DNA of 64,000 bases from Ceratodon purpureus (taxonomy: Eukaryota; Streptophyta; Bryopsida; Pseudoditrichales; Ditrichaceae), in the NCBI GenBank assembly GCA_014871385.1, contig CM026423.1, forward strand, positions 15,730,467 through 15,794,466. The letters run 5' to 3'. Below are positions 1 through 64,000 of the stretch, piece by piece. The translations under genes and the position numbers were made by a program. The first letter of the stretch is position 1. Each line of letters opens with the position of its first letter. The notes beneath the pieces were generated by a model. The model saw only the letters and a program-made list of their open reading frames with translations. It was not told the DNA's origin and searched no databases.

Positions 1-106
1 CTTCCCAGCCAAGATTCAGTTCGAGTTGGAGACGACCCCTGGCAAGATTCAGTTCGAGTTGGAGACGACCCCTGGTTGTGTGCGGTTGATGACGATACGC
101 TTCCCC
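1..106. repeat. Truncated end of a 75-bp tandem-repeat array
   Basis: The first 106 bases match the minisatellite at 35.8-36.46 kb, including its partial 33-bp internal duplication. The array is cut abruptly at 106/107, where the Mutator-like element begins. The rest of the array lies to the left of the window. Confidence 0.85.
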
Positions 107-500
107 TCGCCACTAAGGGCGGGGCAAAAGAGAGGGTCCGCGGAGGCTGCCCCGCCCTCGCCCTGCCCGCACCCTCCCCGCCCTGAGCCCCCGCCCGACC
201 TTGCAGCCCGACCCATTCTGGCCCTCCCCTCTTGCTCCCCGCTCTGTCCCGCTCCCCGCTCATGTCCCACTCCACTTCGCAGCTCGGAGCTCGGGCTCGC
301 AGGCACACTCCTTCCCCGCAGTTCACTGCTCCTCCTTCACTGCCCGTTCCCCATGTGTTCCCGAAGCATTTCCCAGAGTTCCCGATTAAATACCCGCCCC
401 CGAGACCCGGGGGGCGATAACCAAGTGATGCACTCTGATTTTTTCCTCTCCTCCCCTCACAAAAGTGCGACCTTGATTTTGGCTCCTCCTCTCTTTTTCC
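107..500. repeat. Left terminal inverted repeat of the MULE
   Basis: It aligns with the reverse complement of 5152-5545 with scattered substitutions. The sequence is very GC-rich in its outer 300 bp. The long translations across it on both strands are composition artefacts. Confidence 0.9.
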
Positions 501-685
501 AAAATTATTCTAAGTCCTTTTTCTCCAAAGCTCTCTTTTCTTCACAATGTCTCTTCAATTTATACATTCAATTAAGACCATTTTTGTATTATAAAGAATC
601 ATAAAGGACCTCATAATGAAGGATTAGTCAAAGGCAAAATTACAAAGTGGCAACACAATCAATGAAAAAACTGAAATCATAAACT

Positions 686-3600
686 TTACTTCACTGAAAT
701 CTCATGGTCACAGTTTTTGCAAAAAATAGAAATTGCTGCTCCCTCTATCAATGTTTTTGTAGCACAAATCTCACAAGTGACTTTGAGAAGCTTACGAAAA
801 ATCATCCTTTTCTGCTTGGATTGAGAAAGAAGCACATGTGAAGACCGCTTCAAAGGGGGGCGTGGAGCACTTGTTTCACCAACTTCCAAACTCTTCCGTT
901 TCTTCCCATGTCCCATTCTTGTTCGCTTCACATTCTCTTGGATGGAAGCAATAGAACCTCGGAGGGAAAGAGTAATTGTATTGGGCCTTTCAAAATTTGA
1001 AGGCTCCGATAATGTCCCTAAACAAGTTTGAATGGCTTGAAATTTGCGCTTGACCTCTTCTTCATTGTCACCATAAATAGTTGCTTGACATAGTGATTCG
1101 ATTTCACGTACCATGTTGAACAACTTCTCACGCATGTCACCAATCGAAGAAGCCTCCTCCCTTCCTACATCCGGTAGAGTTGGAGTCATATGCTCCATCA
1201 CCTCCATGTCGTCCATGTTGTTCTGTGGAGGCAATGGTTCCTCCACCACTTCATTTTCTTTGAGTCCTTCAAATAATACCTTCACAATCGATTGCACACC
1301 AAGTATGTGCTTGCAAGTGGAGACTCTATCGGGACAATCACAATAATGTGATTTCAATGAAACACTATACCATAAGTTGGGAGAAGTCTCACTCTTGACA
1401 TGAAAGAGGAGATGCTCCTCATCAACAACCTTCAAGACATCCATAGGAGAAGATTGATAAGACTTCAAAATTCGTTCTTCTCTTTTCAAACGACGTCTAT
1501 GAGCCTTGTCATTCCCTCTCCTTATGTACCGTTCCGAGTCACCTACAAGATTAAAAAATGAACTTAAACTCAAATAAATAAATATAATAAAATAAAATAA
1601 AATAAAATAAACACAATTACAAAACATAAATTAACATAATAAAATGAACATAAAATATAATAAAAAAACATACATAAATACAACCAAATAAACATACATA
1701 AATACATCAAATTAAACATAAAATAATATAGAAACATTCAATATAAATTTAAACTAAGCCTCAAGTTAAAAACATATTTACAAAAAGAAAACATAAATGA
1801 ATACAATAAAATAAATATAGAATAATATACGAATGAGGGACTTACTTAAACGTTGAGTCAATTGGAATTGACTCAATAATGTGGGTTGGCCCACAAGAGT
1901 GCCATCCTTGGCACTACCAACAATTGCCACAATGAGGTCACGAACGGACCGGTTCACTTTTCCTTGTAAAAAGGTGTACTTAATCAACTCCCAATGACTT
2001 TCAACATGGTTAGTTGTATCCATGCCTCCATAAGCAAATAACCTCCCAAATCAAGGCCACAACCTCCTCCAAGGACAAGTCAGGCCAGCCCATCCGGAAA
2101 TCACATATTTGGCAAAGGCCGGGATGTGTTGAAAGTCAACACAAAATCTTTTTAAATTCTCATCAAAGTGGTCTTCACTAGGGCAAAGCATGAGAACATG
2201 TAATGCCCTCCACACCCGATCCTTGTCTTCATTGGGCACCTTGGTTAACAAGTTTTCACTCCATGCCTTCATAGCATGGAAGTGACACAACAGAACTTGT
2301 CCACAAACTTGTGTTTTCGTACCATTTTCATAAATCCAACAATGAACATCATTGGTCACAACCTTTTGAATAGCATTCAAAGATGGCTTGTGTTTGTCAA
2401 TGATGATTGCGGAGGGTCTAACCTCTCCTAAAGATCCAAACACATGGGATAATACTATCTCTATAGCAAGACCCTCATGTCCCTCTTTAACATCATTGCT
2501 ACAAAGCATGTAAAAAACCGGAATTCCAATTCCATCTTGGTTTGGTACAATTGCAGCATAAAGAGGCAAACCATATTGGTTTGTTTTGAAAATAGAATCC
2601 AAAGCCCAAGAGTTATTACCTGAAAACCGTAAGGCCGATTTTCTCATGAAGTCATCTTGTATAACTACCACAAATGGTCTTTTCTGCGGGTCCTCATCCT
2701 TGGGTGCATAGGGTTGAGAATACAAAATCTTCCCTTGAGCTTGTAAATTGATAATCTCAATTTGTGCCGCATCCCAATCATCCTTCCGAAGTGCATCTAG
2801 ACACACCCAATGAAAAAGTTTAATACAAATTAGAACTTAAACATGGAAAAATATATATACATATAAAAAAAAATATAAACATAAATATGTAAACAAATAA
2901 AAAAATAAAAACACAAACATAAACATAAACATAAACATAAAAACAAATACAACTCAAACATGTAAAAAAATAAAAACAATTCAAACATGGAATAAAATAA
3001 AAATAAGAACATGAACATGAACATAAAAAAAAATTTAAAAAAAAATTAAAATATGGAAACAAATAAAAAAAATAGAAACAATTCAAACATGTAAAAAAAT
3101 AAAAAAATAAATACAATTGAAATGTGTAAACAAATAAAAAAATTTAAACATAAATATGTAATCAAATAAAAAAATATAAATAATTCGAACATGTAAAAAA
3201 TTAAAAAAATAAAAACTTAAACTTAAACTTAAAAATTAGAATAAATACAATTCAAACATGTTAAGAAATAAAAAATAAAAACAATTCAAACATGGAATGA
3301 AATTAAAAAAAAAAAAACATAAACTTAAGCTTAAAAATAAAAATAACTACAATTTAAGTATGTAAATAAATAAATACATAAATACGTACACATAAATATG
3401 AGCATAAAAAAATAAAATAAAAATAAAAAAAACAATTCACAATTCAAATATGTAAACAAATAAAAAAGTAAGACGACTTTAAACATGTAAAACAATAAAA
3501 ATAAAATAAAAACATACACATATATATAAAAATAAACATAAATTTATAGGAAAAGAATAAAATACCGTTGGTTCTCAAAGAGTATGCAAGTATTTGCACT

Positions 3601-4884
3601 TCTTTTTTGATGACGAAAAATCTAAACGTAGCACGTTCCACCTCCGATACACATTGTCTAAATTTCTCTTGAGCTTGAACCGACGTTGCTTCAATAGCCC
3701 TTGGAGAAAGCATGAACTTCAAGTTCTCCAATGCAATGACACAAGGGTGCACCGGGAGGAAAAAAAAGATCAGAATCGGAACCCGGAGTGTGACCACTAT
3801 GTTTGCTATGAACATAGATTGTAGCTTGAAGCTTACCATGAGGCAAGGTGTTTGAAAACTTTGACACATTGGGCTCCTCAACCTTCATTTGGAATTCACA
3901 ACCACATATACTAGAGGTTCTATTCCTTCTAGAGCCCTTATCATCGATAGGCTTGACATCAACCGTTCTCCTATGAGGACGGTTTTTGTTGTCTCCACGA
4001 TGCCAACGGTAATAAGTCACGGTCTTGCTTTTCCCCACACGGCATTTCACACGCCTTCTAAGCACAATGTACTTTGTGCAAAGTGCATCTAAAGTTGCAC
4101 TTAAGTTCTCCAATGGAACCTTCACCACCTCATCCCACAATTTCTTCTCTTGGCATACTTCACAAGAGTTCATACAATGTTGTATGAATGAAGATGGAAT
4201 TCCCCCCACCCAAATATCCGTACTCCATTGAGTACGAATGGCATTTGTTGTGGGGGTGATTGACAAATAATTCCCATTTTTGTCAATGTGTCCTCCATGG
4301 ACAATGGAAGGCCAAGACTCTATTGGTGGAATTTGTTTACCCTTTGTGTCATTCAAAGGGGATAAAACAAATCCACTTGGAAGTTCTACAACTTTCAACT
4401 TCACTTGAAGTTTTTGCCACCTCTCAATTGTAAGAAATTCCACATTTTGTGGTGTGGAAGGCCTATGAAGGTTGGAGAGGGGACAAAATAATGAATTTGC
4501 CTCATGAATTTGTTGATATGAGGGAAAATATCCTCCTCTTATACAATCAATCATGAGTGCAAGAAATTGGAGATTGAAGTGCACATATTTGGGGAATGTT
4601 TCAATAAGAATGTCTTCAAAAATTGATGTTGGACCTCCAATGTTGACATGCTCCACACCATCCTTTAACACCTCCTCCCAAGCCTCTAAAATCTCCTCAC
4701 CAACATCCTCCTCATCCTCCTCCAACTCTTCATTTGATGACAAGAAATGAGTTTCTTGAAACCCTAAATCTCCCATGTGCACACCTTGAAGAAATTCTTC
4801 CACCCCCACCATCTCACCAAAATCAACTTCAAAGTCGGAGGGATAAAAATTGTCATTCTCCATGTAGTCTCCATCTTCCCCCAT
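686..4884 (-). pseudogene. MULE transposase, three exons, one frameshift and one in-frame stop
   Basis: Exons 4884-3566, 2796-1846 and 1541-686 join in phase at GT-AG borders. Exon 1 carries an acidic N-terminus and a zinc-binding region with CGCEF and a HSKHSGH histidine cluster, resembling GCM/FAR1-type DNA-binding modules. Exon 2 carries the MULE DDE core: WALDSIFKT (first Asp), IIIDKHKPS (second) and CHFHAMKAW. Exon 3 carries a SWIM finger (CDC...CKH) and ends in a CxxC...CxxC zinc ribbon. Two lesions are visible. An eight-base A run at 3760-3767 shifts the frame between LFF and the expected LPVHP continuation. A TGA at 2053-2051 falls where the reading frame continues unbroken on both sides, after a LWP motif. 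The protein would be about 1,040 aa without these. The start at 4884 is the first ATG and lies just inside the right end of the element. Confidence 0.85.
2820..3565 (-). other. AT-rich low-complexity intron of the MULE transposase
   Basis: This intron is a degenerate run of A-rich, CAATTCAAACATG-like units of variable length. It has GT-AG borders at 3565/2797. Long minus-strand open frames here are rich in Phe/Tyr only because of composition. Confidence 0.7.
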
Positions 4885-5905
4885 CTCTCACACCAATGCT
4901 TGACACAATGTGTACCCTAAAACCATCTCCAATCTCCATTTAGCATACCATAGTCAAATGAAAATATACTAAACCCTAATTTATTACAACCTCAAAAATC
5001 ATGTCTTACAAAGCAATAAATACAAACTTATGTAGAAGTACAAGACAAGAGATGCATTGCACAATTGAATGAAGAATAAATGAACAATAATGAGTGGTAC
5101 GTACCTTCAACTGTTGGAGGATGAAATGTGCCTTCTCAAGTGTGGGAGAAGGGAAAAAGAGAGGAGGAGCCAAAATGAAGGTCGCAGTTCTGTGAGGGGA
5201 GGAGAGGAAAAAATCAGAGTGCATCACTTGGTTATCGCCCCCCGGGTCTCGGGGGCGGGTATTTAATTGGGAACTCTGGGGAACGCTTCGGGAACACATG
5301 GGGAACGGGCAGTGAAGGAGGAGCAGTGAACTGCGGGGAAGGAGTGTGCCTGCGAGCTCGAGCTGCGAGCTGCGAAGGGAGCGGGACAGGAGCGGGGAGC
5401 GGGACAAAGCAGGGAGCCGGAGCGGAAGACCAGAATGGGTCGGGCTGCAAGGTCAGGCGGGGGCTCAGGGCGGGGGAGGGTGCGGGCAGGGCGAGGGCGG
5501 GGCAGCCTCCGCGGACCCTCTCTTTTGCCCCGCCCTTAGTGGCGACCCAATCATGAAATTTCAAGTAGCAACACAACTTTTGAGGCCCCGATTCCTGGAT
5601 CACCCATCGGCCATGCCGTGACCAAACCCAGTACCACAAGAATTGGTTACAAACTCAATTACCAACCACCACCAATACATCCAGACTATCATATTCTGCC
5701 TCTCTCCAAAACCTAGAAGGACCATAATCTTATTCTTCACGTCAAAAACTTCGTGACCCTCTATCGCACTTACAGAAAGCTAGCGATCAGAACAATCGGA
5801 ACCCTTGCATCACCAGCAAACAAACGCAAACTTCACAAACTTTACCAGTTCAAAAACTCTGCTCAAACCTATCAAATCGCTCACAGGCTTTTGAAATACA
5901 CTCAC

Positions 5906-6043
5906 CAAATAAGTCTATAATCGTCGGTAAAGCAGACACAAGATCCAGATGAGCACCGACCAGCGTCAACACATCGTTATCGAAAGAATCTCGCCTCTGT
6001 AGAAGTGCCCCTTCCAGATTCCTCGCCCATGGCACACAAACCC
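5906..6043 (-). other. Exon-like fragment of an unrecognised host gene
   Basis: A 138-base stretch is open throughout in one frame and bounded by a good acceptor (CTGTGCAG) and donor (GTGAGT) on the minus strand. Its product includes RDSFDNDVLTLVGAHLDLVS and continues SALPTIIDLF. I do not recognise the family. In copy B the same exon is split by the 18-kb element. This is probably one exon of a duplicated gene fragment; no complete gene can be assembled here. Confidence 0.45.
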
Positions 6044-6128
6044 CTGCACAGTAACCAAAGCTGCGGAATCACAAGAGTCTCAACTAAGTAGCCATTTTGA
6101 ACAAAGAACAAAGATGCACATTCATGAG

Positions 6129-6866
6129 GGGGGGAAGCATGGTAAAGTGGACCACAAAAGTGCTTAGCTCATTGTCAATTTCTGCCATTCTTGCAAATAC
6201 TAGAAAAAGTGGCATCATCATTTACGAGATGTTGAGAAAAAGTTTGGATATGGAAAACAGACTTGGTTATAAAGAGTGTGGGGAAGTTCTAAACGGATTC
6301 GCGGCTTCTACGATGTCGAACGAGAACCGCAAAGTGGGACAAAGTGAAAGCTGTCATTTGAAAAAGTGATAAGAAGATGGGGAATTTTGTTCAGAAATCA
6401 CTTTCGATTTCGACGACACCTCTGTTTCTTAATTGCGGTTGTAGAAATGACCATGACTAAGTTCAAATGAAAGTTTGGGCGGACGAAAAGTATTTCAAGG
6501 ACGTTTTTAAAACACTGTTTTCTGTGAAACTTTTTGTGAGGTTTTTTTCACCGAACATTGTTTTTTAAATTGGAAAAAACATCCTCTATAGACAATAGAG
6601 GTGGCCAAGTGAAGAAATTAAGACTTTGGAAAAGTTCATTTTTATGATTTATAACTAGCAGTCAAATTAAGTTTCAATTGAAGAGGTTTCTTTTATGGAG
6701 ATGCCTAGAAGATACCTTATGACACCTTAAAAAGTAACTAAAATGCTCAAAAACTACACCAAAATGCTCAAAATCAGCTTTGAGCTTTGAAAAACAGCAC
6801 ACTTCATATTCTCTTCTTATTGATCACAAATTGCACTTTGTGGTCCACTTTACCATGCTTCCTCCC
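6129..6866. mobile_element. 738-bp non-autonomous TIR element inserted in copy A
   Basis: The ends are GGGGGGAAGCATGGTAAAGT and its inverted match beginning GGGAGGAAGCATGG, giving about 36 bp of inverted repeat that continues into GGACCACAAA. The flanking 4-bp duplication is TGAG, and copy B (around 35070) reads CATTCATGAGCTGC without the insert, which fixes both borders. There is no substantial coding frame. A relative lies at 40758-41494. The superfamily is unclear because a 4-bp duplication fits no common plant MITE class cleanly. Confidence 0.9.
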
Positions 6867-6970
6867 TGAGCTGCAAATGGCTCCATAAGACATCATCGCA
6901 GACTTCTCTTTAACGACTGCCTTAATTCTCGCTCTCAAAACAAACCCCCTTCACAAACAATCACCCGGAC

Positions 6971-7424
6971 TCCATATCCGGTGCCGACTTGGTAGCCGAG
7001 CTCGCGCGCTCGGCTTCAGTTATTTCCCGGGTCAGTCACCAGAAATCTCTCTGAAACACAATTCACCACAACGCAAACTGCCCACTCCCTGTGGATGTCC
7101 AGAAATAGCTCACATCCAACATATTTCCCATCAAGTATCAACGTGTGCTGCAAATGCAGCCTCCTTTACAGCAAGGCTGCTGCGTTAGGTACAGTACTAC
7201 AGTACATTACGAAGTACGAGCCCGCCAATCTCGCCTCGATCAGCATGAGGGCATTCTACTTTCCATAAACGGATTGAGAAAGCTGCACTCGGCGACTGGT
7301 TCGAGTCATCGACAGTCAATTCCATGCGATTCAAACACGTTCGGCATTCTGACTGGTTTACCGGCTTACCTTTAACTTCACCATTTCATTCTACCTTGAG
7401 GAAGCTGTGACCCTCTTGCATATG
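6971..7424. other. Promoter-side intergenic DNA of the germin-like gene
   Basis: No coding frame is supported. It contains a GC-rich palindromic stretch near 7005 (GCCGAGCTCGCGCGCTCGGC), just after the break in duplication copy A. Confidence 0.5.
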
Positions 7425-7434
7425 TATATAATAT
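7425..7434 (+). promoter_or_regulatory. Candidate TATA box for the germin-like gene
   Basis: TATATAATAT lies about 290 bp upstream of the start codon. This spacing suits a short leader containing the 48-bp intron described next. Confidence 0.5.
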
Positions 7435-7660
7435 GGACACCCATTCGCCTGATTCGATGTGCTGTCTCATTCTTCAGTTTGTTCCTCTTCACCTCGGAGC
7501 ATCTGTTGTTCAGTCGCATCGTCAGGTACAGTGTTGGTTTACACATCTATCAGGTAGCAACTGTTGGTTCCCGACGCGCTGTTTACTATTGATCTGCTGT
7601 GGTAGCTGAAAGGCGTAGAGAGGCTGGAAGGTGAAGAGATCAGTTCGAATTACTAACTGG

Positions 7661-7708
7661 GTGAGTTTTGAGATAGGGTGACTGATCGACTGCATTGCTT
7701 GGTTTCAG
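7661..7708 (+). other. Probable 5' UTR intron of the germin-like gene
   Basis: A strong donor (GTGAGT at 7661) and acceptor (TTTCAG ending at 7708) bracket 48 bases, ten bases before the ATG at 7719. The intron is inferred from splice consensus only. Confidence 0.45.
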
Positions 7709-7718
7709 GTGATCGAAG

Positions 7719-8333
7719 ATGGCTGCTCGTGTGTTGCTCGCGGTGATGGCTACTATGGCCCTGGTCATGGTAGTGCAGGCCTCAGATCCAGAGCTCACGA
7801 CCGACTACTTTGTCCCGATGGGAACTGACAAGGCTACTCTCACCGGCGACTACTTCACGTCTATGGTGTTCCGCGGAATGCCTGCCATTGTTGCCCCCGC
7901 GAAGATCGGCGTCAAGCGCATCACGTCCGACTCATTCCCGGTGCTGACGGGTCTCGGCGTCTCCACCGCTATGATCAAGTACCTTCCCGGCGGGATCAAC
8001 CCTCCCCACACTCACCCCAGGGGTACAGAGGTTCTCTACGTGATGGAGGGGACCTTGACGGTGGGTTTGGTCGACACCACCAACAAGTTGTTCATGAAGG
8101 TGTTGGAGAAGGGTGATGTGTTCGTCTTCCCCAAGGGATTGGTGCACTACCAGATCAACAATGGCAACAAGCCCGTTACCGTGTTCGTGAGCTTCAGCAG
8201 CTCCAACCCTGGCACTGTGTCGTTGCCCGTGACTTTGTTCGGCTCAGGCATCCCTGACGATGTGCTAACCGCTGGATTCAAGGTCGACCGCCATGTGGTG
8301 AACCGGCTCCAGGCCGCACAGGGCCAGAAGTAA
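7719..8333 (+). CDS. Germin-like protein (secreted cupin)
   Basis: This intact 204-aa intronless frame has a hydrophobic signal peptide (about residues 1-21), so it should be secreted to the apoplast. Cupin motif 1 is present as GGINPPHTHPRGTEV (the two His and the Glu bind metal), and motif 2 as GDVFVFPKGLVHYQIN (third His). Family members are manganese enzymes with oxalate oxidase or superoxide dismutase activity, or are catalytically quiet; which applies here cannot be told. The protein has no cysteine at all, so it lacks the N-terminal disulphide of seed-plant germins, a feature I associate with bryophyte-type members. A TATA box, a leader intron and an AATAAA at 8413 support a working gene. 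Its codon use is GC-rich compared with its AT-rich transposon surroundings. Confidence 0.95.
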   Translation: MAARVLLAVMATMALVMVVQASDPELTTDYFVPMGTDKATLTGDYFTSMVFRGMPAIVAPAKIGVKRITSDSFPVLTGLGVSTAMIKYLPGGINPPHTHPRGTEVLYVMEGTLTVGLVDTTNKLFMKVLEKGDVFVFPKGLVHYQINNGNKPVTVFVSFSSSNPGTVSLPVTLFGSGIPDDVLTAGFKVDRHVVNRLQAAQGQK

Positions 8334-8412
8334 GCGTAGATGCAGACTGGATCTGGTAATCTCGAAGAGAGCCATTGATAAATGCAGCTGTGATTTGAAG
8401 TTATTCTTTTCA

Positions 8413-8418
8413 AATAAA
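8413..8418 (+). terminator. Polyadenylation signal of the germin-like gene
   Basis: AATAAA lies 80 bases after the stop codon. Confidence 0.5.
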
Positions 8419-8419
8419 A

Positions 8420-11400
8420 ATCAACGGAACAAGACTTTGTTGTTCTTCAATTCGGAAAATGGGTGCCGTGCCAGAAGTTAAAAGCCATATCAGCTTTCGT
8501 AAATGTTTTTGTCTGGATCCTGAGAGATGTCTAATGCTAATGCCCACTGCACAGCTAGTTCCGTTGAAACTGCGCCTGTGGCAACGCATTCAGTTTGCCA
8601 CGCACAAACTTTTTTCCAGTAGTGAAGGTGTTCACGTCGTTGATCCTTAGTGCAGCTTGCGAGCGACTCATGTCGGTGCCAAGCCCAGCAGAAAGAACAT
8701 ATCTCAAACTCACACCTGCTCTTTCAAGAGCTTTAGGCTTGCAAGGACGTATCTCCGTCGCTGGCAATCGCTTCTCCCCCCACCCAAGTCAATATGTTTC
8801 CATACGCTTCGTTCTTTCGTGTGCAGGGTTTCATCCAGAGCCAGGCCATGCAGCTAGCCTCAGCAGGTCAGGCCATCATCAAAGATTAGAACGCGGTCAG
8901 AATTCATCGTTTCGAGCCGTTTATCCTACAAGCTGCCACCGATATTGCTTATTTTCGATCGACGCAGTAAACCTTTGCACTGATTCGTACCCATGAACGA
9001 TGCTGTCTGCGAAATCCAGTACACATTGTAGGTCAAGACGTCTGCCCGGCGGGCAGAATACTCACCGGTTCCTGTGTTTGCAAATTGCAGCTGGGAAGAG
9101 CAGACAAATAAACTGACGTGTTCTGTTCAACAACAACATCGATCGTTCTCCCGACAATCTCTCGTGCCAAATATGGTTGACATGTACGTCCGGTTTAGAG
9201 TGTAGTTCATTTCTACCTTGTTGGTCGGAACGGGCCACCTTCCTTCTGTCGCAGCATTTCAATGTGAAATGGATTTTTGTATTTATGTATACCTGCAAGT
9301 GATATTAATCTTTGTGGCATATAAAAGCAGAGTCCAAATCAGGGATGCATTGGTTGTGAAGTGCGTTTGGAGCTTTCGCACTGGTTTGGGTTTGATTTTG
9401 TTGGATCTGACTGAAGTGCATTCTGGCCTGATCGGAAACCTTGTTAGAGCATACTCACCGCGTGGGATCCCTTGCCTGTATCTGGACGATTTATCTGGAC
9501 AGCAGTGAAAACCTCGCAACGCAGTCCTATACCGGACTGGATCCTCAATCTGGGTTACTTACTTCGTTTTCGAGGATTGAAAGATGCTATCCACATTGCT
9601 GATTCAATCAAATTTTATTATTTGTTTTCACGTGTGCGGTGATTTTGAAGTATTGTATTAGGGTTTGAAGTGGGAGCATGCTAAAATGTGGTTTACAGTT
9701 TTACATTTCTAGGAGTCCAGGGTGTTGTGTCTAGTGCTGTATGTGGAAATTGGGAAAAGACTCATCTCTCTGCAGACTGCAGATCTTGAATCTAGAATTG
9801 AGAAAGTATGAGCTGGGGCCAAACACTTTACTTTAGCAAATGATAAGTTGTAGAGATCTTGAAATTTGTGGTTATCACTAGAAGCCCTTTGTCTCATCAC
9901 TTCATAAGATCTCTCTTTCCCTTTTTCTATCATTGAGTTATTTATCTCAGAACTGTTTTTATTTATTTATTTAGAGACATCCATATTGTTATGACATTAT
10001 TGTACATCATGTCACTTTAGTGCATGATGGATCCTCTTAGTGTGTTTTTTTTCCTTCGCATCCATGACAACTTACATGCAAATTGTGCTATATCTTGCAT
10101 TCATTTAAATTTAGTGCCAAAGGTGGATTTAGAAAATTATGAATATGGAAACTAGTCAATCTTCTATTTAGTCCAAGGTGTCCAATTAGACATTGCTAAT
10201 GGACTTGGAAATTTTTATTTTCATTTAAAAGGGTACTAGATTTGGGGTACTTTGGCTATCATTCTTATAGCAACAAATTATTTGTTGCTTCATCATTTGT
10301 CGATATATAACATGTTATATAGTATGTCGATAGCATTTATGTTCACAACTATTTTTAAAAACATTTGTAAACCAAAAAAAAAAAGAAAAAAAAAGAGAAA
10401 TTATCTTAATGAGATTTGTCTATTTTAAGACATTTGAGGCTGTTATTAGTAATTTAAAATAAAAATAAAAAACAAACTTTCAAAAAATGAACATTGTTTT
10501 TTAAAGATTTTTTTTTCTTCATCTAATTAACAAAACTAAAAATAAATTTGATGATATATAATTTAAAAATCTTTAAAATGTGTATTGGAGAAATAATCAA
10601 AGTATCCATTAAAGAAGATACAACATCATCTTAAAGAATTTAAAGAGCAAGAATTTACATCAAAGGAGAAGTTTGACGAGCAGACAAGAAGTCATTCTAT
10701 TCACAAGTCAAAAGTGGCTTTATTGGGAATCAAAAGCAGCTTGATTAGGGATCTTATTGGAAGAAGCTCAATAGAAGTAGGATTAGGAATGAGCAGAGGC
10801 TATTGCTGCTATATGTAAGGGGACTACTAATTCAACCACCTTTTACGTCGTCTTTTTGTTGGGAATTAGAGCATCTCCACCCCTACGCTTGACGCGAGGC
10901 CGCGGAGCTCTATTGCAGGCCCGAACAGAAAGTAGGCTCCCAATGGGAGTCACGTAACGGCCACTTGCCTTGCGGGCTCCTAAAAAACCTTCTACTCTGA
11001 GTTTGGTATACTCTGGCACTCTGTTGCGCCCCAATTTTGCTCAGAATCTCATGATTTCAAACTAAATGTGGACTGGTCGTGCTCGTGCAGTGTCGGTGGC
11101 CCTCGCGTCGATGCTGCAGACCAATCGCACATCTCGAAGTATGACAAAAAGTTGGCCGTGGCCACGTAGGGATGGGGGATTCAATTAATTGCCAGCCACG
11201 GGAGTGTTCTCGGGCCCTGAATTGGCCACTTCGCATGTCTCACACCTTGTGCAGAGGTGCGGATACTCTTAACAAGATTACGAATCAAATCTAAAAATCT
11301 AGTCAACACTCTAATCCAATTGAAACTTTTAATCAATTCTTAAATAGAAACATGGTTAAACAAGATTTTAGGGCATAATGGTTCCATCTTCAGATATTTT

Positions 11401-11801
11401 CATACCGGTAAAACATATATCATTTGCAAGTATCCAATTAAACCCAAATGTTAATTGAGGATAAAGCATAGTATTCAATCAAATCATAGAAAGCAGAAAA
11501 TAGGATACAATCACAGATGTAAAAACTCATAGTCCATGATTAACAATTGTACACAACGAAAGACTGCAATGGAATAATTCCTCCATGTCAAAGAGGAGTT
11601 TACACTGTTATCCAATGTTCATCTGGACACCAGTTACCTCGAATGGTTGAAGGGACTACATAAGCACTGATCTCCGGAGTCCATGTTATTATTTGACATT
11701 TCTGTTGATACAGCCTTAGCCCAAATTTCGATGTATCCCATTCTCCCGTGTCCAAATATTTTGCAAAAGCTTTGTAAAACATAAACCTACACTTCAGTCA
11801 C
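8420..11801. other. Intergenic DNA without a supported gene
   Basis: Only short frames occur. From about 9,590 to 10,640 it is AT-rich with A/T homopolymers. A 28-base stretch at 10844-10871 (TACGTCGTCTTTTTGTTGGG...) recurs in direct orientation at 15648-15675 with two differences. The reason is unknown. Confidence 0.6.
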
Positions 11802-11803
11802 TA

Positions 11804-14800
11804 AGGTCGAACAGCCTATTCCCGAGCCCCACCCCATTGCCGAGACCTAAAAATATGTGTGAATTCGTGACTTCACTGCCCATAACCGTCCGAGAGATGA
11901 GGGGGCCGGACTTAGTGCTGAATGGGGTGGATGAATGGAGACAATGGACGGCTGTAGGTTAGTTTAGTGATGGAATTGTGGGCGCAGCCTATCGAAATTA
12001 TGAAGTAGTTGAACAGGATCAAGGTGGCAAAGGGCTGCTAATGAAGGTGGGATTAGGCATTAAAACAAACATTTGTGGGATAATTGTGCCTGTATTATGG
12101 ACAATGGAGGCTCGGTTTAATGAAGCCGTCTTATGGTTAATGTTGGTTGCAACACAAAGCTTCGGAGTTGTGTACAATGCTGTCACTTGCATGATTCAAG
12201 CTGTTTGTACTAAGTTGAGTGCATGAAGGTGAACAAATACTGAGCAACAAGGTGTGACTTGATGCACATGAGTGACGAGAGAACAATCTCAGGTTTATTT
12301 TTGTGGAGTGAACAGCCTGTGAGGTGGTAGCTATTGAATCCCTTAAGTACAGTGAATTGTCATGGCGAATTTTCATGAGAATGCATGTTTTGTGGCGGAG
12401 TCAAGCACAATGGGTGCAGGCAGAAGTAGTACTGGGGTGCATGTGAGCGGATCGACATCAATCACGGGAGGGTGGCGTCCCGGTGCAGGGCTGGGATTTC
12501 GACATGGGCAGGCCGCGACCTATGTCGCTAGTGCATTCGATCTACCTGCAGCCGCAGTGGCATACCACATCCCCGACCAGGCGCGAGCAAGGAGCCCGGC
12601 ACTGTGCACTTCACCGCCGGGAGCGACGCGGGTGCATGGCATGTACCCCACAGTGGCCGGGGGAGTCTCCGGCAGTCCACTGCAACCTGCAGTGACGCCC
12701 CGAAGGAGCCTCAGGATCGCGACGTCACCCGTGGCGCCACTGCTACGACCCGGGGGCAGGCCTCCTTCTACGGACAGGACCCCGGCAACGGAACCCGTCG
12801 GAGCGAGGGAGCCTCAGGTCGGAGTGGTACGCAGCGAGGGTGAGCCTGCGGTGCACACAGAGCAGAGGCAAAGTCAGCGAGGAAGTAAACGAGGCAGGTG
12901 CACTTGGACTGACCAAGCACTCAGATCGGCAATCGCAGCAGTTGAAGCAGGAGGAAGAATCAAGACGGTTGCAAGGTATTTCGACATCCCTCCATCCTCC
13001 TTATCAGATCACTTATATGGTAGGACTCAAACTCGGAAAAGAGGCCCACCTACAGTTTTAAAGCAAGAAGAAGAGAGTGCTCTAAAAACATACATGACCA
13101 GGATGCAGGACTATGGTCACCCTCTATCCATGCAACAACTTCGTTTGAAAGTAGCCACTATTACTCAAGAGAGGGTTACGCCATTTAGAGAAGGCATTCC
13201 AGGGGGTAGTTGGGTACGCTGGTTCAAGAGAAGACACCCTGATCTGACATTAAGAAGCTCACAGGGACTAGAGTTTTCAAGGGCAAAGGGACTATGCCCT
13301 GACAATGTTGCATCCTTTCACAGGAACTTGGAGGAGCTCTATCAGACATACAACTATCCACCTACAAACATATGGAACTGCGACGAAAGCGGGGCACAGG
13401 CTGGCCGAAATGGGGGTGCTCTGGTATGGTGCAGGAGAGGATCTAAAACTGTGCACTCTCTGATGCCTAATGAGCGTGAGTGGGTCACAGTATTGTCCTG
13501 CATCAATGCAAGTGGGCAAAGCATCCCAGGGTTCTACATTTTTAGGGGCAAAAGAATGAGAGAGAATTACATAGCACGATGTGAGGACGGAGCTAGCATG
13601 GCAATGCAACCGGAAGGGTGGATGACTGCTATCTTATTTTCACATTGGATATCACATTTCATTAAATCACTTGAGAGCAGGGGTGGAATCTCTCCTACCA
13701 ATCGACACTTACTCATTGTAGACGGCCATAACTCGCATGTTACTTTGGAGGTTGTACACAAAGCCATGCAAGTTGGTTTGGATCTGGTCACGTTGCCTTC
13801 TCATACGAGCCACCGTCTGCAGCCACTGGATGTCAGCGTTTTCGGACCATTCAAGAGAGCATTCAAGCAGTACAGAGATGCGTGGACTTTGCGAAACGCA
13901 GGGAGAGGCGCATCAAAGACAGTGCTCGCACAGTGGGTGTCTGCTGCCCTACAGAAGGCCTTGACAGAGAGCAATATAAGGGCAGGTTTCAGATGTACCG
14001 GAATATGGCCGTTGAACCCTTCCGCTGTCGATAAGTACATGGCGCCGTCTGAGCAATTTGTCCAAGCATCTGCAGCACAAGAAAATAATGAGGACTCAGA
14101 GACAGACGAGGATCTTGACGAAATGGACCAAGATGACCAAGGACAGGACCCTCCAATGCAAGAAATACTGGGTGACCGCATACCCTCGTCTCAGCCAGAT
14201 CGGCAGCATTTCTTTGTGGGCGAGTATGAGCCCGAGCTTGGAGAGGAAAGCGGCACTGCAGGTTTCTCAGAGCTTCGCAACGCCGTGGGCACCGCGGCAC
14301 ATTTGAACCTCGGCAGTGGAGGGGGCGAGGGACTCTGCCCAGAGTCTGGCCGGGAGGGTCTCAGATCTGAAGCCGAATCAATCGAGCAGTTCCTCCAGCT
14401 CCCTGAGGTGGTTGTGCAGCCGCGGCAAAGGAGAACCCGAGAGGAGCCTCTCATAGATTACAGCAAGAGTATCATGTTAACTAGCGAAGAGTACCTGCAA
14501 AGCTTGGAGCAAAAAGCTGAGCGGAAGGAGAAGGCCCGAAGAGAAGCGGAGCAACGAAAAGCAGAGGCTGAGCGGAAAAAAGAGGCCCGGGCAGTGGAGA
14601 AGCTGCGAAAAGAAGCCGAGAAGGCACAAAGGGAAGTGGACGCCCGAGCCAGGGAGGTCTTCAAGCGACAGTGGAGTGCGGATGCGATCCGTGAGGCAGG
14701 CGAACGCCTGCAATGGCTGGTGAAAAATGGACCTCCTCCTGCCCCAGGTGCATACATCGCACCATACTGTGGAGTCTTGCCTGCAATCTGCAAGGAAAAC

Positions 14801-15564
14801 ATGGCGCGGAGGCTGGCAAAGCGAAGGGCTGTTAAGTCTGGCGTGGGCAACGTTGCCGAGATCCCACCGGCGACTGCCCCTGCATGGGTGCACCGCGGCG
14901 ACCCTAAGTATTCCCAGGAGCCTTCAATCGACCAAGCGCCCACTCCGACATCGACAGCTCATCCCCGATCTGCATGTCACTCCGCGCCCCTTTCGGAGAG
15001 GGAAGTGCTTGAGGCGGGTGATGGCGCCGAGGCTGCTGATGGCGCCGATGAAGCTGTCGTGCTGGGCCAGAGCGATTGAGAGCCGTTGGCGGTTGGTGGA
15101 GTCCTGCCGCAGGGAGCCACTGTAGTATGATGTCACTTCTTTTCACTTTTTAAGGTCGGAATTAGACTAGTCAGAGGTCATGTGTATGTGTTCATCCCAC
15201 GAGGATAAGCTTGGCTAGTTTTGGAGTGACATGGGTGTAGGAACGCCTTTGTAACTCTGTCAAGGCAGTATTAAGTTACCATTGCTCTAATTTTGCACGA
15301 TGTACAGTCAATGAAGTAGAATGAGCGGTGGCTGGTTTTAGGCTATTTTTGTTTCTCTTACAAGGCAAGCTACATCCAGTTGTAGGAGTCTACTGTTCAT
15401 AACTTTGAAATTACGGTGTAATTACATACATGTTCGGAAATAAAATTTTAAATTTCCATTATACTGCTCATCTATTTCCTATGTTCTCGAAAAACAAATT
15501 AAACCCTGCTTCAAAGTGCAAGTTCCTGAACTCCTTAAAGGGCCGGGAATAGGCTGTTCGACCT
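11804..15564 (+). mobile_element. Complete pogo-type (Tc1/mariner superfamily) element
   Basis: The ends are AGGTCGAACAGCCTATTCCC and its inverted copy (about 21-22 bp), each directly abutted by TA (11802-11803 and 15565-15566), the target duplication of this superfamily. The 3,761-bp interior carries one uninterrupted transposase frame. Intact ends, TA borders and an open transposase suggest recent activity. Confidence 0.95.
12362..15079 (+). CDS. Pogo/Tigger-like transposase (DD35D)
   Basis: This 905-aa intronless protein starts with a low-complexity region (about 1-170). A helix-turn-helix of psq/CENP-B type follows near 178-222 (TWTDQALRSAIAAVEAGG) and a second DNA-binding segment to about 305, which should bind the element ends. 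The DDE_1 catalytic core has Asp341 (WNCDESG), Asp454 (LLIVDGHNSH) and Asp490 (RLQPLDVSVF), with 35 residues between the last two. The C-terminal 400 residues are unusual: acidic, then a Lys/Glu/Ala-rich probable coiled coil (about 705-770), then a Pro-rich tail. This tail makes the protein longer than most pogo transposases. It is the only gene of its element, and no lesion is seen. Confidence 0.93.
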   Translation: MANFHENACFVAESSTMGAGRSSTGVHVSGSTSITGGWRPGAGLGFRHGQAATYVASAFDLPAAAVAYHIPDQARARSPALCTSPPGATRVHGMYPTVAGGVSGSPLQPAVTPRRSLRIATSPVAPLLRPGGRPPSTDRTPATEPVGAREPQVGVVRSEGEPAVHTEQRQSQRGSKRGRCTWTDQALRSAIAAVEAGGRIKTVARYFDIPPSSLSDHLYGRTQTRKRGPPTVLKQEEESALKTYMTRMQDYGHPLSMQQLRLKVATITQERVTPFREGIPGGSWVRWFKRRHPDLTLRSSQGLEFSRAKGLCPDNVASFHRNLEELYQTYNYPPTNIWNCDESGAQAGRNGGALVWCRRGSKTVHSLMPNEREWVTVLSCINASGQSIPGFYIFRGKRMRENYIARCEDGASMAMQPEGWMTAILFSHWISHFIKSLESRGGISPTNRHLLIVDGHNSHVTLEVVHKAMQVGLDLVTLPSHTSHRLQPLDVSVFGPFKRAFKQYRDAWTLRNAGRGASKTVLAQWVSAALQKALTESNIRAGFRCTGIWPLNPSAVDKYMAPSEQFVQASAAQENNEDSETDEDLDEMDQDDQGQDPPMQEILGDRIPSSQPDRQHFFVGEYEPELGEESGTAGFSELRNAVGTAAHLNLGSGGGEGLCPESGREGLRSEAESIEQFLQLPEVVVQPRQRRTREEPLIDYSKSIMLTSEEYLQSLEQKAERKEKARREAEQRKAEAERKKEARAVEKLRKEAEKAQREVDARAREVFKRQWSADAIREAGERLQWLVKNGPPPAPGAYIAPYCGVLPAICKENMARRLAKRRAVKSGVGNVAEIPPATAPAWVHRGDPKYSQEPSIDQAPTPTSTAHPRSACHSAPLSEREVLEAGDGAEAADGADEAVVLGQSD

Positions 15565-15566
15565 TA

Positions 15567-15870
15567 AATACTGTTGTGGCTGCTTGGGGAAGTCACAGTC
15601 CCTACCTACCAGATGAGAAAACTGAAGCTACATCCCTGACTGCCAGTTACGTCCTCTTTTTGTTGGGAATTGAGCTCGTTCATCCAACTTCGTTCCTCAA
15701 GTACTACTGACCCCAAACAACAAGAAGCAGGTTTCTGCTTAAAGAGAAGGGGCTCTACTGACACCATTTCGAACCCTTAGAACAATTTAGCCTCAGTGAA
15801 TCAAGTCTGAAAAAAGAAGCTAACAACAGTAAATCTGACGCAATTTGGTTGTCTCTACCGACCCATAAAC
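15567..15870. other. Intergenic spacer
   Basis: No gene is seen. It contains the second copy of the 28-base direct repeat (15648-15675). Confidence 0.5.
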
Positions 15871-16945
15871 ATATGTATCTCCATTTAGCATACCATAGTC
15901 AAATGAAAATATACTAAACCCTAATTTATTACAACCTCAAAAATCATGTGTTACAAAGCAATAAATACAAACTTATGTAGAAGTACAAGACAAGAGATGC
16001 ATTGCACAATTGAATGAAGAATAAATGAACAATAATGAGTGGTACGTACCTTCAACTGTTGGAGGAGGAAATGTGCCTTCTCAAGTGTGGGAGAAGGGAA
16101 AAAGAGAGGAGGAGCCAAAATGAAGGTCGCAGTTCTGTGAGGGGAGGAGAGGAAAAAATCAGAGTGCATCACTTGGTTATCGCCCCCCGGGTCTCGGGGC
16201 GGGTATTTAATCGGGAACTCTGGGGAACGCTTCGGGAACACATGGGGAACGGGCAGTGAAGGAGGAGCAGTGAACTGCGGGGAAGGAGTGTACCTGCGAG
16301 CCCGAGCTGCGAGCTGCGAAGGGAGCGGGACAGGAGCGGGGAGCGGGACAAAGCAGGGAGCCAGAGCGGAGGACCAGAATGGGTCGGGCTGCAAGGTCAG
16401 GCGGGGGCTCAGGGCGGGGGAGGGTGCGGGCAGGGCGAGGGCGGGGCAGCCTCCGCGGACCCTCTCTTTTGCCCCGCCCTTAGTGGCGACCCAATCATGA
16501 AATTTCAAGTAGCAACACAACTTTTGAGGCCCCGATTCCTGGATCACCCATCGGCCATGCCGTGACCAGACCCAGTACCACAAGAATTGGTTACAAACTC
16601 AATTACCAACCACCACCAATACATCCAAACTATCATATTCTGCCTCTCTCCAAAACCTAGAAGGACCATAATCTTATTCTTCACGTCAAAAACTTCGTGA
16701 CCCTCTATCGCACTTACAGAAAGCTAGCGATCAGAACAATCGGAACCCTTGCATCACCAGCAAACAAACGCAAACTTCACAAACTTTACCAGTTCAAAAA
16801 CTCTGCTCAAACCTATCAAATCGCTCACAGGCTTTTGAAATACACTCACCAAATAAGTCTATAATCGTCGGTAAAGCAGACACAAGATCCAGATGAGCAC
16901 CGACCAGCGTCAACACATCGTTATCGAAAGAATCTCGTCTCTGTA
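15871..16945. repeat. Duplicated locus, copy B (left part, with MULE right end)
   Basis: It matches 4933-6009 closely, including 624 bp of the MULE right end (15871-16495) and the flank beyond. It starts abruptly inside the MULE, so no other part of that element is present. It is cut at 16945/16946 by the 18-kb element and resumes at 34938. Confidence 0.92.
16937..16945 (+). repeat. Left target-site duplication of the 18-kb element
   Basis: GTCTCTGTA here is repeated exactly at 34938-34946. Copy A has a single uninterrupted site, GCCTCTGTA, with one base difference. Confidence 0.95.
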
Positions 16946-17025
16946 GGGGCGAGACTTGTATGCGAGCGGCGAGCGGAGAGCGGAGAGCGGAGAGCAAAGA
17001 TTTGGAGAGCGGAGAGCAGATAATG
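16946..17025. repeat. Left terminal inverted repeat of the giant element
   Basis: ATGCGAGCGGCGA is followed by repeats of CGGAGAG. It pairs with 34875-34937. Confidence 0.88.
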
Positions 17026-17133
17026 AGATCCTAAATCTAAAAACAGTAACTTTTATACTAAAAATAAATTCTATAATAAGAATATTCGAATATTCTCAGA
17101 ATATTCTGAAAACATTTCTAATTTTAGATAACT

Positions 17134-17227
17134 TATAACCGTGGACTGAGTTATCTTTTAAAAAATTATTATCCTATAACCGTGGATTGAGTTATCTCTT
17201 AAAAAAATATTATCCTATAACCGTGGA
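17134..17227. repeat. Left subterminal repeats, three copies of TATAACCGTGGA
   Basis: Copies start at 17134, 17175 and 17216 with an exact 41-bp period, and a weaker fourth lies near 17260. Inverted counterparts lie at 34755-34766 and 34819-34830 near the other end. Subterminal repeats of this kind commonly serve as transposase-binding sites; that role is inferred. Confidence 0.75.
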
Positions 17228-17269
17228 TTGAATTACATTTATTAAAGTTACTACCCTATTCCCGTGGTC

Positions 17270-18492
17270 TAAAGTAGCGCTTCAACAATAATTGATGAGT
17301 ACCTTCTATTTTCCTATGTGCTTATGGCTGGAAGTTTGGTACGATAGATAAATTAACTTTTATTCTCATCTCCATGGCATTCATCCTTTTTTTTTTTTTT
17401 TTTAATTTATTGAATTTGATACCCTCCCCATGTTCTTTCATTCTATCTATCTTCTCAATTCTTGCTCTATCTATCTATTCTATTCCATTATTATATTTTC
17501 CTTTCAGCAATGATTATTATTGCTATTTTATCTTCTAATGTGTTTGCTCATTTTCCTCTTATTTATTCTTTGTTAATTTTCAATTCTGAAATTGTTTTCC
17601 CATTTCAATTTTCCATTTGGGTCTTGTTTTCCCTTGCTGTACAAATACCCTGTTTGAGCTGCATTTCTTGACCTTTCCTTCCAACCATATACTTTTTTTA
17701 TTCATTTTTATTTTTATTTTTGTTATTTCTTATATTTTATTCTTTATAATTCCCATTAAGAATGTTTAGAAGATCCTCCTCTAGATCCGCCTCTATATTT
17801 GTTTTACTTATTATGCTTCGTATTCTCAAATTTAAATTTCAACTCTTATTTTAACTTTTAACTGTTATGCACCTTTTCAAATAAATTTTATCTTTTAGTC
17901 CTCTTATTATCGTTGGTCATTAATTATTTTATATTCTACATCCTTCTTCTTTCCTCGTGTCCTTCATCGTCATGTAACTATTCTTTTTAAATCATAGGTT
18001 TTATTGCATCTTTTGTTGCTCCAATTTTTTTTAAAAATTGTCCTTATTATTTTTTTTTTGAATTTGGTCTACCGTTATTTTTTCATTTTTTTATTTACAC
18101 TGTATGTGAGGAATTTTACAATCGTATCTTGAAATTATTAACTTCGTTGGACAAAATTATCTCTTACGGTAAAATCTACTATCCTTATTAGTATTCGTGC
18201 CCGGCAGTCCAATTCTAATAAAGGTCCCTTGTAGTTGTACAAACAATAATGTAGCACACACATTTGTAACGTTTGTATTAATTTCAGCCAAGTTTTTTGC
18301 GGCTTGGTTCATCAATGGCCATCATCACCATTTGGGTTCACATTTAGGATAACGTCTCACAATGGCACCAGGGTGATCTTTTCTATGGGTTATCTTTCTT
18401 GGTTATGGAGATTTTTTAGCGAAGTTTTAGATACAAGTTTAGTGAATGCTGATATACACTTCAGTGGGAGAGACTTTTGCTTAGATCAGAAG
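17270..18492. other. AT-rich leader region of the giant element
   Basis: It is T-rich DNA without a convincing gene. It probably contains the promoter and leader of the RING-like gene. The frame upstream of 18493 is open to 18304 but looks like leader sequence. Confidence 0.5.
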
Positions 18493-19968
18493 ATGACCGG
18501 GAAAAGGAAGAAGGGAGGCAAGCAACATAAAACTAGACAACACTATTCAGTGCAGCGTGCTTCCGAGGTTCCGGAGCTTAGCGACGATGCAACTAGGAGT
18601 GATGGAGAGGGAGACAGTGACAGAGTTTTCAGCACTGAGGAATTTGGCGACCCATTTGATCTTGGAGACATTGAAGAGGCTGTGCGTGATCGGATGCTTG
18701 TTGCAGCGCCAATGTTGAAGGGACGAGATGCTGAGTACGGAAAGGAGTTTTTCACAACTGTTGTTGGCTTATCAGATCGGGGGCCGTTGTTACGAGATGT
18801 ATCCAAGTGCTACGGTTTCATCTCAGACGAAGAAGTCACTGCTGTGTGGAAGAAAGGGGTTTCAAAGGGGCGCTATGATTTCGCTAGGTGTGAGGACGAG
18901 GAGCAACTGAAGCAGTTTGGTCAGCAATATTTCAAAGTATATGGTAATAGACCTCACAATAACTACTTTTGTCTTCGTTTTCTGAAGGCATGCTTTGCAA
19001 CTTTTGTGTATCAGAAGCCAGTGAACTGGTGTGCCGAGGCCTTGGACCGACACGAAGCCCGTCTAAAGAATGCGTGGCGAAATCCAACCAAAGTAGGGCC
19101 AGTGGCAACCAGATGTCAAGTCGAAGGTCTGATCAAGATAATCAGGGATTTATGTGGTAGGGGAGAACCTGATCTTGTAGTTCGAGAGCTTCAGGCAGCA
19201 TTGGCACAGGAGCAACAGAAAATTGATGTAGTCAGAGGTGTAGAGGAGCGTCTTCAGCAAATGCGACAAAGATACAACGATAGTCTGGATAGGATGAGGG
19301 TTGAATCCTCTGACATTGCTGAAGAACAGTTGAATAACAACTACGTGTCAAAACTGAAGGAGGCACGACAGATTCTACGCACCGAGGGTGCAACAGCATT
19401 ATATAAAAAAGCAGTTGAAGAGACAGAGGCACTGTTCAAGGAACTGGCTGACATGAGGGAATCTGATGCCCATACCAGGGACAGTACTGTACAATTGGAA
19501 CTAGCTATGGGTGTCGAAGTCCAAGCCTTAGAAGGTGCAAACGAAGAGCTTCAGATCTGTAAGGCAGCGGTCAATGTTGCAAGGGGCCACATGCTTACTA
19601 TAAAAACACCAAGAGTGTTCGAATACCCAAAGGTGTATTCTATTCCACCAGTGGGTTATCCAGGTAAAGAGGTTTGTGCATATTGTGGTCATGGATTCAT
19701 TTGGAAGGCAGCTGTTCTTTCCTCCTGTGGCTGTTTTCTTCACCCTCCGTGTGCAGCAGAGATGGTATCATGCGGGAGTTATCGTTGCAAGGTTTGCAAG
19801 GACCTACTGCTAGCATCTTCTCCGATTCATCTTGCGGAACCATGGGTTGCACAGTTTGGTGGGAAGTTAAATACTCAACAAGAAATCGAGTGTACAAGCT
19901 TTGTTGCTGTTTTGAAGGCTGTTAGTGATAGTGATAATGCTCCAACTGTTTCTAGAACCAAGAATTGA
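18493..19968 (+). CDS. RING-like zinc finger, coiled-coil protein encoded by the giant transposon
   Basis: I chose the ATG at 18493 because the product then opens with a basic stretch (MTGKRKKGGKQHKTRQ), a plausible nuclear signal; an ATG at 18304 in the same frame adds 63 atypical residues. The 491-aa protein has an acidic Ser/Asp region, a central globular part with Cys, Trp and aromatic residues, a long predicted coiled coil (about 235-390) and a C-terminal Cys/His cluster. That cluster reads CAYC, then CGCFLHPPC, then SCGSYRCKVC, a RING-like spacing that could bind two zincs. RING proteins often act as ubiquitin ligases, but the fit is imperfect. I do not recognise the full-length family. 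The gene converges on the methyltransferase-like gene across a GA-rich minisatellite. Confidence 0.75.
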   Translation: MTGKRKKGGKQHKTRQHYSVQRASEVPELSDDATRSDGEGDSDRVFSTEEFGDPFDLGDIEEAVRDRMLVAAPMLKGRDAEYGKEFFTTVVGLSDRGPLLRDVSKCYGFISDEEVTAVWKKGVSKGRYDFARCEDEEQLKQFGQQYFKVYGNRPHNNYFCLRFLKACFATFVYQKPVNWCAEALDRHEARLKNAWRNPTKVGPVATRCQVEGLIKIIRDLCGRGEPDLVVRELQAALAQEQQKIDVVRGVEERLQQMRQRYNDSLDRMRVESSDIAEEQLNNNYVSKLKEARQILRTEGATALYKKAVEETEALFKELADMRESDAHTRDSTVQLELAMGVEVQALEGANEELQICKAAVNVARGHMLTIKTPRVFEYPKVYSIPPVGYPGKEVCAYCGHGFIWKAAVLSSCGCFLHPPCAAEMVSCGSYRCKVCKDLLLASSPIHLAEPWVAQFGGKLNTQQEIECTSFVAVLKAVSDSDNAPTVSRTKN

Positions 19969-20309
19969 CAAGACCTAGTCCTATTATCGTAGAGCACGAC
20001 AATGCTCTATTTCAGTTGGAGTTTGGAGCAGCACTTAGCTATACATATATATAGTTTTACTTTTCGTACATCTTGCTAAACTACGAGGGGATACATTCTA
20101 GGCATATCTAAGACAGATTCATTTTGTGGACAAACTGCAAATACAATTGACTGAAGCAGAGCTTGTTAAGGATTAGGGTCGGTCATGTGGTCTAAAAAAC
20201 TTTAACGAAACTGATTTGCTTGTTAAGGCTAATAATTTCAAAAACTGATTATATATTGATACAATTATGTATGTTGAGAAATTAAAATACTGTAATGATA
20301 GGTGTTAAT

Positions 20310-21200
20310 GGACAGGGTGCAGGAAGTGAGGAAGGGTAAAGGGGTAGTCACAGGGAGTTAGGAGGAGGGGTGAGAGGGAGGGGTAGGGACAGGGAGTGAG
20401 GGGGAGGGGTGAGAGGGAGGGGTAGGGACAAGGAGTAAGGGGGAGGGGTGAGCGGGAGGGGTAGGGACAGGGAGTGAGGGGGAGGGGTAGGGACAGGGAG
20501 TGAGGGGGAGGGATAGGGACATGGAGTGAGGGGGAGGGGTAGGGACAAGGAGTGAGGGGGAGGGGTAGGGACAAGGAGTAAGGGGGAGGAGTGAGCGGGA
20601 GGGGTAGGGACAGGGAGTGAGGGGGAGGGGTAGGGACATGGAGTGAGGGGGAGGGGTAGGGACAGGGAGTGAGGGGGAGGGGTAGGGACAAGGAGTGAGG
20701 GGGAGGGGTAGGGACAAGGAGTAAGGGGGAGGAGTGAGCGGGAGGGGTAGAGACAGGGAGTGAGGGGGAGGGGTAGGGACATGGAGTGAGGGGGAGGGGT
20801 AGGGACAGGGAGTGAGGGGGAGGGGTAGGGACAAGGAGTGAGGGGGAGGGGTAGGGACAGGGAGTGAGGGGGAGGGGTGAGAGGGAGGGGTAGGGACAAG
20901 GAGTAAGGGGGAGGGGTGAGCGGGAGGGGTAGAGACAGGGAGTGAGGGGGAGGGGTAGGGACATGGAGTGAGGGGGAGGGGTAGGGACAAGGAGTGAGGG
21001 GGAGTTGTAGGGACAAGGAGTGAGGGGGAGGGGTGAGCGGGAGGGGTAGGGACATGGAGTGAGGGGGAGGGGTGAGAGGATGGGGTAGGGACAGGGAGTG
21101 CGGGTGGAGTGGAAGGGACAGGGAGTGAGGGGGAGGGGTGAGAGGGAGGGGTAGGGACAAGGAGTAAGGGAGAGGGTGAGAGGGAGGGGTAGGGCTTGGA
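20310..21200. repeat. G-rich 26-bp minisatellite
   Basis: About 34 imperfect tandem units of GGGACAAGGAGTGAGGGGGA plus GGGGTA fill the gap between two convergent transposon genes. One strand is almost purely G and A. The long minus-strand frames through it (Pro/Ser/Leu repeats) are open because of the repeat and have no other coding support. Confidence 0.93.
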
Positions 21201-21483
21201 ATTTCCGGATAGTGGCGAGAAGAGTTAATTGACGAAAAATCCGTGTTAACTAGTACTAAAGAAAAAAAATTAACAATCAAACAAGTTATATATGAATACA
21301 AAATAATAAAAGACAGAATTCATATAAAAGAGGTAGAAGTATATAGATTAGGAATTAATATCCGGAATCCAGAACTTTGCAGAGTCTTATGGTCCAAGTG
21401 CTATAGAGTCTCATGGTATAAATTCATCTTCACTCTCCGAGGCACTTACATCTAAAAAAATTCGAGCCCTGGGATCAAATCTC

Positions 21484-24400
21484 TCATGAGTAGATCATAG
21501 ATGACGACTCGCTAGTACTTTGCGAAGATTCTTCAGCCATTCGGGTTGCCAAATTCTCTGCGTAGCAAGGGAGTAGAAGGTCGGAGGTAGTTGGTGACTT
21601 GTATCCTGTCCAAGAGGTAATAGGACTCAAAAGGTCAGAGTTTGCGGGTGACCGGTACCCACTCCAAGAGCTCATCTGACTCAAACTGCAGTACAGTGTG
21701 AAAGTTAGTTTATATCTGATTCCGGAATTCAATATATGTAAAACGGATTATTTGACATAAAAGAACTTACTTACAGAGGTCAATTTGCTCCATGTCGGGC
21801 AATGGTTCTTCATCGTCCTCCATGGTAGCATCAAGAACCTCTGGGGCCGGGGCGATTTGAAGAGGTTTTAGTACCTCTTGAAAGATACCACTATCAGCTT
21901 CAAGGGCAAGTATCTGCCTGCCAGTATTCATGGCCGCGCGAATAGAAGCTCCTGAGAATGTTCACATAGTAAGGCGGTTGCTATGGAATAACGCAATAAA
22001 ATTAAATCGTAATATGAGTCAAAGGAAAAGGCCTCACCTGTTCCAGCAGTGAGGTCGACGACTATGCCTTCGTTTGGGCTAAGGCTCGTAATGAACAGTT
22101 CAAGTAGAGAAACTGATTTCTCTTTAGGACCCCTCCACATTGTCCCATCCTTTTTAACTTTCAGAGCTGTCTCCTCAGTTACAACGTTGTGGATACAATC
22201 ATCTTTCAGAAGGTTAACTTTGCCAAAGGCCCAAAACAGGGGTCGGGACGTATCACCAAAGTCTTCGGTTGCCTCAAAGAAAGCTTCAAAGATCGAACTA
22301 GCAGTGTAGCTCTAAACATCAGGGTCTGAAACGAGAAGCACACAAACGGTAAGAGATTTATGACTTGGAAAATAGAGATAAGGTATAGGGATAAATGAAA
22401 ACGAAAGAGTCGCTTACGTATTTGTCGGGAGTAGTGGGATGGGTTAAATGCATCGAGTTTACGATCATCCAGTCATCCTTGTGCTTCAGGTTGTTGTTGT
22501 TAAGCCAAGAGCCAATCTCTCTCTTCAGCTGCGGATTATCTGGGTGGAACAATAGAAGGGCCCCGTCGTCGTGCATAAACTTCCTACTGAAGCCTATAAC
22601 AATCTTCAGGAAATCAGGTACCAAGGCATTCCAAACTGGCACCGTCGAGGACTCGGTTGAGATTCCGGGGACAGGCATGCCATCTGGAATTTCAGCAATC
22701 ACCAAGTCAGCAGCCGGTCGAATATGATGAATTCCTTCGAAGAAAAATTGTCTTTCTGCTCCAACCTGAGAAGCATACAAATTCGTTAGAAGGTCCTTCA
22801 AAACCTATGCCGTTGCCGGCAGTGGCATAGAAGGTATGGAGTGGGGGTAGAGACTGAAGAGTCAGGGCCCTTACTTTGAGGGAGTAGGGAGTGAAAGGGG
22901 GGGATGGTAAGTGATTGAAAGAGAATAGGGAGAGAGAGGATCAGGGAGTGCACGCGAGGGAGGATGGGGAGAGAGAAGGTCAGGGAGTGACCGCGGTGGA
23001 AGAGCAAGAGAGGAAGGGACAGGGAGTGGTAGATAGAGTGAGACGGGTTAAGAAAGGGTTATGGAGTGAAAGGGATATAAGGGGGTAAGGAAGTGACAAG
23101 GAGTGACCGCGAGGGAATATGGGAGGAGGGTGGATTAGGGAATAGTAGTGAAGGGAGTGGGGATAAGGGATGGGACAGTAAGGGAAAGAAAGGGTGGTGG
23201 GAGAGAAAGGGACAGGGAGTGATGTGAGAGTTGGGGGAGTAACGTTGGGACAAGGAGTGACAAAAGGGAAAATTGAAACAATGTTTGTACCTCACATAGA
23301 AACGCCAAGGAATTATCGAATGAATTTGGGAACTTCTTATGCAGTTCCTTGTACTTAAGCATGCTGTGGAAAGAGTCATTAATAATGAGAACTCTTGAGT
23401 GACTCCCGGATGAAGTGACCCCTTGAGAGATGGCCATACTCTTTAGCGATGGTGGAGTAAAATCCCGAATTTTCTCGGCAGGCGCTTTCCCAGGCTGTAC
23501 TGTACCGCCAACTGATCGACCTCCAGATTGGCCTCGTCTCTTCTGCTGCGTTTCAAGGATGGAAGTGTCGTTTGGAGCAATCACTTCCTGCTCACCATGC
23601 TCACCCCTGCCAGTGCTCGCAATAGTATTGGCCGGGATGTCCTCGTCTTCTCCTTCATCCCCTGCCTCCATGGCTTTCCGCTTTGCACCACAGGTTTTGC
23701 CCTTCTTCTTAGCTTTAGGGGCAGCTTCGACTGGAGACTCAGAAGCAGACCCAGGAGGAGTACTCGCTTGGAGCTTTGCCAGGGCTGGCTGGAGGGAATC
23801 CCGCAGAGGAATATCGAAAGAAGGTGGCTTCATTGGTGGGCAGTCCAAATACCACCCACAACGCTCGTAATGGCATGCATCCCAAGCCTTCAATATGGCT
23901 TGGGTGTACATACACTCCGAGCCACTAGTGTCGAGGTAATTGGGGAAAAATGCTGGCACCTTTGACACGGCCTTCCTTGGAAACAAAATATACTTGAAGT
24001 AACGGTAGATGATCCTCCGCAAGGCCTGGTTGAAATTAGGTTGCTGCTGCGCTGTCTTGTTCTTGTGCACGGGATCTGGACCCTTAAATTCCCGAAAGAA
24101 TGCCGTGTCCCATAGATTACATCGCATCCCATCGACATAGTCAGATATTGTCTCTATAGGGTCCTGTCCATCCGAATTGTAGTTGATCTCCACACCCATA
24201 TCCTCCAGCACGCCATTGAAGTGCTCCTCTGCCTCCACAGTTAACTATAATAACAGGCAATAGGATGTAAGATAACAGGGCAATTAAACTTCTCGCATGA
24301 ACAAATATATTTTGCCCAACGCTCAACAGATATAAAGAAAGTTCCAGAATAGTTTCTATTTTTTAAATAATAATGTAATATTGAAGAGGAATTTGAAACA

Positions 24401-27400
24401 AACCTGCGCCCACCAAGTCGCACGTTGTAGCCATGTCGAGAATACAAGGTCCGAGAAGTTCTTCTTTGGAAATCGGTGAGACTCCCTCATTTTCTCAGAC
24501 ATGTTCCACCTCTGAAGCCATTTAATCTTCATTGGGGTTGGCATTGCTGAAATTGCAAAGTTGTAAAGTTTCTCCTTCAACATCTCAGGAGTGGAGAATT
24601 TTTCGTAATGGATTTTTATCTCTTCAAGAAAAGCTGATGTGAGTTCTGGATCAGCAATCGGAAGCAGTTTCTTCAACTCCGACTGTTGACTGTCCTCCAC
24701 CTTCTTTACCGCGTTAGACACCCATTCATCAACGGATTTTCGAGTCCATTGACGCTCCTCAGGATGCATCTCATAGAAATTGCGCTCTGCTGCTGCAGCC
24801 GCCTCTCCAAGCTCTTGCTGTAATCACGAAATTGATTTAGTTAAATATTAGCTTAGTTTATTATGTGAATTATAGATGAGTAAATGAGTACGTAAAATAG
24901 ACGAGACATACTTGATTGAGCACCGCATTAAGGGACTCCAGGGTCAATGTGTACCAGGTTCGTGTTCGACCAGCTTGTTTTGCTCTTGATGCTTCAAGCG
25001 CTGCCGTGGGTACAAGTCCCTCAAAGTACGAGAGAGGTTGTGGTGCAATGCTCTGAATGCGGTACAATTTGTGGACTATATTGCCTTTCACGTGAGACAT
25101 TTGGTTTCTCCTGCAATGAAACCAATTTGGATTTAGAATTTCAATGCATTTTTGCAAATAGAGATTTAAGAAAATGCTTGAGACATACTGAAAGTAATGA
25201 TTCGGAAAAGTACCAATTTACATCGTGAAGTGCTGTGACAATCGATGGCACGTCTCCTTTGGGGTCCAATATAATGCTGTCCACCGAGTAGTGCCATGAA
25301 ATGTCGCCTTTATGGAACTCCTCAATTATAGGCAATCAAGCCTGGAGTCGATGATTTCCATCCCATACCATAAACATTAAATTTGAAAAAACCTTCAAGT
25401 CTTCATCTGCCTAAAGTTTCATCTCGAATTCCTCATTTACTTGTCGCCACTCAGGGCTCCAAGACTCGGTGATATCACTTGTGACCACCCTTGAAAGGCC
25501 TTTTTCATCAACAGCCGCAACATAGAAAAAGCCATTGCCTTCCATGTATCCGCTCGAAATGAAATAGGAAGCAAGACTAGAGACATCACTCTTAAGATAG
25601 GGTCGAACAACTGGCAGTGAGATCATCCTACAAAGTCGGATACTTAATCGGCACTTCGACTTTGGCTCCCACTTCAATGCATCAAGCCGTAATGCTGTGT
25701 TCCCAGTGGCTGCCCCGACTAGATCATGAAGTTTTAAATTTACCTCGCTCCTCGTAAGAAGAATCGGATCTCCCTCTGCAAAACAAGGCAAAGACGTTGT
25801 TAGTGTCACCATCTAAAGTAATCCAGTTGCCGGCATTGGCACATAAATGTGCATTCAGTTATACAAAAATAAACTAAACAATATAATCAATAGCGTATCT
25901 GTGGCGCGACCCCAGGCAAAACCCTTATAAAAAACTTTTCGATGTGCACAGTCTCAGACCACGCAGGTACATCCCGAGGCGGTGTCGTTGCCGGCACCCC
26001 CTTGAGTGGTGTCGACGACGACACGACCCCAGTCGATGCCGGCACCACCTGAGGCGATGCCGGTACCGGCACCCCCTTGAGAGGTGCCGAACCCGGCACG
26101 GCCTCAGTCGATGGTGGCACCTCCTGAGGCGGTGCCGTTGCCGGCACCCCCTTGAGTGGTGTCGACGACGACACGACCCCAGTCGATGCCGGCACCACCT
26201 GAGGCGATGCCGGTACCGGTACCCCCTTGAGAGGTGCCGAACCCGGCACGGCTTCAGTCGATGGCGGCACCTCCTGAGGCGGTGCCGTTGCCGGCACCCC
26301 TTTGAGTGGTGTCGACGACGACACGACCCCAGTCGGTGCCGGCACCACCTGAGGCGATGCCGGTACCGGCACCCCCTTGAGAGGTGCCGAACCCGGCACG
26401 GCCTCAGTCGATGGCGGCACCTCCTGAGGCGGTGCCGTTGCCGGCACCCCCTTCAGAAGCATTGTTATATGCATGGGCGTGGAATTAAGCCATGCCATCA
26501 ACGGCATGACCACAACCGGCACGCATGGGATAATCATAAGGCTTTCTGAAAAGCATAGATGTCACCGACACTGGCCCTCCAAGGGCCTTCTAAATATTCA
26601 ATGCAGGTTTGTCATGGCAGTGCCGTCAACGGCACTGCCCTTCGCATCACAATAATCTAAAATCCTACGCCATATTACCCCAAGATGTTGACCAAGATTA
26701 GCTTGCATAAGAAAGTTATACTACTCCGTTCAGAGCACCGCCGTCACCGACATCGCTCTAGTAAAGCCTTCTTTGAGTATAAGTAGACACCCATAGGAGC
26801 TACGGCGTTACCGACAGCTCCCTTTATCGGGGTCCTCATAACCCAAAACCAGACTGACGCATACAGACATCCCCTTCCCAAGCAAATTCAAAAAACACCC
26901 AAATGAAACAATAGCAGCGTTTAGGTTAGAATCGAACCGCTCTGTTCTGGCTGCGTGGACTGAACGCCGTCATCTTCTACTCGCTCAGACTGTCTCTCGC
27001 TAAGCTCGTTGTCGACTTCCATGTCGGTCTTCTTGTCACCGTCCAGTGCGTGATCTTTGTCGACCTCCTCTTCGTGATCCCCGCTGACCTCTTCTTCGCG
27101 ATCCTTGTCGACCTCCATTGATGCCGACCCCGTCGGTCTTGGGCGCACAGCACGAGGTCCCTGCAGGAAGTAGAGAAGAGGACCGTAAGAATCTGCTGAT
27201 GTAAAGCAACCTAAACCCTAGAAATGCAAGTTCATTTGATAATACCTTCCTTTGGCAGCACTGTTCGCGGCGCTCACAAGCACGGGACCCTCAGCCACCA
27301 GCAACAAACCTTAATCCTAAGACGTTTTAGCTAGGTAAGCGATTCTCAGGCAGTGAGGAATGCCGGCGACGAAAAGAGAGAATATTGAGACAGATTGTAA

Positions 27401-27956
27401 AGGCAAAGATATTTTCTACTTGGATGGACTTGTGGTAGGACTAAACTTCACTATGCGGAAGTCCTTTCACCCTGTATACAATTATAATTTGGAGACGGGG
27501 TGGTCGGGATTGATACTGATAGTTGATGTGACATCCCCATATAATATGAAATGACAACCGTACCTTCGCATCATAATATAACCCACACTCACAGAAGCCA
27601 ATTCATTATTCAGTTTATACTCACTCAATCTTTCTCTACTCTATGCAATCACCTTAAATCAAATGATCACGGCTAGCTTAGCTTACCGGTGAGTCGTTAG
27701 TTTCACTTTTCTCAGAGAGAACTGTTTGTGCATTTCTTCCACGACGCCCGTACTGCTTTGTTGGAGTGTGCTCCCCAGAATGTCCATCCGCTCGAAACAC
27801 TACCTTTTCAAACTCTAGCACCTTTGTAATCCCATCCTTCATAAAACGCTCACTCTGTTTCTTTGCTCTTGCCATTCTACTACTTGCTAATGCTTTTGGG
27901 TTACTAAAATATATACCTTTCTTCCTTCTCCTACTCCTCTTGGTAGTTGCCTGCAT
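21484..27956 (-). CDS. Large multi-exon protein ending in a DNA methyltransferase-like domain
   Basis: Exons that join in consistent phase are 25775-25441, 25320-25214, 25110-24912, 24817-24404, 24244-23291, 22795-22418, 22311-22038, 21951-21771 and 21685-21484. Probable 5' exons are 27956-27687 (basic, nuclear-signal-like) and about 27160-26943 (acidic, EVDKD repeats); their junction to 25775 is the weakest. The product is about 1,180 aa. Near the C-terminus VIAEIPDGMPV sits where N4/N6 DNA methyltransferases have D-P-P-Y (motif IV). GPKEKSVSLLELFI follows, then IVVDLTAGTGASIRAAM and LALEAD, matching motif I (FxGxG) and the next acidic SAM-binding residue. Catalytic motif before SAM motif is the class beta order (DNA_methylase N-4/N-6 family). 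The Asp-Pro-Pro core is changed, so activity is doubtful. The middle 500 residues are unrecognised. It may protect, mark or read the element's DNA. Confidence 0.7.
22796..23290 (-). other. GA-rich intron of the methyltransferase-like gene
   Basis: This intron contains degenerate GGGACAGGGAGTGA-type units related to the 26-bp minisatellite at 20.3-21.2 kb, so the same repeat seeded two places in the element. Confidence 0.65.
25940..26455. repeat. 150-bp minisatellite within the methyltransferase-like gene region
   Basis: About 3.4 units share a core such as GGTGCCGTTGCCGGCACCCC. Both strands stay open through it, giving Pro/Val/Ala-rich or Arg-rich translations. I place it in an intron because skipping it gives the better join, but an exon is possible. 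Scattered copies of GCCGTTGCCGGC-like palindromes continue to about 26,830. Confidence 0.85.
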
Positions 27957-28454
27957 ATCACAGGGATACAACTAACCCAACACAGACACACATTGTAACT
28001 ATCCTTATATCACTAAGACCTAATACATGAGAGTCCTTCCATTAGTATGTAATATTGAATTGTTGCTGTAACCCTAATGTAGCTTCCGGCTACTTACCTT
28101 TAATTTAAATGGATGACCACTTGCCAGCAAGTCACGTCAGAAATAATTATGATTTAATTCCTATTTAAAACATTCTGTCTCTTTTAAACTAAAAAAGACG
28201 GCTTATACTAATCTAAGATAATACTTTAAAGTTTAAACAAATAGAATTTGCAACATGATGTGTTCATCAAAGCGACGGCTAAATGATAAAAATAAACTTA
28301 GAGTTCGTTCACTAACAGAAAATAAATCGTTCATTCCAATGTCGTTAATGCTGCCAACTCTGGTGGATCACATAAATTGATGAGCATCGAAGCAACATTC
28401 CTCTCATTCTAGAATTTCAAATTCTTTACTAAAGTACTATCCTCTCTCCTTGCA
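27957..28454. promoter_or_regulatory. Divergent promoter region of the methyltransferase-like and transposase genes
   Basis: About 500 bp of AT-rich DNA separates the 5' end of the minus-strand gene from the ATG of the plus-strand transposase. No specific element is recognised. The arrangement suggests co-expression from a shared bidirectional region. Confidence 0.5.
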
Positions 28455-31400
28455 ATGGCTCATCTCCCTGCAGACAGAGTGTTAGGCATGGCCGTGCTCA
28501 GAGCACATGGTGTTGGTATTCCACTTACAGTACGTGTAGATGAGGACGGGTTGGCACTTGTGACAGCACAACGCCTGAGCCTCAGATTTCACTACAGAGA
28601 GGAAACTGTTAGTATAGAAGAAGAGATTTATGACGAAGAGACAGATGAGATCACTCATACGCTAGATCAGGTTTCTGAGAAAGATGATGATGATAACAGG
28701 TTCTGGAATCTTTATCCTGGTAGGTACAGAGTTTATGGTCTCACAGAGTCCCAAATGCAAGCGTCCACAGAGATTCTAACTCCTCGTCGTTCATCTACTT
28801 GTACTATTCAGACTCCTCTGCCTCGTGATGTGAAGGTGAAGGTAGAGCCTCGCTTAGATACTCCTGCTGTGACGCCAGTCATATCCCTTTCATCAGACGA
28901 GGAGACTAGTCCTTTGAAAGCATCTTCTAATGTTCCAAAAGAGGTTGTAGAATCTAGGCCGCCCTATACATTTCCATTGAAATGTTCTAGTCTTTCCCAA
29001 CCCTCAACAGAGGAGAATGTTAGTGTAATTCCGCTGATTAGGAAACTTGCCGAGAGACCAGGGAGGAAAAACATTCTCAAAAAAATAGATTACTCTAGAG
29101 TGAAACACGAGAAGGTTGAGTACTTGCCTGCAGTGTTCAACGGTCCAGTAGTTTTTGAGCTTCCCCCAATTGGTGAAGGAGCTGCAAAGTTGCAGGCCAA
29201 GGCAATGCAAGGAATGGACAAGCGTTACGATGGCCATGTCTGGACCAAGACAAAGACCACCAACATCACTAACGACGTTGGCCTTTCGTTTCGCTACTCA
29301 GTCTGCGCTGGTTGGCTGCGATGCAACAACAAAGACTGTGACTTTCTGAACCGTCAGCCTCGAATTGCCAAGGTGAACGAGACGGAGTTTGAAGGATGTA
29401 CCCTTCAAGCGTTTCTGGTGGGTCAGCCGCCCCCAACAAGTTCAACACTGGTCTGCAAGGTATGTAAGGAACCTCCTGCATGTATTGCTACATGTGGAGC
29501 TAAGATTTATTATGTTTATGGGAATCTAAATCAGACTAGGGCATGTATCCATGTTGGGACTCATGATCACCCAGTCAAGGTAGGGGACTATAGGGACTCT
29601 AAGACAGAGATCAATAGCTTGATCGAAGAACAAGTTGAGAATACTCCTGGAGCTAAGAAGAGTGCCGTCGTGTTGGAGGCAAGCAAGGTCCTGATAGGCA
29701 GTTATCTTCTTCAGCCTGAAGATGCACCACCGAGGAAACTGACGATGGAGGAGCTTGTTCCCGTACTTGACCGCTGCAAGGACATGGCTTCTCCAAATAT
29801 CCGCAACAAGGTGATGACATTCAGGCAGCTGAGGAGGTACGGCGTCGTGGACGCCATCACCAAGCTCCGTGGTATCAATCTATGGGCCTATGTCCAAGAG
29901 AACAAGTTCCCAGGGCAGGGGGCTGATCTTGACAAGGTGTTCCTCTTCAAGATGTCTGAAGTTGGACCTGGAAGTGGCGTCGACTTGGTGAGAAGAATGC
30001 AGCCCGGTGGAGATCTGCAAAACGCATGGGTTATGTTTGATCATGTGAAAAGAGTAAAGTACTGGACCACGATGGCCTGCCACGTGTACGACTCAACCTA
30101 CTGTCGTGTCATGACGATTGCCACATGTGACATGCAGTCCGAGGATAGCGAAGCCCAAATTCTTTTTTGGCAAAACCTCAACCTAGTCATGGAAAGGAAT
30201 GGCGTCAAGGCGCCAAACTTCAAGGGCTTCATGGCGGACAGCGCTCAAGCAAACTGGAATGCAGTTCGAACTGTGTATGGAAATGGCAAGAAGGAAGACC
30301 CGATGGTGGACAGAGAGAGAACTTGCCTGTTCCACTGGACACAATCCATGGTTAGTCACACGGAGAAGCACATCCCCGAGGAGCTGTGGGAACAGCACAA
30401 GAAGATGTGTCACCACTACAGAAAAGCGCAGAGTATGGAAGAAGCGGATACCTTGTATAACGCCCTGCGCGCTTGGTGGGTATCCGCAGGAGTAGTGTCG
30501 GAGAAGGCCTTGAACAAACTTGAGCTCTGGCTTGCATTCTGGCATTACCGTATTCGACAGTGGGGAGGCTTCATGACCCAGGTACGACAATTCCTTTCTA
30601 AATTGTTTTCCTACTTCTTCAATTTAGTCTCTCTCGTCAAGGTTGATTTATCAATTCTAAAGACTTTGTGTGCTTTCCTTGCAGAAATTTACAGAGGAAG
30701 AATTCTCAGAAATGCCTTCATGCAACTTGGCAGAAACTGTCCACAACAAATGGCTCTAAGCTTCAGGAAACAACGGCCAGGATTTGTATGTAGCTACTGT
30801 GGACGACTTCGTCCGTGCATTTCTACAGGTTGTCAACTTTTACCAGTTCCTGAAAGGTGATGTGGGCGGCACAGGACCGACCAAGAAGGAACTCAAGCTA
30901 AGGAACGCTGAACGCAGGGCAAAAAAGACAGGAAACCCCATACTTTTAGAGGATGCGATGTTGGAGATGCCCGGTGCACATGAGTTCTGCACAAGACTTC
31001 CTCACATGCCAGGAGAAGAAGTGTTTGGGTCTATCAAGCGGAAGGCAGACCTTCCCATTGGAGCTGAAGAAGAATCACATTGTCCGGACAAGGTAAACTA
31101 TTCTCGTCCTAAAGGTTCAGGACGTGCTGTCAGGGCTCGCACTATGGCGATGCCTGTCATAGTGGAAGATGACATCGAAGATGAGACAGAGGTAGTTGAA
31201 GTTCAACCTACGGCAGCAACATCCCAAGATACCCCATCATCACCAGTGAACGAGAAGGGGGTGCGACATGTCAATGCAGTTGAAGAAACCAGTGTAAATG
31301 TCAGGGAGTGGCACATTTCGAGACTGCTCAAGACTTCTGCCAAGTGCTGCTGGGCACAGAGAGCAGTTACGAAAAAGAAGTGTACTGAGAAGATTGTAAG

Positions 31401-32178
31401 GGGTGCTAATTCGACTGCAGCGCCTACCTACACCGGAGTCTGGACCAACTTTCGCAGAAACATAGCTGAGAAGACGGAATTCTTCTTCTGCTCCGACGAC
31501 ATCGAGAGGTGTGTAAAGGGTACGAGACGCAGGTGGGTTGCCAAATACTCTAAGGACCAAGAGATGCCTCCGATTCCAGAGGTTTGGCCAGTGAAGCTAG
31601 GTACAAACCTAAATCTCACAGAAATTCGAGCACTTGAAGCGGCAGGGTTTCAACTCCCGAAGAAGATCCCCGTCTCCCCGAGACGCCTCTTCTCTGCTGC
31701 CCCGCCTCCTGCAGATCTCAGATCAGTACCTGTTCCTAGGTTAGCTGACCGCTACCCTGGTAAGAGAGACGGCAAGATGGTGAAGCGCACTGCCACTCGT
31801 CCGAATCCAGCGCAACGCCTCTCAATGGGCTCATCCGACTCCCTCAAAGCTCGCCTACGCTCCATCACTATGATACCTCACCCGGGCCATGGTTGCATCA
31901 TCGGGCTAGATTCCGGTGTTGCTCCAGCCATCACACAATACCACATCACCATCAGCTCCTACCCAGCTTGCACTTGCCCTGCATTCAGAAAGACCATGAC
32001 GAAGTTCAGAGGACGGACGCAATTCTCTTATTGCAAGCACCTTTATTACATTCTATTGAAGGTCTGCAATCGTGACCCTGATGCCGATCTTTTCATCCAT
32101 GCGCCCACTTTTAGTTCCAACGAGGTCAAGATAGTCCTAGAGAGTGGAATCTTGACTCACCCTTTGGCAAAGAAATAG
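28455..32178 (+). CDS. MULE-type transposase of the giant element (GCM/FLYWCH-like zinc region, DDE core, SWIM finger)
   Basis: Two exons, 28455-30581 and 30685-32178, join in phase 0 across a 103-bp GT-AG intron and give 1,206 aa. The first 240 residues are acidic and low complexity. A Cys/His region follows (about 284-372): CAGWLRCNNKDCDF, CKVCKEPPACIATC and CIHVGTHDH, resembling the zinc-stabilised DNA-binding fold of GCM/FLYWCH/WRKY proteins found in many MULEs. The RNase H-like core is at about 525-630: WVMFDHVKR (first Asp), FMADSAQANW (second Asp) and CLFHWTQSM. The C-terminus has a SWIM finger, CTCPAF...YCKH, near 1138-1157. This set is diagnostic for Mutator-like transposases. No stop or frameshift is seen, so it may be functional and is the likely mobiliser of the 18-kb unit. 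Confidence 0.88.
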
Positions 32179-32439
32179 TATCCAGAGTATTTTTTGTGGA
32201 CACGTATTCACCTAGTGGACGGTGGTTTAGGGTGAGGCTATGTCTTTTGTGATTGAATTTTTCCTTGTACTGAGTCAGCAATACAAATCTCGTATTGCCT
32301 ATTCCAATATAAAGGTTTTGTCATTCACATTTATTACATTGTGTAACAATAGCTTTTGCATTGGACAAGTGCCCTCTGTTCTTTCTATCCACTAACAGTT
32401 GCACTGTACTAATGCCATCAATACATATTAATAGTCATT

Positions 32440-34288
32440 TTATTCTTTGAACTTAATGCGTTTAGGTATGCCACTTGCATTTTCAGCATAATTAGCAACC
32501 TCCAGCTCAACTACAGGACTTGCTACATCCACATTTACTCTTGGCACTTGTCGTAGGTGGGGACGTTTCAACAATGGTCGAGCTACACTCTTTCCTCGCA
32601 ATGCTTCCCTAGAATAAGTCCCAGGTGGAATCTTCCCAACCTTGGAATATGCATGAGGTGGCATTGGCACAACCGGCTCCTCTTCAAGTACTACGAGACA
32701 ACTTGGGTCTTTAACAGCCAATGGTTGTCCTACCACGTCTAATGCTATATCGACGTCACCATTTCCAGTATGATCTTCAATGCACTCATTCTCCTCAGCT
32801 TCCCCCTCAACCTCTACAAACGGATGAAATGGGCCTTCCACATCATCCAATGAAAGAGCAGTATCCCTGGCTTCTTCCATAGCCTTAACACCTTCCTTCA
32901 GGAACTTGCTTCAAGAGGAGAATGAACAAAGAGGAAGAGACCTTCCGTTGCCACCACTTAAATATCCATGAGGTAGGTGCTTGGCGCCCTTGAAAGCTGG
33001 AATATATAATGTTAAACGGATTTCATCCTACTCAATGGGTGACTCGGATAATAAACATTATATTCTTTAATTAAGAAACAAAAAAAAATATAAATAAAAT
33101 AGTGCGTCACTTTAAAAAGATCGTTTAAAATTTTCAAAAGGAATAAAAAAAAAAAATTAAAGAAAAAACAAATGAAAAAATAAAGTCAAAGTTTGGAATT
33201 AACGCTCTAGATATAAAACTGAAAGAGGGTGTTTGTGCACCAAGAGAAAAACAGGGCCAGAAATGAAAATTGAAATGGGAAAACAATATAAGAATTGAAA
33301 AAGAAAAAAAAATAGAGGTGGACATGGAAGAAGTTTTGGGAAAACAGTGTGAAACGAAAGTTAAAAGAAAGTCATCAAAAAAATAAAAAATTAGAAATAA
33401 TAACCAAAGGTTGAAAATAGAGATCAAGATAGGCAACTCAAACGGGGTGTTCGCAAAATACCCTAACCCTATGACCAAAAAGGAAAATTGGAATGGGATA
33501 TTTAGAAAATTAAAAAGGTTGAAAATAAAACTCGAGGATGAAACTCAAAGAGGGGCGTGTCCACCACGGGAAAATAGGATCAACCAAAAAAATAAAATTA
33601 ATTGGAAATAGATACCAAACATGAAAATGAATTGAGAATATAAAGGATGAAAATGATAAAACAATTCATAAGATGAAACGGAAAAAAACTTAAGGCTGAT
33701 AGAAAGATAAAATGGAATAATAGATTATATTAGAAATAGTGAATTATAGTTCACTCTCTTCTACTCCTTATAATTTCACCTATGCTTCGGAGAGACCCAA
33801 ATACCTGGCCTTCGAGCAAGTATTCCTCCCGTCTGCAACCAAAGACAGGCGTTCCTAGTGTCACTTAGCACAGACCTCAACTCATCTAACTCACCACAGC
33901 TAAGTTCACCTAATGTCGCAGTCTACAATCTATCATTGTTAATTGGAGTAGCTAGAGACCAAGAGCTCTTGAAGATGTTCCAGTTCAAATTAAATCAATG
34001 TGCTTCATGGTCTACCTTGGAGGTCCAATGCCATCCAGTATATGAATCGTAATCCCACTTGGCCAGGCGAAGGCAAGCATATTCCGTACTGCTGTCAATC
34101 TCCCTCTTCCAAAGCTTCGAAACAGCACGAGCATTTTCAACATCCTGAAATGTGACTGTCGATGCAGGATTACAACATTCTGTTCTAGTAGAACCCACAC
34201 ACACCCAGAGGTTAGGGCCATTCGCCATTCGTTGAAGCAAATTCTGAAGAATTGTTTCACAAGCAATGACTTCAAGGGAATCGCTCAT
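32440..34288 (-). CDS. Small acidic accessory protein of the giant element (four-exon model)
   Basis: Exons 34288-34016, 33832-33805, 32996-32942 and 32908-32440 have GT-AG borders and phases that agree across all three introns. They give 274 aa from the first ATG to the stop. The N-terminal part is compact with Cys and Trp residues (ILQNLLQRMANGPNLWVCVG, later KWDYDSYTGWHW). The C-terminal part is acidic, then Pro/Val-rich, and ends in a basic motif (GIPKRIKFKE). I do not recognise it. Its place beside the transposase, inside the terminal repeats, suggests a role in transposition or in countering silencing, as accessory MULE proteins such as VANC have, but no homology is claimed. A shorter two-exon reading (109 aa) is also possible. 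Confidence 0.5.
32909..33804. other. A-rich intronic DNA near the right end of the giant element
   Basis: It is mostly A-rich sequence without independent coding support. It holds the 33- and 808-bp introns of the small acidic gene and its short third exon. Confidence 0.5.
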
Positions 34289-34874
34289 TCTATCACTACT
34301 CTGCCTATCAAATGTATTCTACAAATCGAAGCTCTGGTGGAGATGAAACCAGTGTGGTTTATATGGATATTTGCTTGACAGAAATGGCTCCAATTGATCT
34401 TATCGATTGAGAAGAATTATTGATATAGACAAACACTTTCTCAAGGAATATATCTCGGTTTACGCAGTCCATTATCATACAATTTTTTAATAATTCCAAG
34501 AAGTTTTGAAAGTTAATATTCTAGGCTTTTTGAAATATGCTTTTTCTTCGGATTCCAACTGTAAAGTGGCAATACCTATGACTGTACTTTCACAGTTTTT
34601 TAGAAATTCATAAGGAACCACAGAAAGTATATGTACTATGAAGAGAAAATGTACATATAACGATTCATATATTAATATGACATCATCATGACGTCAGCCC
34701 TAATTTTACCACTTCAATGTTATCATGGTTCATAAAGTAATCTGAGGTAATAAATCCACGGTATTACATACAGTAACTTTTTTAAAATCTATTAAAAGAC
34801 ATCAAAATTTAGTATTTTCCCACGGTTATAGGGTTCATTATTTTTCAAAAAAGATGTTGAAATGTCAAATTTCT
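34289..34874. other. Right subterminal region of the giant element
   Basis: No gene is seen. Inverted copies of the subterminal motif occur at 34755-34766 (TCCACGGTATTA) and 34819-34830 (CCCACGGTTATA). Confidence 0.65.
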
Positions 34875-34937
34875 ACTCTCTAATATCTGCTCTCCGCTCT
34901 CCGCTCTCCGATCGCCGCTCGCATGCTAACTTTCCCC
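34875..34937. repeat. Right terminal inverted repeat of the giant element
   Basis: CTCTCCG units, then TCGCCGCTCGCAT, end in CTTTCCCC. This is the inverted match of 16946-17025. Confidence 0.88.
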
Positions 34938-35172
34938 GTCTCTGTAGAAGTGCCCCTTCCAGATTCCTCGCCCATGGCACACAAACCCCTGCACAGTAAC
35001 CAAAGCTGCGGGATCACAAGAGTCTCAACTAAGTAGCCATTTTGAACAAAGAACAAAGATGCACATTCATGAGCTGCAAATGGCTCCATAAGACATCATC
35101 GCAGACTTGTCTTTAACGACTGCCTTAATTCTCGCTCTCAAAACAAACCCCCTTCACAAACAATCACCCGCA
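34938..35172. repeat. Duplicated locus, copy B (right part) and right target duplication
   Basis: It opens with GTCTCTGTA (34938-34946) and then matches 6000-6128 joined directly to 6867-6970. That makes it the empty site for the 738-bp element. Identity with copy A ends at about 35172. Confidence 0.93.
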
Positions 35173-35592
35173 ACAAAGATCAAATGCCCAAATTACCCTG
35201 AACCCCCACACGACTAAAACCACCTCAAATCATGACATAAAATCCATCCCAAAACTATATCCACACATGACATTCAGGCATTTCCAATTCAAAAACGCAG
35301 CTGCACACAATTCTGGTACAACTCACAAATGTCGAATCACTCGGATCATCATAAACCGAAAACCAATCAAAAAAACCCTCAACTGTCGCAAGATGAGCAT
35401 CCACTGCAACAAATAAAATTTCCATGTACGCTAAATATCCACATACCGTAGCACTAAAATCTCCATATATTACCCTAAATCTCCACTTGGCTCGACGAGG
35501 ATCCCTCCCCAGCCATTTACGAGGCGAGCCATTAACGAGGCGAGAGCGGAGATATAACATCTTCCAGCCATTTCCAGAGCAATGTTTTACTT
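35173..35592. other. Flanking DNA with an unassigned minus-strand frame
   Basis: A 101-codon minus-strand frame (35560-35255) is open here but has no recognisable family or clear splice context. It may continue the host gene fragment of the duplication, or be chance. Confidence 0.3.
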
Positions 35593-35819
35593 GTGAAGAG
35601 TTTTCTACACAATTTTCTATGCAATGAATCGCTGCTGTCTACGCATGTTTCTACGCAGTTTTCTACGCATATGCTTCCATGCATGGCGTCGCTACCAACA
35701 GCTCGTCGCCTGGGGGACGATCCTTGGGGGAGATCCGGCGGCTCCACTTCCACCATCGCACAGGGAACATCGGCTTCTCGCAGTCACCTCACCTTCACCA
35801 CGACACGTGCTAGATTCCC

Positions 35820-36452
35820 AGTTGGAGACATCCCCTGGTTGTGCGCGGATGATGACGATACGCTTCCCAGCCTTCCCAGCCAAGATTCAGTTCGAGTTGG
35901 AGACGACCTTTGGTTGTGTGCGGTTGATGACGATACCCTTCCCAGCCTTCCCAGCCAAGATTCAGTTCGAGTTGGAGACGACCCCTGGCAAGATTCAGTT
36001 CGAGTTGGAGACGACCCCTGGTTGTGTGCGGTTGATGACGATACCCTTCCCAGCCTTCCCAGCCAAGGTTCAGTTCGAGTTGGAGACGACCTTTGGTTGT
36101 GTGCGGTTGATGACGATACCCTTCCCAGCCTTCCCAGCGAAGGTTCAGTTCGAGTTGGAGACGACCCCTGGTTGTGTGCGGTTGATGACGATACCCTTCC
36201 CAGCCTTCCCAGCCAAGATTCAGTTCGAGTTGGAGACGACCCCTGGCAAGATTCAGTTCGAGTTGGAGACGACCCCTGGTTGTGTGCGGTTGATGACGAT
36301 ACCCTTCCCAGCCTTCCCAGCCAAGGTTCAGTTCGAGTTGGAGACGACCTTTGGTTGTGTGCGGTTGATGACGATACCCTTCCCAGCCTTCCCAGCGAAG
36401 GTTCAGTTCGAGTTGGAGACGACCCCTGGTTGTGCGCGGATGATGAGGATAC
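35820..36452. repeat. 75-bp coding-frame minisatellite
   Basis: Tandem 75-bp units (25 codons) read on the plus strand as variants of VGDDPWLCAVDDDTLPSLPS within a 289-codon open frame (35593-36462). Two units carry an extra 33-bp partial copy. A higher-order unit of two or three repeats is itself repeated. All three forward frames and the reverse strand are partly open because the unit is a multiple of three and lacks stops, so the frame alone does not prove a gene. The same array is cut at position 106. Confidence 0.85.
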
Positions 36453-36499
36453 GGTTGATTAAATTCCGGCCTCACCGGCTACGTGATTTGAGATACTAG

Positions 36500-37290
36500 T
36501 GATTTGAAGTGAAATCTTGAAGTACATTTTTTAGTAGTTGCGACTTGTTCGCATCTGCTCAATCAATTTTAATAATATTGTAGCTTCATGCATAACTTCC
36601 TGGATCATGAGAAGAATTTTACTGTCGAGTAATTTGCATCCTGTTTTAGCGTTTAATGAGCATCTTGCGGTCGGTGTATACCTTGTTGAATTTGTCATGA
36701 ATGTATCAGCAGGTTTAGAGGAGGGTGTGTATGCTTGGGTCTCGGCCAATTACGCACTCGGCTCTCTCCATGGAGATCCCCTTCAAACCACCAAAATCGT
36801 TTGGAATGCCCTTTATATTCTCTCTTTGTTGCCCAGTCCATGCCATTCATCGGCACCACTCGAGAAGGAAATGTTACGTTGCGCGATTTGGATTCAACCA
36901 GCATAGGTGACTTCACAGCAGGAATCTTCTTGTGCAGTCGAGTCCATCGACACCAAGATGGCCGAATTTGGTGCAGAATGGAGCTAGATATGACCAGGGA
37001 GGCCATCATCTGATACTGTAAAACTCGGCTTGAAATTCGCAGAGAAAGAATTCGGGACGATGGCGATGGCATTCATTTCAGCGTGAGGGGAATCGAGGTA
37101 CAGGTTGAGTGGTTCTTCGTTCATTGATGTGCCAGGTTGAGTGGAGCCGAGTGGTGTGATGTTGGTTTGATGTGGTAGGGTTTGGGAGAGGGCAGGGGCG
37201 GCGCCGAAGAAGCGGGTGGAGATCGTGGTGCAGTCGAGGGAGGACAAGGGTTTGGAGAAGGAGAGCAAGCGGCTGCGGGAAATAATTCTG
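36500..37290. other. Unassigned DNA upstream of the ABCB pseudogene
   Basis: Several overlapping frames on both strands exceed 90 codons, but none shows a recognised domain. It replaces the position where the first transmembrane domain of the ABC transporter should be. Confidence 0.45.
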
Positions 37291-39310
37291 ACATGGCAAC
37301 ATTCTGACAACCGGAATCGCTGTCATTGCGGGTGGAATGTAAGCATCTCTGCAATCCTGCAATCATCATCAAGCAGCATTAGGAAAGCTTCAGTTCTGGA
37401 AATTTTATGCTCGGCTAATATTGTTGGTCGTGGTGGTGGATAAAACAAAGCTTTGGGAAATGCTGTGCCCAATTTCAAAGCGTTTGCAGAAGGGTGTTCA
37501 GCTGCGTCGCGGATCTTCGCTGTCATTGCTAGGGTGCCACCAATTGATGCGGATGATACAACAGGGAAGACTTTGGAGAAGGTGGTGGGCGATCTGGAGC
37601 TCCGGAATGTGAACTTCTCGTATCCGTCTCGTAGTGATGTTCCCGTGCTTAAGAATTTTAGTCTTAAAATACCAGCAGGTGAGTAGGTTTTGATTTCTGA
37701 ACAATTAGGGTTAAGTTCTGTTCGCTTAGTGCCGTCGTTGATCATTTTCTATGAAGGATTGTGATGAAGGAAAACCCTGACATGTATGATTTTCACAGGT
37801 AGGGGAAAGAGGAGTTCAAATGTCTGGGGGGCAGAAGCAACGTATCGCTATAGCCCGGGCATTGCTGAAGAATCCCACCGTGATGCTACTGGACGAAGCA
37901 ACCAGTGCATTGGATGCGGAGTCGGAGAAGGTGGTTCAAGCGGCACTGGAGAGAGCTGCCGAGGGGCGGACCACAGTTGTTGTTGCTCACCGTCTTTCCA
38001 CTATCCGCAATGTAGGCAGCAGACTTGATTGCTGCTGTTCAGTATGGCAAGGTGAGCTCACCTCTCTATCCGAAAACCCTATAGCAGATCAGAAATCATT
38101 TTCGGAACATGCTGATGGTGAAGAAAGACCTACATGGTTCTGATCACAAATTATCTAGGAGTTCCAGGTTCTCTGAACAGAATCTTCATTTTCTACTGGG
38201 TATGGCTTTGTTTATGCTAAGATATTGAACTCTACGAACAGGTGGTGGAAATGGGGACACATGAGGAGCTCATGGCGAAGGGTGAGAATGATGTGTTTGC
38301 TGCCCTCGTGCAGTTACAAGAAGCACACCAGGAAGCAGAAGCAGAGATCGGAGCCGAGACAGCTGAATTGAAAGAGAAAACTGTGCGGAACAGCTCATCC
38401 TTCCACAAACGAAGCGTCTCCTCAAGTCGAAAGTCATTCGAAGAAAGCAGATTGAGCACGTCAAAAAGAGATTATAGCATGAACAGTAATCAAGGGAATG
38501 CAACAGAGAAGAAGGCAAAGATGAAGCCCCAGATTCCTTCATTTCGTCGGCTCCTGGCTCTAAACCGACCGGAGTGGAGGCAAGCATTGTTGGGGCTGAC
38601 AGGAGCAATTGCCTTTGGATTTGTGCAACCTTGTTACGGGTTTTTCTTGGGTGACATGATGGCATCGTTCTACGACACCGATCGTAGTAAGTTGAGGCAT
38701 GATATTAAGATCTACGCACGGATTTTTTGCGGTCGACATTAGTTGCAGCCTTTGTTGTCAACACTCTCCAGCACTACAACTTCGCTGTTATGGGTGAATA
38801 TCTCACGAAAAGGATTTGTGTGAGAATGTTGGTGAACATTCTACGGTTTGAGGTTGGCTGGTACGACCGTGATGAAAATGCAAGTGGGGCAATCTGCTCT
38901 CGACTTGGCTCAGATTCCAACATGGTGAGTTGATTTCATGTTCACTTGTGAAGCATAGGAACTTATTAAATGCTACAGTGGCTTCCATCATTTATCGGTG
39001 ACTGATAAAATCGTGCAAGTAGTATCTGCAGGTGAGGGCCTTGGTGGGTGATCGGATATCGTTGATAGTACAGACCGCTAGTGCAATTCTTGTGAGTTTT
39101 GGTGTTGGTTTCAGCTTGTCGTGGAAGTTGGCTTTAGTGGTTATGTCCATCCAGCCCATCATCATCATCTCTCTCTACACCAAGAAGATCCTGCTCACTG
39201 GCTTCGCCAAACATACGGCCAAGGCTCAACACGAGGGTGCACAAGTCGCAAGCGAAGCCGTAGCGCAACATCGCACTGTCACTGCCTTCTCTTCCCAGGA
39301 CAAGGTTTTT
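37290..39310 (+). pseudogene. ABCB (MDR/P-glycoprotein type) ABC transporter pseudogene
   Basis: Family members are plasma-membrane exporters of auxin or other compounds. Pieces appear in correct order. They are the tail of the first membrane domain (TTGIAVIAGG, 37297-37338), the approach to the first ATPase domain (GDLELRNVNFSYPSRSDVPV, 37448-37680), the signature and Walker B region ([16 protein letters not shown]...[12 protein letters not shown], 37798-38012), the H-loop ([12 protein letters not shown]), the linker and the start of the second membrane domain (38242-38930) and more of it (39032-39305). The exon with Walker A and the Q-loop is absent between a good donor (37681) and acceptor (37797). 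The first membrane domain and second ATPase domain are missing, and frames shift near 38012 and 38730. It cannot make a working transporter. Confidence 0.88.
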
Positions 39311-39782
39311 CAATCTCCTCATTCCATCGTACATTTTCGGTGCCAAAGTGGACTAACATCTAACAGCAAACTTTGTATTTCAGGTGACCACAAGACTCCT
39401 ACAAATGGTCATGCATTATATGATGGCTATGTAGAGAGAGGGGCCGGCCTCTGCAGTGGTGTATGATTCCATGAAAAGTTGGGAGAGAGTCGAGTCTGGA
39501 GCTAAGGAACCATGGCGTTTTGCTTTGGGAATATGGCGCGGCTTGGGAGGTGAAGTGCTCATTGATGGTCCATGAGCATATGACTTTGCAGGAGGACATC
39601 TGCTTCGCCTTGAAATGTCTATGAGCCCAATACAGATTATCTCATCGCATACGGTACGCACAACTTGAAGACCGTTTTTTCATTCTACAAATGGCCCTGC
39701 GAATGAATTCACTTGCAACTCAATCACCCAATGCATTTATTACATTCAGGAGTTATGTGTTCAACTGCCAGCAACGATGTAG

Positions 39783-40610
39783 GTGAAAGTCTGCAACCAC
39801 AGGTGTGCGTGCTCCTTTGAGCGCCCTCCCAAAGGTAAAGAATACATCATGGACATTCATGCATGCAAAGGTTTTCTGATAGTCATGATCCGAAATTTTG
39901 GGAAAGAAACTGGGGAAAGCATGCGTTATTATGACGTAAGGCGTGTATGGCTCTATGATTTATCTTCATTGAAGTGGCAAGACCTTGAACTTCCATTAGT
40001 TCCAACAACACATGATGAGACGCACGTAGAATATCCTTGGAACCACCAGGAGGTACTTAGGGAACATATTAGTCTGATCCCACAGGTGGTGTGGATTTAA
40101 TGTATGACCTTACATGGAGTGCATGAGTGGTTTTCAATTCAAGTTTTACACTCACAGGAGCCTGTGAATGTCTGGTAATGTCTGTGAAGGTGTCCAATAA
40201 TAGATTAGGAATATAGTGAATAAGACTTCACCTGCTTTTCTACCATTCCATATTATTTAGGCGCTGACGTTGAGATGCAGAAGTACCTAAAAAGAATTGT
40301 AATTAATCTTTACTACAATTTGCATTGGTTTTACCTCGAATTTTGGCTTTGACAATATAAAGTTGACTCGTGATCAGCTCCTTTTCTGCATATATTGTCC
40401 GAAGTTGCTGCCGGGACTCCGCATTGCCTGTGTGTTTGTAGGCACCGATCACCAGCCTTACAGCCAGTTCTTCACTTCAGATTCATGTCGAATAATGAGA
40501 AAGTCGTCTACGTTGGAGACGACCATGTTTCCTTGTACAGAATTTCCCATTGCAGTAATGTACCGCTTCATGGAAATCATGATGCTTGCGTATTCTACTC
40601 TTGACTAGGG
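39783..40610 (+). pseudogene. F-box/kelch-like C-terminal remnant
   Basis: A 105-codon frame reads like the C-terminal kelch-type part of moss F-box proteins (VWLYDLSSLKWQDLELPL), with no F-box upstream. A second frame at 40363-40608 may continue it, but the reading frame changes. There is no plausible start or complete domain. F-box proteins recruit substrates to SCF ubiquitin ligases; this copy looks dead. The identification is tentative. Confidence 0.4.
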
Positions 40611-40757
40611 ACTTGCAGCTCTCGTAGCATGGTGATCTGCCTAGTGTTTTTTATTTTATTTTATTCTTTTATCTTAAATAATTTAATAGATGTAGCATAC
40701 ATAAATCTTGTTTTTTAGGGACATGAAATTGGACAATGGAAAATTGGGCTACAGAAA

Positions 40758-41494
40758 GGGAGAAGCACAATAAAGTGGACCACAAAAGTGCTTAGCTATT
40801 TGCCAATTTCAGCCCTTTGCAAAAATTGCACAAAAGTGATGGAAATATGTAGTTGAAGTCAGTTGTTTTTGCTAATATGGATTCTCAACTTGTTTTTCTA
40901 CAACTTGGAAAATTTTCGTGCGAAGTAGACACTTTAAAGTTATTGTATGAGGGCTTTAAATCCAAGTAAAGTGAATGCAGTCATTTGATAAAGTGACTCT
41001 AAAAGAATCTAAAACTATCAAAAAATCACTTTTGATGAAGTGGTGCCCTCTGTATGTTTAAGAGGTATTCTAAAATAGTCAATTCATATACTCATTGATT
41101 GGTTTAGGGTTCTAAAAGTACCGCAAGGATGCTTTTTAAGAGGGTCACTTCCGCGGTACTTTTTGTGCATTTTTTTTACCAAACATTATTTTTTAAATTG
41201 GAAAAAACATCCTCTAAAGACAATAGAGGGCACCAAATGAAGAAATCAAGACTTTGGAAAAGTTTATTTTCATGATTTAGAACTAGTGGTCAAATTTAGT
41301 TTCAATTGAGGATGTTCTTTTTATGAAGATGCGTGTAAGATACCTTATGACACCTTAGAAAGTGACTAAAATGCTCAAAATCTACACCCAAATGTTCAAA
41401 ATCAGCTTTGAGCTTTAAAATACAGCACACTTCATATACACTTCTTATTGATCACATTTTGCACTTTGTGGTCCACTTTATTGTGCTCTCCCCC
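40758..41494. mobile_element. Second member of the 738-bp TIR element family
   Basis: The ends GGGAGAAGCACAATAAAGTG and the inverted GGGAGAGCACAATAAAGTGG match the family seen at 6129. Long interior stretches also match, for example AAATTGGAAAAAACATCCTC. The copies differ by many substitutions, so this one is not a recent sister. A short CAGAA occurs beside both ends, but the target duplication is not clean. No coding capacity is seen. Confidence 0.82.
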
Positions 41495-41499
41495 AGAAC

Positions 41500-42010
41500 T
41501 ACCACTTCTCCCTTTTCGAAAAGTCCATGGTGGGCATTATTTATACTCACCAGAAGAGACTTTATATAATCAAACAGTTTTTTGCTTGATGTAAGATTGT
41601 CAAGTTAGCAGAAGTTCCGAAACTCACTCAGACAAATAAGCCGTAACAACATTCAAGCTTAACACGGAAGTAACAAAAATGGTCCAATCATGTTCTTACA
41701 GCCTTCGTCGGATCGCTAGAAGCAGGTCCAAATACCTCTCAATCCGCCGTCAATTCACAGCACGTACAATTCGATTGCAAGCCTCACCAATTGACTCAAT
41801 TTTCCCGCAAATCCCATTGCACAATGGAAGATAGAAACCTAGACGTAATTCACCAAAAACACTCGATCACCATCTACACTGTCCACTGAATGTTCAGAAT
41901 ATATGTGCTCAAATAAATTGTATCAAAATTCAATTACTTAAAAAAATATCTTTACAACATTCACGTGTATTATCTCTAAACATCTCTCCTCCTTTGTACT
42001 AGAGCTGTAT
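41500..42010. other. Intergenic DNA
   Basis: No supported feature is seen. It would be the 3' flank of the LEA pseudogene. Confidence 0.5.
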
Positions 42011-42698
42011 CTACTGCTTGGGCATGACAGCATCCTTCACACTCTAGACTGCGTTGCCTACTTGTTGCAACAAACTGGCACCGTCATCCTTGGCCTCCGC
42101 AGCATCGGCGGATGCCTGCTTTGTCTGCTCCCACTTCTCGCCAGTCAAACTTCCAGCTTGGTTGGGCTTGTCGCCAACTGCTCCCACAACCTCGTTGGCC
42201 TTGTCGTGCGTGGCTCCACCTGCGTTGGAAGCACCCTGCTTCGTTTGCTCCCACTTCTCCCCAGCCACATTGCCTGCTTGGTTGGCCTTGTCACCAGCTA
42301 CTCCTGCTGCTTCATGAGCCTTCTCTTGAGTAGCGCCGGCCGCATCCTGCAAGTTGAAATTTTTCATTATTCCGCAATCCAGCAGAAACTTCACCCCTTT
42401 CAACCAATATAAATCACACAAGTCTTGATTCTGTCGACGAGGTGCGGCATCCTCCAGGTTAATCACCGACCCAAATGCAGCCAGTGCCTACTCTCTACTA
42501 TATTTTGTAGTACACCTAGTAGCTACAATATGCATTACACTAATAAAACCAAGAAAGAGTGATGTTGAGGAGATCGATCGAGCTGAGATTAACCTTGGTG
42601 GCTTGTTGGGCCTCGCCGGCCTTCTGCTCGTTGATCAATTACTTAGTCTCCTTGGCCTTCTGGGCGGCAACGTCCTGGTTGCTGTTGTACGATGTCAT
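42011..42698 (-). pseudogene. Group 3 (LEA_4) late embryogenesis abundant protein pseudogene
   Basis: Exon 1 (42698-42594) encodes MTSYNSNQDVAAQKAKETK and then, after an in-frame TAA, continues in family style (EQKAGEAQQATK). Exon 2 (42346-42011) holds Ala/Lys-rich repeats such as GEKWEQTKQGASNAG and DKANQAGNVAG, which form the amphipathic 11-mer helices of desiccation proteins. A second in-frame TAG (42046-42044) precedes the family-like end SVKDAVMPKQ. Both exon borders keep GT-AG signals and phase 0. Two stops in an otherwise open gene indicate a recently dead copy. Functional relatives protect cells during drying. Confidence 0.82.
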
Positions 42699-42879
42699 AT
42701 CTAAATCTGAAAGTTGAGCTACTTCGAATAGACACTGAAGTCTGCATTAGGTGAAAATTCAGGTCACAAAAAGGCTTTACGAAATGGCACGTGAGAGAAA
42801 AAACAAGGTGCCCGAGCACTTTTGATGGGGCACCAACGGTGCCACTGTGGTGCTAGCAACGCTAGAGCGGGGGGTCGAA

Positions 42880-43926
42880 CCAATGACCTTCGCAAAGAAC
42901 ATGTGTCAGGCATTGCTAAAATGGCTCGCTGATAGCAACCTGGTCCACTTGGGACCAAATCCTGAGCCGGCCAGCTCGTGTCAGCAAACTTTCTGCCAAC
43001 GCATTGAACGAGGAAATTATGAATCAGCCCACCTACCTCCTCCACCGACGACATGTGCTGCTCACTCTCTTCGTATAGACGCTGACTTTCTTGCTGCCAG
43101 CATGGTTGTTCATAGAACCTCCCCGTCCGAAAGACCGTCCGGTCCGCTCGTCCGTCCGTTAAAGGTGAGGGGAGGTCCGTTTGACCAAGACTTAGGGTTG
43201 ACCGTCCCAATTTGCATATATTGAAGATTATCTTGCACATATTGAAGATATATACCTATTAATTTTTCTCTAGGGGACCGCTATGTCCGATAAATGGGAC
43301 AAATCGGTCCGTCCGTCCGTCCGAAGTGCCGTTCGGTCCGCCAGATTTGGCCCATGTCCGTCCGTTATAACTTATGACAACCCTGGCTGCCAGCGACGCA
43401 CCTCGGTCTCCAAGCCCTGCACCATCATGCCGTAATTTCTCTCTTTGTTGTTCATCTCACCACGAGTAGTCTCCAATTCATTCCGCAACTGCATGCATCT
43501 ATCCTCAATGTCCCTGTAATGGTCAAGCCTCACTCTGCTGCCAGCCAGGTCGTCCCTCACCTTCCACAGTTCTTCTTCAAAATGTCGGCATTGCATTTCC
43601 AACTCACGCCGTGTAGGTCCCCCTTCATCACCGACCTTTAATCTGCGTGCATATCCATACAGACCTCGCTCTCCATGGCATATAAATTCTATGCAATTCC
43701 TAAGAGTTCTGAATGGAGGTGGCCTCCATATTCACGGATCAACCGGGTAAATGCTCCCATCGATCCACAAGTCAATGTTTTTATCCTCGGCTGCCCTCCG
43801 CGCTAGAAAAGTTGATGGACAGGGTTGCTCAGATCGCAACGAAACTCGCTTAATAAGCGGTGCATAGCATGCATCAAGCTCAAGTCCGGGACGGTAGCTT
43901 GAATGTTCCGCCACTCTTGCTGCCAT
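42880..43926 (-). pseudogene. Coiled-coil protein remnant split by a hAT-type MITE
   Basis: The minus-strand frame from 43926 reads ARRAAEDKNIDLWIDGS, crosses a TGA at 43734-43732, then gives a Glu/Arg-rich coiled coil (residues such as CRHFEEELWKVRDDLAG). At 43393 it runs into the 285-bp MITE. Skipping the MITE and one copy of its 8-bp duplication continues the same frame (RRWQQESQRLYEESEQHMSS), so the insertion interrupted a real coding sequence. The family is unrecognised; I suspect a moss repeat-type gene. Confidence 0.6.
43101..43385. mobile_element. 285-bp hAT-type MITE
   Basis: The perfect 8-bp duplication GCTGCCAG (43093-43100 and 43386-43393) is diagnostic for hAT insertion. The ends are CATGGTTGTTCATA and, inverted, CAGGGTTGTCATA, which fit the hAT CAGGG-type terminus. 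The interior is dominated by GTCCGTCCGT-like repeats on both sides, giving fold-back potential. There is no coding frame. Confidence 0.9.
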
Positions 43927-44109
43927 CGAGAGACGAGAAATCTGAAGTAGTGCTTGAAGCTCTCAACTGCTCCAAACGTTCTGCAAGTGTGAAGAAAAAT
44001 CTTCTTATGTTTGCCAAGAACACAAAACTCGAGAGTTGTCAACAACCAAACTCTATACCATAGCCACTCAAGGAAATTGCAAAATGAAATGAAGAGCATC
44101 ATCTACCCT

Positions 44110-46215
44110 AGTACTGTCGATCATGACCAGAACTTATCATAGAGAAAACGTCAATCGGTTCACCTAACCTGGGTTGCCTTAGGGGGCCTTTTGGTGACTC
44201 GATTTTGCACGTAATGAAAGAAAAGAACAATCTATCGAATTTGCTTCGAGTCATATATACTGAGAGTGAGATACACTGCTGAAAATGAAGACTAATGTTG
44301 AATCTGACTAATGGTGCGAAAGACCAGGGCGGTGCTTTTTATACATATGATTCATAGGGACAGGTGGTGGGTTTCGGAAGTTGCATATGGGACACTTGGC
44401 GAGGGCCTAGTGCTTGGAGGAAGTGTTTGCGGTGGCCCCCGAGTTTATCTAGAAGAAGCAGGCTGCAGGTTTTGAGACGTGGCACCTTTCAATAAGGTGG
44501 TCTTCCACTCCATCTTTGTGTTCATCTATCCCCTAATTTTGGGGAGTCGGAGCGTTGAACATATTTAAAATACTGATCATCATTCAAGAAATTGAATTAC
44601 TGATGTGAAACAATTAAATTGAATCTTATTCTAAGGCGTCTATTAAGGTTAAACCGGAAATTTGAAGCCTATCCGCACTCAAATGCTGAGATTAGTCTAT
44701 TCGGAGGTCAAAAGAACTTGATTGCTACTTAGTCTATTTGGAGGTCAAAAGAACTTGATTGCTAAGGTCGAGCCACCCATAACCGATCACTTAAGGATTT
44801 TAGCATATGAGAATAAGTATATAATTTGTTTAGGATTTTTCATGTGTCCAAACATAAGGTTCTTGTTGAATGCAAAAAGTCCCATAATTTTATTCTCACT
44901 ATTTTAATAGTTATAATTATTTGAAGTGAAAAGTTACTCGGAATCCACAACCAATATCTAGAGTACTGCATAACCGCTCACTGCTGGTGCATATAATTGT
45001 GGACAAAAAAAGTCAGAATTTCTTTAACACAAATTGTAAGAACCACTAAGAGTGAACCACCTAAGCCTATTAAGAAGCATCCACAAAAAGTAGACATGCT
45101 CAGAAATGCGTCGAGCCCATGACTGTTTCAATATATCCTACATGTTGTCGATGGGTTGTTGGTCGGTGATGGGTGGCTTGACTTTACTGTGATTAAAAGA
45201 GAGCTCCAAGAAAGGAAGAGAGTCCTCATAGGATTAGGGTTCTAAATGGTGCAAAGTGTATCCCCCCTTTACATACTCCTACCTCCGATTTTCTTGCGAA
45301 GACAAACTATTTTAAAAACTATGAACTGACCAAGTCTAGTTAAAACAAATGATTTAGCAAAACATTTGAACCATGGTTTTCCAAAAATAACATATAAAAC
45401 TTTTCTGTTCACAAACTAATGTTTTAGCACAAGAAAATTGAAGAATATATTGTACTAAATATAACCTTTTAAAATTTTTACATCCATTTTGGTAATTAAA
45501 AAGAATCTCCAAATTTGATCAAAACAATTATAAATTTCGTCATCAGTTAAGTAGTTCAGATTAATTTACTTAATGGACGTCCTAAAATATCATAAATTCA
45601 TTCTTTGGCTAATAATTGAATTAAAAATGATATTTGAGTACTATGATAAAGTTCGTTTATAGTGTTATTTTTTAAAAGATTAGATAAAATTTTAATTTCA
45701 ACTACAATATCTTTTGTTTGAATACTAAAAATGAAAAAAGAAGTTTTGAATGCTTTTCTTATCGTTATTCTATAAACCTTAATTGAATGATTGAATTAAT
45801 TATACCGATTTTTTAACGATAAAAGTAATTATTTGTTACTCTACACAATTAACAAGTAATATTCAAAAGTAGTATTAAAATGAAATTGTTTGATAATCCA
45901 TTTGCTTAATTTTAGCAATTTTAGGTGAGTGGGACAAAACTTACTTTTTCAATTATAAAATCAAATAAATTGTAATTTAATATTTTTTCTAAATACATTA
46001 CATAAACAACATTTAATGAAGTTTTGTTTTATTACAGTCAAAAAAATGGATTTCTTTGACACCTCACACCAGCATAGTGTGCAATTGTCTCCAAAACAAC
46101 CTTTTGGGATATCCCAATCAAACCATCGCCTAGTAATTTACACTTCAAAAAGAATACATAAGTTTATTCATAATCAATCTAAGTACAACACTAACAGGGA
46201 ACAACAATTTTGCCA
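44110..46215. other. AT-rich intergenic DNA
   Basis: No gene is supported. One 37-bp unit is tandemly duplicated at 44692-44765 with two differences. Confidence 0.6.
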
Positions 46216-47406
46216 TTAGTGTAAAAAGTGACGCACTCTAGTAAAAAACATGGTCACCCCGTATTGATTACAACAATCAATAGCATCTTGGTCACGCTTG
46301 CTACCGCCTGGTTGAATTATGGTACTTATGCCAGATTTGCAAGCATCTTCTACAGCGTCATTCCAAGCAAATGGGAAAAATGCGTCACTTGCTAAAGCAG
46401 CTCCTTTCCTTCCATCTCCTGATTTCTCGAGTGCAATTTGCAAACTCTTTACTCGATTTGGTTGGCCACTTCCCATTCCTAACATTTGATTATTCCTTGC
46501 CAAAACAATAGCATTACTTTTGATATGCTTGCAACATTTCCAAGCATATAATGCATCTTGCAATTGCTCAGGCGTGCAATCCTTGCTTGTTACTAGTTCA
46601 AGATCTTTTGCCTCGAGCACTTTGTCATCAAAATCTTGGACCAACCAACCCGCACTTCCAATTTGTCGAAATGATTGATGAGATTTTGTAGTATGTTTTG
46701 CTTCAAGAATGCGTAAGGTCTTTGATTTTCCTTTCAAAATCTCTAGACCCTTTGGAGTGTAACCGAGAGCCACCACGTTATCATAGAACATTTTGTTTGC
46801 ACCATTTATAGGATTGCGGAATTCTCGAATATCAAGTGCAAGGTTTTCATCCACAATTGTATTGAAAGCAATACTACCTCCGTATGCACTAACGGGATCG
46901 CCCTTCACTGCTCCGTGATATGCTTCCACAATCCATTTAGTTGAGTCAACAGAGGCAATTCCACAAGGATTTGTGTGCTTTACTATTACACAGGTTGGAC
47001 TGTTGAACTCACATGCACAATCCCAAGCTGCATCAATGTCCAAATAATTGTTGTACGACATTTGTGTGCCATGGAGTTGTATAACATTTTCAATGCCATC
47101 AAACTTTGGTTCATTGAGAGAATTGTCTTCAACATAAAGAGCAGCACGTTGATGTGAATTCTCACCATACCTCAAAATAGACTTGAGTTTAAGATTTAAT
47201 GTCAAACTTGAAGGAAATTTGGTCTTTTCTTCAACATTTTGTTCATAATTTAAATCTTGGGCCTTTGAAATAGGGAATCTCCTAAATGTAGAGTAGAGAG
47301 GAGCTTGGTGGTGAGATGCATTGGCATGCAAAGAAATTTTTGTTGATATAAAGTATGTTGAAAGTAGCATCTTACTCGTAAATTTTGAACCAACAATCAT
47401 TGCCAT
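46216..47406 (-). CDS. AICAR transformylase-only PurH-like protein, intronless
   Basis: The 396-aa frame matches the C-terminal AICAR formyltransferase domain of bifunctional PurH, which adds the last formyl carbon in purine synthesis. Family landmarks are LRYGENSHQRAALY (domain start; the usual Pro is Ser), MSYNNYLDIDAAWDC, VIVKHTNPCG (catalytic Lys-His), LGMGSGQPNR, ASDAFFPFAWNDAVE and PGGSKRDQDAIDCCNQYGV. The end VRHFLH is near the usual one. The N-terminal IMP cyclohydrolase domain is absent and replaced by about 60 residues rich in Ser, Thr and basic residues, possibly a plastid transit peptide. The lack of introns and the missing N-terminus suggest a 5'-truncated retrocopy. The frame is fully open, so it may be expressed. 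Confidence 0.88.
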   Translation of the reverse strand: MAMIVGSKFTSKMLLSTYFISTKISLHANASHHQAPLYSTFRRFPISKAQDLNYEQNVEEKTKFPSSLTLNLKLKSILRYGENSHQRAALYVEDNSLNEPKFDGIENVIQLHGTQMSYNNYLDIDAAWDCACEFNSPTCVIVKHTNPCGIASVDSTKWIVEAYHGAVKGDPVSAYGGSIAFNTIVDENLALDIREFRNPINGANKMFYDNVVALGYTPKGLEILKGKSKTLRILEAKHTTKSHQSFRQIGSAGWLVQDFDDKVLEAKDLELVTSKDCTPEQLQDALYAWKCCKHIKSNAIVLARNNQMLGMGSGQPNRVKSLQIALEKSGDGRKGAALASDAFFPFAWNDAVEDACKSGISTIIQPGGSKRDQDAIDCCNQYGVTMFFTRVRHFLH

Positions 47407-47761
47407 AGTTACCTAGCGCCCTTTAGTACTATTTTATAAAATTCAAAATCTTGATTATTCTCTATATACCAAGAAATTTGCATAAATGTAATTTCCTATA
47501 ACCAAACATATATATACATAAATGACTGATTTTACTTTCAAAGAAAAAGTAAAAATAAATTAAACAATAAAGAAAAGGTTAAAAACATGGATAAAGTAAA
47601 ATGCTTGTCAACTTTTACTGTATTGGCCATATGATCAAATATATGTGAATATATGTAATCATCTATTTAAGTGAATAAAATCATTTATCTTTATTTTTAT
47701 TCATGTATCTTACTTTGAAAGAAAATGGAAATAAATAAATAAAACATGAAAGAAAAAGATA

Positions 47762-47843
47762 ATAACAAGGGTTTATTGTACATTGTACTATGCAATGTAC
47801 AGTGGTACATTGCATAGTACAATGTACAATAAACCCTTATTAT
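47762..47843. repeat. Near-perfect 39-bp hairpin with 4-nt loop
   Basis: The arm 47762-47800 pairs with 47805-47843 with one mismatch (47766/47839), around the loop AGTG. The sequence is built from GTACATTG-type units. It could be a small fold-back element or a small-RNA precursor; nothing decides between them. It lies 356 bp upstream of the PurH-like ATG. Confidence 0.9.
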
Positions 47844-47849
47844 CGGACT

Positions 47850-49470
47850 TTATTGTACAGTGGTTTGTATTGGCCTTATAGTTTCCTATGAACAAACATT
47901 GGTTGAAAATAGTTTGGTTACATGGTACTAAAATAATTTGGTTACAAAAGTACAACGGTCCAGGATATAAATTTAATATATTTATATAACACCTATTCAA
48001 TCATATTTGTTGTACTCAGAACACCAAAGTTCTTTCTCCTTGTCCCAGTGCTAGGCTTGGACATTACTGGCAATCTATAACTATGCAATCCTTCTGTTGT
48101 CTGCAAGGGCTTTTTGATAAGAATCCTCCGCATACAACCGATCAAGAATGTCCTATTTTGTGGAGATACCAATGCAAAAATTGCAGAAATAGGAAGAAGT
48201 TGCAATATGCAAAATTAGAACACAGTAGGGCATAGCATACTGAGAATCCCTCCTCAAGAGTCAATATTTGGTGTTGAATCAATGCTCAAGTCAAAATTTT
48301 AGGACGCACGTGTTCATTCTCGAACACCATCTCCTCGGATTCTAACTAACAAGGTCGCTCACGAAAACATCCTCCATCCACTGACTGTCCACAATGTCAC
48401 ACAACCTATCAGTCTCTCTCTTTAGAGCAATCAAACCCTAATCCGTCAATAAAGTCCGATCATAATGACTAGCATCATATCAAACAATCATTACAGTTGA
48501 TCGTTCCTATCAATGCAACGGGCGACTTGCTCAATACTAGATCGAATACAGCCTCTAATTTGAAATTGCAGCATCTCGTTCTCCCATTCAAATTGGAAAC
48601 ACCTCCCAATTGGTGTCACCTATAGAGAGAATCAATCCGATCCAATAAAGCAGAGGTAAGAGGGAACAATGATATGAGAGAACGATGTGTGATATGAGGA
48701 ACAATGATTGAACATAACTTTGATGTACCGAGTACAACATTTCAACACCTGGAATTCCTGAAACAATTGTTATACATCATGACCCATGATGGACAGTAAT
48801 TGTAATTGTATTAAGTGGTGAGTGCTTCTGCACTCACGAATATATAAATGTACTTGTCCAGTAAGATTCATCTACGTGTCGTACTATGATTGGGCCCCAT
48901 TTCTAGAGAGTCAGTTCTCAATTGGATGGATGAGAGTAGGTGATGGGATGAATGGCAGAGGGCACCCCCCATCTACTCTGCCAATTCATTTTTCGCAGCA
49001 GAGTGTTGAGAGAGAGTTTCGGAGACGGAGTGGTGGAGATAAATCGAGCGTCCTCGGAGATGAGAATAGCTTAGAAAGTCACAACGTCGATGGTGGAGAA
49101 GAAACAGGGACAGCAAGATGGTGATGGTCGAGGAAGAGCAGCAATTTGGGTTACAAAATTATCATGAATTTAGGTTACAAAATTATCTGGCATGGTCTTC
49201 GACTCAAGACCTTCCAATCACTGGTTGAATTTTCATGTGGCCTTGCTGAGATGGCAAAGGCTACTACGTACAAAGAGCATCTATTTCATGCCTTACAGTT
49301 TCCATTGTAGAGAAAATCAGTGAAAAATATAAATTCTCCCAACTAATTTGGAACCCCAATGTCGGATTTCCCCGTGATATAATTGTGAGTACAAATACAA
49401 GTATGTACATGTCTGTCATCGAAGCTGACTGGAGCTGGTATTGGATGTAAGAAAATGAACACTCGTTTCA
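47850..49470. other. Intergenic DNA between the PurH-like and PQ-loop genes
   Basis: Only short frames of no recognised family are present. The part next to 49471 would be the 3' UTR of the PQ-loop gene. Confidence 0.5.
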
Positions 49471-52327
49471 TCAGGCCAGCAACGGAGTATACTCGCTCAC
49501 CTTGTCCTTCCTTGATTGAGCATAATAAGCTAGATAGTGCGCCTGTAAGATAATGATAGAAAAAGAGTCAGTTTCTTCAGATGATGATGCTACCATGTGG
49601 TCATGATCCACAACAATCACAATCTGACTAGGAGCGGTGTTTTAATTACATAGAAACTAAACAACAGATATTGGCGTTTAAATCAGGAAATACAAACCTG
49701 CAGAAGTAGGATAATATCGAGGGAGACAGTTCCCAGGCTACCCACTAGCCATGGTGCCTTCGCAACGAACTCTTGCCTGTACAGTCAGAAGGCGAGTAGC
49801 TCAGAAAGCAAGATATAGAATTTCAAGAGTGAAGAATCCATAAGTACATCAGATCATCATATCAGTTCTTGATAATACTGCTATTTCCAAATGTTCTAGG
49901 TATTTTAATGAAGGCAAAATCATAAAGGAGATACGGCTCGGTGTAGGGAGATGGGTAACAGCACACATACCAAGAGTAAAGCCGCATAAAGATGGAGGCC
50001 CCGTAGGTTAAGTTAGCCGAAATTGCACAGAAAACCATAGCAAGTGACAAGCCCTCTGCGGAACCGCGTTCATTGTTTTTAACCACTTGTGATATTCGAG
50101 ATCCAAGGTACAATGATGCAGATGCCCACCTGCGGAAACAGATCTCAAGAGATGAGTTCTTCCACTTCTTATCTCTTACTAAGGTACATTTTAGAGTATT
50201 TACGGTGACGAAATGCTTTCATTGCCTACAAATGAAAAAGAAATATCACCAAAGCACCAAGTAGAAAAATGACATATGTTAAGCAAAAATCTTACGTCCC
50301 CTAAATGGGCTAAATTAAATTGAGGCAAGCGCGTAGAATTGTACACATGAAAAGCGAGAGGAAGGCGCATTGAGCGAGAGGTATTACCCAATTGTAGTCC
50401 CAATATCCCTAATCCAAGGTGTTCTTGGATCTTTGCAGATGGTCAGCAACTTCCTTCCCACTGACACTCCCATTGCGCTGATAGCAGACTGATTACTTGA
50501 CCCAACTCCAAGAGTGGCAGCTCCAAGACAAACAACGCCAACAAGGCCGACCACAGCAGCAGCAGCAACTCGCCGAACGTATTTACCATGTTTCCTAAGA
50601 GGGCCATGGTGTATTCTGAGAAGTGGTCCAGTAGGAGGACCGTACTCCAAGCCATACTGCATGATAACACGTCGTAGCTGCCTGCTCATGGAAGGGGATG
50701 GAGGGCCATGTGAAGCAGGTACATTGCCGTTCTCGCAGTCTGAATTTTTGGCACCACATGCCTGGTTTAGTAGCAGAGATGTCGCCTCTCTACGTTGATA
50801 TTTTGCCAAATGTCTTTGCCAGCGTTTTAGTTGTTCTTCCCCCGCGTTCTCAACATCTCTAGAATGACCTATTTCTGTATCATATACATGTTTCAACCTC
50901 TTGATTAGCCGTCACAATACAGTCACGCTACAGAAACTACAATTCTAATTTGAAGAAGAAGTCACCCTCTAGAGAAATCCATAGACCACTGAAGCAGCAA
51001 GGGAATCCTCTGGCGTATGTACTCAATAATGCAGAAAGACGTTGAAACTAGATTTAGCATAAACAACCTAAAAATTCATGAATACCTCAAAGATATTGCG
51101 TGACATGTAACAATAACTACATCTGAGATTCTTACCTGAAGAACCAGGTGGAGAAACGGCTGGAGAGCAAACCACCTCTAAGTATCCGACCGTCGGCTGC
51201 TTAGCATCATCTTCTTTGGATTGCAACAAATTGTTTTCCTGATAACTCGACTGTTGATAATACATATACTGGTACAAAGCAAAATAATAGCCGCGTCAGA
51301 AATCGCCAAGTGCGCAACTAGTGATGACCTAATGGTATGAGTAACCAGTACCATCGCATTCACGATTTTAAACATAAACTGTACCAATGTTGTCACAATA
51401 GTAGCAGCTAAAGAGAAAAATTACCTGGGTAATAATTACAAAGTCAGCGAACATAAAATAGCTAGCTGACAAATTCTGAGTAGCAAGCTGGTCACCGGTC
51501 AGAAGGCAGCCAAAGAAGTTGAAGGCATCTCCCTACATGTGACAATTACAAAATCAACGAGTTAGAAAACATGAGTTACACCGATTTCAACATCACGCTA
51601 AGAAAAAGGACATCTAACCCAAAACCTTCACATAATATTGTGGTGTTTCAACACTACCAGGTGCGTCATCAACAGCTCGTGTAAACCCACACAGCGAAAA
51701 GAAAACCTAAATAGAACAGAACATGTCCTTCAACAGAAATATGTCTCCAATTGTCATGAATGCGACTACCATTACTAATCGATTGTCATAAATCTGGCAT
51801 AACCTGTCCTTACACCGTTCCAACTTCCAACCAGCTAAGAAATAAATCTTTCTGTCTTACCAAAATAGAAAGAATCTCTCGTCGCTCCAACTACACTCTT
51901 ACTAATAATACTGTTGGCAGGACCTGAAGGACTGCTCGACCGTGAAATTCTCTCAACCAATTAGTTTGTAAAGGAGCTACTGAAGGAGCTAAAATATCAC
52001 CTTCCATTCGATGCAGCAACTGCATTTCAGATATTGCACATCCTTAACCAAACAAAAAGAACTTCAACAAGAGCGGCACAGGAAAGAGATGCGCACCGCA
52101 AGCCATTGAAAGAGGAACCACGGGGACAGAGCCTCGGCGCTCTGTAGGCGCCAGTTGCTGATAAACTGCGGCACTTGAGCAACCAACCAGAACAAAAGCG
52201 AGGACAATCCGAGGTAGAACGACGCCAACTCCCAGTGAGAATAGACACAATCTCCAAACCACGCTTCTATCCACACGATCGCCCCCGCCTTGCATCCACA
52301 AGCAGCCTCGCTGTGTAACCAGTACAT
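49471..52327 (-). CDS. PQ-loop repeat membrane transporter (vacuolar/lysosomal amino-acid type)
   Basis: Exons 52327-52097, 51532-51425, 51268-51136, about 50910-50388, 50129-49971, 49776-49698 and 49542-49471 have GT-AG borders. All join in phase except exon 3 to 4, where the exact border is unsure. The product is about 430 aa. The first PQ loop is in FYLGLSSLLFWLVAQVPQFI, followed by GDAFNFFGCLLTGDQ. A long hydrophilic loop lies between helices, and the second repeat (LYLGSRISQVVKNNERGSAE, then GLSLAMVFC) has Ser-Gln in place of Pro-Gln. Seven membrane helices are expected. The family (yeast Ypq1, mammalian PQLC2, plant PQ-loop proteins) exports cationic amino acids or related solutes across vacuolar or lysosomal membranes. 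The C-terminus YTPLLA resembles the family's sorting-type tail. No lesion is seen. Confidence 0.9.
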
Positions 52328-53300
52328 GACTACGAACGCACGACTCGCAGCAGCAATGCGAGTTCAACTAATGACACTTCCACAGCACTCCGTGCTGCAA
52401 TCCAGCAACTCTGAACACATTTACCGCCGTCCGCAGAAACCACTACAAAACGCCACCTCCACTTAAAAACAGAGCTCCGCTACCATAACAACTCTGGCTG
52501 CTGTAACCGATCCTCATAAACTCCAGAAGATTCTCCAACTCCACTCCAATTTACTTTTCCAGAAACCTCCAAGCCCTTTACAGACGCTCACAAACGCAGG
52601 CCGCGCCTCTTAACACCACAACGCCTTCAGCAACAAAAAAACCAGGACAAAGCGCGGCGGCCCGCACGCGCGCGCAAAACGGTTGCAATCTCGAAACACA
52701 CAATGCACTTCACAATTCACACCTAACTAACTCCCGCTTCGTCACAATCAAAGCACTTAACCCTCCTCTCATCCAGAATTGCGCACTTCCTCCACTTCCA
52801 CGAATTCAGCCTCGCAGCTGCAACACGAGCACCACGCTTCTTCTACAAAGTCCAGTCCAGGCAACTCCTTCACTCCCAGGCGCGTAACCAAACCGCTTGC
52901 GTAAGCTAAGCTAAATCATGACCACGAACGCGGTCGCAGCCTGATAAGCCGTATTACTGCAGCAATCCGACATAGCAACGTCCCGCACAGCAAAAGTACA
53001 CTCCACTCCAACGCCAACTTAAAAAGAATCCTCAACACCAGCTGCAGCCAAACCCCGGATAATGAATAAAATACTCGCCGCAAGAAAATTCACCGTGAAA
53101 CTCCCCGTGGCCGCCTCCGATTCGGTCATGCGCGCAATATTCCGCAGCAGCGTCGTCGGCCGTCCAAACGTAACGTAAGTGAAAGCGCTTCCCTCCGCTG
53201 GCCGGCTCAGACGACGATGGAGAAGGCGCCCGGGAAAGGAAAGCAGCGACCGCGGCGGACTGCTTGCAAGATGACTGATCTCTCCTCATGCAAGCAAGTT
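52328..53300 (-). promoter_or_regulatory. Leader and promoter region of the PQ-loop gene
   Basis: About 970 bp of balanced composition, rich in CT and CA stretches, precedes the ATG. An 85-codon minus-strand frame (53289-53032) could be an upstream ORF but has no family. No clear TATA box is assigned. Confidence 0.4.
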
Positions 53301-56190
53301 AAACGCTCCCCAGACCGAAGCCCCAAACCCCCAACTGTACCCAAATCCCCCTTTCCTAGATTCTCCCCTGTACGATGTGCAGATTAAGTAGACTATAGTG
53401 GGTTTGGGTGTACTGACGGGTTAAGGAGTTCAAGTCGACCATCACCGGCAACGCTGCTGCGGAAACATGTGTGTGATATTATTTGAGTAATTGTGGTTTT
53501 AATTGTGGTGAGGGAAATTTGTGCAGAGTAAATTTTGGGGTGGCAGAGGGGCACCGAAATTCCGAATTGAGGAAAGCGAATAAAGCTCGTCTTCGTCTCC
53601 GAGGATTCCCGTCAAGTTGTCCGGAGTAGGGTCGTGGGGCCCGTGTTGTTGGTCGCCTCAATCAGCGGCCCTTCATTGAATTGCGCTTTTCTTTTTCTAC
53701 TTTTCTTTTTCTTCTTTTCTTTTACTTCTTTTCTCTCTCTTTTTTCTTTTCCTTTTTTTTCTTTCTTTTTTTTTATACAAATAATTTCTGCCTTTTTTCT
53801 TCTTTTTTTCGGTTGTAGGGTTTCACTGCTGTTTGGTTCTGCTAGGTTTGGGGCACATCATTTCCAATTTTATTTAAATTCATGAAAGTTTTAAATATCT
53901 AGTTAAATATTTCAATGAAAATTCTATAATCAAAATTCTTGATCTCGAGGAGTCAATGAAAAAGGGCCTTCATGCACGCCAACCCCTTGGGATTGGAACC
54001 CACCTTGCATGCCGGCCTTCCAAGTGAACATAAATTTTTTATACAGCACAATGCACAAGGATGACCTTCAAACAACCAGCGTGTGATGGTTGCTAGACCC
54101 AATTTCCCAAAGTGATCCACTGGCCCTACCGTGATTGATTCCAGAATAACTCTAGGTAACTCTGGATCACACAGAACGCCGGCGTTACAACAGTTCCCAA
54201 CTTCCACAAATTCCATTTGCTTCCAAGAATATTTGCAAGTATTGTACTGTACACAATATAAGATGTACCGTAGAGAGAATCGTGAATATGCACCACAGTC
54301 AGTCGCAGTTGAGTACTGTAATGATTGATGTGGTCCCCGGAGGTGATTGAGATGCTATCGATTATTCTGCACTTGAGATGTGAGCATGTGGCCGCCCTCT
54401 CCACAGTCCACAGTCCACAGTCATTCTTGGAAGGCAGGATTCGAATCTGGGTTAGTTACCATATTCAAGTGGGATGAGATTTCCATGTTTGCGTTCCACC
54501 ATTCATGGTAGATTTCCGTCTCCAAGGAAACAATAATATAGTTGTCTGGAATAGGTAGTGGTTAGACGGAGAGAACTGGGAGTTTCACCTTAACTGCCTT
54601 CGAATTGGCTCGAAACAAAAATAATAAGGGCTCTCTTGTTCTTCCTCACAGTGGAATAAAATTGCTCCATTTGTTTCAATAATAATAATAATAAGGGTAA
54701 TACTCCTATATTGTAGGCCAAATTCAATAAACATATAAAGAACCAATTGAATTGAATTAATTTTGAAATTCAACTTCTTCTCTTCTTTTTTTTTTCTTTT
54801 TTTGAAGCAAATGGTGAAAGAAATTCAACTTTGAGTGCAAAATGGATTTCTACAATATTATTCCATTACAATACCAAATATATTTTTTGACACTTTGGAT
54901 GACTGAATCTTTGTAGAGTCCTTTTCCGGATCTCAATAAAAGCTGTTGGGTTGGATTACAGTGTATCTGGATGAAATTTTAACCTCATCCTCGAACCAAA
55001 CATGATGAACTCTGTGGGTTGATTTCGTCCATCCTAGTTGCACATTTGCCACTTGAATAAAGTACTAACAACCCAGCAGTTGGTTGGTCAGGTTGGCTGA
55101 ACAGTTAACTTGAACACCATTGGCCATGGTTTGACTCATATTCTGTGCACAGGCACAGGTACATATATACATACACTCTTTCAAACAGTGTTAATTTGTT
55201 ATATCAAATTCCAAGTCACCTCATGGAACAAAACAAAACTCTGGTTGTCCCTATTGTGTCCCTATTGTATAGCAACTTGATAACTTCACGCATATGTATT
55301 ACACTACTGTACTAGACGAGCCCTGGACCAGATAATATTTGAGGTAAGTTACTGGCATGTTTGATGGCATGTCTGATGCTCGAAGCTGTCCAACTCCCAT
55401 CAAACTTGTCCTTACATCTATCTAGAGGTATGTAACTCAAAGGGTAGACACAGCAGCAGTAGAAGGAAATGGCTTGAGAGTCGAATCTTCAAAGTTACTT
55501 GTCCCATACAATGAAATCGATATCACTGAATCTGAATATTCAACTCCTCACAGTAAAATATTTCTTCAGAATTTAAAAAATGTTAAAAAAATAAAAATGA
55601 AACATAGGAATTTTACTAAAACTTGACGAAAGTTAAAATGGAAAAATAAGGAACACTTGGAAACAATACTCAATTACTAAAATAAACTTCAAATTTAGAA
55701 TTAAAACTAGAATTAAAACTAGAACTGGATCTGGATTTGGAGAACTTCAAATGTTGTATGAATTGTTCAGATGAGAGTTCTATGCATATTCGGCCTGATA
55801 TATTTCAGATCAATGATGGTTGGAGCACGAGCAGGTGACCCAGTAACTACAGTAGCCTACCGCATGTTTCAAGAAGTTTTAAGAAGAGGTTCGGATTCCT
55901 TATCTTGCTGTGAAGTTGTCAACATGAAAGGCTGGTATTACAGTTAAGTCCGAGCCCTCGGGATCACACCTCGGCAGCACCAAGGTCGGACACAGAAAGC
56001 GGAGCTCAGCCCCAACCCATGTGAGTGGGGGCTTTGATGAGTTTGATTTGTCTCCCTTGGGTGGCCTTTCCAGCTTTGAAGGGTCAGTAGAGAAAATTAT
56101 ATATGATCGCACTTTCTGGATCAATGACGGGAGAAGGACGGCACAGCATCATCAAGAGTGCAGATGTGGGCGATGACAGTGTTTGAACGC
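53301..56190. other. Intergenic DNA
   Basis: It includes a long T/C-rich tract (53,690-53,810), a CCACAGTCCACAGTC direct repeat near 54,405 and AT-rich DNA. No gene is supported. Confidence 0.5.
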
Positions 56191-56199
56191 CCGGCTTTG

Positions 56200-57180
56200 T
56201 CAGATTGACGATGTGCGGGTTCTATCCTCACCCTACACCACGGATGGAGCGTAGCAATTACAGATATTCAAGTCATGGCAACCTCGGACGTTCCCCACCT
56301 GCAAACAAAGCAGCAAGCCCGACCTTTTCAGAACTATCGCATAGCATTGGTAGATGCGATTTGACAAAAGACTCCAATCCTTGTGGATGTGACTTCCTAG
56401 ATGCGATGGACTCGCCCGACAGAGTTTTTGAAGAGGCAGCCTGGTTAACAATCCAAGGAACTTCTTAAAGGGCAAGTGACCTGAGAAAGTGAAGTCTAAT
56501 TGCTGGGGAAGAATCGTAGCAACGGGAAGGTTCATCTGTTCCGTGTACTTTAATCCTCTATTCATGTCTTCGTGTAGGTATCTTCCGTTGTCCACTTCAA
56601 AGATGTTGGTAGATTCAGTCCTTTACATTTGCATGTCTGCATCTCTGAAGTATTTTACCACAATTCTGGCCCTGAATCGATCCTCAATAATGCAGGAACT
56701 CATGTTTTACATTTCCGTTTGATACGACATTCCTACTACACGAAGACGTGATTTTACTCTCTATAGACAGAAACATAAAATGAAATGGGGTTTGAACAAT
56801 CGTACGGCTTCATATGGTTGCTAAGTGCTGACCAAGCATTACTCCATGGAAAGGTTGCTTCGTTTCACTGAATTAGACTTTTCTGGAAGGATATGGGTGC
56901 CACTTTACCTCCCCATTGTTGTCTTCATCGAAGAATCAAGTTTGTTAGTCTCTGGCCATTGACAATAGAAAGAATTTGACTGGGCTTTTCACTTTCAAGA
57001 TAGGATACGTCATGTTCTGGTCTCATCTTAAGTCATGCCGCAACAATACGGTTATCATCTGCAGCTCAGTTGAAACGAATTTATCTGGTCACCAAATACC
57101 TAGTCCTCGAGCCACGAGACAATTCTGGTGCTCTATGGAAAAATGCAACACTTGTCTTTAGTATGTAATGCGATGGAACA
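56200..57180 (+). pseudogene. Possible decayed Ty1/copia polymerase remnant
   Basis: A plus-strand frame around 56976-57160 (FTFKIGYVMFWS...CSSVETN...RATRQFW) resembles the RNase H end of copia polyproteins (VFKIG, then SSVE, then RE-type residues). Upstream frames are broken and not recognisable. No LTRs or primer-binding site are seen. The match is weak. Confidence 0.28.
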
Positions 57181-57677
57181 TAAATAGTTGTAAAGGATTC
57201 CTTGAAGGTCACATACTTCAAGAATCAAGAGAATCCAAACTCGTAGAACACGAAACGTTAAACTGTCCTTGACAGGAAAGTGAGCAGTATATGTTGAAGA
57301 GTCCTGCCCCTTGCAAACCCACTTACGAATGGAGTTCTGCGACCGCCCAAAGAATGACAGACTTCGACCTGGAGAAGAGAACGCCATACCTAGAGATACA
57401 CTGTGTAAGCAATCATCAGCAACTAAAGTGCAGAACAGAACTCTTCGTGAGTCAAAACCAAAGACGGTGCAATGCAAGATTTGATGGGGCTCTGAACCCT
57501 AACTGTCAACCAAGGATCGTCGATAGTAAAAAGAACTGTTTCCAGAATCTGTACATACCATGAAAATGGACTAAAGATCTTTACTGCAGTCTATCCATGC
57601 TTGGGGGCACATTTATCGACACTAGAAAAGTGACCATTTACGGCTTAAAATTCGCGACTGCTTGCGTAAAGAGACTC

Positions 57678-57983
57678 TCAAAAGCGATGCGCTTCACCGG
57701 CATGAGGTTGCTTCGACGCTTGACTAGCCGCTGCCTCTTCCTGCTGCACGCGCTTCAAAAGCTCCCGTTGAACCTGCATCACCTGATTCTCCATCTTCCG
57801 AAGCTCCCGCCACCGCCAGGCCCCATAGATACCCAGACCTCCGAAGGTCACCACGTACGAGGCCCACACGTAAGGATACGTCCGCGCGTGCTCCGCCGTC
57901 CTCTGCCACTGCTGCTCACACCGCTCCAGAAACCCCCTCGCCTGCACATCACTCCCAACCTCCACGCCCTCTTCCCCCGCCAT
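57678..57983 (-). CDS. Small single-pass membrane protein, CcmD-like
   Basis: This intact 101-aa frame has a hydrophilic N-terminus (1-36), one membrane helix (about 38-57, PYVWASYVVTFGGLGIYGAW), then RWRELRKMENQVMQVQREL as a likely coiled coil and an Ala/Gln-rich tail. The order Tyr-Val-Trp-x-Ser-Tyr, helix, then basic R-x-R-x-L-R followed by a helix resembles CcmD, the small subunit that holds haem-loaded CcmE to CcmABC in cytochrome c maturation System I. Plants keep System I in mitochondria. The resemblance is short and could be convergent. A telo-box upstream and divergence from the NOC2-like gene fit a housekeeping role. Confidence 0.7.
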   Translation of the reverse strand: MAGEEGVEVGSDVQARGFLERCEQQWQRTAEHARTYPYVWASYVVTFGGLGIYGAWRWRELRKMENQVMQVQRELLKRVQQEEAAASQASKQPHAGEAHRF

Positions 57984-58041
57984 CGCTAACCTCCTCTCAC
58001 TGCCTTCACCCCAGCCCCACTACCCCACTGATCACCCTTAA

Positions 58042-58056
58042 ACCCTAAACCCTAAA
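58042..58056 (-). promoter_or_regulatory. Telo-box upstream of the CcmD-like gene
   Basis: ACCCTAAACCCTAAA lies about 60 bp before the start codon. Telo-boxes (AAACCCTAA) are known in plant promoters and leaders of translation and ribosome-biogenesis genes. Confidence 0.6.
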
Positions 58057-58369
58057 TCCTCAACACCCAAGCTCTCAACTTTGTCATTATTTCTCCAACT
58101 CAACCCTACTCAAACCATTCAGAAACTACCCTTCTCAATGAAACTGAGTGCAGATCACAAACAACATGACTCATATCCAAATTTAAAAATGACGGCTGGA
58201 AGTTGACAAGCATCAGCTGATGATATAACCTGCGAGAGATGGTGGTGACACAAAACCGTCACATTTATCTAAAAACCGAATTTTGACTAAACTGTACAAA
58301 AATGACAGATTGTGCTTATTCTGAGTACGTCACGGTTTTTGAGTGAGCAGATGGGGAGGTTTACTCATG

Positions 58370-58658
58370 GCGACGAGGTTTGAGACCACCGGCAGGCGAT
58401 GGCGACGTGGGGTGAGAGGTCCCCTGCCTGCAGAGTGAGCTCTGAGCTTCCAGCGGCAACGCAACTTCACTCTGCAGTGGATGACCTAAACGATGAGTGC
58501 CCAAAACCGTCACGCTGCCTCAAATGGTCTTATCTAATGACACATTTGTGTAGACTTGGGCTTCTGAGTCTACGGAATGTTCCTTGCATGTCGGTTTTGG
58601 GTGTAATGACGGTGTTAGGTGGTGGGTGTGGTGGGGTGAGTCGGAGAGGAAGAGAGAG
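58370..58658. repeat. Left arm of a 280-290-bp inverted repeat
   Basis: It begins GCGACGAGGTTTGAGACCAC and is the inverted near-copy of 62607-62887. An open frame (58399-58689) is shared by both arms (MATWGERSPACRVSSELPAA), but this follows from the duplication and is not evidence of a gene. No target duplication is visible outside the arms. Confidence 0.88.
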
Positions 58659-61600
58659 GGTTCAAAGTTTGTATTCTTTCTTTTATTGATCTTTGATATC
58701 ATAATTTTCAATATCTTAAAATAAATTTCTTTCTTTGTATATTTATTTTTAAAAACTAGTTTGAGCAATCATTTAATGTGTCGTACATTCTTTTAAATTT
58801 GCAATGGACAAATACTTGAAACTTGAGGATGTTCAGTTTTTACTAATCTTGCTTTATGTTATAAATTTTGAATGTAACATTGATGTAGAATCATTCATAT
58901 AGAAGTGTATGCATTTTATATGACTTTCATCCTATACCATTGTTGTATATTAAATTTAAAACAGATAGACTGATACAATATTAAATGTCCATGTTCAATA
59001 TAAGTGATTGAATTTTAAATAATTTAGAACAATTTTATTTTTATATTTGATTAAAAGATATCAAATCATACATAGAACATAATTTCAAAAATATTTGATT
59101 AAAAATTCAAATCATTTTATTTTTATATTTTATTTTTATATTTGATTATGAATGATTTGAATTTTTTAAGACACTAAATATATACTAAATTTAAATATTT
59201 TATTATTAAAAATAATTTAAAGATATATCTTTTGGTGAAATATAGAAGGCACAAACTATTGTCACAATACCATCTCAGGGAAGAAGTTCAGCTATGCACC
59301 ATTTCGATGATTAAATTCTTCACTGCACAAATTTCACATATATGCGACAGTCCTATTACCAACTGAAACAGGAGCGCCGCCGTGACTGCTAAGAGAGGAA
59401 GGAAAACGTACCATGATATCAGCAATGTTGCAACAACACCCTCCAGTTGCTGTAGGCATTTAAGATGGAAATTTCACAATGTCTTCATCAAGGCACAATA
59501 TGAAATTTTTATAATGAACTCACCAATCAAAAATCTTGTAGAAAACAACCAGTAATCTTTCGCTACTAAGCACCATTTTCTCTAATCTCCAACAAACGTC
59601 TTCGCACAGCTAATAGGTCACAGCATCTCATGTGCACCACATTCCCTCCAAAATCATATAAACATTAGATAGTCGATAAACTCAAGCCCCTGTAGAGTCT
59701 GATGTGACACAGTATGTGGCCATCAGTGACATGGCACAAACGATGCTTCCTACAGTTCTTCGGGCTATCATTTACTTTGAATGATGTCACCATCAGTTAC
59801 TTTGAGTGATTTTTATGATCATTTCATTTGTTTTGTTTTAGATCTAAGATTAATTCCATTACTCTTGTTAAGCTGCAATATGACTTCCAGCATATAACTC
59901 ATGACACAATGGATGGACTTGTGATTCATACCTCCCAAATTCTTCGTCATTATTGACAATCAGATTTTTGACAATGACTTAAAAGTATTCGGTAGTGTGA
60001 ACTTCCTCACCAACTATCACATCATCTCCACGCTTTCCTTGGAATTCCAGCTTGTTCACCTGCTCTCATCCATGTCTCTTACAAACATCTTTAAACATCT
60101 TAATTTCCCAATGGCACACTAGTATCGAGTCATAATTACATCATCAAAGCTGAACACTCTCAACACTGTCCATACATACTCCTTCACACGAATCCATGAA
60201 CCATCAAAATATAAAAAAGACCACCAGATCAGGTAGCCTCTCAAATGCAATTGCCAGGGAGAAGGAACTTGAAACTCTCCGCATTCTCCAACAAAAACTG
60301 CGGTAAAAACACTCCAGAAAACGATCTTGCAACGGCACCCATCTTGCCATTGGAGGTGGATGCTGCAAAGGTCAGTCTTGTGGCATGTCAAATTTTTATA
60401 TTCGATGCTATTTGTATTGTGCTAATTGATTGATAAAATTATGCGAATTTGTTTATCAATCTTACACCTTATTGACTCATTGGCTAATAATGTTGTTTTG
60501 AATGTAGTGCATGATGCTTCTAAAGGTCAATTTACTCACAGATGTAATACTATTTACATTGTCATTTTTGTTTTAAATAGAATTTAAGAGCTAAAGAGAT
60601 ATAGTTTGTGCATGGAGGGTATGGATGTTGCGAAGGGTGCATTGGTCACCAATCGAGCTCCATAGTTGATTTAAATTTTGGTTTTAAAATAGTTTTTTTT
60701 TACCTAGCATAAAAATTGAAAATTTTAATCTTTTACTTTTGATTTTCATGGTGTTTGTTTTTACATTAAATATATTTTTTTCCTTTTATTTAAGATTTTA
60801 ATTCTTTTACTCAGATTTTGTTATTGTTATTGTTTTGTTTTTGTTTTTTATTTTTTTTAATTTTTATATTTTTACTTTTGATTCACAAAAATTTCTATAC
60901 ATATGTAGCTTAAATGTTCAAATTTTTAATAAAATAATAAGTGATTTTTAATTAAATTTTTAAATAAAGTCTAATATAAAATTATCGATGCCTTATTAGA
61001 TTCAAATGACCTTGAGGTGCTATATTAAGTTTCTTTGAGTCTTTTCGAGGAGGAGTCGAGGATATTCAACGGTGGCAACATCAAGGAGGATGATGATATT
61101 GATTGAGGGTTGAGGGCTCCACGATGAGTTTCCAGTGACAGAATTCTCGCAGCCAATGAAATCTCGCCAACTCAGTAAATTCAAATGGGATTGAGCCCTC
61201 ACGTGGGGTCCTCTGTGTGTGGTGGTCCCGGTGCTTAACATCTAGATACCCTATCAAGTGGTCGATGCCAATGCTCTGAACACTCTTAGTATTGAAGGAA
61301 AGCCTCGCCTTCCGATTTTTTACGATTTTGACATGTTTATTGGTTCGATGTCAACCATTTCTGATGCTAATTCAAGGTATAAGAAAGGCTTCAAATATGG
61401 AAAACTCCTTCTATTGTTTATTGTATTTCATTGCTAGAAAAATAAATTTTTACATAGTTTAAATCTTTTGCAAATAATTTTTGATAAAAAAATATTCTCA
61501 ATATAATTTCATACATTTATTTTGATTTTGAAAGCATATTAATTCTCTTTAATTTATTTTTTTTAAATTGTTTAAGTTTAAATTTTTTTATTAATATGCT

Positions 61601-62606
61601 CAATTAAAATATTGAGTGGAAATATATAGCATGGAAATTATATTTTGGATCAACAACTAGAAATAAAATCAAGTTTATTTGACAATGAAATAATGGTTTA
61701 AGATTTCATGGAATGTATGTGACATTCTTTCATAGCATAGAAAAAAATAAAATCTTCTTATATCTGCTTCGAAAAATTATTTTTTTAACTCTTTAAGTGC
61801 ACTACAAATATATTGTCTAAAGTGAAGAAGGTGTTTTACCTTAAGAGCGTATTTAATACATTCATCAAATTAATTTATAAAATTATTGTAAGTTCTCCAA
61901 CGAGTCAATAATGCTTGCACTAACTTCATTAAAATACTTCATCAAATGCACACCTAAAAGTTTACTTAAAAACATATGTATTTTAATACATTACAAATAA
62001 GCTCATCAAATTTAAGGTTTTAATCTTTTAATGACCTACGAACAACACTTTTGTTGGTATTAAGAAACCACCTTGATCAATGGGAGAAAATCCTCTAAGC
62101 AAATAGTATCTAAAGAACATATAATTCTCCTCACCAAATTATACAAAATTGATATTAAAATTAGAGCTTTTGATAAGCTCACTAAACTACCTTACCACCA
62201 TAGCAGGTTTGTTCCTTGTCAATCGAATATTTATTTATGTTTGAAAAAATAAGGTTCGTTCCTTAAAAACTGATTTTTGTTTTGTAGCAAAAAATCACAA
62301 AAATAACCTCAAACGGCTTAAATATAATAAAATATCACAAAAAAATATTTATCATATATTAATTTCTTCTGTTTTCAAATTTTACTAATATTTACGCTTT
62401 TTATTTTTAGAATTATTTTTGGATGAACCTGCTATGGTACTGTGACGGTACTCGAAAGTGGTGAGTGTGCAATGGGGGTTTATTTTGGAGAGAACACTAA
62501 CATTCTCATTACAGTAAAGTGACTCCTGTAGTGAGAATCAGTTCGATGAGATCAGTCTGGTCCGTTCCCAAGACATTAGGGTTGAGTCCGGCTGCGGAAC
62601 TGTCAT
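58659..62606. other. AT-rich DNA between the inverted repeats
   Basis: About 3.9 kb of very AT-rich sequence has no supported gene. Long A/T runs occur at 58,680-59,230, 60,690-60,990 and 61,430-62,410. It may be the decayed inside of a transposon whose ends are the inverted arms. Confidence 0.5.
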
Positions 62607-62887
62607 CCTCTCTCTTCCTCTCCGACCACACCCACCACCTAACACCGTCATCACACCCAAAACCGACATGCAAGGAACATTCCGTAGACTCAGAAGCCCA
62701 AGTCTACACAAATGTGTCATTAGATAAGACCATTTGAGGCAGCGTGACGGTTTTGGGCACTCATCGTTTAGGTCATCCACTGCAGAGTGAAGTTGCGTTG
62801 CCGCTGGAAGCTCAGAGCTCACTCTGCAGGCAGGGGACCTCTCACCCCACGTCGCCATCGCCTGCCGGTGGTCTCAAGCCTCGTCGC
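62607..62887. repeat. Right arm of the 280-290-bp inverted repeat
   Basis: It is the inverted near-copy of 58370-58658, lacking about 8 bases near the inner end. It ends CCTCGTCGC and lies about 200 bp upstream of the NOC2-like start codon. Confidence 0.88.
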
Positions 62888-62967
62888 AGAGTTTCTTACT
62901 CTGCCCTTGGTGTCTGGCTAATCGACATTCATTCCGAAATTTGGAGGGTTTTGGAGTTAGATTGGTC

Positions 62968-63008
62968 AGGGTTTAGGGTTCAGGGTTTAAGGGTTTAGGG
63001 TTTAAGGG
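62968..63008 (+). promoter_or_regulatory. Telo-box cluster upstream of the NOC2-like gene
   Basis: Degenerate AGGGTTTAGGGTT units are repeated four times, 76 bp before the ATG. This matches the known link between telo-boxes and ribosome-biogenesis genes. Confidence 0.7.
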
Positions 63009-63083
63009 GATTGCATTCAGGGTTGAAGAGACGAGTGTGTTTTGGAATCAGGATTTGGAGAGGGGTGGAGAAAGTAGGACGCG

Positions 63084-63816
63084 ATGGGGAAGGCAGTGAA
63101 GAGTGTGAAGAATTTCGTGAAGAAGGGGCATTTAGGTGCCACGATAGCGCGGAGGCGGAAGCTGAAGCCTATGAACAATGCCCTCAGGAAGAAGAAAGCT
63201 GGGCAGCTGATTTCAGGTGATGGTCGCAGTTTTGAAATATTGGATTGGGCGGGTTGGGGTTGCTGGTCGTGATGGATTGTCTTTAGGCTGGGTTTTGGTT
63301 TTGGAGTTGTTGTGGGATTGCGTAATTTAGTGTTGAGTGAGCCATTTTTCGAAGCTGGAAGGAGTGCCGGAGCTCTTCTGGGCATGTTCGAGTTGTGTTG
63401 GGAACGGGGGTGATGGAGGTCTTTTCTCAGTCTTCGGAAAGTGCATTTAGTTCATGCGTTTTCTGAGGATTGTACGTCCAGCTGAATGAATTAGAATTCT
63501 TTGCCTCCGGGATTTTGCATCTCATAGCGTGCACCCGGACTTCGTGAGCTCGCAAAACAACCTGTTTGTAAGGAGTGATGGTTGATCAGAAAAGCACACG
63601 ACAACCTGCAGGCATTCTTTATCGGTTAAAATTTGAAGCTCGCCTCTGTAACTCAGCATTCGACAATGCTACAAAATCATTCAAAGAGAGTCATGGTCTG
63701 ATCTCTAGACACATGCATTTTTTCTGATGTGTAATCTCAATTGCAGATTATGCGGAGGATCAAGTTGCTGCTAAAGCTGAGCAGGGCAAGGAGAATGGAG
63801 GCGCTAGAAAGCCAAA
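63084..63816 (+). CDS. 5' end of a NOC2-like nucleolar ribosome-biogenesis gene (partial)
   Basis: Exon 1 (63084-63216) starts at ATG and encodes a very basic N-terminus (MGKAVKSVKNFVKKGHL, then RRRKLKP). Exon 2 (63747-63816) continues in phase (DYAEDQVAAKAEQGKENGGA) and ends at a GTATGT donor. The gene runs out of the window. The MGK opening, the Lys-rich K-x-x-K-F-x-K-K pattern and the R-R-R-K-L-K-P segment resemble the start of NOC2/Rebelote proteins, which help export pre-60S ribosomal particles from the nucleolus. Only about 68 residues are visible, so another basic nucleolar protein remains possible. Confidence 0.6.
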
Positions 63817-64000
63817 GTATGTTTTACATTTTCCGCTTCGATTGGTTTAGAGCTAGGTTCACTTTGCATGGCAGAGCAGAGTGATATTTTTGTCTAGTTT
63901 TACGGGAGCAAAATGGATGGCAGCCTTCAGTATGCTATTCGCAGGGACTGATATTAGGGGTTCATTGGTACATGTATTGTAAATTTTCCTGAATTTTGGC
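63817..64000 (+). other. Intron 2 of the NOC2-like gene, cut by the window end
   Basis: It starts at GTATGT and shows no further exon before the end of the window. Confidence 0.45.

What the first reader, a model, noticed from the sequence alone, without database searches (positions are those of the whole stretch)
16937..34946. An 18-kb giant Mutator-like transposon with four genes and a paired empty site
The sequence shows inverted GC-rich ends, a perfect 9-bp duplication (GTCTCTGTA), and an uninterrupted version of the same site in duplication copy A (near 6000). The whole 17,992-bp block therefore moved as one unit. It carries an undamaged MULE-type transposase plus three further gene models. 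MULEs are normally a few kilobases long; one this large with a putative DNA-methyltransferase gene and a RING-like gene is, to my knowledge, unusual in plants.
Basis: partly seen in the sequence, partly recalled or inferred. Interest (0 to 1): 0.95.

Follow-up and report, generated by a model that had tools for sequence, protein, structure and literature searches.

The report
Damaged 18-kb MULE-like giant transposon
A block of about 18,000 DNA letters jumped into this place as one unit; it is an oversized jumping gene that carries, besides its own damaged mover enzyme, a damaged bacterial-style DNA-modifying gene and an intact zinc-finger gene, a combination of a kind so far reported from algae.

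Summary
The boundaries are right. A 17,992-bp insert (16946-34937) is flanked by a perfect GTCTCTGTA repeat, has matching inverted ends, and is absent from a 99%-identical copy of the site at 5993-6001 (one base differs there). The ends match in nested layers, so they belong to one element.

The transposase has a MULE layout (conserved acids, C-x2-H, SWIM-like finger, 9-11-bp duplication), but Pfam found no MULE domain in 22 of 22 family members scanned, while it does find an ordinary MULE elsewhere in the window. It is not undamaged: an in-frame stop removes 39% of it. The methyltransferase-like gene is broken too (a frame change supported by 4 of 4 relatives that cover it, two probable stops) and its catalytic motif is non-standard. 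The RING-like gene is open. The fourth gene has no support.

[quoted passage not shown] So: a new variant of a known kind. Whether the whole unit recurs elsewhere could not be tested; the genome search did not complete and the host was not identified.

The parts
16937..16945 (+). left target-site duplication GTCTCTGTA
   Evidence: repeat extends to 11 bp
34938..34946 (+). right target-site duplication GTCTCTGTA
16946..17002 (+). left terminal inverted repeat, begins GGGG; 43-nt core at 16960-17002
34882..34937 (-). right terminal inverted repeat, ends CCCC; 43-nt core at 34882-34924
17134..17267 (+). left subterminal repeats, four CCGTGG units
34753..34825 (-). right subterminal repeats, two CCGTGG units in inverted orientation
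17564..17733 (+). inner AT-rich inverted block, left arm
   Evidence: 131 of 173 positions identical
33143..33314 (-). inner AT-rich inverted block, right arm
18493..19968 (+). RING-like gene, one open exon; eight Cys/His ligands near its end
   Evidence: 13 relatives; ligands nearly invariant; Pfam and PDB RING matches not significant
20340..21176 (.). G-rich minisatellite between the two convergent genes
21767..25773 (-). methyltransferase-like gene, seven modelled exons: 25773-25214, 25110-24912, 24817-24404, 24244-23291, 22765-22418, 22311-22038, 21951-21767; in-frame stops at 25413-25411 and 25338-25336 (5' exon, itself without relatives) and a frame change between 22251 and 22227
   Evidence: N6_N4_Mtase 5.6e-5, below cut-off; PHROG methyltransferases 1.2e-6
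28455..30581 (+). transposase exon 1 (709 codons) with candidate catalytic D529, D595 and C624-x2-H627
30685..32178 (+). transposase exon 2: candidate third acid in NLAE, then in-frame TAA at 30757-30759, then SWIM-like C-x-C...C-x-H
32443..34311 (-). possible fourth gene (two separate open stretches), weak
   Evidence: reading frames only; no Pfam hit in two stretches
5993..6001 (+). empty site GCCTCTGTA in copy A
4932..6967 (+). copy A of the flanking duplication, with its own ~738-bp insertion
15877..35170 (+). copy B of the duplication, split by the 17,992-bp insert

Best explanation
A giant cut-and-paste DNA transposon of the MULE kind, or a divergent sister lineage of it, inserted as one 17,992-bp unit into one copy of a recent local duplication. 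Its transposase would bind the GC-rich ends and the inward CCGTGG repeats, cut the element out and paste it with a 9-11-bp duplication. It carries two accessory genes: a RING-like protein (plausibly a ubiquitin-ligase-like or DNA-contact factor) and a protein with a bacterial-type amino-methyltransferase fold, perhaps with a ParB-like front part, that may mark or bind the element's own DNA. This copy now has a truncated transposase and a broken methyltransferase gene, so it was either moved in trans by an intact relative or decayed after landing. Shown: insertion as a unit, ends, genes with relatives, lesions. Inferred: superfamily, ParB part, mobilisation in trans, accessory functions.
For: Duplication and empty site; nested inverted ends; transposase family with invariant D529, D595, C624, H627 in 22 aligned sequences, NLAE and SWIM-like finger in 3 of 3, weak IS256 match 0.0086, 2 of 22 members; MULE duplications 8-11 bp and SWIM fingers in passages of PMC6446971. 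Methyltransferase fold: Pfam 5.6e-5, PHROG 1.2e-6; exon order matched by P0135. RING-like ligands. Precedent for giant elements with this accessory gene and with pseudogenised transposase moved in trans: PMC12477816.
Against: Pfam MULE in 0 of 22 members although the same library finds the window's other MULE at 1.2e-10; profile comparison of the two found nothing; no plasmid match. No other copy of the element was seen. ParB part has no support from Pfam, PHROGs, PDB or phages. RING models not significant. No contig length in the three relative lists coincides between genes, so co-residence elsewhere is unproven.
Confidence: 0.7

Rival explanations
1. A one-off composite: a smaller MULE-like element that by chance trapped unrelated neighbouring genes, a Pack-MULE on a large scale.
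For: Co-residence of the three gene families was seen only in this window; the contig lengths listed for 43, 13 and 79 relatives do not coincide.
Against: All three families have many relatives of their own at 38-78% identity in metagenome data and none matches a known host gene family; the accessory methyltransferase is a known passenger of giant transposons; the lists give only the longest contig per protein, so the test is weak.
Confidence: 0.15
2. A giant transposon of another superfamily (for example KDZ, Sola-1 or an undescribed one) that resembles a MULE.
For: No Pfam MULE hit; Sola-1 and KDZ elements are giant and one Sola-1 carries the ParB-methyltransferase gene opposite the transposase.
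Against: The duplication is 9-11 bp; Sola has 4 bp and KDZ about 8 bp (both recalled, from no call); Pfam searches showed no other transposase family in the 22 members.
Confidence: 0.12
3. Copy A is a deletion: the 18 kb was ancestral to both copies and copy A lost it by recombination between the 9-11-bp direct repeats.
For: Gives the same empty site.
Against: Does not explain inverted ends exactly at the repeat nor a transposase inside; copy A was not shown to retain any piece of the element.
Confidence: 0.03

Closest known systems
Sola1-1_Ec32 of Ectocarpus (PMC12477816; passages seen)
   Same: Giant (21.5 kb) DNA transposon with an accessory gene on the strand opposite the transposase coding for a ParB-like plus N4C/N6A methyltransferase protein; transposases of such giant families are often pseudogenised.
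   Different: Classed as Sola-1; here a 9-11-bp duplication and a MULE-like transposase; no RING-like gene is mentioned in the passages seen; here motif IV is non-standard and the ParB part is unconfirmed.
Green and red algal transposons with similar ParB-methyltransferase proteins (cited in PMC12477816 as its refs 50 and 51, not read)
   Same: Same accessory protein type, giant size in the red alga (16-20 kb EnSpm with 4-5 ORFs, passage of PMC6431247).
   Different: EnSpm or other superfamilies as far as the passages tell; not MULE.
MULE / Mutator superfamily, including Arabidopsis Hiun/VANDAL21 with VANB and VANC (PMC6446971, passages)
   Same: Duplication length, terminal inverted repeats, SWIM-like finger, C-x2-H and acid layout, extra genes with possible anti-silencing role.
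   Different: About twice the size or more of MULEs in the passages seen; accessory genes unrelated in name; transposase not recognised by the Pfam MULE model.
Bacillus ParB-methylase Bce_0392 and phage methyltransferases (PMC5512222 passage; phage hits)
   Same: ParB plus amino-methyltransferase in one protein; the C-terminal SAM-binding part aligns with phage methylases (best listed 26.5%, E 2e-5).
   Different: The eukaryotic protein is far longer, intron-rich, with a non-standard motif IV.

Membership tests
MULE / Mutator superfamily | 8-11-bp target-site duplication | tested here: met
   9 bp, up to 11 bp ambiguous; range from PMC6446971
MULE / Mutator superfamily | terminal inverted repeats | tested here: met
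   43-nt core, 93%; within the 14-500 bp range of PMC6446971
MULE / Mutator superfamily | recognised MULE transposase domain (PF10551) | tested here: not met
   0 of 22 family members; positive control in the window 1.2e-10
MULE / Mutator superfamily | relationship to MULE or IS256 by profile | tested here: inconclusive
   IS256 0.0086 in the window protein, 2 of 22 members; hhalign with the other MULE found nothing
MULE / Mutator superfamily | DDE acids with C-x2-H between the second and third | tested here: met
   D529, D595, C624, H627 invariant in 22, NLAE in 3 of 3; assignment as catalytic is by analogy, recalled; the C-x2-H is shared with other superfamilies (recalled)
MULE / Mutator superfamily | SWIM zinc finger after the catalytic domain | tested here: inconclusive
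   C-x-C...C-x-H pattern in 3 of 3 but no Pfam SWIM hit in 3 proteins
MULE / Mutator superfamily | catalytic-domain fold | not testable with these tools
   structure prediction accepted no job
Amino-type (N4C/N6A) DNA methyltransferase | SAM-binding motif I | tested here: met
   DLTAGTG in the window and in relatives P0131, P0132, P0134, as DLTASTG in P0135
Amino-type (N4C/N6A) DNA methyltransferase | catalytic motif IV (D/N/S)PP(Y/F/W) | tested here: not met
   EIPDG in the window, EYPDG/EYPNG/DIPEG in the 7 relatives that matched the pattern I wrote for it, so that count is partly circular; aligned
ParB-methyltransferase transposon accessory protein | ParB-like domain | tested here: inconclusive
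   seen by eye (VWDGNHRLQA); no hit in Pfam, PHROGs, PDB, phages
RING domain protein | eight spaced Cys/His ligands | tested here: met
   C405 C408 C422 C424 H427 C430 C442 C445 nearly invariant
RING domain protein | significant match to a RING model | tested here: not met
   zf-RING-like in 5 of 14 members, best E 0.38; PDB RCHY1 0.56

The most novel reading that the evidence does not exclude
An undescribed lineage of giant MULE-like transposons carries as a fixed set a transposase that standard models miss, a RING-like protein and a ParB-methyltransferase-like protein with a conserved non-standard catalytic motif; the set binds and marks the element's own DNA and removes host silencing factors, so that even copies with a dead transposase keep moving in trans.
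Probability: 0.3. Interest if true: 0.75.

Novelty: new variant of a known kind. Interest (0 to 1): 0.5.

Why it matters
If the set is fixed, the ParB-methyltransferase accessory would be shown to have spread across transposon superfamilies, which points to a shared advantage such as marking or licensing the element's own DNA. It would also show that a MULE-type machine can move about 18 kb, well above sizes in the passages seen, and it gives a dated insertion (younger than about 0.85% divergence) on which moving in trans can be tested.

Tried and rejected
Rejected: 'undamaged transposase'; a splice that skips the stop (the next acceptor-like CAG after it, read, leaves the frame). Considered: that the lesions must predate the insertion. 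A rough estimate gives 1.26 stops expected in both genes since the duplication and a chance of 0.13 for three or more, so decay after landing is not excluded. Considered and dropped: a viral origin. Five scans of viral contigs with transposase, RING and methyltransferase queries found no relative. One relative of the transposase lies in a contig filed under a cyanobacterial metagenome bin (L001), which has an exon 2 in another frame as here and is probably eukaryotic contamination (inference). Contig lengths of the relatives were compared between the three genes without a shared value. No Rfam match. Phage search with the 75-bp array: no match. Nine paper searches were answered; none listed a giant MULE with these genes, and the library lacks most subscription papers. 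Passages seen in PMC9033089 and PMC7385966 added nothing decisive.
Full report
Boundaries. GTCTCTGTA occurs exactly twice in the window, at 16937-16945 and 34938-34946. The repeat alone is weak evidence (4 of 100 shuffles also had two), but it sits exactly outside inverted ends whose alignment scores 34 against at most 15 in 2,000 shuffles. The core is 43 nt, 93% complementary. The direct repeat extends by one base on each side to CGTCTCTGTAG, so the duplication is 9-11 bp; 9 leaves the symmetric ends GGGG...CCCC and an insert of 17,992 bp.

One element. Behind the terminal repeats come inward-pointing CCGTGG repeats on both sides (four left, two right) and an AT-rich inverted block with 131 of 173 positions identical. 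CCGTGG also occurs three times deeper in the element and seven times outside it, so only the clustering at the ends is telling. This layered match is what the two ends of one element look like and is not expected of two unrelated elements.

Empty site. Self-comparison shows a local duplication: copy A 4932-6967 and copy B 15877-35170. Without the insert and copy A's own ~738-bp insertion, the copies differ by 11 mismatches in 1,288 compared bases and 2 gap columns. Copy A has the site once, reading GCCTCTGTA. The insert is therefore younger than the duplication, unless copy A lost it.

Transposase. Two exons, 28455-30581 and 30685-32178. Of 7,990 candidates scored, 43 proteins are related (E up to 0.001), 38-74% identical, mostly over exon 1. 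In an alignment of the window and 21 of these 43, D529, D595, C624, H627 and W628 are invariant. Exon 2 carries the NLAE motif and a C-x-C...C-x-H pattern in 3 of 3 sequences. Reading these as the DDE acids, the C-x2-H and the SWIM finger of MULEs is by analogy from recalled knowledge. Against it: Pfam MULE matches 0 of 22 members, though it finds an ordinary MULE at 2054-2836 of this window with 1.2e-10; a profile comparison with that MULE found nothing. The only profile hint is IS256, 0.0086, in 2 of 22 members. A TAA at 30757-30759 ends the protein after 733 of 1,206 residues, behind the NLAE motif and before the finger. The relatives P0001 and L001 read on through this place, so intact relatives exist.

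Methyltransferase-like gene. Seven exons were modelled on the minus strand, 25773-21767. Exons 2-7 match Pfam N6_N4_Mtase with 5.6e-5, below its cut-off, and PHROG methyltransferases with 1.2e-6; PDB's DpnA reaches only 0.049. Of 3,958 candidates, 79 proteins are related to exons 4-5. P0135, one open frame of 656 residues, matches exons 4, 5, 6 and 7 in order, which supports the model. Motif I is present (DLTAGTG). Motif IV is EIPDG in the window and EYPDG, EYPNG or DIPEG in seven relatives; my pattern was written for that form, so the count is partly circular. Four of the 79 hold a (D/N/S)PP(Y/F/W) string; in P0128 and P0129 it lies elsewhere, in the exon-4 region, and P0092 and P0121 were not inspected. 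Damage: the four relatives P0131-P0134 change frame between window 22251 and 22227 (4 of 4), and the 5' exon holds TAG at 25413-25411 and TGA at 25338-25336. That 5' exon has no relatives in hand, so these two stops are probable only. Its ParB-like motif was seen by eye and found no support in Pfam, PHROGs, PDB or phages.

RING-like gene. 18493-19968, one open frame. Thirteen relatives of 7,996 candidates, the best 78% identical over 99%. Eight Cys/His ligands are nearly invariant, but no RING model is significant. A fourth gene at the right end rests on open frames only.

Mechanism. Most likely a cut-and-paste element whose transposase recognises the GC-rich ends and the inner repeats. This copy could not make a full transposase today. 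Giant families in Ectocarpus often have pseudogenised transposases, and its authors infer mobilisation in trans (PMC12477816, passages); the same may hold here. Decay after landing is also possible: 1.26 stops are expected in the two genes since the duplication, and three or more have a chance of 0.13. The accessory proteins may protect or mark the element; this is inference.

Known relatives. [quoted passage not shown] those references were not read). Size comparison rests on passages: Pack-MULEs up to 7 kb and 16-20-kb EnSpm in a red alga (PMC6431247), arthropod MULEs 1.4-10.0 kb (PMC13359780). MULE traits come from passages of PMC6446971, methyltransferase motifs from PMC8885841, bacterial ParB-methylase from PMC5512222.

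What is missing. Other copies in the host genome, the fold of the transposase (four refusals) and the identity of the host. Contig lengths reported for the relatives of the three genes do not coincide, so a fixed gene set is not shown.

Noticed in passing
2054-2836 (-): An ordinary MULE transposase piece with a clear Pfam MULE domain (1.2e-10), outside the giant element.
   Followed up: partly
12356-15079 (+): Open frame of 907 codons with DDE_1 and Tc5-type DNA-binding domains, between copies A and B.
   Followed up: no
about 6129-6866, and about 40758-41480: Small transposon-like insertion in copy A with inverted ends around AAGTGGACCACAAA, and an 84-89% relative elsewhere.
   Followed up: partly
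20340-21176: Strongly G-rich minisatellite between the tails of the two convergent genes; GC skew 0.75 at 20-21 kb.
   Followed up: no
25966-26457: 75/150-bp tandem array upstream of the methyltransferase exons.
   Followed up: no
46216-47412 (-): AICARFT/IMPCHase open frame of 398 codons without visible introns, possibly a retrocopy.
   Followed up: no
35820-36452 and 1-105: Higher-order tandem repeat with a 258-bp period; a 99% identical piece of it lies at the window start.
   Followed up: no
58370-58635 / 62622-62887: Inverted pair of 266 bp, 98.9% identical.
   Followed up: no
107-500, 5152-5545, 16097-16489: A repeat of about 395 bp present inverted at the window start and in both copies of the duplication, about 95% identical.
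   Followed up: no
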